A stretch of 64,000 bases of DNA from Bryum argenteum (Eukaryota; Streptophyta; Bryopsida; Bryales; Bryaceae): positions 13,746,727 through 13,810,726 of the forward strand of contig CM073327.1 of assembly GCA_037043015.1 (NCBI GenBank). The letters are read 5' to 3'. Below, piece after piece: positions 1 to 64,000 of the stretch. Made by a program: the position numbers and the translations under genes. The notes under the pieces are model-generated. The model had not been told where the DNA came from, ran no database searches, and saw only the letters and a list, made by a program, of their open reading frames with translations. Positions within the stretch are counted from its first letter, which is position 1. Every line of letters begins with the position of its first letter.

Positions 1-1
1 A

Positions 2-1661
2 TGTCAGGCTCACAATTCTGTGTACAAGCGTATAACAGATATGTGGGAAGCGTGCGTGTGCCCTAAAGGGGAGTATGATAGGTACCACAGGTTGGAGTGT
101 TTAATGGGTAAATGTGCAGAATGTGGTTTTAAGAAGTTCAACATTTGCCCAAATGAGAAATGTGAAACTAGCACCTTCATCTTGAAGTGGAAGTGCTTTG
201 AGATGACTCAGGTGGGGGTCCATGCCGACACTGGGTTGCCAAAAAAGCGGCTTCAGGAAGCATTCAAGGAAACGGCAGTGTCCGAGTTCTTGGCGTACAT
301 GGAGGATACTGTCACGACATTTGTCTGTCACAACTTCAGAGCTAGATGGCAAGATGAGCAGTGCCAACTCATGATGAAGAACATCCCTGAGGGAGTACTT
401 GTCTCCCACATTGACTTTGCTGAGTACTATACATTTGCTATATAGAACGAAGTGCAGTCAATGTATTATTTCAGCAGTAGTGTTACCATTCTCGTGCATA
501 TCACTATGTGGAAGGAAGGGGATGAAATAGTTAAACAAACCCACTACTACATTTTTGATGATAAATCCCATGACTCAGCATTTGTACAACATTGTTTGTT
601 ATTGCACTGGGATTTGATCCGAGAAGCTGGTATTGACATAGAGGAGCATTGGGTATATAGTGATGGATGCAGCTCTCAGTTTAAGTGCGCTACGGCGATG
701 TACTTTGTGAGTTGGTATCCAATGCTCACTGGGGGGTGCCGGATGAGGTGGAACTATTTTGAGTCAGCGCATGGGAAGGGGGAGTGGGATGGTGCAGGTG
801 CTGTCATCAAGAGGGCACTAAGGCAGGAACAGATCTTGAATCCTGACAGGCCTCTACAAAACGCCGCTGAAGTTGTACTATTTCTTAGGGAGAAATACTA
901 TGATCGGGTGGATACATCCTACTGTCAGCCCCCCCTAAACCATATCTCACGTGTGTTCTGGAATGTAGGAGAAGAAGATGTTGATCACAGGAATTCTAGA
1001 GTGAAGTGCCGTACACTGCATGGGTCGAAGGCACTACATTCCATCATGGGATTTTCTATGACTGACCCTACTCTTTTTTGAACACGTGAATTGTCATGTT
1101 TCTGCGTCCATTGTGTTGATGGTAACTGGCTTAATTGTGAAAATGCTTCCCATGTGCAGAATTGGAAGTTGGAGCGTCTTCATCCATTCTCGAGCAAAGC
1201 ATTAGCAGAACAAGTGGCTGAGTTGGATAATGAGGCCACATGGATTCCTGATGGAGTATCGGAGGAGCTTGGTGACTTGGTGGAGATAGGAGACAACTTC
1301 ATGATTCCGGCCGAGCGCGATAATCCGGAAGGGCAGACGTTCTACATTTTGCAGTGCCTTCAACCAAAGTTTATTTTACAGGAGCCTGTCACTTGTCCTT
1401 GGGGAGGTGTCTTCAGTCCTGGAGATCATGTCATTCGGGCCAAATATTACCAGAAGAATGGTACGGGTGATAGAACATATCTTTTCTCAAGTAAAAAGGT
1501 CAGATGCACATATTGATGCTCATCTGGTTCGGCATTATAAGTTCCAGATGCAGCTTGCAGCACATAGAGTTAAGGGCGACCGTGTATATAGGATAAGTGC
1601 GGAGTCAAAAGTTGCATGTGAGGATGCTGTAAGGGATTGGTGGGCTTTTAATCCTACATAG
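2..1661 (+). pseudogene. Decayed transposase-like gene, DDE type suspected
   Basis: One reading frame runs from the window edge to 1516 and is broken by only two in-frame stops, TAG at 443-445 and TGA at 1079-1081. The sequence either side of each stop still reads as protein. Near the A run at about 1495 the frame shifts and continues to 1661, ending DWWAFNPT. The start has a Cys-rich, probably zinc-binding block (CVC, then LECLMGKCAECGF and ICPNEKC). The centre has YSDGCSSQFKCA, followed by WNYFESAHGKGEWDGAG and VIKRAL. A DG-x-SQ-x-K motif followed by an HGKG-x-x-DG-x-G-x-VKR motif is a pattern I associate with uncharacterised DDE/RNase H-fold transposases. The family name is inference. The 5' end lies outside the window. 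Two stops and a frameshift make it a non-functional copy. Confidence 0.55.
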
Positions 1662-2540
1662 AAGTACTTGTGTTTCATTAACACTAGTACTTTAGATACA
1701 TGGATAGTACGCATTGTATACTACTGAGGTTGTTATATTAATACAATTGAGTTTGTATCATTCAGACCAGTACTTCGGATACATTAATACTACTGAGTTT
1801 GTAACTTTTAGTACTTGTTTCTGCTACGCACATTATACCTTGTATCTTAACTTCTTGACTGAGACCTCTTGACTGAGACCGCAATTGTGATGTCTAAACT
1901 CTCAATGGTCTTCGTACTCTTGATTGAAACCGGCCCGTTGCTTAAAAAACTTGCATGTCTTGTTCTCCAAAATAAGGCCTCTGATGGTCAAGTACCGAAG
2001 TTCACCCTCTAGGGTTGCACAGAATTCCACAAAATGATGTGAAAAATGAAACACGAGGTAAAGTACATTAGCACTAAATTTGCAGTAAGGTAAGGTCCTG
2101 GAGAAAGGCCCGATGGAATAGAATTCGATTGAATCTGCATTGGTGAGGCAGTTATGGAACAAATACTGTATAATGTGCACAGTAGGGAATTCACACCCCT
2201 GGCTTACATAAGTGTTGTAAACATGCTACATAGTGTGTACAATTTCTGCATAAAATAAAAATAGTGTGTACAATTTGTGCATAAAATAAAAATAGTGTGT
2301 ACAATTTGTGCATAAAATAAAAATAGTGTGTACCATTTGTGCATAAAATAAGTGTTGTAGTCATGCTACATAAGCATGTCTACTAATAATGTCTGATGTG
2401 TGTACAAAATGTACCATGTGAACTACGTCCGGATTGCACATATCTCTGAAAAATTATACTAAGCATACTTCCGAATGAACATAGTGTGTACACTTTCTGC
2501 ATAAAATAAGTACTTCAAAATGAACCTAGTGTGTACGATT
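1662..2540. other. AT-rich spacer
   Basis: No coding frame with recognisable content is seen. The stretch holds simple ACT/AGTACT-rich sequence, the 31-bp tandem repeat described separately, and degenerate copies of that repeat at about 2479-2508 and 2527-2552. The original 3' end of the minus-strand SET-domain gene should lie at its right edge. Confidence 0.5.
2231..2352. repeat. 31-bp tandem repeat, four copies
   Basis: Units start at 2231, 2262, 2293 and 2324. Each is a TAGTGTGTACAATTTGTGCA core plus an A-rich tail, with one or two substitutions between units. Two more diverged units occur near 2480 and 2527. Confidence 0.85.
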
Positions 2541-2611
2541 TGTGCATAACATACTAAGTGGAGAAATCGGGATCGCTTCCTCCTGCTGTCCCTACAGTAT
2601 TCACTTCCACA

Positions 2612-4193
2612 CACTACAAGAAAATTAGTAGCCTAATTGACGAAGAGTTGAGAAAAACTCGTCAACTGCGTAGTCAATTAGGGCACCGTGATTCGGTCAC
2701 TTATTTAACAAAATTCAGTCAGTTCGGCTGTCATTTCGGACATATTTACACGTCGGCTTAAAATTGCTCGAACGACCTCGCCATGTTGGATTTCCCAAGC
2801 CATGTCAGCTGGTAAATGTATTTGGCTTACTTTCTTGAGTATCGTAATATTTATTTTCACACAATGGATTTAACTTGGAGTGAATTTATTTTTATCCACT
2901 AGTGAAATCTGAAATATCTTTGTCATTCACGTAGTAAGTCATGCGCATGAAATTTGTGGATTGAAAAATTTACTGGATAATGAATGTGCGGTATTTTCCT
3001 GGAAGCTTCGTACATGTATAAATATAAGTATTTTGAAACAATTTTAATCACTTTTAAACTACCCTCATGGGACCACTAGTAGGGCCCACCTCGGACTCCA
3101 CGAAACGCCTGCAGGCGCACTCGAACCCACAATCTCTACAACTCCATCCCACGTCCTTAACCACCACACCACTTACAATCGTACATGCACATTCATATTT
3201 TATTTTGTTACTTATTGGAATACTTAACCATTGGCGATTAATTTGCCATGTAAAAGAATTTAAAAAAAAAAAATAATTCTTTGCACTATTTCATGCAGAT
3301 AATTTTCTATGTGTAAAAAAAATTTCAAAATTTTTTGAATTTTTTTTTTTTTTTGAGGCTGAGGCCTTTTTTTACTGCCCAGCAGACCTTGAATAATTTT
3401 CACGATGTAAAAAAAAAAAAAAAAAAATTCAATTTTTTTTTTTTTGCACTATTTCATGCAGATATTTTTCTATGTGTAGAAAAAATTTCAAATGTTTTTT
3501 GAAATTATTATTTTTTGAGGCTGGAGCCTTTTTTTACTGCCCAGCAGACTTTGAATAATTTTTACAATTTGAAAAATTTTTTTTTTTTTTTTTTTTTTTC
3601 CAATATTTCATGCAGGGATTTTTTTATATCGAGAAAAAATTTAATTTTTTTTCAATTGTTTCTTTTGAAGAAGTGATGATGCCCCAGAGCATCTTAGTTT
3701 TTCAATTTGCATTTTTATCAATGTCAGAAAAAGATTCAAAAGATTCCCAAAGATTCCCAAGATTCCTAAAGATTCCGAAAAGATTCCCTAAGATTCAATA
3801 AAGATTCAATAAACATTCCATATCAGATGAAATTTCCGGGTAATGTTTCAGAAGATATAACGTGTTAAAAGTTACGCAATAAAATAAAAACATATCGCGT
3901 TAAAATGTAAAAGGATATTTTATCTCATACCGGCTATTACTGGAGCGTGTAAGCAAATCCAAGTCACCATAAGGGTAATAAAGATTACCATAAAAAAAAA
4001 AAATGAGTGACGTGCCAATTTATGCCTCCACGCTGTAAAGTTCTAGATTAATTGACGGAAAGATGACAAAAAGATGACAAGCATTATACACAATACAAAA
4101 AATGACAGAAGTCAAGTGCTTGGTACCGGTTTTGTCATTCTGGACATTTTGGTGTCAAATTTTAGTCAATTTTACACCTATTTTCTTGTAGTG
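2612..4193. mobile_element. Non-autonomous CACTA (En/Spm-like) element
   Basis: The left end starts CACTACAAGAAAAT and the right end finishes with the exact reverse complement, ATTTTCTTGTAGTG, giving a 14-bp terminal inverted repeat of the plant CACTA type. The 3-bp sequence ACA flanks both ends (2609-2611 and 4194-4196), the target duplication size expected for this superfamily. The 1582-bp interior has no transposase. It holds about three copies of a ~160-bp unit (3280-3620) with long A or T runs and a GCACTATTTCATGCAG motif, a run of AGATTCCC repeats (3725-3810), and a tRNA-related block near 3066-3180. It sits inside the last conserved block of the SET-domain gene. Removing the element and one ACA restores that gene's reading frame. 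Confidence 0.88.
3066..3185 (-). repeat. tRNA-related (SINE-like) block inside the CACTA element
   Basis: On the minus strand a GTGGTTAAGGACGTGG box A-like run is followed about 30 bp later by GATTGTGGGTTCGAG, a good box B. The fold does not make a complete tRNA, so a SINE head or a nested insertion is more likely than a tRNA gene. Confidence 0.4.
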
Positions 4194-5427
4194 ACACTTA
4201 CAAGCAAACACCGGCAACTCCGAATCCTCCTGCAAGAAATCGATCCCGTAATCCCATGTAAGCTCCTCGTACGGATGCACTTCTCGCGTTGTGAAGAAGG
4301 CAACCCGGTAGAAGCTTCGGTCCAACCTCCCTACTAACACCGGAACATTGATTAGGTTACCGTCTTGGCACTTGCAGTCACATTCAAGGAACATAGTGTG
4401 AGTGATTGATGTCTTGAAGCTTTGGTTGCTACAATTGCAAAAAACCCATTGCATTTACTAAGAATCTTAAACCTTGGCCACAACATACCTGTGGTTTACA
4501 AAGCGAGCTACATTCCCAAATCGGCTTGCATCGATACAAAGTGCCCTGTCGTCATCCAGTACTCGCTCCACAGCCCAGTCAGCGTCAATTTGAACGGCAT
4601 ATGCTGGCCCATCTTTGCATTCTTTGTTCCGAACAATCTGCTCTGCGTTGGTCAGAATTTCACCTGTCATCTCAAACACAAACCCACCACGCGGAATGTA
4701 GTCCTTCGTGACGCACTCCCCACCCGCACCGCCCGTGTGAAATATCTCCACACGGTGCGTCATTCCCATCATGTACCACACGATTGCCACACGACTCCTG
4801 CGACATCCACACTTAACATTGCACTCACTAATAAAGGTTGGAGGCCTATCTTTGCGAACATGACTTAGAAAATGACCTCGATGCCTTTAGCTACATGCAT
4901 GCAAGTGCATGAATTGTTGACTTTTGTAGAGTCAGACGCCTCCCGTATGAGCCTTTGCAAAAACACATTGCGCAGGACTCCCCCGACTGTATAGGCAAAC
5001 TGATCGCCCCCTGCTCCAGAACACGTACACTCAAGGTTCGTCAAGCAATCTCCCCCTGGGCAATCACAGTACGACCCAACGTCCAGGGTAGACAAAGCAT
5101 TGACGACGATTGCTCGATCATAAACCGCGCTGGAATTGATATACCGGAAACTCGGAAAAGGTGCATCCGCACACAAACCGAATTGCGATGGGCTCTACGC
5201 CCCTAGACAGATCTTCAATCATGTAATTGTCGGAGTCCTGTAGGGTTCCACACCCCAACAGCCCCACCTTTTAGTAAGCAAAGTTAAGATTTAGAATTTG
5301 AATGAAATTCACGACACACACCGATATTGACGCAAAACATGTATAATCAAAACAAGTATACATCACCGGGCTTAACTCTAGCAAGCCCATTCCCTTCAAA
5401 CAGCCCTGGACTCTACTCCCACCCACA

Positions 5428-7350
5428 CTACGACCTTCGCCCTCGACCCGGCCCAGAGCTCTTCCCCTTCTTCGTTTTGGTGGCACTCACCCTGCGCTTT
5501 TTATTGTCCCCGCTATTCCTCCGCGAGTTCTTGGGAGGCGATGGGGACTCCACGTCAGGTCCTCTTGCGCGCTTCAAACGTGGTCCTGCAGTCCCCGGCA
5601 CGGAGCACGAGCCTTCAACCTCGAGCAGCGACCTCGTCTTCTTCACAGCCTCTCCTAGCGCGACCTCTTGTTGAGCTGGCGCGGCTGTTGTTGGCGATAA
5701 GCGCGGCCTCGATTCTTTGGCCGGGCGCCTCGGCCCCCGCGACTTGTAATGGCGTCGGGCGCGGCCTCCCGAATGGTCGGGCGCGACCTCCCGTGGCGGA
5801 GCGGGCGCGGGCGCGGCTCCCGAATGGGCGGGCGCGGCCTCCCAATGGGCGGGCGCGGCCTCCCGTGCGGAGAGGCGCGGGCGCGGAATCCTCTGGGCGG
5901 GCGCGGCCTCGCGTGGCGGAGGCGCGGGCGCGGCCTCCCGTGCCGGGGTGCGGCCTCGCGTGGCGGTGACGCGGGTGCGGCCTCCCGTGGCGGCCAGCGC
6001 GGCGAGTTGTGGCGATGGCGCTGCGCGACCTCCCGTGGCGGCGCCGCGCGCTGTCGTGGCGTTAGGCGCGGGCGCGGCCTCCTTTGGCGGCGGCGCGCCT
6101 CTCGCGGCGCTCGGGCGCGCGCCTCTGGCGCTGGCGTAGGCGCGGCCTCCTCTGGCGCTCGCGAACACGGCGCATCTCTCTCGGCGCGGACTCGCCCTCC
6201 GCTGCTTCCCGGGTGCCTTCGCCTCCTCGAGACTGCACCGTCTCCGTGGAAATGGCATCGGCGTTTTCAATTTCGCCCTCATCAGCCTTGCTGTTCTCCC
6301 CTTCGGGCGCACTTGTCACTCCAACCGCCTGGGCATCGATCCGGGCAGGTGAAACTTTGAACAGATCGATAGGCCGGATAGGGACCCCCACGCATTCCAC
6401 CCGATTGCCACTTGATGACGCCCTCAGAGCATGCACAATTATAGTCCGCGGCGTCGTTTTCAAAGGCTGTGGACTTCCTGTGCCGCCTCTGCTTGACGTC
6501 CCGCCTTCAAAATTCACAACCGCAATTCAGAATTCATCAAAATTTAAAACCGCAAGTCAGAAAAGTATTCATTGTGTTCCGAATTCAAGGAACAAGATAG
6601 TTCCTCACCTTTCTCCGGACTTGGTGTTGCGATAAGATCTGCCCAAGCCACAGACTTTGGTGAGGCAGAGGACTTCGTTGGGGGCGACATGTTCGGTGTC
6701 ACATTGGGCAACTCCTTCGGTGAGGCAGTGGACCTCGTTGTGGGCCTCGTGTTCGGTGATATTGCGGGCAACCCAGGTGACGCCGTGACGGAGTCTTCTC
6801 ACTGCTTGGCGTCTTATCTGCGCATGGAGTTTTGTCCACAGGAGTCATTGTCTTCTCTGCAGGACTTCTCCATTCACTGTGTACCTGCACAAAGAAATTG
6901 TTTTGTCCGGAGTCGGCGTCATCCTCATCATCGTCTTGCTGATCACCGCTCTTGCTCTTCTTTGCCGCCACTGCAGTGAGTGTCTCCGGAGAGTCGCCGC
7001 CGAGTCGGCATGTTGACGCGCCCTCGGCATCTTCGGTATCCTCGTCCTCGTCAGTCTTGAGGTCAGGCTCCACTTCTCCATCAACAACAGCACTCCCTAT
7101 TTTCACAGGCTCTGTTCTTTTTCGCTTGTTCCTCGCGGGCTCGTCATCCTCAAACAACTTCGCCTTGGCACCTCTCAGCTCGGTCGTTCGAGAAGAGAAT
7201 CAACTAAAGCTTCGAATCGCCTGGGTTTGTTGGCGCGTCACCATAATCCAGTGGTTGCTGTGAAGGAGGTTGTCGAGCGTTACGACAGGGCCGGGAGGAG
7301 CGGGTGCACGACCTGCGGCCTTCTGTGTGGTCGTGGGCGAAGGTGCTACT
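5428..7350 (-). CDS. Low-complexity, GC-rich exons of a disordered nuclear protein, possibly the N-terminal part of the SUVR-like gene
   Basis: After a good acceptor (TTGTTTCAG, about 7353) the minus strand reads APSPTTTQKAAGRAPAPPGP, then VVTLDNLLHSNHW, an in-frame TGA at 7200-7202, and on into GAKAKLFEDDEPARNKRKR, an NLS-like run. Acidic sequence with DEDEDTEDAEG and repeated EKTPS/DKTP motifs follows. Between 6517 and 5428 the coding is extremely GC-rich and reads Ala/Pro/Arg repeats (AREAAPAP, PPREAAPA), ending in NKKRRVSATKTKKGK. No folded domain is recognised. The same strand and order place it just upstream of the SET block, so it may be that gene's 5' exons. Exact splicing is unresolved, and frames overlap at 6062-6312. 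Confidence 0.4.
5740..6160. repeat. GC-rich minisatellite
   Basis: Irregular repeats of GCGGGCGCGGCCTCCC with variants fill this stretch, far above the GC content of the surroundings. In the coding frame they give Arg-Glu-Ala-Ala-Pro-Ala-type repeats on the minus strand. They also create long artificial open frames on the plus strand. Confidence 0.75.
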
Positions 7351-7413
7351 GAAACAATTAGCCACAAAGGAATGTAAGTTTACTTGTACAATCCACTCAT
7401 GTACATGGTACAT

Positions 7414-8446
7414 ATTTCACTACCACAGTAGGAAGTCTGTGTCATTCAGTACCTCAAGTACCATTGTTAGTATGTGCAGTATCATGATCGAGAAGAGTAA
7501 TTATATAATTCAGTATTTTTGGTACTCACAAACTGTACACACTGCATTGTGCGCCTCGCAGTTGTGATCCATTTAAATACTAATGTTAGCCATGTACTAA
7601 TGATGTACTGACAATAAGTTACGTAACAACGACTGAATTGTCACTACTACACATTTAGACACTATGCATAATGATTCACGAAAACTTATAACACTAAAGT
7701 AACACGACTACTACTGTTGCTAGTATGTGTAGTATCAGGTTCGACAAGAGTAATATAACTCGGTATTCTTGGTACTCAGAAACTATACAGACTACATTGT
7801 GAGCCCTCACACTTATGATCTATTTAGATACTCTCATATTAGCCATGTACTAATGATGTACTGAGAATAAGTTCTGTAACATCGTCTGAATTGCAAAGTA
7901 TGATACTTCTCTACTCTCAGTACTACACATTTAGATACTATGCATAATGGTTCACAAACACTGGTGATATAAAGTAACACGACTACTACTAAAGTATTAA
8001 AACCGTGTTAGGTAACAAGGACTGAATTCCGTTAGTACGATACATGTGTACACTTACTACTAAACATTTTGACACAGTTTATAACCATTCACTAAACTGA
8101 TGATACTAATGTAACCCATGTAGTACGCAAGTATTCAGTCTGCGTAAGGTAACATTGGCTGAATGACAAAGCAAGATTTATATATACTCTTACTAGACTT
8201 TGACCGGTAAGAAAGGCAGAATTGCGTAAATACAATACTTAGGCCTCTTTACTACAGTGACAAAGGCTATCCCGGTACTACACATACAGAAGAAGTCTAT
8301 CCCGCTACTACACATTCAAACAAAGGCTATCCCGCTACTACACATTCAGACAAACTAAGGCTATAATCTAACATAAAGGAGCTTCAATAGCCAAGGTACT
8401 GCCGTGCGAATACAGATCGACGTAAGGAGTAAATAGAACTCACCAT
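7414..8446. other. AT-rich intron or spacer with two long tandem repeats
   Basis: No coding sequence is seen. Two copies of a ~250-bp unit (about 7460-7700 and 7720-7960) share AGTATGTGYAGTATCA, AAGAGTAAT and the run ACTACACATTTAGA. A third partial copy lies at about 7990-8110. If the coiled-coil gene upstream and the low-complexity exons downstream are one transcription unit, this would be an intron. Confidence 0.45.
8263..8353. repeat. About 30-bp tandem repeat, three copies
   Basis: Three near-identical units contain CTATCCCGSTACTACACAT, at about 8266, 8295 and 8326. Each is followed by a variable AYWCARA tail. Confidence 0.8.
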
Positions 8447-10344
8447 AGTTGTCCGGGAGGAGCTCCCAAGCGTGATTGTGATTGATGCCGAGCGCCGCAA
8501 ACCGGGTCTCTCGCAACTCCATAGAGAATGTACTCGATCTCAGAAATCTGCGGAGGAAATCCCCATCCAAAATCTGTTGTACCAATTTGGATGCGGGTAT
8601 TCCCACAATCTCTCAAGCACACATTGTCCTGCGTCCCTAAACACAAATGCAAATGAAATGGGTGATACATGTGAAGGCAAATGACAAAGACAATGTCAAA
8701 TTCGGGGAAGGCAACAAGCGAAAAACAACACTTAGTCATCTCTATCACACAAAGTGAGCGCCCTATCCTCCAAGTTCGTCGGGTACACCATCGGTCTTGG
8801 CCACATGCAGGTGGTGGTCTTCGCACGCCTGAGGCATGCCAGTTCCACATTCAGCGCGTCGAGTAGCCGCTGCAGGCCAAGGCCAATCTTTGTGGCAGTT
8901 CCGACGGCCTCCTTTCTCACCCCGAGCTCTCCGAGATCCTCCAACCACTTCTCTTCCTCGTCAGCGACCTCCTCCCGAATTCCCTCGAGCTTGTACTTGG
9001 CGATCGAAGTATCCTCGCCATTGTCCGCCATTTGCTGTATTTGCAAGAGCCTTAGCTCTAGCCTTCCCCTACATCGTTTGAGCACTGCTTCGGACTCCTT
9101 CACCTTGGCTTCTGCAACCTCGAGCTTCTTCTCTTCAAGGTCGCGCAGGTAATTGTACCCTTGCACCTCCATGTCGACAACCCTCACCAGGCTTTGCAAC
9201 TCCCCATGCCGCTTCTGGCCGTGGTCCTTCTTCCAGCCGAGCAGGTGCTCCCCCTGGTCCTTAGCGTACTGCTCTGTGCACACTCCAGACCCCATCCCAG
9301 AACTTTCGAAATGAAAGTCCAAGTCCCCAGTCTCGCCGTGGTGCGACTTGGTGAGACCTCCTTCTCCCTTCACTCCAGTCACGACTAACCGAGGCGTGTA
9401 AACATCAGTACCGCCTCCACCCTGCCCTCGCGTTCGCGCTACTTGCAGCGGCTCCTTGACGTCGGTTCGTTCGGGTGGCACGAAAATGCTCCGCCACTCG
9501 TTCCCGCGAACGTCAACCTCGTGCCCTAAAGCAATTACTTTCTTCAGGTGCTCGAGCTTCTTCATGTTGTTGATGTAAAGGTCCCGCTGGCGCGCGTTCA
9601 CCTCAGCGGCAAAGGCACACCAATCAACACTCCCGACGCCATGCTGAAATTCGAGTGCAATCCCTTCGGCGAAGTGAACCTTGATCTGCTGCGGGATCGT
9701 GCCAGTCTGGTAAATGATGGGGTGGAGGAACTTAATCCGATCCACCACTCGCTTCTCCTTGCACCCGCTCCACCCGTAGCCAGCGCGCCCGTCTTGCCCG
9801 TATCTCCTCCCAAACAACCGCTTCATCAACGCTGCATTCACGGTACCCTTAGCATTTCTGCTCGGATTGTCTCCTGTGCTGGGCAGGCCGTGCTTGTCCC
9901 TGAAATCCTCCCATGTCAGCGCCCGATTGCGTATCTTCAGCTGATCGATCTCTTCGTCAACGTCCTCCACTGTGCGAAAGACCTTCTCCGACCGCTTCAT
10001 TCTTTTGGAGCCTGGCTTCGGCCCCCGCTTTTTGCCCACAGGCACCCCAACGTCCTCTTCTTCATCAACTGGATCTTCATCCTCGTCTTCGTATTCGTCG
10101 CCTTCGTCGTCGCTGGCTGTTCTCCCCTTCTCTTGCGACCTGCCCTTCTCCTGGGACTTGCTCTTGCCCTTGTCCTGCAGGCTCTTACCCTTCTCCTGCG
10201 ACTTGCCCCTCCCCCCCACCTTGATCCCCCCCCCACTCCGTCTAGAACCGTCGACTTGCTCTTATCCTCCGACTTGCCCTTCTCTTGCGCACGCCTCGTC
10301 CCCGCCGACGCAGTCCTCGGGGTCACTCCGGAGCTCCTCGTCAT
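8447..10344 (-). CDS. Unknown charged, coiled-coil protein
   Basis: The main open frame (10219-8732) encodes about 495 residues. The N-terminal part repeats SQEKGKS/SQEKGRS (residues ~7-35), then an acidic run (DDEGDEYEDEDEDPVDEEED), a basic patch (KKRGPKPGSKRMKRSEK), a middle region with GRRYGQDGRAGYGWSGCKEK and HPIIYQTGTIPQQIKVHF, and a heptad-rich helix near residues 340-440 (LEEKKLEVAEAKVKESEAVL). A better start is the ATG at 10344 (MTRSSGVTPRTASAGTRRAQ, then EKGKSEDKSKS). It lies in another frame, and the switch falls in G-rich sequence at about 10205-10240, so a short intron or a homopolymer indel is likely. A further exon (about 8600-8447: IVGIPASKLVQQILDGDF to ELLPDNYG) ends at a clean CTATG/GTGAGT donor, so the transcript continues leftwards. 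I recognise no family. Nuclear location is suggested only by the basic patch. Confidence 0.5.
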
Positions 10345-10590
10345 GACTGCCTCTCAAACTACGCACAGCCTCCACAGTCCAAATGGGTTCAAAAAGGACA
10401 CACTAACAAACAACACACTAACACAGAACGCCTTCATCATCTCCCACAACAACTAGAAAACACTGAAATCATCTAGCAGAACTAGAAACCCTGCAAATCA
10501 CGCACATGAGCAGTTGTAACTAGTTAGAGGTTACCTTCGAAATCAATCTGAGCCGACTAGAAAACTTCTCGAACTTCACCTCCCAATCAG

Positions 10591-11080
10591 CAAATGTTCA
10601 ATACTAAACCACGAAATGCAAACCACCCTGCACCCCAGCTTCTAAAACCTCCCCTGGAGACCCTCGTTGCGCTGAAACACGAAATGGCTCACTCTCACTC
10701 AGGCCGCTACCTACAGCAAAGTTCAGAAAACCGGGCAGTCACTCGTTCCCTCCACTCACCAAATGTTCACTACTAACGTACGAAATGAAACCCCCTGCAC
10801 CGGAACTTCTAAAACCTTCCCTGGAGACCCTCATGCGCTCAATCACGAAATCGCTAACTGCAGGACTCTCTCTCTCACGCCAGCAGCTGCAGCGAAGCTC
10901 AAACAAACAGGTAGGTCACTACTGAAGTACGAAATGAACCGACAAGCACCGCAGCATCTAAAACCTCCCCTCGCTCGAGACCCTCATGCGCTCGATCACG
11001 AAACTCCAAACTGCAGGACTCACTCTCTCTCACGACGGCAGCTGCAACAGTTCAAAAAAACACGTTGTAGTCGTTCCCCC
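10591..11080. repeat. Three diverged ~160-bp repeats upstream of the coiled-coil gene
   Basis: Units begin at about 10591, 10762 and 10917. Each contains a TACTRA...CGAAATG start, CTTCTAAAACCTYCCCTGGA or a variant, GACCCTC, a TGCGCT..ATCACGAAA run, and a Ser/His-coding CTCTCTCTCACG stretch. They lie just upstream of the start at 10344 on the minus strand and may be promoter or 5'-UTR sequence. Plus-strand open frames here are artefacts of the repeat. Confidence 0.65.
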
Positions 11081-11345
11081 CAAAGTCCCGTGAAAGGTGC
11101 GAGACGACGACTGCCTGCCACCGGTTACCGCGTTCCTTCCACCGGTGGTCACCTGTCATCCAAATAGAAGCCTGCCCCTAAACCTGCTAAGCCGGTAAGC
11201 AATCTCCTATTTTCTTTGATTTCTAGTTTTTACCCTATATAGCATGAGATGATTTTGCTATACATAGGTAATAATCATACCTAAGTTTACATGTAACACA
11301 CTATCTAAATGTTTCATGTGCAAATCGGCTTGAGTATATGTAACA

Positions 11346-11565
11346 TATCAAATCTATAATGAGTAACACTAAGACTAAAATAAATAATGATTGCGTTTAG
11401 GTAGGTAATATACGAAAATGATATCAAATCTATAATGAGTATTTAACACTAAGACTAAAATAAATAATGATTGCGTTTAGGTGATGTATAGGAATGATAT
11501 CAAATGTATAATGAGTAACACGAAGACTAAAATAAATAATGATTGCATTTAGGTAATGTATGGCC
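11346..11565. repeat. About 75-bp tandem repeat, three copies
   Basis: Each unit holds ATATCAAATSTATAATGAGTA, AACACTAAGACTAAAATAAA or near variants, and TAATGATTGCRTTTAGGT, with small indels between copies. Confidence 0.8.
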
Positions 11566-12726
11566 CGATTGATGTAGTAAAGTATGGTAACCAAAATTAG
11601 TATCAGGCTATGAAACAATTTGCCCGAACTTTTTGTACATGTCAATAGTAATTAAAACCACACACATTGGGTTCAAGATTTAATGTGTGACTCAGTCTCC
11701 ATCAAAGTGAAACTATTATAACAAAGAAAAGAACTAAGTGAATTGCGTTGATCATCAAGATCTAAAACAAAATGTTGATATAAATTAAGTATACTATGAA
11801 GATTGAAAACCAAGATTTAATAACTATTTATGTAATCTTACTAGGATAAAATTGAAGTGTAATATAATTGAATTCATCACGTAACTTGGCTATTTTACTT
11901 TGTTTTCCATGTACATACTACTTACATATCTCAATCATATTCTTAATTCACACAAAATAATCAAAGTTCATAAATATTAATCTCTAAACCACCTTCAATA
12001 ATTAGGTACTTAAACATTTGTAACGAAGTATTCCAATTAACTCTATGATACACAATCATAGTACTTACGCATTTGCCAATAAGGCAGTGCTAAAAGAAAT
12101 TTAATCCTACAGACTTACTTGAATGGACTAAGCCCTTACTATTTTTTAGCAAATAATAACAAAAATAAGTCCCTTTGATCACGAACATATCAAAGCTCAC
12201 GCATCGTGTAAAAGTAAAGTATGTTGACCAGAACCCTAAACCAACTTCTATGATTACGAACTCCATAAAAAACAACTTGAATGATAATGATATACTACAC
12301 AGTCAATACAAATTCCTATGTAAATTTATACAATTCATTCTTACTTACTAATAATATTGACTACAAATTCCTATGTAAATTCGTACAATTCATTCTAAGT
12401 ACTTACTAATAATATTGACTGAGTCCTCTAATTCTTTAAGATTTTTGTTACCCTATTAAACCCTAAACCCTAGGGGTTTTATGATGTTCATAGATGATCA
12501 AAATGTGTATTAATTCATGATTTTATTAATTCATGATTTAATTACTATGTATTCAAGGAGTATGATGCAAAGATATATAACAAGCTAAGAAATTATATAA
12601 TCATTTTTTTAGACTCATGTAAATATATTGTAATACGATTAAGTCTTTAAGGGAGTTGAAGTGGATCCATAGTACCTTGATTCCACCTATGAAGCAAGCA
12701 TGGAAAGAGAAAAAGAATTAACCAAT

Positions 12727-13005
12727 AACAAAAAGAAAATTCCAAAAGCTTGCAAACCTCAGAACAAAAATCAATGAACTAAACAAAAAGAAAAATCCAA
12801 AAGCTTGCAAACTTCATAACAGAAATCAATGAACTTAACAATAATAAAAATCCAAAAGCTTGCAAACTTCATAACAGAAATCAATGAACTTAACAATAAT
12901 AAAAATCCAAAAGCTTGCAAACTTCATAACAGAAATCAATGAACTCTAAACAAAAAGAAAAATCCAAAAGCTTGCAAACTTTATAACATAAATAAATGAA
13001 CTTGA
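12727..13005. repeat. About 55-bp tandem repeat, five copies
   Basis: Units share AATCCAAAAGCTTGCAAACT, TCATAACAGAAATCAATGAA and an A-rich linker. They start near 12733, 12789, 12845, 12900 and 12958. The first and last are most diverged. Confidence 0.85.
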
Positions 13006-13078
13006 GAGCAGAAGAGTAAAAGGAGGCCTATATCTTCCTCCAATATATTGTTCATATATATATTCTAAACAGTTTTAC

Positions 13079-13146
13079 TATCGAGGCTAGCAAGTTTTCA
13101 ACTATCGAGGCTACCAAGTTTGCAACTATCGAGGCTAGGAAGTTTT
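13079..13146. repeat. About 26-bp tandem repeat, three copies
   Basis: CTATCGAGGCTAGCAAGTTT and two variants (ACCAAG, AGGAAG) follow one another directly. Confidence 0.8.
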
Positions 13147-13907
13147 AAAATTCTACTAAATCTAGTTGAGCCCTAACCTTACCTTCTATATCTTAGATGA
13201 GAAGTTGAAACTTTGAAGAACTCTTCCTTCAATCTTCATCCCAAATAATGATCTCCGAGATCTAGCAGTCAATTGTAAATCAGCCAAATGAAGTTGTCAA
13301 ATTACCGATTCAATTTGAAAGACTTAAGATTTTTTTAGACTCGTGATTTAAATATTACCTAAGTATCACATGGGTATCACCCAAGTATCATGTAGGTATC
13401 ATACAAAATTACCGATGCTTTTATGAGAAAGGGGATAATAACTGGATTGTGTCAGAAACTTCCCGAACAGTGATCCTAAATCCTTACTTGACGAAATGAC
13501 GAAGGTGTATTAAATCATGAACCCACCCATTAACTAACCCTGCCACCGGACTTACCTACACTAATGAGCCCCCCTAATACCATCAAGGCATCCCATTAAA
13601 TCGATGCCGGACCTGATTGGCGCTATAAGCTGACAGCCCAAACTTTGAGGCTACACTGTCGCGGCCAGCCCCGCATGGCGCGCCTGCTGCAGCTGTACTC
13701 GGAGTGCAAATGATACTCGCGGTACACCCTCCCTTTGCTGAAATTATGCCAAAACGTGTGTAGTCTAGCGTACTCTCACCCTTTTCAAAGTAATTAGTGG
13801 CCTTTTAGTATAATATTATCATATACCATATAGTTTTAGCCAACCATGATGTTAAGAATCAAGTACTAATACTAGGAAGTGCAATTTGTATTTATATTCA
13901 AATTTTA

Positions 13908-14420
13908 GGGTCCCTTCACACGAGGGACCAAGCTATTGATGGGGCCAATTTATGGCCAAATCCTCTCTTGTGAATGTTCCAATTCTTGAAATTTCTCCAA
14001 AGTGCTTTACATGGGGAGTCAACGCCAAAATTCTAAAAAATATATTATGATGGGTAGGGAACAAGCTATGACACAGCCCGTGCTCCAAAAGTTGGGAGAT
14101 ACAAGAATGGAGGCCCAATTCATGGCGTAAAGGCCATTTCTTGAGTTCAATACAAAATCACTATTTCACTAAAATATTTTAATGTGATCAAATCAAAAGC
14201 ATAGAATGTAGCTAACAATACAAATACGCCCAACGGCCTTGTTTTTCCTTCTAGAAATTGGACACAAGGGCTTTACACATGGGGGAATTGGCCCACACTT
14301 TATTAATTACTTACTATGTTCTGCAAGTGGCCCATGGAGGTGATGGAGCCAATTGTGCTCAAAGCGTGAGTGAATTGGCTTGGAGATTTGTTGGCCTTGA
14401 CTCCCCATGTAAAGCGTCCC
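13908..14420. mobile_element. Tourist-like (PIF/Harbinger) element, 513 bp
   Basis: The right end is CTTGACTCCCCATGTAAAG followed by CGTCCC and TTA. The left end is TTA followed by GGGTCCCTTCACACGAGGGA, an imperfect inverted match. TTA flanks both ends (13905-13907 and 14421-14423), as expected for PIF/Harbinger insertions. An inner copy of CTTTACATGGGGAGTCAA near 14003 suggests nested or rearranged structure. No transposase is encoded. Confidence 0.65.
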
Positions 14421-14423
14421 TTA

Positions 14424-14980
14424 AGTAGTCTCTTTAATTCATTACAAAATTTAAAGGTACAAGTTTAAGCCTCAAGGTCTTCATATTATTTTTAGAGGAA
14501 AAGCTTCATGAGAGGTAGAAAACTTATATTTTATAACCAATGATCGAGAAAAACCGACGGCTAGTGTATTATCAGCCAATGGATTTAGCTCATTGGCGGT
14601 CCATTTATGAAACCACCGGCTAAAAGCCGATGAAAATCACAAATAAATTTCTATTATCGGTATACATTAGAAAATTACCGGAAGAAATCTGTGAAAAAAC
14701 CGATTAGGTGTGCGAAATGCGGGTTATTAGCCAATAAAAGCCAAACAATTCCCCAACATCTAAACCTTACTCCACGAGTACAGGGAGAGGCTCTCACGCA
14801 ATACACCGGTTAGTTGTGGTGCCGCCCGGAGAGATTCCCTGCATAGCTGAATAGCTGGGCTAATAAAAGGAAAACCTCAGGAATCGCGGAGCTTTTCTGC
14901 GAGTGAAAGAATGGAGGCTGGGGCGTTCAGGGGCTAATAAAAGGACTTGAGTTGAAGTGCCGTGCCATGTTACTCATGTA
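14424..14980. other. Spacer without recognised gene
   Basis: Non-coding sequence with scattered ACCGGYTA/CCGATGAA short motifs at 14545-14720. No open frame of interest. Confidence 0.4.
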
Positions 14981-15000
14981 CCTTTTAGGCACTGCAACGT

Positions 15001-15030
15001 CTAGTATATAAGTGCCCTCACGAGACTGTC
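15001..15030 (+). promoter_or_regulatory. Probable core promoter of the small-protein gene, copy 1
   Basis: AGTATATAAGTGCCCTC at about 15002-15018 holds a good TATA box. The sequence 30 bp further down (CTATCTATCTCTGCTCCATT) is conserved in the two duplicate copies at about 21090 and 23815, as expected of a transcribed leader. Confidence 0.5.
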
Positions 15031-15853
15031 TATCTATCTCTGCTCCATTCTCTTCACTCCTCTGCTCACACATCACTATTTTCGACGACAACAACCATCA
15101 CTGCTGTATGTCAATTCTTCTAGCTCCTCCATTGCAGTGCACTCTGTCTGCTTGTATCGATCTATTTCTTGAGATGGCTGGGCGCATACCCCACCCGGAT
15201 TCGATCCTCTGTCATAATTAGTTCACACTCGAGAGCTTCACTTAGACAATGATGATCGCCATGTCCTACCCAGCCTAGCTAGTGGGTTTGATTGCTGCGT
15301 ATACGTGCTGATCCTTGCGTGTTCGTTCATTCTACTAAAGTTTTCTCATATGTGTTGATACTTCTAGACTTCTCAGTGATGTGTGAATGATACCCGTTGA
15401 CTCCACCATGCTCTCTGTGCTCTTTTCTTTGTTGTTGACACACTAGGTTGGAAGGACAGATTTGACACCGGGATCCTTGTTCGTCTGTGTGGGTAGAAGC
15501 CGGCCGTTTGGATATACCAATGAACTTTTTCCTGAAATTTGATTCTAGCTGGATTAGTTAGTGGCACTACCTTGCTATGCAGCGGTTTCATGAGCAATTC
15601 CTTGTAAATGACATTTTTGCAAGTGTTTTAAAGATGTGACATATTTGGTTAGGTTTCTAGAATGGCACCTCTAATTAAGTGATGCCATTGTTTCTCTTAC
15701 TATGATCTCACTATGTATGTAGGATCTTCCTCTTTTCTAATCCCCAAGAAGGTGCCATCTTTGCTATTTTAGATATTTCCGACTTGTGGAAGAATTATTT
15801 GATGATTGTTTGTTTTGTTGACTGTGTAGGCTAGAAGCCTTGAAGCAGAAGCA

Positions 15854-16177
15854 ATGGCACAAGCAAACCAAGCCCATCCTCTCCTCCCCGGACCCAACAT
15901 GGCCCCCGGACCCAACATGGCAACCAACGTGGGAGTTGTAGCCAACGTGGCCGTTGGGGCCAACACAGCAGCTGGGGCCAACATAGCAGCCGGGGCCAAC
16001 GTGGCAGCCAACATGGCAGTCGGGGCCAACGTGGCAGCCAACATAGCAGCCGGAGTTAACGTGGCATTGCCACTTGCTCCGTTTTTTGACATAGAAGCGG
16101 GGACTTCAGGTAGAATGCCTAGGAGGAGTACGGAAGGTTTCCCATTACTCGACTTGCCACCACTTTCGGACTTGTGA
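15854..16177 (+). CDS. Small protein of unknown function, copy 1 (107 residues)
   Basis: The frame opens MAQANQAHPLLPGPNM. The middle is a degenerate Ala/Asn/Gly/Val repeat (GANIAAGANVAANMAVGANV), encoded by ~18 and 33-bp DNA repeats. The last ~35 residues hold FDIEAGTSG, MPRRSTEGFPLLDLPPL and a two-residue end. The copy at 24912-25136 has the same MAQANQ start and the same C-terminal block but almost no repeat, so the C-terminus is the conserved, probably functional part. The start codon sits ~19 bp after an AG (TGTGTAG) that looks like a splice acceptor. With the conserved leader at 15030-15220 this suggests a 5'-UTR intron of about 600 bp. No known domain, signal peptide or membrane segment is seen. 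Confidence 0.6.
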   Translation: MAQANQAHPLLPGPNMAPGPNMATNVGVVANVAVGANTAAGANIAAGANVAANMAVGANVAANIAAGVNVALPLAPFFDIEAGTSGRMPRRSTEGFPLLDLPPLSDL

Positions 16178-16209
16178 AAGCCAGGCTGCTCTCTTGCTGG
16201 GAAGTTCAC

Positions 16210-17270
16210 TTGTGCCTAAGTATGCAGTGTCCGGAAAGTTGATCAAAATAATCCGGTTATAATCCTCGCCTTTGTATCAACCCGTACTTCAAAGAGATAC
16301 CTAGGTTATATATCATGGGTGATACTCATGTGATACCCATGTGTAATTCATGTATTTCTTGAGATTCTGTATGGTGTGAACTTTCAAACTCAAATTGGCA
16401 AATTGGAAATTTCATCTGGCTCATTTTGTAACCATCTGCGGGTGCTTCCCATCGTTCTTATCATGTGGTAAAGGAAGATTCATTCTGTATGTGGTTTCTT
16501 ATGATATGTGTACGCAGCATGGTGTTGAGTCATGCATACTGTATTATTTATTTGTCGCCAGATTTTCATAATGTACTATTTTTTTGTTGAAGGTTGTTAT
16601 TGACACAGCATTTCTTTATCTATCATTCTTAATTTTTTCATCACATCTTATAATCTTGTACTATACCATATGTTTGGTGAATTGAAGATACATATAAATT
16701 TCATTAGCCAACTCGAACCACACTCCAAAACTTCACATGAATAATCAAGATCACATGGAAGTTTGAGAAAAGCATGACACCATGGCAATCCGGAGCTTTA
16801 ACCTTGGAAGTCCCTGTAATAGTATAATTGCAGAAATTGATTAATAAAAGAGTTAGAACAATGGGGATTCGATTTATCTAGTTTACCGTTATGATGTTAC
16901 AATGGAAAAATCATATTCTCCATCAATCTCTCAGTTCTTGAGAAATCAGTTACACGACACAAAATCAAATAATGAAACGCACTAATATCATATTAAATTC
17001 TTAAAAGTCAGGAGTACACAAGAAAGTATCCTAGATCACACTAGAAATAAACAAGAAATAAGGACGCCACTGACTTGCAAAGTTGCAATCTGTAAGCTTG
17101 TCAACTTATATCATCTGACAAAAGACAAATGATACTTAAAACTCTGTCTATACTATCTTAAACAAAATGGTTATCCCAAGACAACGATTAAGATCCGACT
17201 TAAATTTGCTTATGTTTCTATTAGAGAGGATAGGATGTACACAAAACTGAACAGAAATGCTACAAGCTGA
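16210..17270. other. 3' flank and AT-rich spacer
   Basis: The first ~200 bp after the small-protein stop (GGCTGCTCT, GGAAAGTT, ATACCTAGG, GTGATACTCATGTGATACCC) are conserved after copy 3 and are probably 3' UTR. The rest shows no gene. Confidence 0.45.
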
Positions 17271-17755
17271 GAGCATCCCCATTAGCCGCGCGAAGGGCCC
17301 TCGCCAACGGAAATTGGCGGGCCCGCACTGAAACAGTACCCTAATGGCCGCGCCACCCCTCCCTCCACCTTTCCGCGGCACTCTACTGCAGCCCCGCTCA
17401 CGCCAAGTTTTCTTTGGTTGCAGGGAGACATTTTCCACACTCTATTGCGTAATCAACGCCAGGATGGCAGCTCTGTCACTGCGACTCTCACACTGCAACT
17501 CTGACACTGCGACTCTGATGAGAAAGAAAGCACGATCACAAATGCAAAGCCCCACCCTCCCTAGCCACACTCTCCCCAACCACGAGGGCATGCTGAACGG
17601 CCTGGCCCCGCCACGTCACCACACCAAGGCTGTTTGGGGGCTCTGTAGCGAGTTTCCATTGGGGCCAAAACCCTCCATTCTGTCGCACGCTCAGATACGT
17701 CCCTCGCCATTATCTGTTAGCGCGTCCCAATGGCGCGGAACCATTGGGGATGCTC
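17271..17755. mobile_element. MITE-like element with GAGCATCCCCA termini, 485 bp
   Basis: The left end GAGCATCCCCATTAG and right end CCATTGGGGATGCTC are inverted. TGA flanks both sides (17268-17270 and 17756-17758), though a 5-bp CTGAG reading with slightly shorter ends is equally possible. The interior is much richer in GC than its surroundings and has a short CACTGCGACTCT repeat at 17474-17520. No transposase is encoded. Confidence 0.6.
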
Positions 17756-18269
17756 TGAGTGATACAACTAAACCCTAAAACGGATACGGATATTCACGCA
17801 TAACTGTAAGTGCACAAAACAAATCAAACTACATGAAGTGCACGGATTCCGCAGTAACGAACTTAGCGACTCAACCTCAAGCAGATATTGAAAAAGGATA
17901 TTGTCTTCATCTTTTTTAGCAATGTCTATTGTTGCCATGGTGTAGTGGAGTTGGAGATAGGATGAGAATATATGGTGTTTAACAAAACTAAGTGAAGTTC
18001 TTCTTAATGAGAATACAATCACTAATGTAGGAAAACAGGTGATACATTTGCACAAATTACAACTTTTGTAAGATAGTACTTTTTAATGACCTAAATTTGA
18101 TGAAAAGAAAATCCTTCTTACATTAATATGTGCCAGAAATTAGTCGCATTACATCTAAAGGAAACTGTGTCTCATGACTCAGTATTGCATCCTTAATCAA
18201 AGAAACAATCTATTTTGTCCACTTGCCTTTAGCAACTAAAAGAGCTTGAATTTGCCGTGCCATACTTTC

Positions 18270-18720
18270 ATAGAACTTCTTACACTCTTCTAATTCAATA
18301 GAAGTTTAATACGTTTGGCAATTCTAAAATTTCCTTTGGAGCACTTTTGTATTGGTTAAATCGATGTTTTAGCCTTGCCCAAAGATGCTCAATTGGATTT
18401 AGGTCAAGAGATTTGCAGGCCACTTAAGAACATCAATTTTTTGTGATCTTAGCCATTGGCTAAAACTTCTTGTTGTATATTTGGGATCATGGTTATGTTG
18501 AAAAATCTCAATTTTGAACAATCAAGATCACATGCCATCAGAGTGAACATCAAATCTTTTTGTACACATATTGATTCATTCTTCCTTCAATTCTACAAAA
18601 CATGCATGGGCCTCGGAATGTCATACAACCCTACAAGATGATTGAACCACCACAAGACTTTCCAATTTGTTTCTCTTGTCTTAAATCACAATAGTATTCA
18701 TGCAGATCCAACACCAACTG
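18270..18720 (-). pseudogene. Dead Tc1/mariner-family transposase fragment
   Basis: Minus-strand translation across frames gives GGSI, GCMTFRGPCMFCRIEGRMNQ, then FQHNHDPKYTTRSFSQWL, KIDVLKWPAN, and after a one-base shift SLDLNPIEHLWARLKHRF. These match the DD34E catalytic region of Tc1-like transposases (usual forms FQQDNDPKHT and SPDLNPIENLW). The usual catalytic Asp in QDND is Asn here. Several stops and shifts separate the blocks. N-terminal remnants may extend towards 19100 but are not clear. Confidence 0.75.
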
Positions 18721-19176
18721 CGATGATCCTAGCAAATTCAAGCTCATCCTTGATGTGCCTCTTGTTCAGCTTTGGTTTCTGTTGCAAAATTATTTTATTC
18801 CAACTTTGCTACACGTAAGACTCTTCTCAGTGTCACAATACTTACAGTAACTTGACATTCCTCACATATATACTTGGTAGACTGTGTTGCAGTTTCGAAC
18901 CCTTTTGACGTGACAGCTCTGATGCATGCTCTCTTTTGTGTATTTGTCAATGCTTACAGTCACCCCACTACTAGTAAGAATATCATACAATCTTTTGCTT
19001 TCTCAGTCTTGCAACATGACTTCAAATGAGACAACTTCAATTCACTTTCTACATCCCTAGTGGACCTACCGGCTTGCAACCTCAATATGATGAAATTATC
19101 AAGATCTGTACGAGGACTTGTAGAAAGCTCCTCTGACTTGTAGAAAGCTCCTCTGCGTACAACATGGTGTGTAATT

Positions 19177-19446
19177 TAACCCCTAAAGGTCCTTGATACA
19201 GAATTGTTTAAATTATCAAAAAGAACCTTCTTCTACTTCAGGTGCAAAGAAACTCAATCTAAGCATTGATTAGAAGATCCAACCGTAGGATCTTAAAGTT
19301 AACTTGACCCTTTACTCGAATGTCAAATTTGAACCGTTAATTTTTGTCCAATTTTGAGATTATAATGGTCAAAGTTCGCTGAATTTCTCCCTGCTGAAAT
19401 TCCAAAAAGCGATTTCCGCTTTCTTAGACCTTTAGGGGTTAAATCC
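19177..19446. repeat. Inverted-repeat element with TTAACCCCTAAAGG ends
   Basis: TTAACCCCTAAAGGTC at the left is matched by GACCTTTAGGGGTTAA at the right, about 265 bp apart. A related pair of ends is seen at 40926-40996 (TTAAACCC ... TTAGGGGTTAAA) and a single end near 45523, so this is a small dispersed family. Confidence 0.55.
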
Positions 19447-20650
19447 ACTCAAGATTTGTATGAAGCTCTAAGTAAGTAACTAGTGCAACATTGGAGTTCA
19501 GTATACCCAAGCGAATTTGGGCTCATGAGTTTTCAATACATTTTTGGCATGCAAAACACATGTCTTGACTCATAAGTTCTCAAATATATTCCATGTATGT
19601 ATCAATGTAAACTTTATTAATAGTTCATGAACTCCATGATATATCCCCTCTATCTTCAAAAGTATAATTTCATCTAATGAGTTGGTAGATATTTGCATTC
19701 CAACGTACTACTAACTTTTGCAAGACACTGTCAATCATAGCACGATCATTTAGGAATGACCTTTGGTCAATCCGTTTGAAAAAGGTGTGGATTCAAAGAG
19801 GTTTAGCAACCCCTCCTCCTCCGCTATATTTAACCATTTTTGGTAATTCTACTAAGAAATGAAACTGCGCATTGCGTATGCAAGGACAAATATTTTCTTA
19901 TTTTATTATTATTATTTTTTTTTAAAAAAATTTAAATTTTTTTTAAATTTTTTTTTAAATTTTTAATTTTTTTTTTAAATTTTTTAATTTTTTTTTTTTT
20001 TTAATTTTAAAAAAAATTCTTAATGTGTAAAGAAGACCATTGAGTTATTCATAACTTTACGCAATTTCTTATAATTCATTATTTTGGAGAGCAATTGATT
20101 TTTTTGAGAATTTTTGAATAACTTTTTTCATTTTGCGGGGAGGGACAAATTATTTCTTCTTAAAAGTTTTGAATTGCGGTTATGCTACGGGACTCAAAAA
20201 GGGCCCTAGTTGTGGAAAATATCCAAAAAAGCACCAAACTGTAATAGGTAATAGGTCAAAAGGAGCCCCTGGTTATGGAAGATATCCTTCTGAGTCGCGG
20301 GAAAATACAGATGAACCTCATGTGTATATAACGCAATTGGGTCAAATCTTACTTAGCACTTTGGAATTTTGTATAAAATTCACAAATGTGAATTACATGT
20401 TACAAATTTTTGCAGTCCTCCCGAAAACCTATTTCGAATGTGGTCATAATTTTATTTTGAATTTAGTAGTGCTAAAAATAGGCCAGATCTCTTAAAGTGG
20501 CGCTTTTAGGACAGTCTACCATATGTCTTGAAATGAGGAAGTATAACGTACAGTAGGCGCCTAAAAACCGGAGAAGGGAGTTATACTAAGACTTCAGGGA
20601 GACTTCTCCGGATGACTTTTGTTCTGGGTGTTCTTGCAACATCTGATGTA
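19447..20650. other. Spacer with A/T homopolymer tracts
   Basis: Alternating long A and T runs fill 19905-20015. An open frame at 20133-20495 has no protein-like features and lies in AT-rich sequence with a duplicated AGGTAATAGGTCAAAAGG-type motif. No gene is supported. Confidence 0.45.
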
Positions 20651-20660
20651 TTCACGATGA

Positions 20661-20808
20661 AAATATGGATGATATGGATGATATGGATGAAAATATGGAT
20701 GATATGGATGATATGGATGAAAATATGGATGATATGGATGATATGGATGAAAATATGGATGATATGGATGAAAATATGGATGATATGGATGATATGGATG
20801 AAAATATC
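20661..20808. repeat. GATATGGAT minisatellite
   Basis: Units of GATATGGATGAT alternate with GATGAAAATATG for about 150 bp. All frames stay open on both strands, giving artificial HPYHPYHPYF- and WMIWMKIW-type peptides that should not be annotated. Confidence 0.9.
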
Positions 20809-21034
20809 TGACCTGGCCGTCACTGTTCGGTTGCCACGAACGGGAGTCCATGAACTAGCGCGTTAGTGGATTACACCCCGAAGTTTGCGAATAGCTCATG
20901 GACTCCCGTTCCACTCGATCACATGCCTTCTTGATTTCTGTGTCCGCACCGAAGTAGCATTCTTCTCTCACCCATTCGCTTCCTTGCTCACAATCTCTCT
21001 CCTCGAGGCAAGCTCACTCTTCACGGTAGCATGT

Positions 21035-21800
21035 TCCCACTATTTTATTACAATAGGGCGGGTATGTAAGCGGTCCTCATGAGAAAGTCTGTCTAGCTAT
21101 CTCTGCTCCATCCACTCCTCTGCTCACACATTAATTTCGACCACAACGTCGATCAGTGGTGTATGGCTCTAGCTCCTCCATTGCAATGTACTCTGTCTGT
21201 CTGCTTGTATCGATCAATTTCTTGAGATGGCTAGGCGCATTCCACATGCACCCATATTCAAACTTTATGATTAGCACATAGATGAGAGCTTCTGTTGGAC
21301 AGTGATGTACTACCCAGCCTAGTGGGTTGGATTGCTGCATGTACGTCGTGATCCTTGCGTGTTTGTTCATTCTCGTATTTGTGATACTTCTTGACTACCA
21401 AGTGATATCTGAATATGATGCCAGTTTACTCGATCGTGATCTCTGTGCTCCTTCATTTACTGTGCTGCAAGTGCTGACACTTTGAGTTCTAGAAGAGAGG
21501 ATTTCACAATGGGATCCTTTAATCTTCTGTTTGGATGGAAGCCGGGCGTTTTCAGACACCGAAGAAGCTCTTTTTAAAATTTTAGCTGAAATTAGATTCT
21601 AGCTGAAATTATATTCTAGCTGAAATTAGATTTTAGCTGAAAATAGATTTTAGATTTCAGCTGAAATTGTTAGTGACACCAGTCACACCACCTTGTCGTA
21701 CAGTTGGAAGGAAGGAGCACAGAGACCATGATCGAGTCAACGGGTATCGTTCATGCTCTCTGTGCTCCTTCCTTTTCTGTGCTGCAATTGTTGACACGTA
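21035..21800 (+). repeat. Duplicated 5' region of the small-protein gene without its coding exon (copy 2)
   Basis: The stretch resembles 15000-15600 and 23770-24560: CTATCTCTGCTCCATCCACT, GCTCCTCCATTGCAATGTAC, TGCTTGTATCGATCA and the following ~500 bp including GGATGGAAGCCGG. A TATA-like TATGTAAGCGGTCC lies at about 21062. The similarity ends near 21800, and the MAQANQ coding exon is absent. Confidence 0.65.
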
Positions 21801-22339
21801 AACCTCTGGCCATGGAGTCTCGCTGACGTGTCATCATCTCATTGGCCCTCAGCTCTCGAATTACTCACGATAACTTGTTCTGTCCACATCCTATGTGTTG
21901 TATTAATGCAGTTGCACAGCCTATAACCGTGGAAAACCCATTTTTTGTCATTGGATGGAATGTATATAACCAGTTTGTACTTGGATGAAACATTCTCGTA
22001 ACCCCCATGTGCTTGGATGAAATATTTTCGTAACCCCCCTGTGCTCGGATGAAACATTTTCATAATCAACATGTTCTTGGATGAAAAAATATGTCACTGT
22101 AGATCATTACAGACTGTAGATTTCAAAGACATTTCAAATTTAGAAAATTGAGTTCATACGAGGATTTGGCTGCATAGTTCACTAGAGTTAACTAAATCTA
22201 GGATTTTGCTTGATTTTTCAAATTTTTCAAAAATGTACGAAAAACAAAAGCGGCAGGAGAGAAGAAATACGCGGTTAAGCAAAAATACCACGGTTAAGGG
22301 GTAGGTCAGCTCGACTCCACGGCCACAGGTTTACGCCCT

Positions 22340-22431
22340 ATAACCGTTTCGAGGAGCCTGGTTATCGGTAGGGGATTCGCCGCTACCGCGGCTCATCCCC
22401 TACCGATAACCAGGCTCCTCTCAACGGTTAT
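22340..22431. repeat. Long perfect hairpin
   Basis: A 26-bp arm at 22351-22376 (from GAGGAGCCTGG to GGTAGGGGAT) is repeated exactly in inverted orientation at 22395-22420. After a 2-base mismatch the stem continues for 9 more bases (ATAACCGTT and AACGGTTAT). The 18-base loop is itself GC-rich (CCGCTACCGCGG). The arms are much richer in GC than the surrounding AT-rich spacer. It could be a fold-back element or a small-RNA precursor. Neither is shown. Confidence 0.85.
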
Positions 22432-22689
22432 ATATTCCATTGGAAGGTGAATTTTTACTTGCGGGCTTGCGGCTCATAGAGTTCACTTTAAAAGCTTCTG
22501 CTGCAGTAGATACCATATGTAAAAGGGAAAAAATTGGTCATGAGGTCAATTCACTTTATTACCTACATACCATGCTTTTGATATGTTCAAAGTAAAATAT
22601 CTGAGTAGAATAATAATTTTGTAATGGAATCAAGAAACGACCCTATTGTCATGAATTGGCCTTTTGTTAAGCTTCTGAGTAGTATTAAA

Positions 22690-23250
22690 ATAACAGAAAT
22701 CGTTACATTTCGGAAGAAACCGTGTAATCTTGAATTGCATCTTGAGTCACGGAGGGCAAGATAACGATGTAACGACATCTTCACCTTCATGGCGTGCTTC
22801 GTCCCATTCCGGAGCTCTGGCCAGGGATTCAAAAACAAGTTACTTCCAGACATGAGCTTCAGGAGTGATGGCGATTGAGTGTTGCTTTTGTGTTCGAAAT
22901 TGCAGACTAAAAGATTTCGATGCTGGATTTCCGGATTGCTACCATATCACGTGACCATTTCCTGCCGACGAAGAGCAGGCCCGCCCCCACGCTCGGAAGG
23001 CGCACCTAAAACCACGCGCTTTAGACTATGTACCAAGAGTCATCACCAAGAAAATTAATCATTCTTCATTCATGACCGTGGACGTCTCTTAATCAAAAGC
23101 TGTGATCATGAAAAATAAAAAGCTGAAGTGTTCTTGGTCACTTTTTGTAATGTAAAGTGAAATGAAACCGAGATGAGTCTCAGCTCCACTTTCTAATATA
23201 AATCCTCACCTCACCATCTTTTACCCTCTCCTTCTTCTTTTCTCTAAAAA
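22690..23250 (-). pseudogene. 5' fragment copy of the YREY-protein gene with its upstream region
   Basis: Minus-strand coding from about 22852 reads MSGSNLFLNPWPELRNGTKH then AMKVK, the same start as the intact gene at 27.4 kb (ELRNGTKHAMKVK), and then loses similarity. About 400 bp of upstream sequence is shared with 28870-29440 at high identity, including GCTTTTGTGTTCGAAATTGC and the TTTCTAATATRAATYCTCAC run. The rest of the coding sequence is missing. Confidence 0.65.
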
Positions 23251-23264
23251 TAGTTGAACTCCGC

Positions 23265-23775
23265 ATCCGCATCATGTGTCCTACAGAATGCTTCTCTCCA
23301 CCCATTTCCTTCCTTGCACACAATCTCTCGTCTCGAGGCAAGCTGATCACTGACTCTTCCGGTCCTAGCATATTCCCTCTAGTATTTTAATACTATAGGG
23401 CGGTCCGTATGTAAGCGGTCTCCACCCCAATTCCTTCCTTGCGAACAGTCTCTCTTCTCGAGGCAAGCTGATGACGACTGAATCTTACGGGCCTAGCATA
23501 TTCCCACCAGTATTTAATACAACGGACCGTATGTAAGCGGTCTCCACCCCAATTCCTTCCCTGCGAACAGTCTCTCTTCTCGAGGCAAAGGACCGTATGT
23601 AAGCGGTCTTTACCCCATTTCCTTCCCTGCGAACAGTCTCTCTTCTCGAGGCAACGGACCGTATGTAAGCGGTCTCCACCCCATCTCCTTCCTTGCGAAC
23701 AGTCTCTCTTCTCGAGGCAAGCTGATGACTGAATCTTACGGTCCTAGCATATTCCCACCAATATTTTAATACAAT
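23265..23775. repeat. Tandem repeat of a promoter-like unit
   Basis: At least four units of 65-120 bp contain GACCGTATGTAAGCGGTCT, CACCCCAWTTCCTTCC, GCGAACAGTCTCTC and TTCTCGAGGCAA. The same TATGTAAGCGGTC run lies at the TATA position in the duplicated upstream region of the small-protein gene, so this looks like local amplification of its core promoter region in copy 3. Confidence 0.7.
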
Positions 23776-24911
23776 AGGGCGGATATGTAAGCGGTCCACA
23801 TGGATAGTTTGTCTACCTGTGCTCCATCCACTCCTGCGCCCGCACATTACTTTCGACCACGACGACGATCAGTGCTGTATGTCAATTCTCAGAGCTCCTC
23901 CATTGCAATGTACTCTGTCTGCTTGTATCGATCAATTTCTTAAGCTGGCTAGGAGCATTCGAAACCTTCTGTTGGACAGTGGTGTACTACAGTGATGTAC
24001 TACCCAGCCTAGCTAATTGGTTGGGTTGTCAGCACTACCCAGCCTAGCTAATTGGTTGGATTGCTGCATGTACGTCGTGATCCTTGCGTGTTTTTATAAT
24101 TCTCGTATTTGTGATACTTCTTGACTTCTAAGTGATAGATCTGAATTTGATACCAGTTTACTCGATCGTGACTGTGCTCCTTCATTTACTGTGCTGCAAG
24201 TGCTGACACTTTGAGTTCTAGAAGAGAGGATTTCACAATGGGATCGTTTGTTCTTCTGTTTGGATGGAAGCCGGCCGTTTGCAGACACCATCTGGGGAAG
24301 TTTTTAATTTGAAATTTGATTTTAGCTAAATTTGTTAGTGACACCACCTTGTTGTACAGTTGGAAGGAAGGAGCACAGAGAGCATGATAGTCAACTGGTA
24401 TCATTCATTCTCTCTGTGCTCCTTTCTTTTCTGTGCTGCAATTGTTGACACTTTGGATTCTGGAAAGGAGGATTTGCCACTAGGATTATTTGGATGGAAG
24501 CCGGCCGAAGATGCTGATGAAGCTATTTTCTGAAATTTCATATTAACTGGATCTGTCTGAAGTGACGCTGTGGGCAAGTCCGTTGGAATGGAAATATTAT
24601 TGACATACCAGAACTGCTACAGTGTCGGTGCCATATTTGGTTATGTTTCTAGTTCGTAATCACGAATCACTTCTTTCTTACTTCTGTATATATATCATAA
24701 TATCTGTAATACCATCCTCTATTTTTTATTTCATTCGGACCCCCTAAAAGTGCCAAATTAGTGAAATAAATTGTTTTGAGATAAATCTTTTTTTTAAAAA
24801 AATTAGAAATTTAGTACTTGCAGATCACGAGTCTCCGTGATGTGCAAAGTGTTCTTATAAATTTTGTATTCTGTGCTGCTTGTGGAAGGCAGAAATCTTT
24901 AAAGCGGTGCC

Positions 24912-25136
24912 ATGGCGCAAGCGAATCAACCAGGCGTGAATGCTCATGGACAGCCTCAGCAACCACACCCTGCACTCTTCCCCGGGCCCAACATGGCAGC
25001 CAACGTGGTAGTCGGAGCCCCGACTCTTCCTCGGTTTGACATAGAAGCAGGCATTTCGGGCATTTCGGGTGGTATGCCCAGGAAAAGTACCGAAGGTTTT
25101 CCATTACTGGACTTGCCACCACTATCTGAGTTCTGA
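24912..25136 (+). CDS. Small protein of unknown function, copy 3 (74 residues)
   Basis: It opens MAQANQPGVNAHGQPQQPHP and ends with FDIEAGISG, GGMPRKSTEGFPLLDLPPL and SEF, nearly identical at the C-terminus to the 107-residue product at 15854. The Ala/Asn repeat of copy 1 is reduced to NMAANVVVGA. The leader region (23815-24000) and the sequence after the stop are also shared with copy 1, so the whole gene was duplicated. A splice acceptor (TGGAAGGCAG, 24892) lies just before the start, again implying a 5'-UTR intron. Preservation of the coding block in both copies argues for function. No domain is recognised. Confidence 0.6.
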   Translation: MAQANQPGVNAHGQPQQPHPALFPGPNMAANVVVGAPTLPRFDIEAGISGISGGMPRKSTEGFPLLDLPPLSEF

Positions 25137-25139
25137 AAA

Positions 25140-27372
25140 TCAAGGCTGCTCTTTCGCTGGGGGAATTTCACTAGTGCCTCTTTGATCCTGCATATGCATG
25201 ATGGCAGTGCCCGGAAAGTTTTATCAAAACCATCCAGTTACAATCCTTAGTAAGCTTTGTATCGTCATTCCGTATTTTGCACTGATACCTGGGTGATACT
25301 CATGTGATACCCATGTGTAACTCATGTACTCCTTAAAAGAGAATTTTCTTAAGATCCTGTATTGTGTGAAACTTCTAAGAATCAAATTGGCAGTTTGGAA
25401 TTTCATTCGAACGGCTCGTTTTGTACCAAACTGGGGTCGTTCTAATTATCCGTTTGGTAAAGGAATCAAGAAGCATTCAGGATGTGGTTTCTACTGATAA
25501 TTATACGTTGTTTGGAAGTGGTGAAAGTGGTGTTGATTCATGAATGCATAATGATTGTGTTGAGTCAGGAATTGGTCGTATCTGATAAATAGACCTCTAT
25601 CATGGATTTACCAATCTGATCCAATGGTAATAGATTCAGCAGAATTACCCGGAAGAGTTTTATACAGGAACATAATAAAAGAAGTGTGCAAGAGATTTCT
25701 TATTTTCAGACTAACTCCACGAGTAGTATCTTGTCTTGCCTTGAGACTTCATGGGTGAAGTATAAGGGATGTTTTACATGGGGAGACAAGGTCAACACAT
25801 TTCCAAGTCATTTCACTCACATCAATTCATTTTTTTACCTACATACCATGCTTTTGATGGGTTCAAACTAAAATATTTGAGTATAATAATAATTCTGTAA
25901 TGGAATCAAGAAACGGCCCTTGGGTCATGAATTGGCCTTCTCTTAAGCTCGCTTTCCTGGTAGTGTTAAGAAAAATCGTTAAAAAGCGCTCAACGACAAG
26001 TTTTCAAGAGAAGGAGGTCCGATAACACACGTGCAAAACCTAATCTAAATGAATCTAGTTCATTGAAATACTAGAGCTCATCTCATCAAAAGCATGAGCT
26101 AACTTAGGTTGGATAGTGGATCATGATTTGGCCCTCTATTCTTGTATCTCTGAACTTTTAGAGCGTGGGTTGTGTCATGACTTGTCCCCACTTATTATGA
26201 TCTATTAATAAAAATTGGCCTTGACTCCTCTTGTAAAGCTCTTGGGACCAATTTCAAAAAATGAACTAATCACAATAGAAGATTTTGCCATGGATTGGCC
26301 TCATCAATGGCTTGGCGCCTCATGTAAAGAAACCCTTCAGAAGTCCACCCCAACTTATGCAACCAATTTAAAAATTACGTAAGTTAGCTTACTTGATAAT
26401 GTAGCAGTACCAAGACGGCCTACTAGTTTAACTTTACATGTAGAACTTCATAGTTTCTGACGTTGGTTTGAGTGTAATCAATATGAACCTTTTAGACCGT
26501 ATCATTTTAGGAATATTTACTGTAATTTGAGTTTTAGAAATCCATAACAAATCCATAAATGATGATTCTAGTGAGTTCGATCTTTCACTAACGTTTGTCT
26601 ATGTACACAAATTACTTGTGCAACTAACTTCATTACACAAGACTTGTTAAATAGTGTTACGTAAAGATTAGTGCGACAAGTAACTTTTGGCAAATAACAT
26701 TATTCTCAACTCTTTTAAGATAAGTGTTCACTTTGAGCCGCCATTGCAATGAATCAATGTCCCTTGTCTTTTCTTTAAGCCACCAATTGCACCATTTCCA
26801 ATAAATTCTTCCTCTTGCAAGAACGTGTGCATGTTCTAACATTTTGTGATATGGTTTGTAACACTATGGTGACATGTGACATGTAATACTACACTCCGAT
26901 CAGCAATCAATGTTTGTAACACTAATTAACAACACTTGTGTAATGATCTAGTAAGTAATTTGCTGTGCCCGCTAAATCTTGCACCAGTTACCTTACCATG
27001 TGCATAGTGCGTTGTACATGTACTGATCGATCATGGCAACTTGTACATGGTGCTTGAACTGATGGCAATATTTTTGGTACAAATTGGACATTCTGGTGCC
27101 AAGAAATGAGCGGATTACTGAAATGAGACTGCGGACTACGTAGCCAAGATCTGATCGACTGCGACTGTGTAAACCGCCAATCGAACAAAATAGGGGATCG
27201 TGAGCCGAGTATGCAATTCCATGCATGCATATTGCGACACACTGCTTTATTTCATCAAGAATTAAGTTTTTCCACAATAATCTAATGCTGACCAAGTGTT
27301 CGATCGTCAGTGAGCAAATTTGTTACAGTACGGCTCAATTGAACAAGTCAAGCACCTCCGTCGATCGATCAA
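25140..27372. other. Spacer with fragments of the GACTCCCCATG inverted-repeat family
   Basis: No gene is supported. The ends of the Tourist-like family recur here: TTTTACATGGGGAGACAAGG at about 25769, CCTTGACTCCTCTTGTAAAG at about 26219 and CGCCTCATGTAAAGAAACCC at about 26312. The piece between is a degraded member, with no clean target duplication found. The first 200 bp match the 3' flank of copy 1 of the small-protein gene. Confidence 0.45.
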
Positions 27373-27717
27373 CTACTTGGAGATCCATGATCGCAACCAG
27401 TTGCGAACTCGCTCTGACCTGGTCGTCTTCGCCTCTCCCTGCTGTCCCCGAGGCTCCCTCTGCAAGTAAAGCTTACCCTCGGAGTCATCTTCCTTGACGG
27501 TGATGCATTTGTGGTCGCAAAGATCATCCGTGCTCACGATCAGCTTCTCCATTGTAGGGACGTCGATGCTGATGGTGTACTCGCGATACGTGTCATTGAA
27601 GTCGACGGCGATCACGTACTTCCCTCCGGCCTCCACTGTGGCCAGTTGCGAGCTCCCCACCTTCACCTTCATGGCGTGCTTCGTCCCATTCCGAAGCTCC
27701 GTTGACGAGGCACCCAT
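27373..27717 (-). CDS. Small protein of unknown function with NGTKHAMKVK and YREY motifs
   Basis: From the ATG at 27717 it reads MGASSTELRNGTKHAMKVKV, then GSSQLATVEAGGKYVIAVDF, NDTYREYTISIDVPTMEKLI and STDDLCDHKCITVKEDDSEG, with a basic Arg-rich tail. About 115 residues in one exon. The even spacing of short beta-type segments and the TYREY and STDD..D.K.ITVKED motifs suggest a small beta-sandwich like some uncharacterised plant proteins. I cannot name the family with confidence. No signal peptide or membrane segment. Two truncated copies of its 5' end and upstream DNA lie at 22.7-23.2 and 28.9-29.4 kb. This is the only copy with the full frame. Confidence 0.6.
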   Translation of the reverse strand: MGASSTELRNGTKHAMKVKVGSSQLATVEAGGKYVIAVDFNDTYREYTISIDVPTMEKLIVSTDDLCDHKCITVKEDDSEGKLYLQREPRGQQGEAKTTRSERVRNWLRSWISK

Positions 27718-28539
27718 TGCAATAAGCACTGGATATACAGGGACAAGTTACACAAGCGCATGATCATGGGAGTGATGGCAATTAAGAGCTGCTTTTATCA
27801 TGTTTCGGAGTTTCCGACTAAGTAACAGAAGTTTGCGGTATCATGATTTCCGGGTACCATATTCACGCAACAACCCCGACTGAGTGCAGGGCGGCTCCGG
27901 TCTTTCTAGAAACACCTAGATCCGACCGCCCCTCCCCCTCAGATCTCCTCTGCAATTGCAATTGCACCTATGTATCTGCTGGAATTGTACGAATTCAATA
28001 ATATGCTGTAATGTTAAACTAATATGCCACCCAACCACAGAAGGAAATAATGAATGAATTGTTTCAATCAAATGTATTTCCGTTCACCCTAGCTACGTTT
28101 TATACCACTAAGGTATATGTCTATACCATAAAGCTTAATTAGCTATCGATGGTCTTTGGAAACACAAATCCAACCGTATTGAGATTGAGAAATATTTGTC
28201 CTATCCTAGCTCGATCGATTGAGCCGCTTCGAGCTACCAACTTACGCATGGAAGAGGTCGCTCGCTTGATTAGGAGTATGAGGAATGGTTGGTGGTCCTT
28301 CCTACTATCCAGAAAAATATGGAACAGTTTTTCATCATCGTGAATTCTTCTTCATCACCCACGTAAAACTTCTCAATAAATTACACCCACGACTTACATG
28401 CAAAGGTGTTTTAACTAGTGTTATGTAAGGATATTATGAATATAGCAATAGCTTGGATATCCTCCCCGGGTATCTCAAATCTAGATTTTGTGATAAGCCA
28501 CATGTACCCTAAACAGAGGCGACACATCCTGCGTTTGTT

Positions 28540-29440
28540 AACGATTGTAACGGAAGAATCGGGTATCACGTCGCTGATCCTTCGCATGTTTGTACAGTAA
28601 CCTTAACAGATCATACATTGATACAAGGAGTGCGCTCATCCGCATATGTCTACTGTACAATCTTGACGATGATCTGGTGAGGTTTGATTCTGCCAACGTG
28701 CAGGAATGGTTACTAAAAAGTGGGAGGCCTCAGAGACTCGATTTCATAAATGAAACTCCATGAAAGCATAAAACTTTGTGTGTATCCAGTTTAAAAACTC
28801 CCCCGGTCATGATCAAGATGAAATACAGATAAAAGTCTCAACCTAAGTAAATTGTGTTATTTCGGAAGCAGCCGTGTTGTCCTGAATTGCATCCTGAGTC
28901 ACGGAGGAGCAAGATAACGATATAACGACACCTTCACTTACATTGCGTGCTTCGTCCCATTCCGGAGCTCTGGCCAGGGATTCAAAAACAAGTTCCACCA
29001 GACATGCACAGGACTACAGGAGTGATGGCGATTGAGTGTTGCTTTTGTGTTCGAAATTGCAGACTAAAAGATTTCGATGCTGGATTTCCGGATTGCTACC
29101 ATTTCACGTGACCATTTCCTGCCGACGAAGCGCAGGCCGCCCCATGATCGGAAGGCGCACCTAAAACCAGCCTCCCCTTTCGGGGAGGGGGGCTCTTTGG
29201 GGTGGGGGCGCTTTACACTATATGCGAAGAGTCGTGACCAAGAAAATTGATCATTTTTCATAACCATGTCTCTTCATCGAAAGTTGTGACCATGAAAAAA
29301 AAAGTTAACGTGTTCTTGATCATTTTTTGTAGTGTAAAGTGAAATTAGACCGCAATAAGTCTTAGCTCCATTTTCTAATATGAATTCTCACCTAACCTTC
29401 TTTTACCCTCTTACTCCTTCCTCCTTTCTCTTAGAATAGT
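28540..29440 (-). pseudogene. Second 5' fragment copy of the YREY-protein gene plus flanking duplication
   Basis: The run from 28855 to 29110 closely matches 22690-22940, with the same short coding remnant (CATTGCGTGCTTCGTCCCAT and GGCCAGGGATTCAAAAACAA on the plus strand). The upstream run to 29440 matches 23040-23250. The left part (28540-28930) also resembles 29980-30400 (AATCTCGACG..GATCTG, GATACAGATAAAA, GCATCCTGMGTCAC), so this block is a mosaic of several local duplications. Confidence 0.55.
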
Positions 29441-31460
29441 TGAAAATTCAAAAAACTCAAAAGGCAAAAAAAACCTTGAAAATTCTAAAACTCAAAATGC
29501 AACTTCCCTCCGTTCAATTTCTTCTTAAACCAAATATATATAATGAAATGCATGTTTTAATAAATCGTTGTTTTAAGACTTTTTAGAAAAGAATTTGCGA
29601 GAAGGTCAAAAAAAGCAGAATGAGTCTCTAAAGTTTCGCATGAACGTACCCAACTTGATCACCTGCATGGAAATAAATATGAGCAAAGTGTCTAAAGTAG
29701 CAATCATCAAGTCTCCCTTGGCACCAAATGTTTAAACTATGTCTTTCAAGAAAAGCCCGAAATACTTTTCAATCAACTTTGTGAAACAATCTTATAGTTG
29801 GTAAAGTCTTGGCAGTAGAGATTTTACTTGGTATTAGTGCAAGTGATAAGGTTCAAGATCTTACGGTTGATAATACAAGAAAAGTAAAATGAATTGAATC
29901 ATACCTCAACTTGAACAACGTGGTCAAAAATCTTAGTTTTTGGTTTTGGAGGTCCAAGAAACTTCCCCGTTACAATTGTAATGGAAGAATCAGGCATGAT
30001 CTTTCGCGTTTGGTCCCAACTAACAGTGACGAGAAAAAAGTTAAATTGTTTGTACGACAACCTTACGAAAGCAAGTTATATAAGGATTTGAGGATTCCGT
30101 TCATTTGCAAATCTCTAATGAACAATCTCGACGTCGATCTGATGAAATCGATGGTCATAAGGTTGATTCTGCTAGCTGGTAGAAATGGTTACCGAAATGC
30201 GGGAAGCTTAAATTCGTATATGCGAAGCTTAAAATCTCTGAGTGTATCCAATTAAATAATCAGAACTCTCCCGTCATGTTTAAAGCTCTGATACAGATAA
30301 AATCTTTACTTCAATCACTTGTGCTGTATAGGAAGCAACCAGGATTGGTTCGAATTATCCTGAAATTGCATCCTGCGTCACTAGAGGCAAGACATTAATA
30401 TAAGTATGTTTTTCAAATTTAATACCATAAGATCCTGAAAAACCTTCACTGAATCCTATACCAAAGGGTGTTAAGCAAGTCCTTCCACATCATCTCTTGC
30501 TGACATGTGGGGGATTCAAGAATTCAAATGGTGGATCAAGCTACGGATTGGAGACAGCACAACCAGCCAAGAAGAGATGCACCAATCTCGAAAAAAGAAC
30601 TAGGGCCGCTGACAGAGCTGTAAAGCCTCCACTTGGCAAGTGCTATGAGTACATCCACTTCACGTGCAATACTTGCGGGTATACATACCTTAAAACGTGC
30701 ACCTTAGTACCGGGAGGTTTTCCTAATTTCGGAGGTTATGGTTCTCTATAGCCTGTACTTTTCATTAAGTCTTTATCTTCAGGAATGAGAGAGCAGGTAT
30801 CTGAGAAATGAAGAAAATTGTTCAGTCAGGCTTGAATTATCACATTCGCACCGAAAAAGTGACTACCGTAGTGTGTTCCAGGCCCCTCACCAGCCAATAT
30901 GACGTGCGAAAGTTCAAGCTAACCCGAACATGGGTCACGATATTTCGTCTTCCCTGTCTCCCCCCATGCACCAGAACATCCACCATAAGAATGGCCCTAG
31001 AAACGGCTGTGAACGATCAACATTTGACACGATAATATCGATATGACTTAGATGACGTAGCAGATCTAACGCCATACTCCCGGACTCATACGAGCTCAAA
31101 TGCCTACAATCCATTTACCACGCATCGATCACCATCAAGCTTTCCTGCTGAGCCTGGCGATCGATCATGAAAAACTGGAAGCCAAGATCTTAACAAGACG
31201 ACGATCCAATCAACATGCATCGATCACCATGAAGCCTTCCTGCTAAGCCTGATCTTTCAGAATCAAGCAACCTGTGATCGAAGTATTCGACATCTTGATG
31301 GATCACAGTCGAGAAACAGCTTGCGCATTGAGGGGTAGGCCAGAGATTCAAAACCAGAACAAGAGCGTACACATGTATTAGACACAATGCCATCGAAATG
31401 GCAACAATGGACAAGAATCCATTGATACACTCTTCACTATTCACAAGCACGGATCGATCG
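29441..31460. other. Spacer with duplicated block and PLDRP1-like 3' flank
   Basis: The block 29980-30400 is the duplicate described with 28540-28930. Short plus-strand open frames at 29911-30255 and 30497-30751 have no recognisable motifs and are not supported. Two copies of a ~40-bp motif (CATCGATCACCATSAAGC...TCCTGCTRAGCCTG) lie at 31122 and 31208, probably in the 3' region of the downstream gene. Confidence 0.4.
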
Positions 31461-31461
31461 A

Positions 31462-32592
31462 TCACCAATAAGACCTCCTCTCCTCAGGAGGCTCCTCATC
31501 GTTGTTACGACGAGGTCGGTAACCGCCTTCCTCTTCCTCATTGTCGTTACGGCGAGAGCGATAGCCGCCTTCCTCTCCCTCATCGTCGTTACGACGAGAA
31601 CGATAGCCGCCTTCCTCTCCCTCATCATCGTCACCGCGCTTCTTGCGACGTCCATATCCTTCTTCCTCTTCCTCCTCATCGTCATCTTTCTTCTTGCGAC
31701 GTCCATATCCTTCCTCTTCCTCCTCATCGTCATCTTTCTTCTTGCGACGTCCATATCCTTCTTCCTCTTCCTCCTCATCGTCATCTTTCTTCTTGCGACG
31801 TCCATATCCTTCTTCCTCTTCCTCCTCATCGTCATCTTTCTTCTTGCGACGTCCATAGCCTTCCTCCTCTTCTTCCTCTTCATCGTCGCTCTTCTTCTTC
31901 CGACGCCCGTAACCTTCTTCTTCCTGTTCTTCATCGTCTTCGTTCTTTTTGCGACGACCATATCCTTCCTCTTCACCGCCATAGCCGCCACCTCCGTAAG
32001 TCTGCTCCTCCTCACCATACTGCTGCCGACGGCCACCATATCCTCCTTCCTCGCCGCCATACTGCTGGCGTCCACCATATCCACCTTCATCGTCCCCGCC
32101 GTAAGTGTGGCTCTCAGTCCGCGTCTCAGTCCTCGTTTCAGTGCGCTTCTCGTAGCTAGATTGGCGATAACCTGACTCCTCCTCAGTCGTTTCTTGACCA
32201 TATCCTCCACCACCATAACCTTCCTCCTCATACGACGGCTTCGGCTTCCGATACGACTCCTGCTCGTAGCTCTGATTGTATCCGCCTTCATCCGGCTGCG
32301 CTTCATCCGGATCGGGACGAGTGCGATCGCGACCACCGCCGTAAACGCCACCGGGAGTCGGATGGCCGCCGTAAACGGACGGACCAGGGGGACCACGACC
32401 GTAAGGATTCTCTTCGTTCCCGTACTCAACCTCCTGCTCCTCCTCATCCTCCCCGAACTCCGCCCTTCGGTATCCGGACTCCTCATCGGCCGGCTTCACG
32501 GATCCATAGACCGCCTCCTGGTCGTACCCGCCCTGGTACGGGACTGGATCGTAGTCATCGTAGTTTTCAAGCTCCTGGAATCGGTGCACCAT
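31462..32592 (-). CDS. PLDRP1-like intrinsically disordered repeat protein
   Basis: A single-exon frame from the ATG at 32592 encodes 376 residues. The start MVHRFQELENYDDYDPVPYQ, then GGYDQEAVYG and KPADEESGYR, matches the N-terminus of Arabidopsis At5g39570/PLDRP1 (DEFDPTPYSGGYD, IYGRPIPPSDE), a disordered phosphatidic-acid-binding protein linked to phospholipase D in drought and salt responses. The middle is Gly/Tyr-rich (EEGYGGGGYG, GGRQQYGGEE). The C-terminal half has seven GYGRRKK units separated by acidic D/E runs, then three GGYRxRR units, ending RRSYW. The ATG at 32592 is preferred over an upstream one because conserved sequence begins there. Function is inferred from the family. Acidic spacers alternating with RRKKK clusters would suit electrostatic membrane-lipid or RNA binding. 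It is intact, without internal stops. Confidence 0.75.
   Translation of the reverse strand: MVHRFQELENYDDYDPVPYQGGYDQEAVYGSVKPADEESGYRRAEFGEDEEEQEVEYGNEENPYGRGPPGPSVYGGHPTPGGVYGGGRDRTRPDPDEAQPDEGGYNQSYEQESYRKPKPSYEEEGYGGGGYGQETTEEESGYRQSSYEKRTETRTETRTESHTYGGDDEGGYGGRQQYGGEEGGYGGRRQQYGEEEQTYGGGGYGGEEEGYGRRKKNEDDEEQEEEGYGRRKKKSDDEEEEEEEGYGRRKKKDDDEEEEEEGYGRRKKKDDDEEEEEEGYGRRKKKDDDEEEEEGYGRRKKKDDDEEEEEEGYGRRKKRGDDDEGEEGGYRSRRNDDEGEEGGYRSRRNDNEEEEGGYRPRRNNDEEPPEERRSYW
31625..31975. repeat. In-frame ~57-60 bp coding repeat
   Basis: Seven units of TTCTTGCGACGTCCATATCC plus a run of CTTCCTCTTCC/ATCGTC triplets encode GYGRRKK plus an acidic spacer on the minus strand. The central four units are almost identical, so copy number is likely to vary between individuals. 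Confidence 0.9.
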
Positions 32593-32599
32593 CGCTGCA

Positions 32600-33864
32600 A
32601 AGCTTGCGGAATGCTCCAAAAACACGGAATGGAAAGGAAATGAACGGGATCCCGAAGGGGTGGATCTAAGTAAGTGTTGGGCTAGATCGGAACTTGCTCG
32701 GAGAGTCAATGACGACACTGTCACCGGGTCTCGGAATTAGCCCGGGTAACCCGTGATTTGTGCCGGGTGGATAATATCTTTGACACGTCTTGTGGTGATT
32801 CCTTTTTCTTTTGCATTATTGTGACCGACATGTTGCGGTTTTTACCGATATATTTGTCATGTTTGACTATTTGGCTTTGCGATTACTTGAATCTGTATTG
32901 CATGAAACGTTTTTCTTTTCAAAAACTTAGTGGAGTAGTTGGAGTTTGGAAAGAAATAGTAGAGATTAATATGATGTGAACCTGTTGGGTGGACCCTGGG
33001 TTTCATAGGAATATTCCATTCTCTTAAATGCTTTTTCTTCATAGAATTTAAAGGGTTCTAGGTACAACAGGCCTTTGGCTTGGTGGTTGGGGCTCATGGC
33101 CCCCAATGAGGAGGTTGTGGGTTCTTTTCCCCATGTCGACGTGGTGCTCGCCACTGTAGTCCTCCACTCAACTATTGTGGGTGTCCTTGGACTTTGTTGT
33201 ATGGGTACCTCAAAGCCCTTTGGAGGGATACTCTGTTAAGTATCTACGAGGCATTAGAAGCTAGCGTAGTTATAGTGTCCATCCTCGAAAGGGGAAGTAG
33301 TATTGTTCTAGTTTTCTCTTGTATGGTGGGCATCAGCTTATTAGCATTCGAACAAACACTTCATTCATGTCGGCCTCTTAGAAAAGAACAAGGGTTTCTA
33401 TCTGTCTTGAAGGGTTGGGAAGAAGAAAATTTGCTATTCATAATCACCTTATTGAGATGCATTCAAAAACATAGTTATTTTTTCACATAGAATTAATTCA
33501 TGAAGAAGTGCTTTATAATTTTGATAATGTTGTTGAGAATATATGGGACCCCGAGCCTCGCCATACGATTCATACAATTAATTTTGATGTTACGATGTCT
33601 TGATATGAATATTCACATCTTATGGCATTTGGAGATTATTTCACTCAATTTTAAAATGTTATCTTGTGAAAGAGGTATAGTTTTTTGAATGTGGTGATTG
33701 TGTGGTAAATGGTTCCATGTCAATTTTTGAAAATATGGGTCTATAAATTCCAATAATTCATATTTATTTACATTGTTCATAAACTGAAAGTGATGTATAG
33801 TAGTGCGTAATCAAGTAATATGGACCAACCAACGAAATTAGCAAGCCTATCGATGAAAGTCTTA
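32600..33864. other. Spacer upstream of the PLDRP1-like gene
   Basis: It should hold that gene's promoter and 5' UTR, but no clear TATA box was found. A tRNA-related block lies at 33075-33190. The rest shows no gene. Confidence 0.4.
33068..33195 (+). repeat. tRNA-related SINE-like block
   Basis: TTTGGCTTGGTGGTTGGGG resembles box A and GGTTGTGGGTTC resembles box B at the usual spacing of about 30-35 bp. The anticodon arm and acceptor stem do not pair convincingly, so this is a SINE head or tRNA relic, not a tRNA gene. Confidence 0.4.
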
Positions 33865-34018
33865 GGACTTTACATAGGGAGTCAAGCTATCGAGGCCCAT
33901 GGAGAGCTAAAATCCTCTCATGTGATTGGTCCATTTATCAAAGTTTCAAAAATGGACCAAACACATGAGAGGGACTTTGGCTCTCTGTGTGTGGCTTGAC
34001 TCCCCATGTATGTATCCC
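33865..34018. mobile_element. Tourist-like MITE, 154 bp, with TTA target duplication
   Basis: The left end GGACTTTACATAGGGAGTCA and the right end TGACTCCCCATGTATGTATC plus CC form imperfect inverted repeats of about 25 bp. TTA flanks both sides exactly (33862-33864, 34019-34021). Interior halves are also partly complementary (CTCTCATGTGATTGGTCCAT and TGGACCAAACACATGAGAG). It belongs to the same family as 13908-14420. Confidence 0.8.
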
Positions 34019-34538
34019 TTATATCATTTATTGATTTTATTGGCTTTATTTTAAATGGTTTTACAAGGAGAGCTCAAAAGAAACTCCTTTCTTACTATGA
34101 TTATTGGTCCCTTCGAGTGCCTTTTCAATGAAATCACCTTATACTCGAAATGAATCGTGTAAGATGAGAAGATGTAGGAAAAAGTCATTTTTACATACTC
34201 TTCGAAAAACTTTTGTTCATCTATACTGGACCATAACAAAAAAAAATCTCAAGTTCTCCTTGAAAACTTTTTACAAGGATTTCTTGTAAGTGCCAATGAC
34301 AAGTTGGCTTATTTCCAAGCATGGGCATTCACTTTCATACCACACCCTCCCAAAATACCATCCCTTTCCACTATCTACAATATTTGTCACAAATGTTTGT
34401 AATTCTATGAAAAGACATCCGTGGTTTTTGATGTTTCTCTTAGTCCAGTACACACTGAGCCAAATAAATTCACCACCACTTCATGGCCCTTCTAACCAAC
34501 AAAACCATAGCATCAAAGTTGGTTCAACTACTACACTG

Positions 34539-34747
34539 AATAGGTAGATTAGTGTTAGATTTTTATAAGATTTGAAACTGCTGTAAGTATTTGATTTGAT
34601 AAATAAATAAAATTACCAAGAGTTTTGATTCCAATACTGTAGAAGGATCCTTGTCTTGACAGATGTAGAGGGTAAAAATATTGACCAATAGTAAAAACTT
34701 ATAACAAGTTTATATAAATTAGGGTATCTAACACTAATCTACCTATT
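34539..34747. mobile_element. MITE with 22-bp perfect terminal inverted repeat
   Basis: AATAGGTAGATTAGTGTTAG at 34539, extended by AT, is repeated exactly inverted at 34726-34747. The similarity continues imperfectly outwards into ACTACACTG on the left and CAGTAGTG-like sequence (ACTGTAGTGAT on the plus strand) on the right, so true ends may be about 34528 and 34757. The 210-bp AT-rich interior is non-coding. It lies ~180 bp beyond the stop of the histidine kinase gene. Confidence 0.75.
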
Positions 34748-34933
34748 ACTGTAGTGATGCAATAATGAAGAAATAACATAAAGACTCCGTAAACCATTAT
34801 TCCCATGAACCTCTCTATGAAAATATCAAAGAATGAAAAGAATGAGAGCTTCCATATGACCAAGAGATATGAGATGTACCCTTGTAGCTCCTCATTTGAT
34901 ATAATTTACAAGCACTGATGTTGTACAAGCACT

Positions 34934-37101
34934 CTAAGCCCGCTGGCCAAGTTTCTCAGGAGGTAAGAGATGACCTATAGTTTTAAGAAGCTGGTGAATT
35001 TCAAAAGGTTTTCCTAAATAGCCATCCATCCCATGTCTAAGGCATGTGTCTTGGTAACCGTGAATGGCATGGGCAGTAAGCCCCAAAACTGGCAGCCGAG
35101 TCCACCCGTTCTCACTTTCAGCTTTTCTTATCAGCTCCGTTGCCATCAATCCGTCCATTACTGGCATCTGCCACCGACCAAGCCATACACATAAGCCTAT
35201 CTTCACTTTCTCTTGACGAGAATCAGAAGTAGATTCCAGATTAAAAGTAGAAAAACTAGGGGAGAATTGTGGCATTTTTACCGAGCTCAATGACCCATTC
35301 CACCATCCACCAGGATTTAAGAACGAGCTTGGTGGAATGAGACATAAAATAGTGGTGGAGAACCTGGTGGAAGTACATACAGTGATGAAATAGTCACTGA
35401 AGGATAGTCTTGAGGCATACCTGGACATCCATTAGGACGAGGTCGAAGCTATCGTGTCGGGAAGAGACCACATCCAGGGCTTGCTTTCCGTCACCCACAA
35501 TAGTGACTTTGTGACCATGCTTTTCGAGTTGCCTACTAGCGATCTTCTGATTGATGGCATTGTCTTCCGCCAGAAGTATCTGCAAACTAACCTTGTTCTT
35601 GATCATACTATCCAAGTCCGCCGAAGACTCTCTGCTCAGATCTGACCTCGCTGGTGATGGTGCATTCGCTGCGGCTCGACCTCTTTCACGTTCCGAAGCT
35701 TCGCTGGAATCAAAAGGACCTTGTTCACGCGGCTTGCCCATTGCAGATCTCTCTCCCCAATCCGAGAGAGTAGAGGACGTATGTGACAACAGTGGCTGGA
35801 GATGGACCCCTTCTTCCTGTCCTGAGCTTGTGACTTCACTGCTTGCGCTTCGGTCACTGCGGACAGAGTCCCCATTGTTGAAACTGCTGGCTTTGGTCGG
35901 ATCTGATAATGTCTTTTCTAAATTCGAGCCACCTCGTAAGCGGTCCCGTCGTTTACGACCTTCACTGACTTGTGCGGGTGTCACAGCTTCAAAGTCTTCA
36001 ACATGTCCATTCGATTCCTCTGCCAACTGCTGGAAATCACTGGCCGACCGAACCTTCGGAGTTCGAGTCGCTGCACCTTGCTCATTTACCTCGCTCACTT
36101 CTTTGTTTGGATTGAAGGTTAAACCTCCCATCAGACTCCATTGGCGGAAACTATTATCTACGCACAGAATTTGAAAACATCATAAGCTACAAGAACATCA
36201 AATTAGTGGTTCGATCACATGACTTCAAGCCGAAAGTTCTTCCATCTCTCGAAGCAGGAAATATATTAAAGAACAACAACAAACCTGGTTTTAGCCTCGG
36301 ACTTTCTGGTGGGCTTTCTTTCGGCTTGTTGAGATAGAAAGGCAGCCGAAAGTGAAAGGCACTACCCTTGCCTATTACACTCTCAGCCCATAAGGTGCCT
36401 CCTAGAAGATCGACAAATCTGCAGCAAACACAGGAGGGGAGGGTGAAAAGAATTTCAGACAATCTCAAAGTATCAGGGTAGACTAGAAGCGGGTTCTGAC
36501 AGACACGAGCACTTCGATAACCGAAAACAGACAGGCCTTTTCGGATTCAAAAGTACTCTAATTGACAATATTTAGTACCTCTGAACAATGCAGAGACCAA
36601 GCCCAGTTCCACCGTAGAGACGCGAAGTTGACGCATCGGCCTGTGTGAAAGGCTTGAACATATCTTGTAACGTTTCCTGACTGATTCCAATTCCAGTATC
36701 GCGAACCTCAAAGTCAAGGAACATACTCGCTAGGAGGTCGAACCGCTTAGAATTTCCTAGAGAAATACTGGACCTCGCGACCACTCTGTTGCTCAGATCT
36801 GAAAAAACCCACAACAACAGCGGTTCAGAACTAAGAATTTTAAGAGGCATCGCTGAACAGAGCATGAAAGAAACGAGAAATTCGCCATTATTACCATCAT
36901 CTGAATCGATGGGCGGTTTAACTATTTGCTCCGCTGCTACCTTCACATGCACGCTTACAGAACCCTTGTGCGTGAACTTCAAAGCATTGCCAACTGCAAA
37001 ACCAAAACCAGTAAAAAAGAGAAAATATAAGCACTAGAACCCTTACACCAACACAAGTATAAATCTTTAAAATCCCCATGACAAAATGAAGCAAACAACG
37101 C

Positions 37102-37139
<38 letters not shown>

Positions 37140-39350
37140 GGCAAAGGGAAAACTTGATAATCCAGAGTGGGTGTAGAGGGAAGTTAGTAATGAGCTTGAC
37201 CTAAGTTCAGTAGGCATTGTTGAAGTTTCCCGACATCGCCAACCAAAGACTGAGGCACTCCATTGTCAATCTCCAGCAACAGCCCCAGCCCACGCTGTTG
37301 CGCCCGTGGCTGGAGCATGCGAAATGTGCTTGACGCCATTTTCCGAATGTTGAATGGCACATTCTCAACCTCTAAACGCCCTGCTTCGATCTTGGCGAGG
37401 TCTAGAACACTGTTGATGATATGCAAGAGAAGATCCGCACACTCCTTGACCGACACTAAACTTTCCTTCTGGTCACTGGTGAGCTCTGACTCCAACAGCA
37501 AGGCTGTCAAGCCAAGAATCCCGTGAATCGGTGTCCTGATTACATCCAAACACAAATTTAGTTAACAGCACGTCTTTGAATTACTCAAAAGGCATAAACT
37601 TCGAATTCTGTGATGTAGAACATCTGGACCAAGTAAAGACATTTACCTGATTTCATGACTCATATTTGCAAGAAAATCTGATTTCGACTGGCTGGCTTGT
37701 TCGGCATTTCGCTGTGAGATTTGGAGCTCCTCGTTAGCTTTACGAAGCTCGGCTGTTCTCGTATCTATCCTTTGTTCCAGCTCAACATTCCAGTGGCGTA
37801 ATCTTTTGGTGAGGTGCTTCTTCTCCCTTACTGCTGCGGCCAGTGTTATGCCCACTACTCCTATCACGCAGACGAAGAGTTGAACCTGACATACAAACAC
37901 CGTAACTTAGTCTAGCAGTACTTGATCGCATGCTCCATTTCAACTTTTCTACGCCGCTGTACAGATCAGTCCAGAATGCCATAAATAACCGCTTCCGAAT
38001 CTAAGCTGGTGCATGAAACACTTCAAAGAAGAATCGATGATATACAAATACAAAGAAGGAATAACGATCTTCCATTCTTGAACGATCCAAACATGCTTTG
38101 AAAGTAGCGATCACCGACTCATTCTCTGCACTGAAATTAACCACTTGGAGATCCAAAAGAGCACCAACCTGCAGTATAAGCTCCGGGGACGATACTGATG
38201 AATTCTGATTCGAATAAAGGGCACCCCGCTGGCGGATTGAACCTACTGCAGAGCAGTAAGCGACAGCACTTACAGTAAGGGCCCAGCCTACTCTGTTAAA
38301 CCGAAAAGCAGTCCAGGTAATAACAGGGAAGCACAGATAAGCTCGTGGTCGAAAGGCCTTAAAGTTGATGAAAAACACAACCGCCACAACTGCAGCAGTC
38401 GTCAAGGCTACCAATAAACACTCCAGCGACTTGCAAGGATTCTTAAAGTGTGATTTATACTCCCACGATAGAAGATGCGTCAGAAGTGGCGTCACAGTAA
38501 TCATGGTTGCCAGAATCCCGAGCCACCAAGTAGTCCAGTACCGCCAAAAGCTCGCCCATTGCATCATAGGAGTGATAGCAGTAACCAGTGAGACGATGAT
38601 GCTGAAAAACAACGAAAGGAAGAAGACGGTAGTCAGATACCACATGGCTTCTTTCACGGAGTCAATAGTGGGCACGTTCTTCGTGCCCTTGCACAGAAGC
38701 TTCCGTAGTATAAAACCACCGAGATGGCTCTGGCATGTAGTTAATACACACACCAGCAGCAGGACCAAGCAATTCGCAGCAGTGAAGCCAAGATTTCCCC
38801 GCCATATCAAATACAGCCTTGTGAGATACAATCCCACGAAATTGCCTGGAATTGCAGAAGCTGTCCATACACATGCCACTGCAAGTGCAACCGAATGGGG
38901 GAGGTACAATGGAAAAGGGATAGTTCGATCGTAATGATCTCGAAGCCCAGACACTGAGCTTTCCCATGTAACCACGCCACTGATTAGTATCAGTAGCATA
39001 GCTAACAAATTGCGGCCAAAGAGTATGGAGAGCGTAGTAGCATCCCTTGGTCGGTCTCTCCATGATCGTGAAACCTCTTGACCTAACCCTAACACGACCC
39101 TCCGTGTTCCAGAAGAAATTCTTCCTCCTGTTTCTTGTAGTGACCAAGATGAGCCAGGCTCCCTTTGATCTGCTTCCTGCGGGTAGTCCACTGCTCTAAC
39201 ATCTCCATTCCTCCAAGGATAAACCGCCCGCTTCAATCTCTTAGATATAGTAATCCTCCCGCTACCTTCATTACTTTGCGATTCCAGCATTTTCATGCAC
39301 ATAAAAATGTTGAGATACTGGCGATAGAAACCGTTGTTCGTGGTGTACAA
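34934..39350 (-). CDS. Hybrid histidine kinase with N-terminal MASE1 sensor and C-terminal receiver
   Basis: Eight exons fit together with GT-AG junctions and correct phase: 39350-38145, 37885-37647, 37535-37201, 36993-36895, 36798-36579, 36418-36285, 36157-35421, 35167-34934 (1067 residues). Residues ~105-425 have eight or nine membrane helices with MASE1-type segments ([50 protein letters not shown]). A coiled linker leads to HisKA with the phosphorylated His479 in NMSHEIRTP. HATPase motifs follow: N box NALKF (596), G1 DTGIG (660-664), F box FKPFTQAD, G2 YGGTGLGL (688-695). After a Ser-rich linker comes a receiver with E942/D943, phospho-acceptor D988 (LMDVQMPVMDG), T1021 and K1043. It should autophosphorylate at the membrane and start a phosphorelay. 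The ligand is unknown. The start could be any of the Met codons 1, 17, 19 or 21. The gene looks fully functional. Confidence 0.9.
37105..37138. repeat. Poly(A) tract in an intron of the histidine kinase gene
   Basis: An unbroken run of A of about 33 bases lies between the third and fourth coding exons (intron 37200-36994). Confidence 0.85.
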
Positions 39351-41040
39351 TACACTTTCATCACGTTTGAATCACTGTTACACTAGCCTCTCTGTATAAA
39401 ATCTCCACGAGCCTATATGTCTCCAAGCTAAGTCGCCTTTCTTCAACCTCCACACCATGGCGCCAAGGTCGATTTCAAAACACGATTATGTCCCTTTCAG
39501 AAGTCGTCCTTCCTGAGCACGATTAGGTCTGTCCCTTTCAGAAGTCGTTCTTCCTGAATACATCAAGATTTGAATGAATGTCCCTCCGGAGCTAATAATT
39601 CCAAAACCCTTGCATAAACCAGAACCTCTTGAGATGAACCAAGACAGCCGATAAAGGCGTCTCCGCTATTGTGGCACAGAAAGATGGGGACTAAATGCGT
39701 TTCTTAGTAAGAAACACAGTAGTCCAGAAAGCTCATTCCATGCTCACGGATGCTTCTAGCAAGAACTGCCGTGAGGTGAATTAAACACAGCAAGGATCCT
39801 CTGAAAGCCGAAAAAGCTTCTAGGCTCTTACGAAGGACCGACTAAAAAAAGAACTGCAAGAAACTGCCGTAGAGGCGATGTGGAGTAAGAGATTCACTTT
39901 GTTCACACCGAAACAGCTAAAAGAGCTCAAAACAAGCTGATATGGAATTATCACAACGAATTGCGAGCAATGAGGATCGCAACAAGAAGCACTTCAAGAA
40001 GCACTCGTCCGACAACTCATGAACTCATGAATTTTCCTGTTCTCTGAAACAGTGAGAAGTGTAGAGTACCTGAGCAGCTCGAGACGGCAGTTACCTACTA
40101 CAGGGAAAGCCCATCCCTCCTGAGAGTGTAGTAGCAGCTTCTGAATGGCACAGCAACGAAGTGAAACCTGTTCACCACGTCATGGAGGCAGAAAAATATG
40201 GTGGAAAGTGCTGGCAAATGCCTAAGTGAAAGGGTAAAGCCACAATTAGCTCGCCATTTGGACCCTCGCTACTGTTTATAAGTGGGTACTTGAAATGCCT
40301 GCTTTCGTCGCTTCTTCTCCTCCTTCTCCTTCTCCTTCGGTGACGCCCGTCCCCGTGACCGCCGGGCCCTCCGGACCCACATTCTTTATTGTCACGGACC
40401 TCCACTTGTACACTGTCGACTCACATTTGCCGTTGGCCGCAATTATGGAAGGCGACAATATAGAGGGATAAACTGTGGCCGCCGGGTATGAATGTGATCA
40501 TGGTGGTGTTCTGCTTCACAGAATCAGAATGATGGAAGCTTCTTCAGGCTAGACATTGCATCCTGAAAAGTGCTGAAATCCCTGGAAATCCTATCTCATG
40601 AGCAGTGAGCAGCCTAGCCCTGAGCGTGCGCGGTGAGCCGACGATACGATGAAAGTCGTCGATGCTAATGGATGAAGAAGTCCATGGAAGCATGGATGGA
40701 TGAAAAATAGAGGAATTTGTTATTTCGTAAGCCTTTACGAGCTCATTGTGCTTAACTATGAAAGCAATGGTCCTAGTCCAATAAACATGTGTAAATGCAA
40801 AGGCTTGGAAACTAAGTTTTGCGTAATAAAATTCTAAAATTGGAATTTGGCTTTGCAGATTTTACCACATATAATATGTATGTCTTTCCACACTCATAGC
40901 AAATGATAGTCCAAATTTCCAAAATTAAACCCTTTATCTAGGCTGCCCAAAACAACAAAATGCCAGTATGGTTGCCTTGGGCACTTAGGGGTTAAAGAGT
41001 TTTAAGGACTAATGTAGATAAAGCAGATAGATAGATAAAA
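39351..41040. other. Upstream region of the histidine kinase gene
   Basis: It should hold the kinase promoter and 5' UTR. A short duplicated motif (CCCTTTCAGAAGTCGTYCTT) lies at 39491 and 39533. Minus-strand open frames at 40172-40458 overlap in two frames with Arg-rich or Gly/Glu-rich low complexity and no homology that I can see, so they are not called. A TTAAACCC...GGGTTAAA inverted-repeat relic is at 40926-40996. Confidence 0.4.
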
Positions 41041-41259
41041 ACTCCGGTCCCTTTTTCAGGGCCGGCGTGATTAGAGTGTCTGTTCGTCAAGCCAGCGTCC
41101 CAAAGCCCACCGGGCAAGAGGACCCTGGTACAAGACTACTCACCCCTTTCGGGATTAGACACTATAGTAGCCAGAGGAAGCAAGAGTAACCCAAAATAAT
41201 CAGCCGCACATTTCTAAGGTTTGTGTAAGGTTATATTTCTTATTTGCTCGTGGGAATGG

Positions 41260-41500
41260 TCGCCAAGCCATGGTTCCTGGTTGATTGGTAGGGATGTTTG
41301 AGTCGCAGATAAGCGTTCCGGGTTCGATACTCGGAGGATCCGTTTGAGCGTTTAATGTGATGTACATGGCTTGGTGCTGCTGGTGTATTATACATAGGCA
41401 GGAAATTTGTACCAATCAATCGGCCCCGTCCCATCTACCTGAGACAAGTGTGACTTTTCCTGTGGGAAGCGGTTTACGCCGTTTCACACGCCCACCTCTT
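41260..41500 (+). repeat. tRNA-derived SINE-like element
   Basis: GGTTGATTGGTAGGGATG (box A-like) and TCCGGGTTCGATACTCGG (box B) are spaced like a tRNA promoter, followed by ATCCGTTTGAGCGTT. A second copy of the last part (CCGAGTTTGATTCTCCTCGG then ACTCGTTTGAGCGTT) lies at about 46740. The 3' end is unclear because a poly(T) tract belonging to the adjacent LINE follows. Confidence 0.5.
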
Positions 41501-41504
41501 TCCT

Positions 41505-41506
<2 letters not shown>

Positions 41507-41580
<74 letters not shown>

Positions 41581-42915
41581 TTATAGTGGGGATTGTTTGG
41601 TTATTCTCAATTTTCCTTTTGTGTAAAATAATTGAACCGGCGTGTTGAATGGCGATGGTATTTATTTCCTGGAATGTGCGTTTTATGCATGTTTCTGATA
41701 AGTTAAATTTTTCTGCCAGAAGTTTCATCGATGGTTTGTGTGTTGTGCCTCTAGCACCCGCTGTGATGACTATGAGGGGGTCTACTTTCCATCCTAGGTT
41801 ACGGAGGTTATCAAGAAGGGGTTGATATTTGTCGGTTTTGTTATTGATTGTTTCTTGAGAGAATCTATCATTGCAATATGTGAATTCTATAAATTGCAGT
41901 GTGAGGTCGTCTGTTGGGTGTGATGGAGGGTCGTTTTTGTGTGGTAGACCTTTGACGCATAGTATATCCGGTTTAAATCTAGCGTTGCATTGGCATCTCT
42001 CATTGTGTACATTCGCATTGTAATAGCCATGGAGGGACCGTGTTTTCTTGGGGGTTGTTATTAAATGTGCCTGCGTTCATGAGGATATAACATCGTGATT
42101 TTTGTGATGAGAGAATTAATTTTCTTAGTTCCCATACGGCTTTGTTATGTCTCTTAATTCTAATGGCGTGTATGTGGTGGTGACCACATTTGAGTAATGC
42201 GTGTAACCATGTGTCGGCGTCCATGGAGTTACATATAGAGCATGTTATTGATGGGAATCTTTCTCGCCAAAAAAATAGTTGTTTCCTTGCATTCCCCATG
42301 TATTGGCCGGTGCGTAGCTTTAGAATAATTGTTTTTTGGGAGTCCGTAATTGTGGGGTTTAGCCAGTATGCATTCGATAATTCATTGTCAATGTCCGTGT
42401 TTGTTGTCCATTTGTTGGTGTTGGGGAATTGGTCAGCGAGTATTATAAGGTTGTTGTCGTAGTCTTGTTTGTGTAGGTATGTTTGAAGGCATCTGACCGG
42501 GCCTTTGTCTGGGCGAGTTAGGGGTCCTGGCCATTTATATTTCTGGTAGTAGAATGGCGTGGTGTGTGCAAATTCGTGGGGTTTTGTGGCTACCGCATAT
42601 TTTTTGGTGGTGCCGGTTTTCGCAAGTTTATCTGCTTGCTCGTTGCCAGTAATGTTAATGTGCGCTTTAACTTTGTGGAATATAGTAGGTTGGGTACGGT
42701 TTTGTAGTATTTCAACCATTTCCGTTAGGATGGTTTTGTCAGGATGGTTGTGGTGTGTAGATGGGTGTAATATGTGAGTATTTAGATTATATATAGGCAG
42801 TTTATGCAATCCGTGAAGATATAGGCCGGTTCATTTGGGTATTTGGTGCTAATTAAGTGCAGGGTTGTATGAATAGCCATTAATTCGGCACGGAAGCAAG
42901 TTTGAAGTCTGTAGA
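41507..42915 (-). mobile_element. 5'-truncated LINE with RNase H and restriction-like endonuclease (Dualen-like)
   Basis: A 71-base T tract at 41507-41577 is the poly(A) tail of a minus-strand insertion. Reading upstream on that strand gives the end of RNase H (CFRAELMAIHTTLH, YIFTDCINCLYII, after a frame change KVKAHINITGNEQADKLAK). Next come a CSICNSMDADTWLHALLKCG zinc-type motif, an in-frame TGA near 42000, and in another frame CNARFKPDILCVKGLP, LQFIEFTYCNDRFSQE and KYQPLLDNLRNLGWKVDP, which fits the PD-x-E-x-T pattern of a restriction-like endonuclease. RNase H followed by a C-terminal endonuclease of this kind is typical of the Dualen/RandI clade first described in green algae. No reverse transcriptase is left: the copy is 5'-truncated and frameshifted. 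Confidence 0.7.
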
Positions 42916-42929
42916 TAAAGCACATAACT

Positions 42930-43340
42930 TAATTACACCTTGTGAAATGTTGTGGTGCTCTTTTCTCTGTGGTGTTGTAGTATCATCCATCTATATGTAC
43001 CGGCCTTGTGAAGTGAAGGATTCTTGATTCTTTGGGAGGATGGTAATGTTTGTTACAGTAAGACATTGTGCTAATTTCTAATTAATACTTCTACATAAAG
43101 TGGTGGCAAATTCTCATGTCAATAAAACAAAGCTTCATAGTATGAAATACTCTCTCAAGGGATGAAAAAAAAGAAAAAAAACTATTGACAATCAGAGAGT
43201 TCATATAAACTTTATGATGGAATACCATGATATACTTTCTCAATGTTTATATTTATCATATATCCTACTTAGAAAGGTCCTTCTTAGAAAGGTCCTTGTG
43301 GAGGAATGACTTATTTGACCTCTAAAAAAACTAAATCTCA
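42930..43340. other. Spacer
   Basis: AT-rich sequence between two retroelement remnants, with a short direct repeat (TACTTAGAAAGGTCC/TTCTTAGAAAGGTCC) near 43265. Nothing else is seen. Confidence 0.35.
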
Positions 43341-43359
43341 AATTTGACATGGTTGTGCA

Positions 43360-45060
43360 TCATGTACACATTATTGTGCGTAAAACATTTGCTATAGAGA
43401 GAGTTTTGGTATATTCTAGCCTCATTTGCAAGTATCCACTTGCCTCAATTAGATTGTACAACTTGAATTGCCAAGTGATAAATGGGGAACTTTGTCCCCC
43501 TCACACTTATGCATGTGTAGCCGCCCAATTGCCTATGACTATCGAGACATTAGACATATCAAATGATACTTTTGTAAGCTTGAAAAAGTTTGATAGAAAG
43601 TCATCTTACGTGGAAAATTTAAGGAATAAAAAGTTAATGACCTCAATTTTTGCGGAGCTTACAAGCCCAAGAAAGGGACTTCACATTTAAGCCATGCAAT
43701 GTGCATGAGTCTAGAAAGCCACATTTTCATAAAATTGCTCATTATTTGTGAGAATGTTACATTCTTGCAAGTGAGTCGATGGGCGTCACATTCTTCATTG
43801 TGAGTCATTGCTTTCTCTGGTACTTGATTGGGACATTGGATGTTGAAGATGCTAGATATTATTTTTCTTGTAGCTTATGGAAATGAATTACATTTTCATG
43901 TCCGTGCGGAGTTTTGGGAGAGAATGATACTACTTTGTCTATGCGATAGCTCCGGATACGAGGTACTAGGTGCAAATGGTTGCACACTTGTTTGCCTCAT
44001 TTTTAAGAGCCTTCATGGTTTTAAGCAATCTAGGGATATCTATGACCGCAAGTTTGTAGCCTTTTTTTATTGTATTTGAGCTTGTTCCAAGTGGGGCAAA
44101 TCCATGCCTTTCTGTTTTAGTTAAACCGCTACTCATCTTAATTCTTTTTATCAATGACAGCCTCGTGTTACTCCTCGCTTTTGAAGATGGAGTCTCTGCT
44201 TCGACATATGGAGGAGCAGTTCAAGATCACTCACTTATTCGGAGATCTTTACATTGGCTTATATATTCACCAAGTGGAGGACCGTAGCAAGATCGACGTC
44301 TATCAGTTCGTCTATTTGCAATGTAACCTTCAGAAGTTTGGGTCTGAGGCATGTGCAACACGTGCTTATCACGATACGAATGTCGACAAAAAAGCACAAG
44401 AATCCTTGGAGTCGTCCTTCTAGTATATCTCAGCTATAGAAATCCTCATGTTTGCCCAAACCCTTAGTAGGCCAAAAGTGAGCTACGCTATTAGTACTTT
44501 TACTTAATTTACAACAAATCCAAAGCACTCTCATTACTACGTTGTTGGTCGCATTTTTAAATATGTTATTGGACGTTGCACTTATCACTTCGCTACAATG
44601 GCAACAATTCTTCACTAAGTTTAGAAGCTTATGCTCATGCGGATTATGCTCGTAATATTACGGATTGCAAGACCTTAAAGTGGTACATTGCTTCAATTAA
44701 ATGGCGCCCGTGTAGCTTCGAGTAGCCAAAAGCAGCTTTCTGTAGCTACAACCACAATTGAGGCGAAAGACATCATCTAGGTTGTGACCTTACTTACGAA
44801 TTTGGTACTACCACAATCTCATCCAACACAACCAGAGTGTTATCTGCGTTGTGAATTCCATTGTTGAACAAAACACAACGACATTGTGTATCACTTCATT
44901 CGCGAATAGGAACGAGTAGGCACCACACTTGAATAGTCGATTTATCTCAATTGTTGCGCAGCTCGCTCACATCTTTAAGAAGGCTATACGCGTAGATGTC
45001 TACTTCAAGATTCGATAGGTTTACCTGTTCTCCCACTAGTGCATGGTTGATTTAAGCATA
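43360..45060 (+). pseudogene. Dead Ty1/copia retrotransposon, RT-RNase H part
   Basis: Across several frames the plus strand matches copia polyprotein. VCLIFKSLHGFKQSRDIYDR (43990-44050) is the usual LKKSLYGLKQSPRQWY block. ITHLFGDLYIGLYIHQVEDR (44225-44285) is the usual DLGEAxFFLGIxIxRDR block. RPKVSYAISTF (44470) is the RPDISYAVxxxSRF block. KQLSVATTTIEAKDI (44735) is the usual STTEAEYMA block, and TKHNDIVYHFIRE (44870) is the TKHIDVRYHFIRE block. Stops and frameshifts separate all of them. The earlier part (43360-43960) may be integrase or N-terminal RT but cannot be assigned. No LTRs were identified. Confidence 0.75.
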
Positions 45061-47192
45061 TGTGATTTTAATGAATTCATTCACGTTGACAATTCGATTT
45101 GCTTTTGTTTTTAGTGGTGGATGTGTGAAAAGTGAATTAGGTCTTTCTACTTATTTTGAGTAAACAAGAGATCCTTGCTATACAAATGTCCAATGCTTTA
45201 CAATCAAAGTTCTTATTCTCTTCCTAATGACAATTTTTATTTTGAGTAAACAAGAGATTCACCTTCTCTACACTGCTATACAATCAAACTTTTTATTTTC
45301 TCCCTCATCACAATGTGGATATGCAATATTCTTCATGTGAGGTGCAATGCATGACTACGAGTTTTTTTCTCTTTTTCGTACAAACACTCATTCAAAAAAA
45401 CACTTGGAATGATATTTCTTGTAGTCATGAGCAAATTCATTAACCTCAAAGCGGTGAAGGCTCCAGGCCATGGGACAAATTTGTATTAACAACTAAATCT
45501 CAAGGCCATGGGACGGATTTGTATTAACCCCTAAATATCCTTAAAACCCGAATCGGGGTTTGGAGCTTTTGGTCAGGGTCGTTTTTGGGGCAAAAATTAA
45601 TATTTTTGGGCGCATTTTTTACAGTACAGTTCTATAAAGAAGGTGTGGTAGAAAATTTGAAAAAAAATTCCAATTTTTTGCCTAATTTGGCATTTTTTCG
45701 AAATCAAGCTTCGGTGGGGCAGGTTGGGCAATGCTTTCGGCAAACCACGAGTGATGTCAGATTTTGGCGGGCAACATGGGTAAGTGTCCAAGATTAGCGA
45801 GGGGCAGGGTGTTTAGAATGGGATTAGGAATAAACCCTTGATACAAAATGGGGGTTGGCCAACAAGAAGCACTAAATGAGCAAATGGTATGGCCCACCTA
45901 TCCTAAGTAAATGCAGAAACGGACATGGCAATCACCACTATTGGCGGTTGTTCTTTTCAAATTTCAAATTTGCAACAAATTTTGGTTGTGCTCCAAAACA
46001 CAACATGGATCTCCAACTACTCTCCAACTAAATCTTCAGTCTTACATACAAATGCTTCAACACTCACAAGTCATGATTTGAATGTCAATTCTCATAGCAA
46101 AACTAGTGAAACCAATGTTGTAAGTCATAAGAAACTAGATCTGAGTTGCGATTCCGTTGTCATTGCTCGGGGGGGAATGCACGGGTGTGAGCGGGGAGCG
46201 GTGAGCGGTGATTGGCAGATTTATTTTTTTTCATGAAAGATTAAGACCCTATTACCACTCATTGCAAAGACAAATTTAAAAGTTAATAGCCCTATTACCA
46301 TGAAATGGGTGGTTCTGAAATTTTGAAATGGTTAGTTTTAGGCATAAAAGTACCCAAAACCGTGGATATAGGTCCTTTATCCATTTATTTTCATGGTATT
46401 GAGGTCCTACACTATTTCATATATAATCCACATTTGCAAGTTTAAATAAATGTTAATTAAATTATGGATTGGCGTCATCATGTGTAACCAATTCAATTCA
46501 AATCATATACAAAATCTAAACCAAAATTTGGGATGGCCCTTTAGGAAATCAATAAGTTTATTTTACCAGTTTTAATATTTGGATACTAATTAGGACTGAC
46601 GTCATCAATGTCCTATTACACTAGTCACAATTATATGCAATTGCTTCGATTTATGGTATCTGTAGTTTAACATTACAGGTCGCCTTTCCGTGTCTCCTTG
46701 TAAGGTATACAGAGAGACATTCACGTGGCATTGTAGTGGTCCGAGTTTGATTCTCCTCGGACTCGTTTGAGCGTTGCAGTGCGTCTTAAAGCCGCTATCC
46801 CGAGCTATACAAATACTAGACTATAGCCCCTCCCAACATTGGCAAGATTCAATCACTCCAATGGAAAATAAAAAAATCTTCTAAAACTTTTAAACTTAAA
46901 CATTTAGATACACCGGTGCATTGAAATTGGAGTTTAAGAAGTTACATCAAGTTAGGGCTCACGTCACCATTAAAGGCAATCATGGCTTTAGATTACATAG
47001 TATTGAGATACTTATAGTAATACTTGAAGCACTTAGTGTAGATTAAGCTATCAACTATAATCACGATAAATAAAAATATAAAATCGTATATATTTAAAAA
47101 CACATATAGATGGTATATAAGTAATAGATCATGGTAAACTACAAAGGTATGGCGCTACCATGTCCAGTACCTATCAGAAAACAAATCATGAA
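45061..47192. other. AT-rich spacer with a SINE-like copy
   Basis: No gene is supported. A ~35-bp direct repeat (AGGCCATGGGACRRATTTGT, then ATTAAC) lies at 45462 and 45503. A single TTAACCCCTAA end is at 45523. The SINE-like copy at about 46680-46860 is listed separately. Confidence 0.4.
46680..46860 (+). repeat. Second SINE-like copy
   Basis: CCGAGTTTGATTCTCCTCGG is box B-like. The following ACTCGTTTGAGCGTT and the GTCTTAAAGCCGCTATCC-like tail resemble the element at 41260, which has ATCCGTTTGAGCGTTTAATG. Confidence 0.45.
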
Positions 47193-50100
47193 CTAGGCAG
47201 ACGGTGTAGTACCATTAAAGTGATGATTACACTGATCAGCCTCAAAGTCTATAAACTTAAGCACACTATTGCTATAACGTCGACGTGGAGTGTCAGACAA
47301 AATGGGAGATGGAGCTTGAACAAACTCTTGAGCAAGACGCTCAGCGTAGGATGGTAGGGTGAATTTTGATGGAGGGCTCTTGTAGAGATGAGCGTTGCGA
47401 GTCAATTGCTCTTTCAGACCTGCGATCTTAAAATTGCAAAGAAAGTCAGTCCTACCGATTTGAAAGTGCGTAAGTTAAAATCAAAAAAGAGAACACAAGA
47501 TGGTATTACGCACCAATGAACTTTCGTGGCTTCTTCACGACCGGGAGGGGCTGATTCTTCACGTTCGTCAGAATCATAGTCTGCGGGAGGGGCTGATTCT
47601 CCACTTTCTTCATCACCGGGAGGACCATTCTTGTAATCCGCGAGTACACCATCAAAGATCTCTTCGTCCGGTTCCATAGCGATGAGGTGTCGGTTCGAGC
47701 GCGCGCGCAAGCAATCACAGATGCACCTAAAAAATCAGAAGCCCACATTAAAAACGCGAAACGTAGAAACGAATTCTAATGTAGAGTCTACGGAAACATT
47801 ACATGTACTTGCGCTCCAGTCGAAGACTATACCCCCCTCGTCCGTGAGACAATCGACGAAACATTGAATGAAGGAAGGGTCCTTTTCTCGTGAGCCTCTC
47901 CACAGCGTACCGTCCGGACGATAACGCAGGGTTTCTTTCTCTGCAAAGTTACAGAGGTGGTCTTCCTCATCAGGTACGATTGCCACACCCGCGTATGCGT
48001 GTGACACTTGCCGAGTTTGGAAGTTCGAAACATATTCTTTGCGAACATACACTTTGATATGGAAGCAGTGAGTCTGCAAAACACAAGTATAGATACATTA
48101 ATATAGATGCATAGACGGCAATAACCATGAATTGCGAAATTGGAAACTAGAATCTGATTCGTACCTCTTTCGGTTTGGGTACGATAGAGGCCATAGGGAG
48201 GGGATTATATCCCCACCAGTCTCGAACAAGACGAAAACCATATGTATGCGACTCAGAATCGAGAGTACGCTCAATTTTACGACATTTGAGATGCATCAGA
48301 AGAATGGCTCCAACGTCTGTCAAATGATACGCGGCAAACACGAAGAGGCTCTCAAAGTAGGTTTTCTCACGCCGGTTCCAGGATGGAATTTCTGTTGGAG
48401 ACACACCCGGTACAAGCAAGTTCTCGGGAGCATCTGCAAAAATGAGATCAATCCATGGATGCTTGGGTTCATACTCCATCGCCGAACACGGGTACTTACG
48501 GTCTTTTACAATCTGAGATATGAGTCAAAAATTAGGTAGTGGCTAATAGATTTACAAGTACAAAACGTAACAAGGGAGATTATGAATGACAAATGTATGA
48601 AATAATACCTTCTTGATGTGCTCGACAATATCTAGGATTTGCGAATCTCATTTTGCCGTCTTCGATGACTGGTGAACCAAATCTCCAATGTTCCCCTTCT
48701 CCAGATTCATTGGCAGAGTGACTGATATTTTCGACGACGAGCTGCTAACAATGTGATTGGGTTTCGGAAGAGGGCGTCTAGCGAATATTGGCTGGCTGAG
48801 GCGACGTGGGGACTGCTGCAAGTTGTGGTCAACGATGAATGATTGAGGTGGGGACTCAGCATTCGTAAGTCTACCTGTTGAAAGTTGAGTCAATCTTGCA
48901 CCGCGTCGAATTGTATTGTTTGCGGCTCCCGCTGATGTCTGAGTCAGATCAGCATCTTCAGGCCCTGCAATGTCTTCTGAGAGGGGAGCATTTTCTTCTG
49001 ATTCTTGCTCAAGATCTACAACAGGCTCTGCAAGAGCGTTGCGTCGCTTCCTGTTTGCACGGGACTTGGGCACTGCAACTGGTGAACAAGGAGAAGAGAT
49101 TGGATCATGTGCGACTTGTAAAATAGAGAGGTCGTCATCGTTATCGTCGTCAATGTCCATTGGTGCAGAGTCAGCTGGGTTGGAAGCGAGGCTCTGAAGA
49201 AGATGCTTCTCCTCCTTGTGCACGTAGTTGTTGTCGCACTCCAGAAACCATCCACCGGTCGTCAATTGGGAGTTAGTAAACCGCTCTTGTTGGGCTGTGG
49301 AGAAAAACCTGCGGGGATCATTCGTGACTGTAATGTCCTCGAACTCCATTTGAATGGAGAACGAAGCTAATGCTCCCTTCGCAACGAGCTCTTGTTTTAA
49401 GTACCTACAAAAATTTGAACAAATCAGATACTGAAGATTGAACAAGTTGTACCAATTTTATTAATATTAGAGAGTAAATTAGAAACATACCGGAATAAAA
49501 GTCGCTTAATTGTGGCTTTGCCTCCGGTAATCTTTTGAAGATCTGAGCCTTTGATGAACTTTGGGCTTGCATTAGGACCAAGATAGTTGTTGAATGCCTT
49601 GTCTCATTAGAGCAGCCTCCACTTCTGGACATAAACCGATGGCTTTAGGACAACACTAGACCACTCAATGTTGAGGTTCTCGTTTTCAACGAGATACTGC
49701 ATTTCACTTTCAAGTGATTGCTCTAGCTAAAAATACAAGAAACATGTTAGAATGTAAAGTAACTGATAAACTCAAATATTGTAATCATGGAACGAAATTG
49801 CAAATTACCTGTGCCCAAAATGAAGCCCGATGGAGAAATGCAACCAAAGCTCTATCTTTCATCGGGCGTTCTTCTGGAAAACGAACCGATCGCCGAACTT
49901 CGTTTGGTGAGTTCCACCATTGCAGCCACTTCGCTTTGAAATCGAAGTGAACATTGGTGGTGGCTACCATGTGTAAGCGATAGATTGTCATATCGGGCTT
50001 CAAGTTTTGGCTGTAATGAGAATAAATCTGCGCATGAGAATCACAATTTTGGTGAGAGCAATAGACACAAAGACGGAAACAATGATATGAAATCAAAGCA

Positions 50101-51561
50101 CGCAGCCACATTTACCTCTTTCGCAAAAACTTTCCCAAGTTTGTTATTCGCCACAGCGACCATCTTGTCGAAATTCTTCCCACGAATTGACTTGATCTCA
50201 GCCTTGATGGCGTTATCCATAGCACTCCATACGCCCGCTCCTGTTTGCTTGTCTTTTGGAACCGTGGCGTAGTACGTAGCTTCAGCATTGTCTGATGCTT
50301 TCGCTAACCTCCTCTGTATACCAAATCAGAACACAAGTCAGAAGTTGTTTTAAATAAAAATGAAGGAACAGAGTCAAGCACATATATAGTTAACGTACCG
50401 CGTATAGAAATTTTACAAAAACGTCTATAGTGACAAGATACCAAGTCTCCTTTTTTGCTTTCGCATTTTTACAGATCCTGTAATCCTCTGGAGAAATGAG
50501 GTTCTTGAAATCTTCGAGTTTCAATTTCCCAAACTTCCTCATGCGTTGCAGTTTGGCACACAAACTGTCCTCGACATGATCATGTTCAGTGGACCTACAA
50601 AATAGAACGAAAGATAAAAAGAATTGAATATGAGAAAACCATAAAATGAAATGAAATTTGGAAATGCAACATTTACTTACCAGTTAATGTCGTTCGTAGC
50701 ATCGAGGAGGAGATTGCTTTCTCCCCGGGCATCGAGTACGATGCAGTCAACCGAAATGTACCACGAGGGATCATTCTTGTGGTACCTCTCGATATGACGC
50801 ATCCACGCCGTAACACGATGGTTGCCTTTGTAAACATAAAAGTATTTGTCGCTAAGGTCATGAAGATCTGGATCGGACCGCAACATACTCTCGAACTCCT
50901 CGTTTGCGGCTTTCCAAAGCGGGTTCGTCCACAATTCATCTTGAGTGTCAACGATTTTTTCTCGACCTTTCCTATCAAAGGGCAACACGTACATTACCCG
51001 ATCGCCTTTGCGGTATCCTTTGTTGAACTCATTCTCAAGTTTCCTGACGTCTTGTTCAGAGATCGGGCGAACCTTCGGATAACAAACGAGACGGCAGAGT
51101 GGAATTAGCATACGAGACTTCTTAACAAGTTTGAAGCGTAACCTGTTTATGATTGCAATCGAATCACTCTTGTGGAGCATTCGCATCTCGTTCGCACTCC
51201 AGTCGGGGTCCTTGTTCTGAAGATGTTGAGGCACGTGAATGATTCCAACATTGACACCTCCTGGCAATGTAGTTTCTTCATCATCCGAGAGGGATTGGTG
51301 GATGTCATGGTCCTGGGACGGTAATTGAATATCTGCAGCTTCGAGAGGATTGTCACATGAAACTGCATTGCATTCGCCTTCCAGAGGTTGGCGAACAGTT
51401 TCCGAAGGACTCTCTTGCTGATCTCTAGTTCCGAGGTCTTCAACAGTTCCCACACCATCAAGTATGATTTCATCTCCGTTGGAAGGTACAGATTGTGCAG
51501 GATTTCGAAGAAGCGAGTTGGCATCTTCATCTTGAATGAGATGGGCTTGAGCTATGTTCAT
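47193..51561 (-). pseudogene. ParB/Srx-like plus N6/N4 DNA methyltransferase-like gene, with internal stops
   Basis: Ten exons join with GT-AG sites and matching phase: 51561-50681, 50594-50399, 50313-50116, 50027-49809, 49726-49491, 49404-48609, 48512-48165, 48073-47803, 47726-47514, about 47420-47193. Exon 1 starts MNIAQAHLIQ and contains VRPISEQDVRKLENEFNKG and YVYKGNHRVTAWMRHIERYH then ISVDCIVLDAR, like the ParB/sulfiredoxin fold with its GNHR motif. Exon 6 is an acidic, disordered linker. Exons 7-9 look like a beta-class DNA methyltransferase: WIDLIFADAPENL (DPPY position), DPSFIQCFVDCLTDEGGIVF then DWSASTCAS (FxGxG position), RSNRHLIAMEPDEEIF. Catalytic motifs are altered. Lesions are TAA-TGA at 49604-49609, TGA at 48648-48650, and a frame change in a (GC)5 run at 47699-47708. 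Intact splice phases around these argue for recent decay or assembly error. Confidence 0.6.
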
Positions 51562-51700
51562 CTGGCAATGCACGAAACCAAATACAACACAACAGAAAAG
51601 AATAACATAGTGTAAAATGAACAATAATATATAGAAAGTAATACATGTTCTTTTTGTAAATAAGTATATGATATACATATCATATAATGTGACGATACAA

Positions 51701-53827
51701 CTAAGGAGTATGCAACTTTGTGGCAAGTCGCGGAGAACGTCTGAGTGCAAGTCTAGCTAATTCTTTCACTTGGATACGTAGAGCTTTGGCCTCATTCTTC
51801 TTAATTCGCATGTTGACCGCTCGTGCAACCCGATCTACGTCACCACGTGATGTGTGACGGACAGGTGAGGCAGGAGGTGGAGTTTCCGGAATCGAAGACA
51901 ATGCTATGGCTAATCGACGGGACTCCACTATAGCCAACACATGGTCTCTCAAAGTGGATAGATCGCTATCCGCATCCGATTCTTCGTCTTTGACAACTCT
52001 TGCATGCTTCCAACGATCCTGCCATACCAACAAAAAATTTAGCTACGTAAAATCTTCTAAAACATATAAAAAAGGATAATGCAAATCTAAGCATACAAGA
52101 ACTCGGGGAGCCACAATCCTACAGCACACGATTGCGTTTCCAGGGAGTCCGACGCATTAAAAAACAACAAAATTGTCCACCAAACTCGATCTAGCATAGA
52201 GGATCTGTCTCAGGCCCGCACACAAAGACAAAGATGAGACCTCGACGGCAACCAAGGTAAGGGACAGCTTTTGCAAGCCAGATGGAACAGAGTGATGCAA
52301 GCACCCTGCAATCAAATTTCCCACACATATGCATAACAGCCCGGAAAAGAATAAAACGTAAAAAGTGAATAAATTGCAGAGTGCTACTGCAATGAGAAAA
52401 ATGCAAAGCCGAAACAAGGGCCACGCCCATCACCGAGCACGAGCATGGTCTCCCACCCAGCTACATTTCACGAGCTCAGCAGCGTAGAGGAATGCCTCAG
52501 GCCCGCCCACGAAGGCACAGAGCCGTCATCGGCTACCTGAAGGGAGTGCAGATGCGAGCCAAGAGAGGGCCGTGATCAAGGCAAGCACCCTGCAATCGCT
52601 ATACCTACACCCATGCAAACGACCCCGGGGAAGAATCAAAAGTAAAATTTTAAAAAAAATTCAAAAGTGGTCCTTCACCTCCCAGACTTGCGTCAACGCA
52701 AGTTTGGGGAGGTTTCCAGCAATCCTCCAAATGCAGGGGCCACCCCCATCACCGAGGACGAGTCAGCGACCCCCTCCCGCCACTTCTCCTTCTTCTACCT
52801 CCATCCAGCTGCATTGAGGAGTGCCTCAGGCCCGCCCACGAAGGCACTCAGCCGTCATCAGCTACATGAAGGGAGTGCAGATGCGAGCCAAGAGCGGGCC
52901 CTAATGAAGGCAAGCACCCTGCAATCGCTTTTTCCACACCCATGCAAACGACCCCGGGGAAGAATCAAAAGTAAAAATTGATAAAAAAGAGAATTGTTCC
53001 TGCGAAGAGAATACAGTGCAATGCCGAAACAGGTGCCACGCCCATCACCGAGCACGAGCATGCCTCACCCCCCGCCATCCTCACTTCAAGAGCTCAGCAG
53101 CATAGAGGAATGCGTCAGGCCCGCCCACGAGTGCACAGAGCTTGATCCAGCAAAACTGAGGTGTGCCTCAGGCCGCCCACGAGTCGCAGAGCCTTCATTG
53201 GCACAGAGCTCTGAAAGAGGCTCCTCAGTCAAAACGACGCCACCGACCTAGTATTCTGTTCAGGAAGCGGCATTACAGGCAAAATCGATGAAACTCCAAC
53301 AATTGAACTTCGGAAACTGTAGACCGGTAAGACTGCCGTTGCAAGCAGATCACGAGGACGACGACAAGGGCCGAATTTCGAAAAAAAAAATTCCTTTTCA
53401 GAGAACAGCGATGCACACAATCGATGAACTCAATTTTTCCACAAAAGAAGCAGAGAGTCCTCGGCATCCTCAAGTACCAAATTGAGTACATGATGAAGGA
53501 TGTGAATCTTACCTTGTAGCCCCTCGCAAACCACGCCTCCTTTTCTTCACGAGTCTTCACTATCATTTCTGGAGCATAACAGAGAGCGTATTCCCTATAG
53601 AACTCATAAAAGATGCTTGACTGTGAATCGACACTCACATTCTCTGGATTCATCTCCGTGTTCTCTTCTCCTTGGACCACTGTCTCCTCCTTCTGCTCAA
53701 GGTTCGCCATGACCTCGTTCGCTTCTACAACTGAAGCTCCTTCGCTCGCACGAAACTCAACATCGAATAAGTTTACACTGTTTAAAAAACAAGTTGAGTC
53801 CTCCAGGGCCATCGCTATCCTTGACAT
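51701..53827 (-). CDS. Unknown two-exon protein, 210 residues
   Basis: Exon 1 (53827-53513) ends WFARGYK at a GTAAGA donor. Exon 2 (52018-51701) starts DRWKHARVVKDEESDADSDL after TATGGCAG and ends LATKLHTP with a TAG. Phase agrees. The N-terminal part is acidic and Glu-rich (SEGASVVEANEVMANLEQKE) with FYEFYREYALCYAPEMIVKT. The C-terminal part is basic and helical (VARAVNMRIKKNEAKALRIQ, KELARLALRRSPR). No domain is recognised. It is on the same strand as the ParB/methyltransferase-like gene, whose start lies only 140 bp beyond its stop. That could mean an upstream gene of a conserved pair, or 5' exons of the same gene if the TAG is another lesion. Confidence 0.5.
52200..53235. repeat. Diverged ~300-330 bp tandem repeats within the intron
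   Basis: CTCAGGCCCGCCCACGAAGG and AGCACCCTGCAATCGCT followed by CATGCAAACGACCCCGGGG recur. The first motif is at about 52207, 52497, 52826, 53115 and 53168, the second at about 52290, 52590 and 52918. A CACGCCCATCACCGAGCACG-type run also repeats (52423, 53038). The array lies in the 1.5-kb intron of the two-exon gene. Confidence 0.75.
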
Positions 53828-54710
53828 TAAGGACGTCCATGTTCATCTACGTGGCTCGGCGGAAAGCAGCTAGCTTCGGCTAGGGTTTTGACGGCAGTTT
53901 GATGCTGCTATTTCGGGGCTCTGCCACGCCGCAGGCTCTTCTCGGAGGAGTGAAGGCATCTTCGACAAAATCGGAGGTGACGGGGCTTCTGAGCCGCTTC
54001 GAACAGCGCCGATGAAGAAGGCGGGATGCTTGAGACAGCGTCGGTGTATCGAAGGTGGGAACCGGGTATCACTACTTCGAAACGGGTATCGCAGCGCATG
54101 TGAGTAACGGGTATCACAGCGCATGTTGTGAACCCAAAAACCGCCATGAGGTGGCATTTGGTCACAAGGGGTTTTGAAGAGCAAGATTAGATGAGAAAAG
54201 AAGAGGGGAAGAAGGAAAGACAAGAAGAAGACAAGGAAATAGGGAAGAAGAAGAAGAGAACCACCGGCCGGATGGCTTGGAAGTGGTCTCTACTCTTTTG
54301 ATTGCCATTCCTTCGTCTTAGGTCCAAATGGGGCGTGCCATAGCTTTTTGGAAAGCTAAGCTCAATGTGCACACGCCCCTAAGATCTCAAAGGCAGAGGA
54401 TCAACGAGCTAAGACTGATTGCTGTTTGACTGTGGCGGTTTTTGCCACTGCCGGGGGGGAAAACTTTTTCAACACCCCGACTTTGGAAGCTCATATCTCC
54501 CTCTCTACAACTCGGAATTGAGCATGCTTTATATCATTGGAAAGCTCTACTGGAGCTCTATCTAGTGTAGAAATCTCAGAGGAGTTGAAGAAAAATCGAG
54601 TGAGCTATGGGGGAAACAATCTGACTGACTTTCATAGGGCAAGAACAAGCTCTTATCTTAATAACAAAGGAACTCAATAAGGAGGAGGAAGATGAGTGAG
54701 GCAAGACAAG

Positions 54711-54915
54711 CATTTTGAGAAGGGCTCTTCTTCTCCTAACTACTAACACTTCAACAACAAGATCATTTTGAGAAGGGCTCTCCTTCTCCTAACTACTAAC
54801 ACTTCAAAATCAAGATCATTTTGAGAAGGGCTCTTCTTCTCCTAACTACTAACACTTCAACAACAAGATCATTTTGAGAACGGCTCTCCTTCTCCTAACT
54901 ACTAACGATTCAAGA
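54711..54915. repeat. 54-bp tandem repeat, four copies
   Basis: Each unit has TTTTGAGAAGGGCTCTTCTT, CTCCTAACTACTAACACTTC and an AACAACAAGATCA tail with few changes. A looser related unit (CCTTCCTCCTCCTAACTAC) follows at 54956. Confidence 0.9.
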
Positions 54916-55689
54916 AAGATGATCAAGGTGAACAAAGAGGAAAAGGAGGCCGATGGCCTTCCTCCTCCTAACTACATAGATGAATAGGTAGGTGAACAAA
55001 ATGGAGGAGAAGGAGGCCCAAGGCCTTCCTTCTCCTACTCTAACGTAAACTAAGAGGAAATGGAAGAGGTCAAGATAGCTTGGAAACAAGCTATTAAGTA
55101 CCAAATGGGAGCCGCCAAAAAGGCGGCTCACCCTAACCCTAACTAAGGCTCAAAGCCCTACTAAGGTCTCTTCGATGAATGCCACCACTACTTCACGCGC
55201 TCCGTCCTCCAAGCATCCAATCCATCACCGGCTCTACCAATGGAAGTAGCTCACACATATCATCCAAAGTTAAGTGAATAAAACCAAGACAATCAATCAT
55301 AAACACTAATATGAACATCAAAGGTTAGAGGTGAAAGGCCAAGGGTAAAATGTCCAACTCTATTTTAAGCAACTAACCCTATTTCTAATTAAGGATCCAC
55401 TAGGGGGATTCATTCCTCCTCTAGTCATTCCCCATCGAACTATGGATCCACTAGGGGGATTCATTCCTCCTCTAGCCCTTCCACACCCTAAAGCTTAATT
55501 TCGTGCCAAACAATCTACCGAAAGCCTTCTACCAACGAACCCTTAACATTCATATTACATTCATAACTAGATTATCCTAATTCCATCAAATTACTTCAAA
55601 ATGACATGGTTTGCTAAATCCTCATTGATAAAAACCACAATAAACAACATTTTAACAAGAGAGCGTATAACACGCTCTCACACATGTGG

Positions 55690-56215
55690 AAACGGGTATT
55701 GCAGCGCATGCACCAGGGTATCCCACATGGGAACCGGGTATCAGAGGAGGTGGCATCATCGCGGGTAGAATAATATAGGCGGGACAAGTTTCTAATGGAG
55801 AGTATAGGGTATCAGAGTAGAGGTACAGGGTATCAGTGTAGGGGTAAAGGGTATCGAAGGTACATGAGCGGTCTGGTTAATACGGGTGGTACATGGTATC
55901 AGAGGGGGCTACTGGGTATCATAGTAGGGGGGTACATGGTATCCTAGGTATAGAAGCGAGCATGATAATATGGGGGGGGCAGAGTATTAGAAGGGGGATA
56001 AGGTGTATCCTAGTAAAGGGGTTTGGAGTATTTGAGGTAGAGTAGCGTTCAGCGTAATATATAGGATTACTTGGTATTGTTGTAGGGGGAGCAGGTACCA
56101 CAAAAGGGGGTTCAGGGTATCAGTGCTAGTGGAGCAAGGAGAATAATATAGGAGGGTACAGGGTATTATTGTGGCGGAAGCGGGTATAAAGAAGGCGCCT
56201 GAGTACAAGTTATCG
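55690..56215. repeat. Degenerate GGGTATCAG-rich array
   Basis: GGGTATC or GGTATC occurs over a dozen times at irregular 20-45 bp spacing, mixed with G runs and AGRGTACA motifs. Earlier short clusters of the same motif are at 54050-54125, 13360-13405, 16305-16350 and 25285-25315. Confidence 0.6.
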
Positions 56216-56466
56216 AAGGGGGTGACTAGACATATTGTATAATTGACTCGTATATTTTACATTCCATGATAACTTCACCCACACACTATATTGTATTTGC
56301 GATTATCCTGAACACCGTACTTAGTCACTGCAGGCCATATTTCTGTGATTTATACGTATTACAACAAAACAAACGTGAACTCAGTAGTTGTGTTTCATCA
56401 CCAATTCTAGACCAAAATCTACACTTGCGTGCCTAAAAATCATAATCCCATATTTATCCTATAGAG

Positions 56467-57169
56467 GTGAATGCTAATATGTGTCCAGACTCCTTCATGA
56501 CACTTAAGAAAAACGTCATGTCATTTACCTCCTCCTCTAAAATGCGATCACTTGTATATTCATCTTCCTCATCATCTACCAACTTCTTCTTCTGGTCCAT
56601 CCGCTCCATGTTCTGGGAACTGGTCTTCAATTCTTTCTCCGTATCGTCATAACCTATATCATCTATGTCATCGCCCTTGAGACCTTCCTCGGCATCACCC
56701 TATTATGCAAACATTCATTTCATTAAACGAAAATTGTATTGACTTAAAGGCAAAAAGTCAAGAATACTACTGTACATGTTTCTCGCAATCTTGTGCATCC
56801 TCATCACCTCTTACGTAATAACATAGATAATCGCTGGACGTTGATTCTTCTACCGCGCTCCTCGTCTTCTATAAATCTATTGAACTCGATCACATCATCA
56901 ACTGTATCTTTCTCGCCAACTTCGATCACTGTGTCAAGATTGATCGACCGCATTTTGAGATTGCGCCTATGCTGGGGCCCGACTTCATCATCGTTCAGAT
57001 CATAATCAGCAGGGCCTCCCTCATCTCCACTCGACCTAGACGCACCCACCTTTCGCAATGCACTTCATTTGCGCGCTTTCGTATTACTAAAACGAGTACC
57101 CCCTCTCTTTTTCTTCTTCTTCGGCACACTCTCAATGGATCTTTCAGACCCCAAGTTCACCGCGTTCAT
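56467..57169 (-). pseudogene. Small charged nuclear-type gene, divergent from the MULE-like gene
   Basis: From the ATG at 57169 the minus strand reads MNAVNLGSERSIESVPKKKK then KRGGTRFSNTKARK, a strong NLS-like start. An in-frame TGA follows (57065-57067), and the frame continues SALRKVGASRSSGDEGGPAD, YDLNDDEVGPQHRRNLKMRS and VIEVGEKDTVDDVIEFNRFI to about 56804. A second acidic block at 56700-56467 (GDDIDDIGYDDTEKEL, MERMDQKKKLVDDEEDE) is probably another exon, but the junction is unresolved. No known domain. It starts about 510 bp from the start of the plus-strand transposase-like gene, so the two probably share an upstream region. Confidence 0.45.
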
Positions 57170-57680
57170 AACGTCAAGACTCTAAAGAAAAGGACACAGA
57201 TCGTGCCGTCTCAATACCTTACCAATACCAACTAAACGAACAAAGGAAAAGACCATATCGTCGTCCTACTCTTATTTATACTAAGTTTACCAGCCGCCCC
57301 ATAACCTAATTCGCTCAGTTGATCATAAATTATCACAACAAATACGGCGGCCCATGGTTTGCCAATTCTGACAGTCTTTGACATAAGATGCTAATCTATT
57401 TTTTGAATTTGCATACAAATGCTCTGACAGTGACGGTCGCCGTCACTTTTCCAATCTTGAGACTGTCAACACTTGCACATTAATGACACTAATTACAATT
57501 GCCTAATGGTATACAGTATTTACTCTTCATTATGGTAATTGTCTAATTTATTCACTCTCGTAACCTTATTTACTTCCTTACGAGTTCCTACTACCAATTT
57601 TCTCTTATAAACTGCAACATACCTAATCTGCATCTTTTTTTCACATCCACTGTCGATGCTTGTTGGTCCCCTTGCACATC
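57170..57680. promoter_or_regulatory. Shared upstream region of two divergent genes
   Basis: About 510 bp separate the two starts. A CTTTTATAAACTGCAAC-like run (TCTTATAAACTGCAAC, about 57602) lies ~75 bp before the plus-strand ATG and could be its TATA box. On the minus side TTATTTATACTAAG (about 57269 on the plus strand) could serve. Bidirectional promoter activity is inferred from layout only. Confidence 0.35.
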
Positions 57681-60600
57681 ATGGCTTCCTCCTCCTCTGA
57701 ACCCACTGCTGCAGACATCGTTGAGATTGTGTCACAGGGAGCACTTGTTCCCATTTGCATGTCCGTAGGGCTTGAAGGTGTGGTAGACATCACTGCATCG
57801 TGGCTTGGAATTCGATTTGGCTACGATGCATCTTCCCTGTGGTTAGAGAGAGAAGTTCTTGAACCCGTTACTAATCATGTTCAGTACTCCATGGTCGTAG
57901 ATCTAATCATCCTAGAGAATAATACTACAATCTGGAAGCTTAGAGCTGGAAAGTATCGCCTCTATGGCTTGATTGAGTCCATCATGAACGCCTCAACAGT
58001 TCTCCTGACCCCACGTAGTTCTTCTACTATATCTACCGTAGCTCTAGCTCTTGCTCGTGTCAAAGTCGAACCAGGTCTCGAAGTCACCATTAACATATTG
58101 GATTCATCAGAAGATGAGAAGAAGTCTCCTCTGCAGCTCTGTCGTCTGCCGTCTGAAATTCCATTGCAACCTCCTATTAGGGATAGCTATCTAAGAGCCA
58201 CCCCTCCTTCTTTACTTTCATCGCATATTGTAAAATCCAAAAAAATTCTTCCATCCCTCTGCAATCTCGCTAGAATGCCCAGTAGCAAGACTCTCCTCAA
58301 AAAAATTGATTTCAAAACCATCCGCACTCTCAACGTATCTTTCTTGCCTCCATCATTCAATGGCGATGTTCTCTTCATCTTTCCGCCTACTCTTCCGTCT
58401 GCAACTCACAAGGTCGCGAAGTCCATGGAGGGGATGGATAAACGGTATGACGGTCATGTGTGGACTAGGACGATGACCACCAACATCAGCAATACACAAG
58501 GGTTGTCTTTCCGATACTCGAACTGTGTAGGACATCTATCTACAGTGCCACAACCCAAACTGCGACTTCTTACAACGACCTGATCGAGTGGCTGGAGTGA
58601 ACGATGTGGAGTTTGAAAGCATTACCAAAGACCCCTTCCCAGTAGGCGGATCGCCCCCGCCCACCTCGACGTTGGTTTGTAAGCTTTGCAAACAACCTCC
58701 TGTTTGTGTTGCGCCTTGTTCTGCAAAAATCTTCTACGTACTTGGAGAAGATTGTCAAGAGCGTGCATGCGTCCATATAGGAACGCACGAACATCCTGTC
58801 AAAGTCGGAGATTATAGATGTGTAAGAAAACAAATAGATGAGTTACTAGAAGAGCATGTTGACCGTAACCCTCAAGCAACCGTTTCCAAAATAGTTATGG
58901 AAACCAGCAAAGACTTGTTAGGTAACTTACTTCTCCGTGACGAAGGTGACCCCGAAATTGGCAATCTTTCTCTTCAGCAACTAGAACCAGTCTTTGAACA
59001 ATGCAAAGAGTTAAACTCTCCCAGCATGCGCAATCGTATCTACACTTTCAAGTACTTGCGTAGGTATGGCATTCTCGATGAGATCACAAAGCTGAGAGGT
59101 CTCAGCAACTGGGCATATGTGCAACACAACATGTTCCCTGGCCAAGGCGACGAATCGGAGAAAGTCTTCATCTTCAAGATGTCCGAGGTCGGCCCCGGTA
59201 GCGGTGTTGATCTGGTTCGCCGTATACAGCCTCGAGGAAACTTCTCCCACGCATGGATGATGTTTGACCATGTCAAACGCGTTACGGATTGGACCACCAT
59301 GGCGTGCCACGTGTACGACTCAAGTTACCAACGCATTCTAACCATTGCATGCTGTGATTTCCAGTCAGAGGACAAAGATGCTCAACTCGTCTTCTGGAAA
59401 AACCTTAATCATGTGATGGCGAGGAACGGAGTACCCAAGCCGCAGTTCCAAGGATTTATGGCTGACAGTGCTCAAGCCAACTGGAACACAGTGCGCATCA
59501 TCTACGGCTCTGGGAACCCTACCGTCCCCATGGAAGGCCGCGAACGCACATGTTATTTCCATTGGACGCAATTTCTTGAGAAACATACGAAACAATACAT
59601 TGTGCCCGAATTGCAAGGCCAACACCGGATTCTCTGTAAGCAGTATAAGGATGCGCGCACCATGGAAGAGGCTGAGACCCGATATTGGGCTATAAGAGCG
59701 TGGTGGGCATCCTCGAAGGCCACCTCCAAAGTTGGTTCAGAACACTTAGGTCATTGGCTTGCGTACTGGCACTTCAGATACAGACAATGGGGTGGATTTA
59801 TGGAACTAGTAAGTCTACAATTTCTTTGCAATATCTTTGCTGATTATATGCTCTATGGTAGCTTCTATACTGTTATGACAGTAGCATATAAACTAACAGT
59901 TATTGTTTATATATTATTAGTTGTTTTTTTTTTGTGAATTTATATACTTCCAATCTCTATTAAGTACAAATCTAAATTACTAATAAAAGCCTATTACGCA
60001 AGCCAATGACCTAAAAATATTCGGCCGAAGAACTCATAGAAATGCCTTTTTGTAATCTTGCGGAGTCAATCGATAACAAGTGGCTGTAAGCGTCTGGCAA
60101 TAAGGGTAGGGATCTCTACGTCACATCCGTTGACGACTACGTTCGGGCATTCCTCCAAGTGGTCGGCTACCATCAATTCAACAAAGGCGGTGCAAGTGGT
60201 TCTGGACCATCCGTAGAAGAACTTCGCCAGCGTCTTTATACCGCTCAACGTTGGGCAAATCGGTCCGGCAATCCATCTTGCCTCAACAAGGCAGTTATGG
60301 AATTCCCTGAAGCAGAAGCTTACTGTACGCGTGACGCCCACTTGGAGGGGGCAGAGATTTTTGGTTCCAGGAAACGTAAGGCTGATGTTCCCATTGGTGC
60401 CGAAGATGAAACTCATTGACCTGACACCGTGAGTTACTCACATCCTCGAATAGGGAGAAGAGTCACACGAGCTCTTGCTGAGAATCTCAGTCCTATCCAC
60501 GAAGAAGATGAAGTTCATGAGCAACCGCTGGAACCCCCCGCTTCTCCAAGACCCAGTATTCAGCGCGTCATTGCTAACCAAGAGACGAGAGTGAATGAGC

Positions 60601-61046
60601 GTCTATGGCACATTGCTCGTTTGAAGGAATCCTCATCCAAGGCTTGTTGGGGTATTATGGCTAAGACCAGGAAGAAATGCGAATCCCGCATTGTCCAAAA
60701 CGGAAAGGCGACCGCAGCTCCAACTTACACCGGAGTATGGCAACGTCCTCAAGAAGGTCCAAAAAAAACCGATCAGTTTTTCTTTTGTCCAGACGACATT
60801 GAGCGTTATGTGAAGGGCAGTCGTCGTAAATGGATTGAGCCGTTCTCTCAGAAACAAGGACGACCGCCTATTCCCTCAGTTTGGCCCGTGAAGATTGGGA
60901 CTAATCTTACACTGGATGAAATAGAGGCGTTGGAAAATTCGGGTTTTCGGCTCCCACAAAAGGAACGCCTTCCTCTCAACCGCACATTCAATACTTCTCC
61001 CCACCGAGAGACTTGTCACATATTCCAATGCCGGACAAGGCTGATG
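57681..61046 (+). pseudogene. MULE-like transposase gene, with frameshift and in-frame stops
   Basis: Start ATG at 57681 (MASSSSEPTAADIVEIVSQG). The frame runs to about 58540 (RYDGHVWTRTMTTNIS, FRYSNCVGHLS), then shifts by one base at CTATCTACAGTGCCAC and continues CHNPNCDFLQRPDRVAGVND to 59810. This part holds LVCKLCKQPP (zinc-type), VGPGSGVDLVRRI, WMMFDHVKRVTDWTTMACHV, CCDFQSEDKDAQLVFWKNLN, GFMADSAQANWNTVRIIYG and ERTCYFHWTQFLEKHTK, resembling the DDE region of Mutator-like transposases. A GTAAGT donor (59811) and an acceptor near 60037 fit. The next exon reads CNLAESIDNKWL, TAA at 60087-60089, ASGNKGRDLY, then TGA at 60417-60419 and another ~205 residues. Its last codons run into the gypsy LTR, which supplies the terminal TAA. 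A host-domesticated origin is possible, but this copy is broken. Confidence 0.65.
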
Positions 61047-61533
61047 TAACAGGGCAAAAACTAGATTTTTGTGTTTGCTAGAAAAGTAGATAGATAGTTG
61101 AAACCATTTTAGGAGTTTTTAGAAAATTTTAGAATTTGAGGTAGATGGCCTATGTAGGACCCACCATAGAAGCTTCGAGAAGGTGGGGCCCACCTCTAGA
61201 GTCTTCTAGAAGGGCGGTTATCTAGGTGGGGCCCACATCTAGGACCTTCCGGAAAGTTCCATGGTGGGGCCCGCCATTGGAACATTCTAGAAAGTTCCAA
61301 GGGCGGTTAGGCAGAGTATAAATAGAACTGGTCGGGGCCATTTGGAGGCATTCGGTCAGGTACGCCTTAGTCCCTCTCTCTCAGTAAAGCTTGGTTTGTA
61401 CTTTGCTTCTTTAGTTACGCTTTGTTACATTACATTTCAAGTCTATTCGGTCTTGTTTAGTCCGGTTTTCTCAGATCTTGTTAGGTTAGCAGTGTTTGAG
61501 TTGTGACCAAAGAGAGAATTCAGTCTCGTTTCA
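61045..61533 (+). repeat. 5' LTR of the gypsy element
   Basis: It begins TGTAACAGGGC and ends TTTCA directly before the primer site, about 489 bp. A TATAAATA box at about 61317-61324 marks the likely promoter. Upstream are several GTGGGGCCCACC-type repeats (61173, 61227, 61263), which may be regulatory. Confidence 0.75.
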
Positions 61534-61534
61534 T

Positions 61535-61546
61535 TGGTATCAGAGC
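61535..61546 (+). other. Primer-binding site (tRNA-Met)
   Basis: TGGTATCAGAGC is the standard plant initiator tRNA-Met primer site, one base after the LTR. Confidence 0.9.
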
Positions 61547-61716
61547 GAGTGTCAGTCTATCCTTACGATAGGTGCTATTAGCAAGAGTCTACGTGAGAGT
61601 CAGTCATTGTGGTTTCATCAAGTCTTGTCCTTGGATCTACTTGGAGTTACTTTCAAGGATTTGGCTAGAACGAGAGAAGGCGTCACGGTAGCAGACGTCG
61701 TCGGAAGAATTGCATC

Positions 61717-62327
61717 ATGGGAGAAATGGCGGAACCTACTCATATGGAGACTCGATTCAAAGACCTACTAGACCAGATTGCTTTGCATTACAAGGACAAG
61801 CGGACGCTTCTAGAGCTAGAGAATTGACAAGCTGCGAGGTCAAGTTGAGCAAGCCTCAAAACATATTCGGAACTTCAAGACAAGATGATGTATCTCAATG
61901 GCTTTTCAAAGATGCGACAATATCTCCAACTGTCCGGGCGAACTCAACCGACGGAATTATATATGCGGCCCGACTATTTGAGGGGTGCAGCGGCCCATTT
62001 GGTGGCGACTTGAGCTCGAAACTATGGAGCTCAAGGCGGATTTCAAAATTGGGAGGAATTTGAGACCGAGCTCGAAACCGCTTTCGCCCATCAATGCGGA
62101 GAATTTAGCGCGCGATCGAGTTGGCCACCTTGACACAAATAAAGGTCGGTCAAGAGTATGTCACCCGGTTCAAATCCATATGTCTCCAAATACCCAATGT
62201 TTCGGAGGGAGAGATGATGGATCGATTTGTTCGAGGATTGAAGCCGATCGTTCAACGAGAAGTGGAATTAAGAGACCCTCAAACATTTGAGGAGGCGGTT
62301 AGGATTGCGAAAGAGTTGATGCCATAA
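61717..62327 (+). pseudogene. gag of the gypsy element
   Basis: ATG at 61717 (MGEMAEPTHMETRFKDLLDQ), stops by TGA at 61825-61827 and again shortly after. In other frames LRGAAAHLVA, then WEEFETELETAF, and from 62121 VGQEYVTRFKSICLQIPNVS and RGLKPIVQREVELRDPQTFE are classic retrotransposon gag. A worn zinc knuckle (CFHCRES...ECPKR) lies near 62466-62520. Confidence 0.75.
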
Positions 62328-62740
62328 ACTTTAGAAATCGTGAGTACGACTGCAAAGATGGAACCCTACGCCACCACCTACTATGGTAGCCCAACAACCG
62401 ACGCCAATGGAGATTGACGCCCTACAAGGACCATTGACGCCTTGCAGAGACGACAATTATTGGCACGGAAGGGATTGTGCTTCACTGTCGGGAGTCGAGG
62501 CCATCGATTGGAGAGTGTCCAAAACGTCGAGAATTCGGTGCCAACAAACCATGGCGGATCCACAACCTCGAAGTTGACCAAGATGATGAAGGAATGGAGC
62601 GAGGAAAGGGGGCTCCCGAAGAAGGGCACCGAGGACCAATATCGGGATAGTTGTTGTCTCTCGTAGTCAAACAAAGATAGCCTCGGGCAACACTCAAAAA
62701 GGTCACCGATATGTCTCACAGTCGACTTAGAAGACAACCG

Positions 62741-62866
62741 TGTCGAGTACTAGTGGATTGCGGTTCTACGGAGAATTGCATCTCGACCGCAATTGCCAAC
62801 CGACTTGGGATCAAGACTAAGGTGATCACCGGAGGGACTATATACCTCATGACGATCGGAAAATGA
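62741..62866 (+). pseudogene. Retropepsin-like protease fragment
   Basis: CRVLVDCGSTENCISTAIAN then RLGIKTK matches aspartic protease of gypsy elements. The catalytic motif reads DCGST instead of the usual DSGAT/DSGST. A TGA ends the frame. Confidence 0.7.
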
Positions 62867-63269
62867 TTTAAGTGAGACATGTGAAGAAGAGACCTTGAGA
62901 TTGTGTGATGCCTATGCACTACGAGGAAAATTTAAGGTAACAAAGCTCGAGATATGATGTTATCCTCAGGAATGCCGTGGTTGGAGGCGGAAATAAGCGA
63001 TTGACCGGGTGGCAAGAACCATCTCTTTTAACAAAGGTGGGCGCAAGATAATTCTTCATGCTTGAACATCAAGTGGATTGAAGAAACGACAGGACAACTA
63101 AAGGCATATTGGTGGGGATGGCCTTCATGAAGAAAAATGATCGACGAAAAGCGCCGGTGTATGTGGTGGTTCCAAATATTGCTTCAATGGTAGAGAAGAG
63201 AGCCAAGGAGCGAACGAGTTGAGCAACTTATCGGCGAGTTCCGAGATGTCTTTCCCCCGACTTACCTAG

Positions 63270-64000
63270 TGGGTTTACCACCCGATCGAGTGCTCCCTTT
63301 CACATAGACTTAATGCCGGAAGCTAAACCAAAGAAATCGGCCAATTTATCGCCTAGCACCAAACGAACTTGAGGAGCCGAGGAAGACGTTGGACGAGCTT
63401 TTGAGAAAGGGCCTCATTCGAGAAAGCACATCGCTATGGGGAGCACCTGTCCTTTTTGTACCCAAAAAGGATGGTGGATTGCGGCTATGCATCGATTGTC
63501 GGGGCCTTAATAAGCAGACCATCAAAAATGCTTATCCACTCCCACGTATGGATGACCTTCTTGATCAACTTCGAGGCGCAACCATTTTTAGCAAGCTAGA
63601 TCTTGAAGTGATCTTGCGCATACAAATTGCAAAAGAGGATATTGAAAAGACAAAGATTTCGTAATGCGCTATGGACATTTTGAGTGGCTCGTTCTGCCTT
63701 TTGGTCTCACCAATGCCCCAGCTTCCTTCATGGGTCACATGAACAGGTTGTTCCGGGACCTTTTGGACAAGTGTGTAGTTGTTTTCATTGACGACATTTT
63801 GATCTATAGTAAAACCCCGGAAGAACATGACCAACATCTACGGGAGGTGCTACGTCGGTTACGGGATAGTCACTTCTATTGCAAGCAATCAAAGTGTGAA
63901 CTTTGGAAGTCCGAGGTCACCTTTTTGGGGCATGTAGTATCATTCGAGGGTGTGTACATGGAACAAGCTAAGGTGAATGCAGTGAAGGACTGGCCAACTC
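63270..64000 (+). pseudogene. Reverse transcriptase of the gypsy element, partial
   Basis: [40 protein letters not shown] and ATIFSKLDL are RT motifs with the first catalytic Asp. The following usual RSGYHQIR is damaged. After a one-base shift near 63655 the frame continues [20 protein letters not shown] and [20 protein letters not shown] with the catalytic IDD, then [12 protein letters not shown], and leaves the window open. Confidence 0.88.

Follow-up and report, generated by a model that had tools for sequence, protein, structure and literature searches.

Structure of the Gene at the Locus

The window analyzed here is a 64,000-nucleotide stretch of the Bryum argenteum genome (assembly GCA_037043015.1, contig CM073327.1), and its minus strand carries, at 47193–51561, a ten-exon gene whose nine introns are all of the GT..AG type and measure 76–96 nt in the window sequence. 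Exon 1 (50681–51561) encodes an acidic N-terminus and then a ParB/sulfiredoxin-fold domain, with the GNHR box of that domain at 50815–50826. Exons 2 (50399–50594), 3 (50116–50313), and 4 (49809–50027) have splice sites conserved among copies of the gene; exon 5 occupies 49491–49726, and exon 6 (48609–49404) has a low-complexity acidic linker at its end. The first half of a methyltransferase (MTase)-like domain, including motif IV (48423–48434), lies in exon 7 (48165–48512); the second half lies in exon 8 (47803–48073) and reaches motif I (DWSAST), the rest of which is encoded by exon 9 (47514–47726) together with NRHLIAMEPDE. Exon 10 (47193–47419) supplies the C-terminal tail and the stop.

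We aligned the gene of the window with 10 further copies and found the splice positions to be common to all of them, with a single exception among the 11 aligned copies (c6, whose intron 4 donor reads ATAACT). Because GT and AG are kept at matching positions across 10 other copies, the exons belong to one gene. The peptides quoted in the original prediction were present in the order claimed, and its description of the exons as phase-consistent held at the junctions but not for an intact reading of this copy, which has in-frame stops in exon 5 (TAA TGA) and exon 6 (TGA near 48648) and changes frame within exon 9, where a GC run lies near 47705; RSNRHLIAMEPDEE is in a different frame from the start of exon 9.

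Thirteen copies were read across the whole gene, namely the 11 of the aligned set (the window included) and two more (L033 and L034). Three were open from end to end (c4, 1166 aa; c5b, 1187 aa; L033, 1164 aa), exon 5 being open in c4 and c5b; c1a was also open, with a local shift in the stretch over motif IV, and the remaining 9, the window copy among them, contained stops or shifts. The gene in the window is a damaged copy of a transposon accessory gene. Two long frames around exon 7 (435 and 429 aa) were considered as processed, intronless copies and rejected, since both keep introns, some of which are merely stop-free.

A third open frame (...RRSPRLATK; minus strand, 51704–52018; no Pfam match) lies just upstream of the gene, and a similar frame is also found upstream of the gene in L034. 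A MASE1 plus response-regulator gene, which speaks for a plant genome, is present within the window as well; a literature search for MASE1 kinases in mosses found no paper. No telomere repeat was seen at the beginning of four contigs (300 bases each), the start of C1 being N.

The ParB/Sulfiredoxin-fold Part

Exon 1 was assigned to the ParB/sulfiredoxin fold from its AF2 model with Foldseek searches, for which a VIA search was only a second look at the list that Foldseek returned, and from a match to PHROG 1033. A nucleotide box of the G-x-H-R type accompanies this fold in exon 1, being YEGNHR or WDGNHR in the five sequences of alignment A2 and YKGNHR in the window copy. By sequence, no Pfam ParB family was recovered for any of the five members, and Pfam gave no family of the canonical ParB helix-turn-helix or C-terminal dimerization type for the piece comprising exons 1–6. 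Only two PDB sequences, neither of them a ParB, came up with the ParB profile, 1u5t (VPS25; E = 0.39) and 7bqb (E = 1.2), and tblastn of the ParB part against phages returned two records, the better at E = 3. The structural match of exon 1 to ParB/Srx, whose absence would have refuted the original prediction, was found by fold.

No close sequence relative of the Bryum protein appeared in phage, IMG/VR, or GTDB searches. As for a viral source, ParB/MTase pattern searches of viral contigs gave 64 and 145 matches, none of which was confirmed; for a prokaryotic source, the 130 matches of a ParB pattern in genome contigs, which concern the ParB part only, were likewise all unconfirmed.

The Methyltransferase-like Part and Its Motif IV

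The MTase-like domain of exons 7–9 matched CcrM over profile positions 20–242 of 249 (E = 5.8e-6), an alignment along most of the domain, and similarity to DpnA was found also. All five members matched PF01555 (best, 1e-7; one member is a join of two copies); taken by itself, the first member fell below the cut-off, and two places of a divergent family lay above it. A single-sequence phmmer search of the MTase part against the PDB gave nothing at E ≤ 10. With the sequence profile supplying the MTase match and the fold model the ParB/Srx-fold part, the ten exons bear out the proposal of one intron-containing protein that unites ParB/Srx-fold and N6/N4 MTase-like parts.

Motif IV precedes motif I in this domain, as in enzymes of the CcrM/DpnA type, and the Asp and the third-position Pro of motif IV, conserved in those enzymes, are invariant in all five aligned members, as is the block ASTGAS..AC...RH...E. 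The catalytic motif IV of N6/N4 DNA methyltransferases is (D/N/S)PP(Y/F/W), and its aromatic residue stacks on the flipped base. The main family has DAPE instead, which was read in 9 of its 13 copies (c4, c5b, c6, c7a, c7b, c1b, the window, L033, and L034), the other 4 being frame-shifted at motif IV and giving no reading there; the divergent families have DIPE (f37) and DTPF (f35), and motif IV of two phage relatives reads DLPF and DLPY. The change at this motif is a family trait and not a defect of the window copy. The first Gly of motif I is replaced by Ser. Both motifs had been called altered from the outset, and the comparison with CcrM/DpnA-type enzymes agrees (DAPE versus DPPY; DWSASTGAS versus DPFFGVGTT).

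Selection on the Protein

We compared the three fully open copies by the method of Nei and Gojobori. For the pairs c5b-L033, c4-L033, and c4-c5b, with some dS values above 1 and saturated, dN/dS was 0.051, 0.075, and 0.043 in the ParB part; 0.080, 0.061, and 0.095 in the middle region; and 0.124, 0.149, and 0.088 in the MTase part. Across the same pairs the linker gave 0.22–0.27 and the N-terminus 0.15–0.51. On these estimates the ParB and MTase parts are under purifying selection, and because this selection extends to the MTase domain, the DAPE change looks kept rather than decayed. The altered MTase domain, for which the original prediction suggested lost or changed catalysis, looks maintained.

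The Gene Belongs to an Abundant DNA Transposon

When the ParB exon was used as a query against the same assembly (259 Mb, 25 contigs), 1,191 candidate places were obtained, and the best 150 of them, which were scored, all matched at 82–100% identity with E ≤ 5.4e-106, values that exclude chance. With exon 7 as the query the candidates in this assembly numbered 986, and scoring of the best 150 yielded 150 matches. Comparison of 19.5 kb around 10 copies and the window revealed that homology outside the gene is common to the copies, and four copies, when extended further, proved to be elements of 16,245, 15,719, 15,147, and 14,562 bp. All four begin with GGACGT.GCTACCGTGTGAGCG and end, in reverse complement, with GGGGAA..CAC.GGTGTGAGCG; they have terminal inverted repeats (TIRs) of ~43 bp, a length estimated by eye, and are flanked by 9–10-bp target duplications (TSDs; cttgatcgat, gcgcaaatc, ggcaatgaag, and, with one mismatch, tctgccagat/tccgccagat).

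Exact termini occurred 284 times (right) and 232 times (left) across the genome, and the reversed control gave 0 for both. End pairing was carried out on contig C1 with 72 left and 100 right ends among the matches listed, to 40.9 Mb, six left ends beyond 41 Mb being excluded. An inverted partner was found within 40 kb for 31 of the 72 left ends, at 10–20 kb in 25 of these cases and at a median of 14.6 kb; wrong-way neighbors were found for at least 7 of the 72, an incomplete count. At least 21 of the 31 end-paired elements contained a ParB or exon 7 match, and its orientation was as expected in 21 of 21. These data establish that the gene belongs, as an accessory gene, to an abundant DNA transposon. 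A single host gene, whether or not phage-derived, is ruled out by the copy number and the element ends, and the suggestion of a eukaryotic gene perhaps acquired from a phage or bacterium and then remodeled gives way to that of a high-copy transposon gene.

The surviving part of the element in the window spans 46172–61047, as judged from homology to other copies and from the right terminus pattern. Its right end is the TIR at 46172–46214 (plus strand; GGGGAATGCACGGGTGTGAGCG...); its left end is missing, and the left partner, GGACGTAGCTACCGTGTGAGCG, is present in other copies, where 9–10-bp target duplications flank it. The element is truncated at 61047, apparently by another insertion, and the sequence that follows starts (T)GTAACAGGGCAAAAACTAG on the plus strand of the window. 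A closely similar sequence start also interrupts another copy of the gene (L037/f37).

On the plus strand, at 57627–61046, the element carries a divergent and broken gene (frame shift near 58540 relative to copy c2; end missing) that we regard as a putative Mutator-like transposase gene. By eye, its product contains FDHVKR, CDFQSED, MADSAQANW, CYFH, and a C-terminal CSC...CKH pattern, on which the candidate of copy c7b gave a weak Pfam match (E = 0.7) to SWIM, a zinc finger often found with the DDE transposases of Mutator-like elements (MULEs). No MULE domain of Pfam was detected in any piece of the candidate, and its AF2 model was poor (mean pLDDT, 45.7). One account of MULEs gives their TSDs as 8–11 bp and their TIRs as commonly much longer than ~43 bp (PMC6446971). 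The element was called Mutator-like because of its inverted repeats and its duplications, which were 9–10 bp in all four elements, one with a mismatch. Copies of different subfamilies carry both the putative transposase gene and the ParB-MTase gene.

Repeats Upstream of the Gene

Between the two genes the window contains a 53-bp tandem array of 3.8 units (54711–54913), and upstream of the ParB-MTase gene a repeat unit recurs in three incomplete copies (52206–53001). Tandem or dispersed repeats with units of ~31 to 1,500 bp were present in all 11 copies at copy positions 4501–10640, an interval in which the third open frame also lies and which may extend to the start of the putative transposase gene, and their numbers differed greatly between copies; by TRF, c5a showed no more than a short array. 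Partial copies of the window unit numbered 3 in the window, 8 in c5a, 12 in c2, 31 in c4, 2 in c1b, and 1 in c1a, with none listed in the other five of the 11 copies.

Over 1.9 kb of this interval (copy positions 8001–9900), mutual coverage was 0–0.44 for most between-group pairs; the exceptions were c6 and c7a (0.62 and 0.98) and c2, c4, and c5a, which covered one another at 0.96–1.00 and were covered by the window at 0.71–0.84. The joined introns, compared in the window and c5b rows, were covered at 0.96–1.00 and 0.73–1.00, respectively. The upstream repeats thus change much faster than the introns of the gene.

Comparison with Known Systems

Transposon-borne ParB-MTase proteins have been reported from brown, green, and red algae, among them a ParB plus 4mC/6mA-MTase protein encoded by the transposon Sola1-1_Ec32 of Ectocarpus, and the same paper suggests that these proteins are able to bind the transposon that encodes them and to modify it epigenetically (PMC12477816). 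The original view that no system of this kind had been described was therefore too strong. As in Sola1-1_Ec32, the Bryum gene joins a ParB-like part and a 4mC/6mA-type MTase in one protein of ~1,100 aa, and it lies within one large DNA transposon, antisense to the putative transposase gene. Unlike Sola1-1_Ec32, a 21.5-kb Sola1 element of a brown alga, the carrier in Bryum is a Mutator-like element with 9–10-bp TSDs, and it is distinguished by a very high copy number and by DAPE at motif IV, the algal proteins being compared by description only. The ParB-MTase transposon protein is thus a kind already known from algae; as far as the literature searched shows, the moss host, the Mutator-like carrier, and the scale are new, as are the DAPE change kept under selection and the connection with rapidly changing repeats. 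The algal pattern is hereby extended to the Bryum genome and to a Mutator-like element.

Fusions of both domain types in one protein are also found in prokaryotes: one survey describes phage and prophage proteins in which a ParB-CTPase fold is joined to an N6_N4 methyltransferase (PMC12704722), and another report ascribes non-specific nicking activity to the ParB-methylase Bce_0392 of Bacillus cereus (PMC5512222). The phage fusions, like the Bryum gene, reside on mobile DNA; unlike it, all these proteins are prokaryotic. As the commonest eukaryotic member the PNAS survey gives Srx.

The VANDAL elements of Arabidopsis, of the Mutator superfamily, offer a further parallel (PMC10398659, PMC5735166): they encode an accessory protein, VANC, and contain noncoding tandem repeats that change fast between related copies, and rapid repeat turnover is reported there for the targets of VANC, an anti-silencing protein. 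VANC is not described there as a ParB protein or an MTase, and the likeness to the Bryum protein is one of description only.

Possible Functions of the ParB-MTase Protein

We see about an even chance that the product of this accessory gene of a ~15-kb Mutator-like transposon binds, and perhaps marks, its own element and so lets it escape silencing. Since the upstream repeats change fast, as reported for VANC targets, we infer element binding and anti-silencing by analogy. The ParB-like part would load onto the element's own repeats, and the MTase-like part, of the CcrM/PF01555 type, would engage DNA there, where it might either mark the DNA (6mA/4mC or an altered reaction) or, with DAPE and not DPPY, only read it; the element would then stay open to transcription and transposition, after the manner of VANC proteins on VANDAL elements. 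Our confidence is lowered by the nicking of the bacterial ParB-methylase, which adds a rival. We propose only tentatively that a ParB-type clamp and a remodeled MTase together provide sequence-specific anti-silencing, the clamp loading on the fast-evolving repeats of the element and the MTase domain now being a base reader, or catalyzing a changed reaction, in place of a standard adenine methylase.

It is conceivable, though doubtful, that the MTase-like domain is instead an active N6A/N4C enzyme whose mark would distinguish old from new copies, shield the element DNA from recognition by the host, or license transposition. The resemblance to DpnA and, across most of the domain, to CcrM, the invariant motif IV Asp and Pro and ASTGAS..AC...RH...E block, the purifying selection, and the DTPF of a divergent family, which resembles the phage DLPF/DLPY enzymes, all argue for activity; however, neither DAPE nor DIPE offers an aromatic residue to stack on the flipped base, and the first Gly of motif I has become Ser. 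MuDR carries a second gene that assists transposition, and a comparable role in end pairing, targeting, or insertion choice instead of anti-silencing, with ParB and a dead MTase holding terminal GAGCGGT repeats, strikes us as rather unlikely here. Such GAGCGGT-type repeats do occur at both ends of all four elements examined, and the gene accompanies the putative transposase gene in different subfamilies, but it is between the genes, and not at the ends, that the repeats change fast.

There is little to recommend the view that the ParB part acts as nuclease or nickase within a modification-plus-cleavage device, making nicks that favor transposition or attacking rival DNA: ParB-like domains, one of them fused to an adenine methylase in B. 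cereus, have non-specific nicking or nuclease activity according to PMC5512222, but such activity is known from the bacterial protein only. We consider it very improbable that the gene is a captured host fragment (pack-type capture) of no use to the element. Several Mutator-like elements have gained extra reading frames and pieces of host genes (PMC6446971), yet here a full-length ten-exon gene recurs in divergent subfamilies under purifying selection between them and points the same way in all 21 end-paired elements that contain one of the matches listed, and a host version outside the element was not noticed among the best 150 places scored.

Transposons with chromatin or DNA-modification proteins of their own provide a direct route to the study of how genomic parasites evade silencing. 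A single genome here holds several ParB-MTase subfamilies, of which one has a motif IV close to the usual form (DTPF) and another, hugely expanded, has a changed and selected motif; together with the candidate target repeats, these subfamilies make it testable whether the element needs methylase activity or only DNA binding.

Results

Two divergent ParB queries, their own close copies aside, were 41–56% identical to most of the scored ParB exons; the genome therefore holds a broad ParB(-MTase) superfamily and not a single element family. A rare divergent family of ParB-MTase genes, found at L035, L040 (C4:20.50M) and C7:9.88M, carries DTPF at motif IV. A search of the same genome returned two full ParB matches and one partial match for this family, at 98–100% identity, and in Pfam its match to PF01555 lay just over the cut-off. 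The DTPF family is a candidate active form of the ParB-MTase gene residing in the same genome as the DAPE copies.

We also compared the two halves of three open gene copies. The synonymous distance of c4 and c5b from L033 was 0.38 in the MTase half and 1.4–2.4 (saturated) in the ParB half, about 4–6 times lower in the former, as though 3' halves had been swapped between subfamilies.

The copies were concentrated on contig C1 (44.1 Mb, 17% of the assembly), which carried 62 of 150 scored ParB matches (the best 150 of 1,191 candidates) and 83 of 150 scored exon-7 matches (the best 150 of 986), although this excess may partly mirror which subfamilies score highest, because only the best 150 matches were counted. 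C1 is possibly a sex chromosome or another TE-rich chromosome.

Because AG precedes the ATG of the ParB-MTase gene in all 11 aligned copies, the window included, and the L034 copy has ATA in place of this ATG, the gene may in fact begin with an exon upstream of the one annotated here as the first. A small frame with no assigned function (51704–52018) ends ~140 bases before the gene.

Closely similar sequences (TGTAACAGGGCAA[A/G]AACTAG...) interrupt the window element at 61047 and, past exon 8, a second ParB-MTase gene copy, L037.

Elsewhere in the window, a remnant of another, possibly transposase-like gene was recognized by eye at 2–1513 (SDGCSSQFKCATAMYF, HGKGEWDGAGA); Pfam gave no significant match for its piece 446–1078 (best E 0.3). 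Minus-strand gene pieces at 34937–39371 contain MASE1 and response-regulator domains and represent a hybrid histidine kinase of a type known from mosses.
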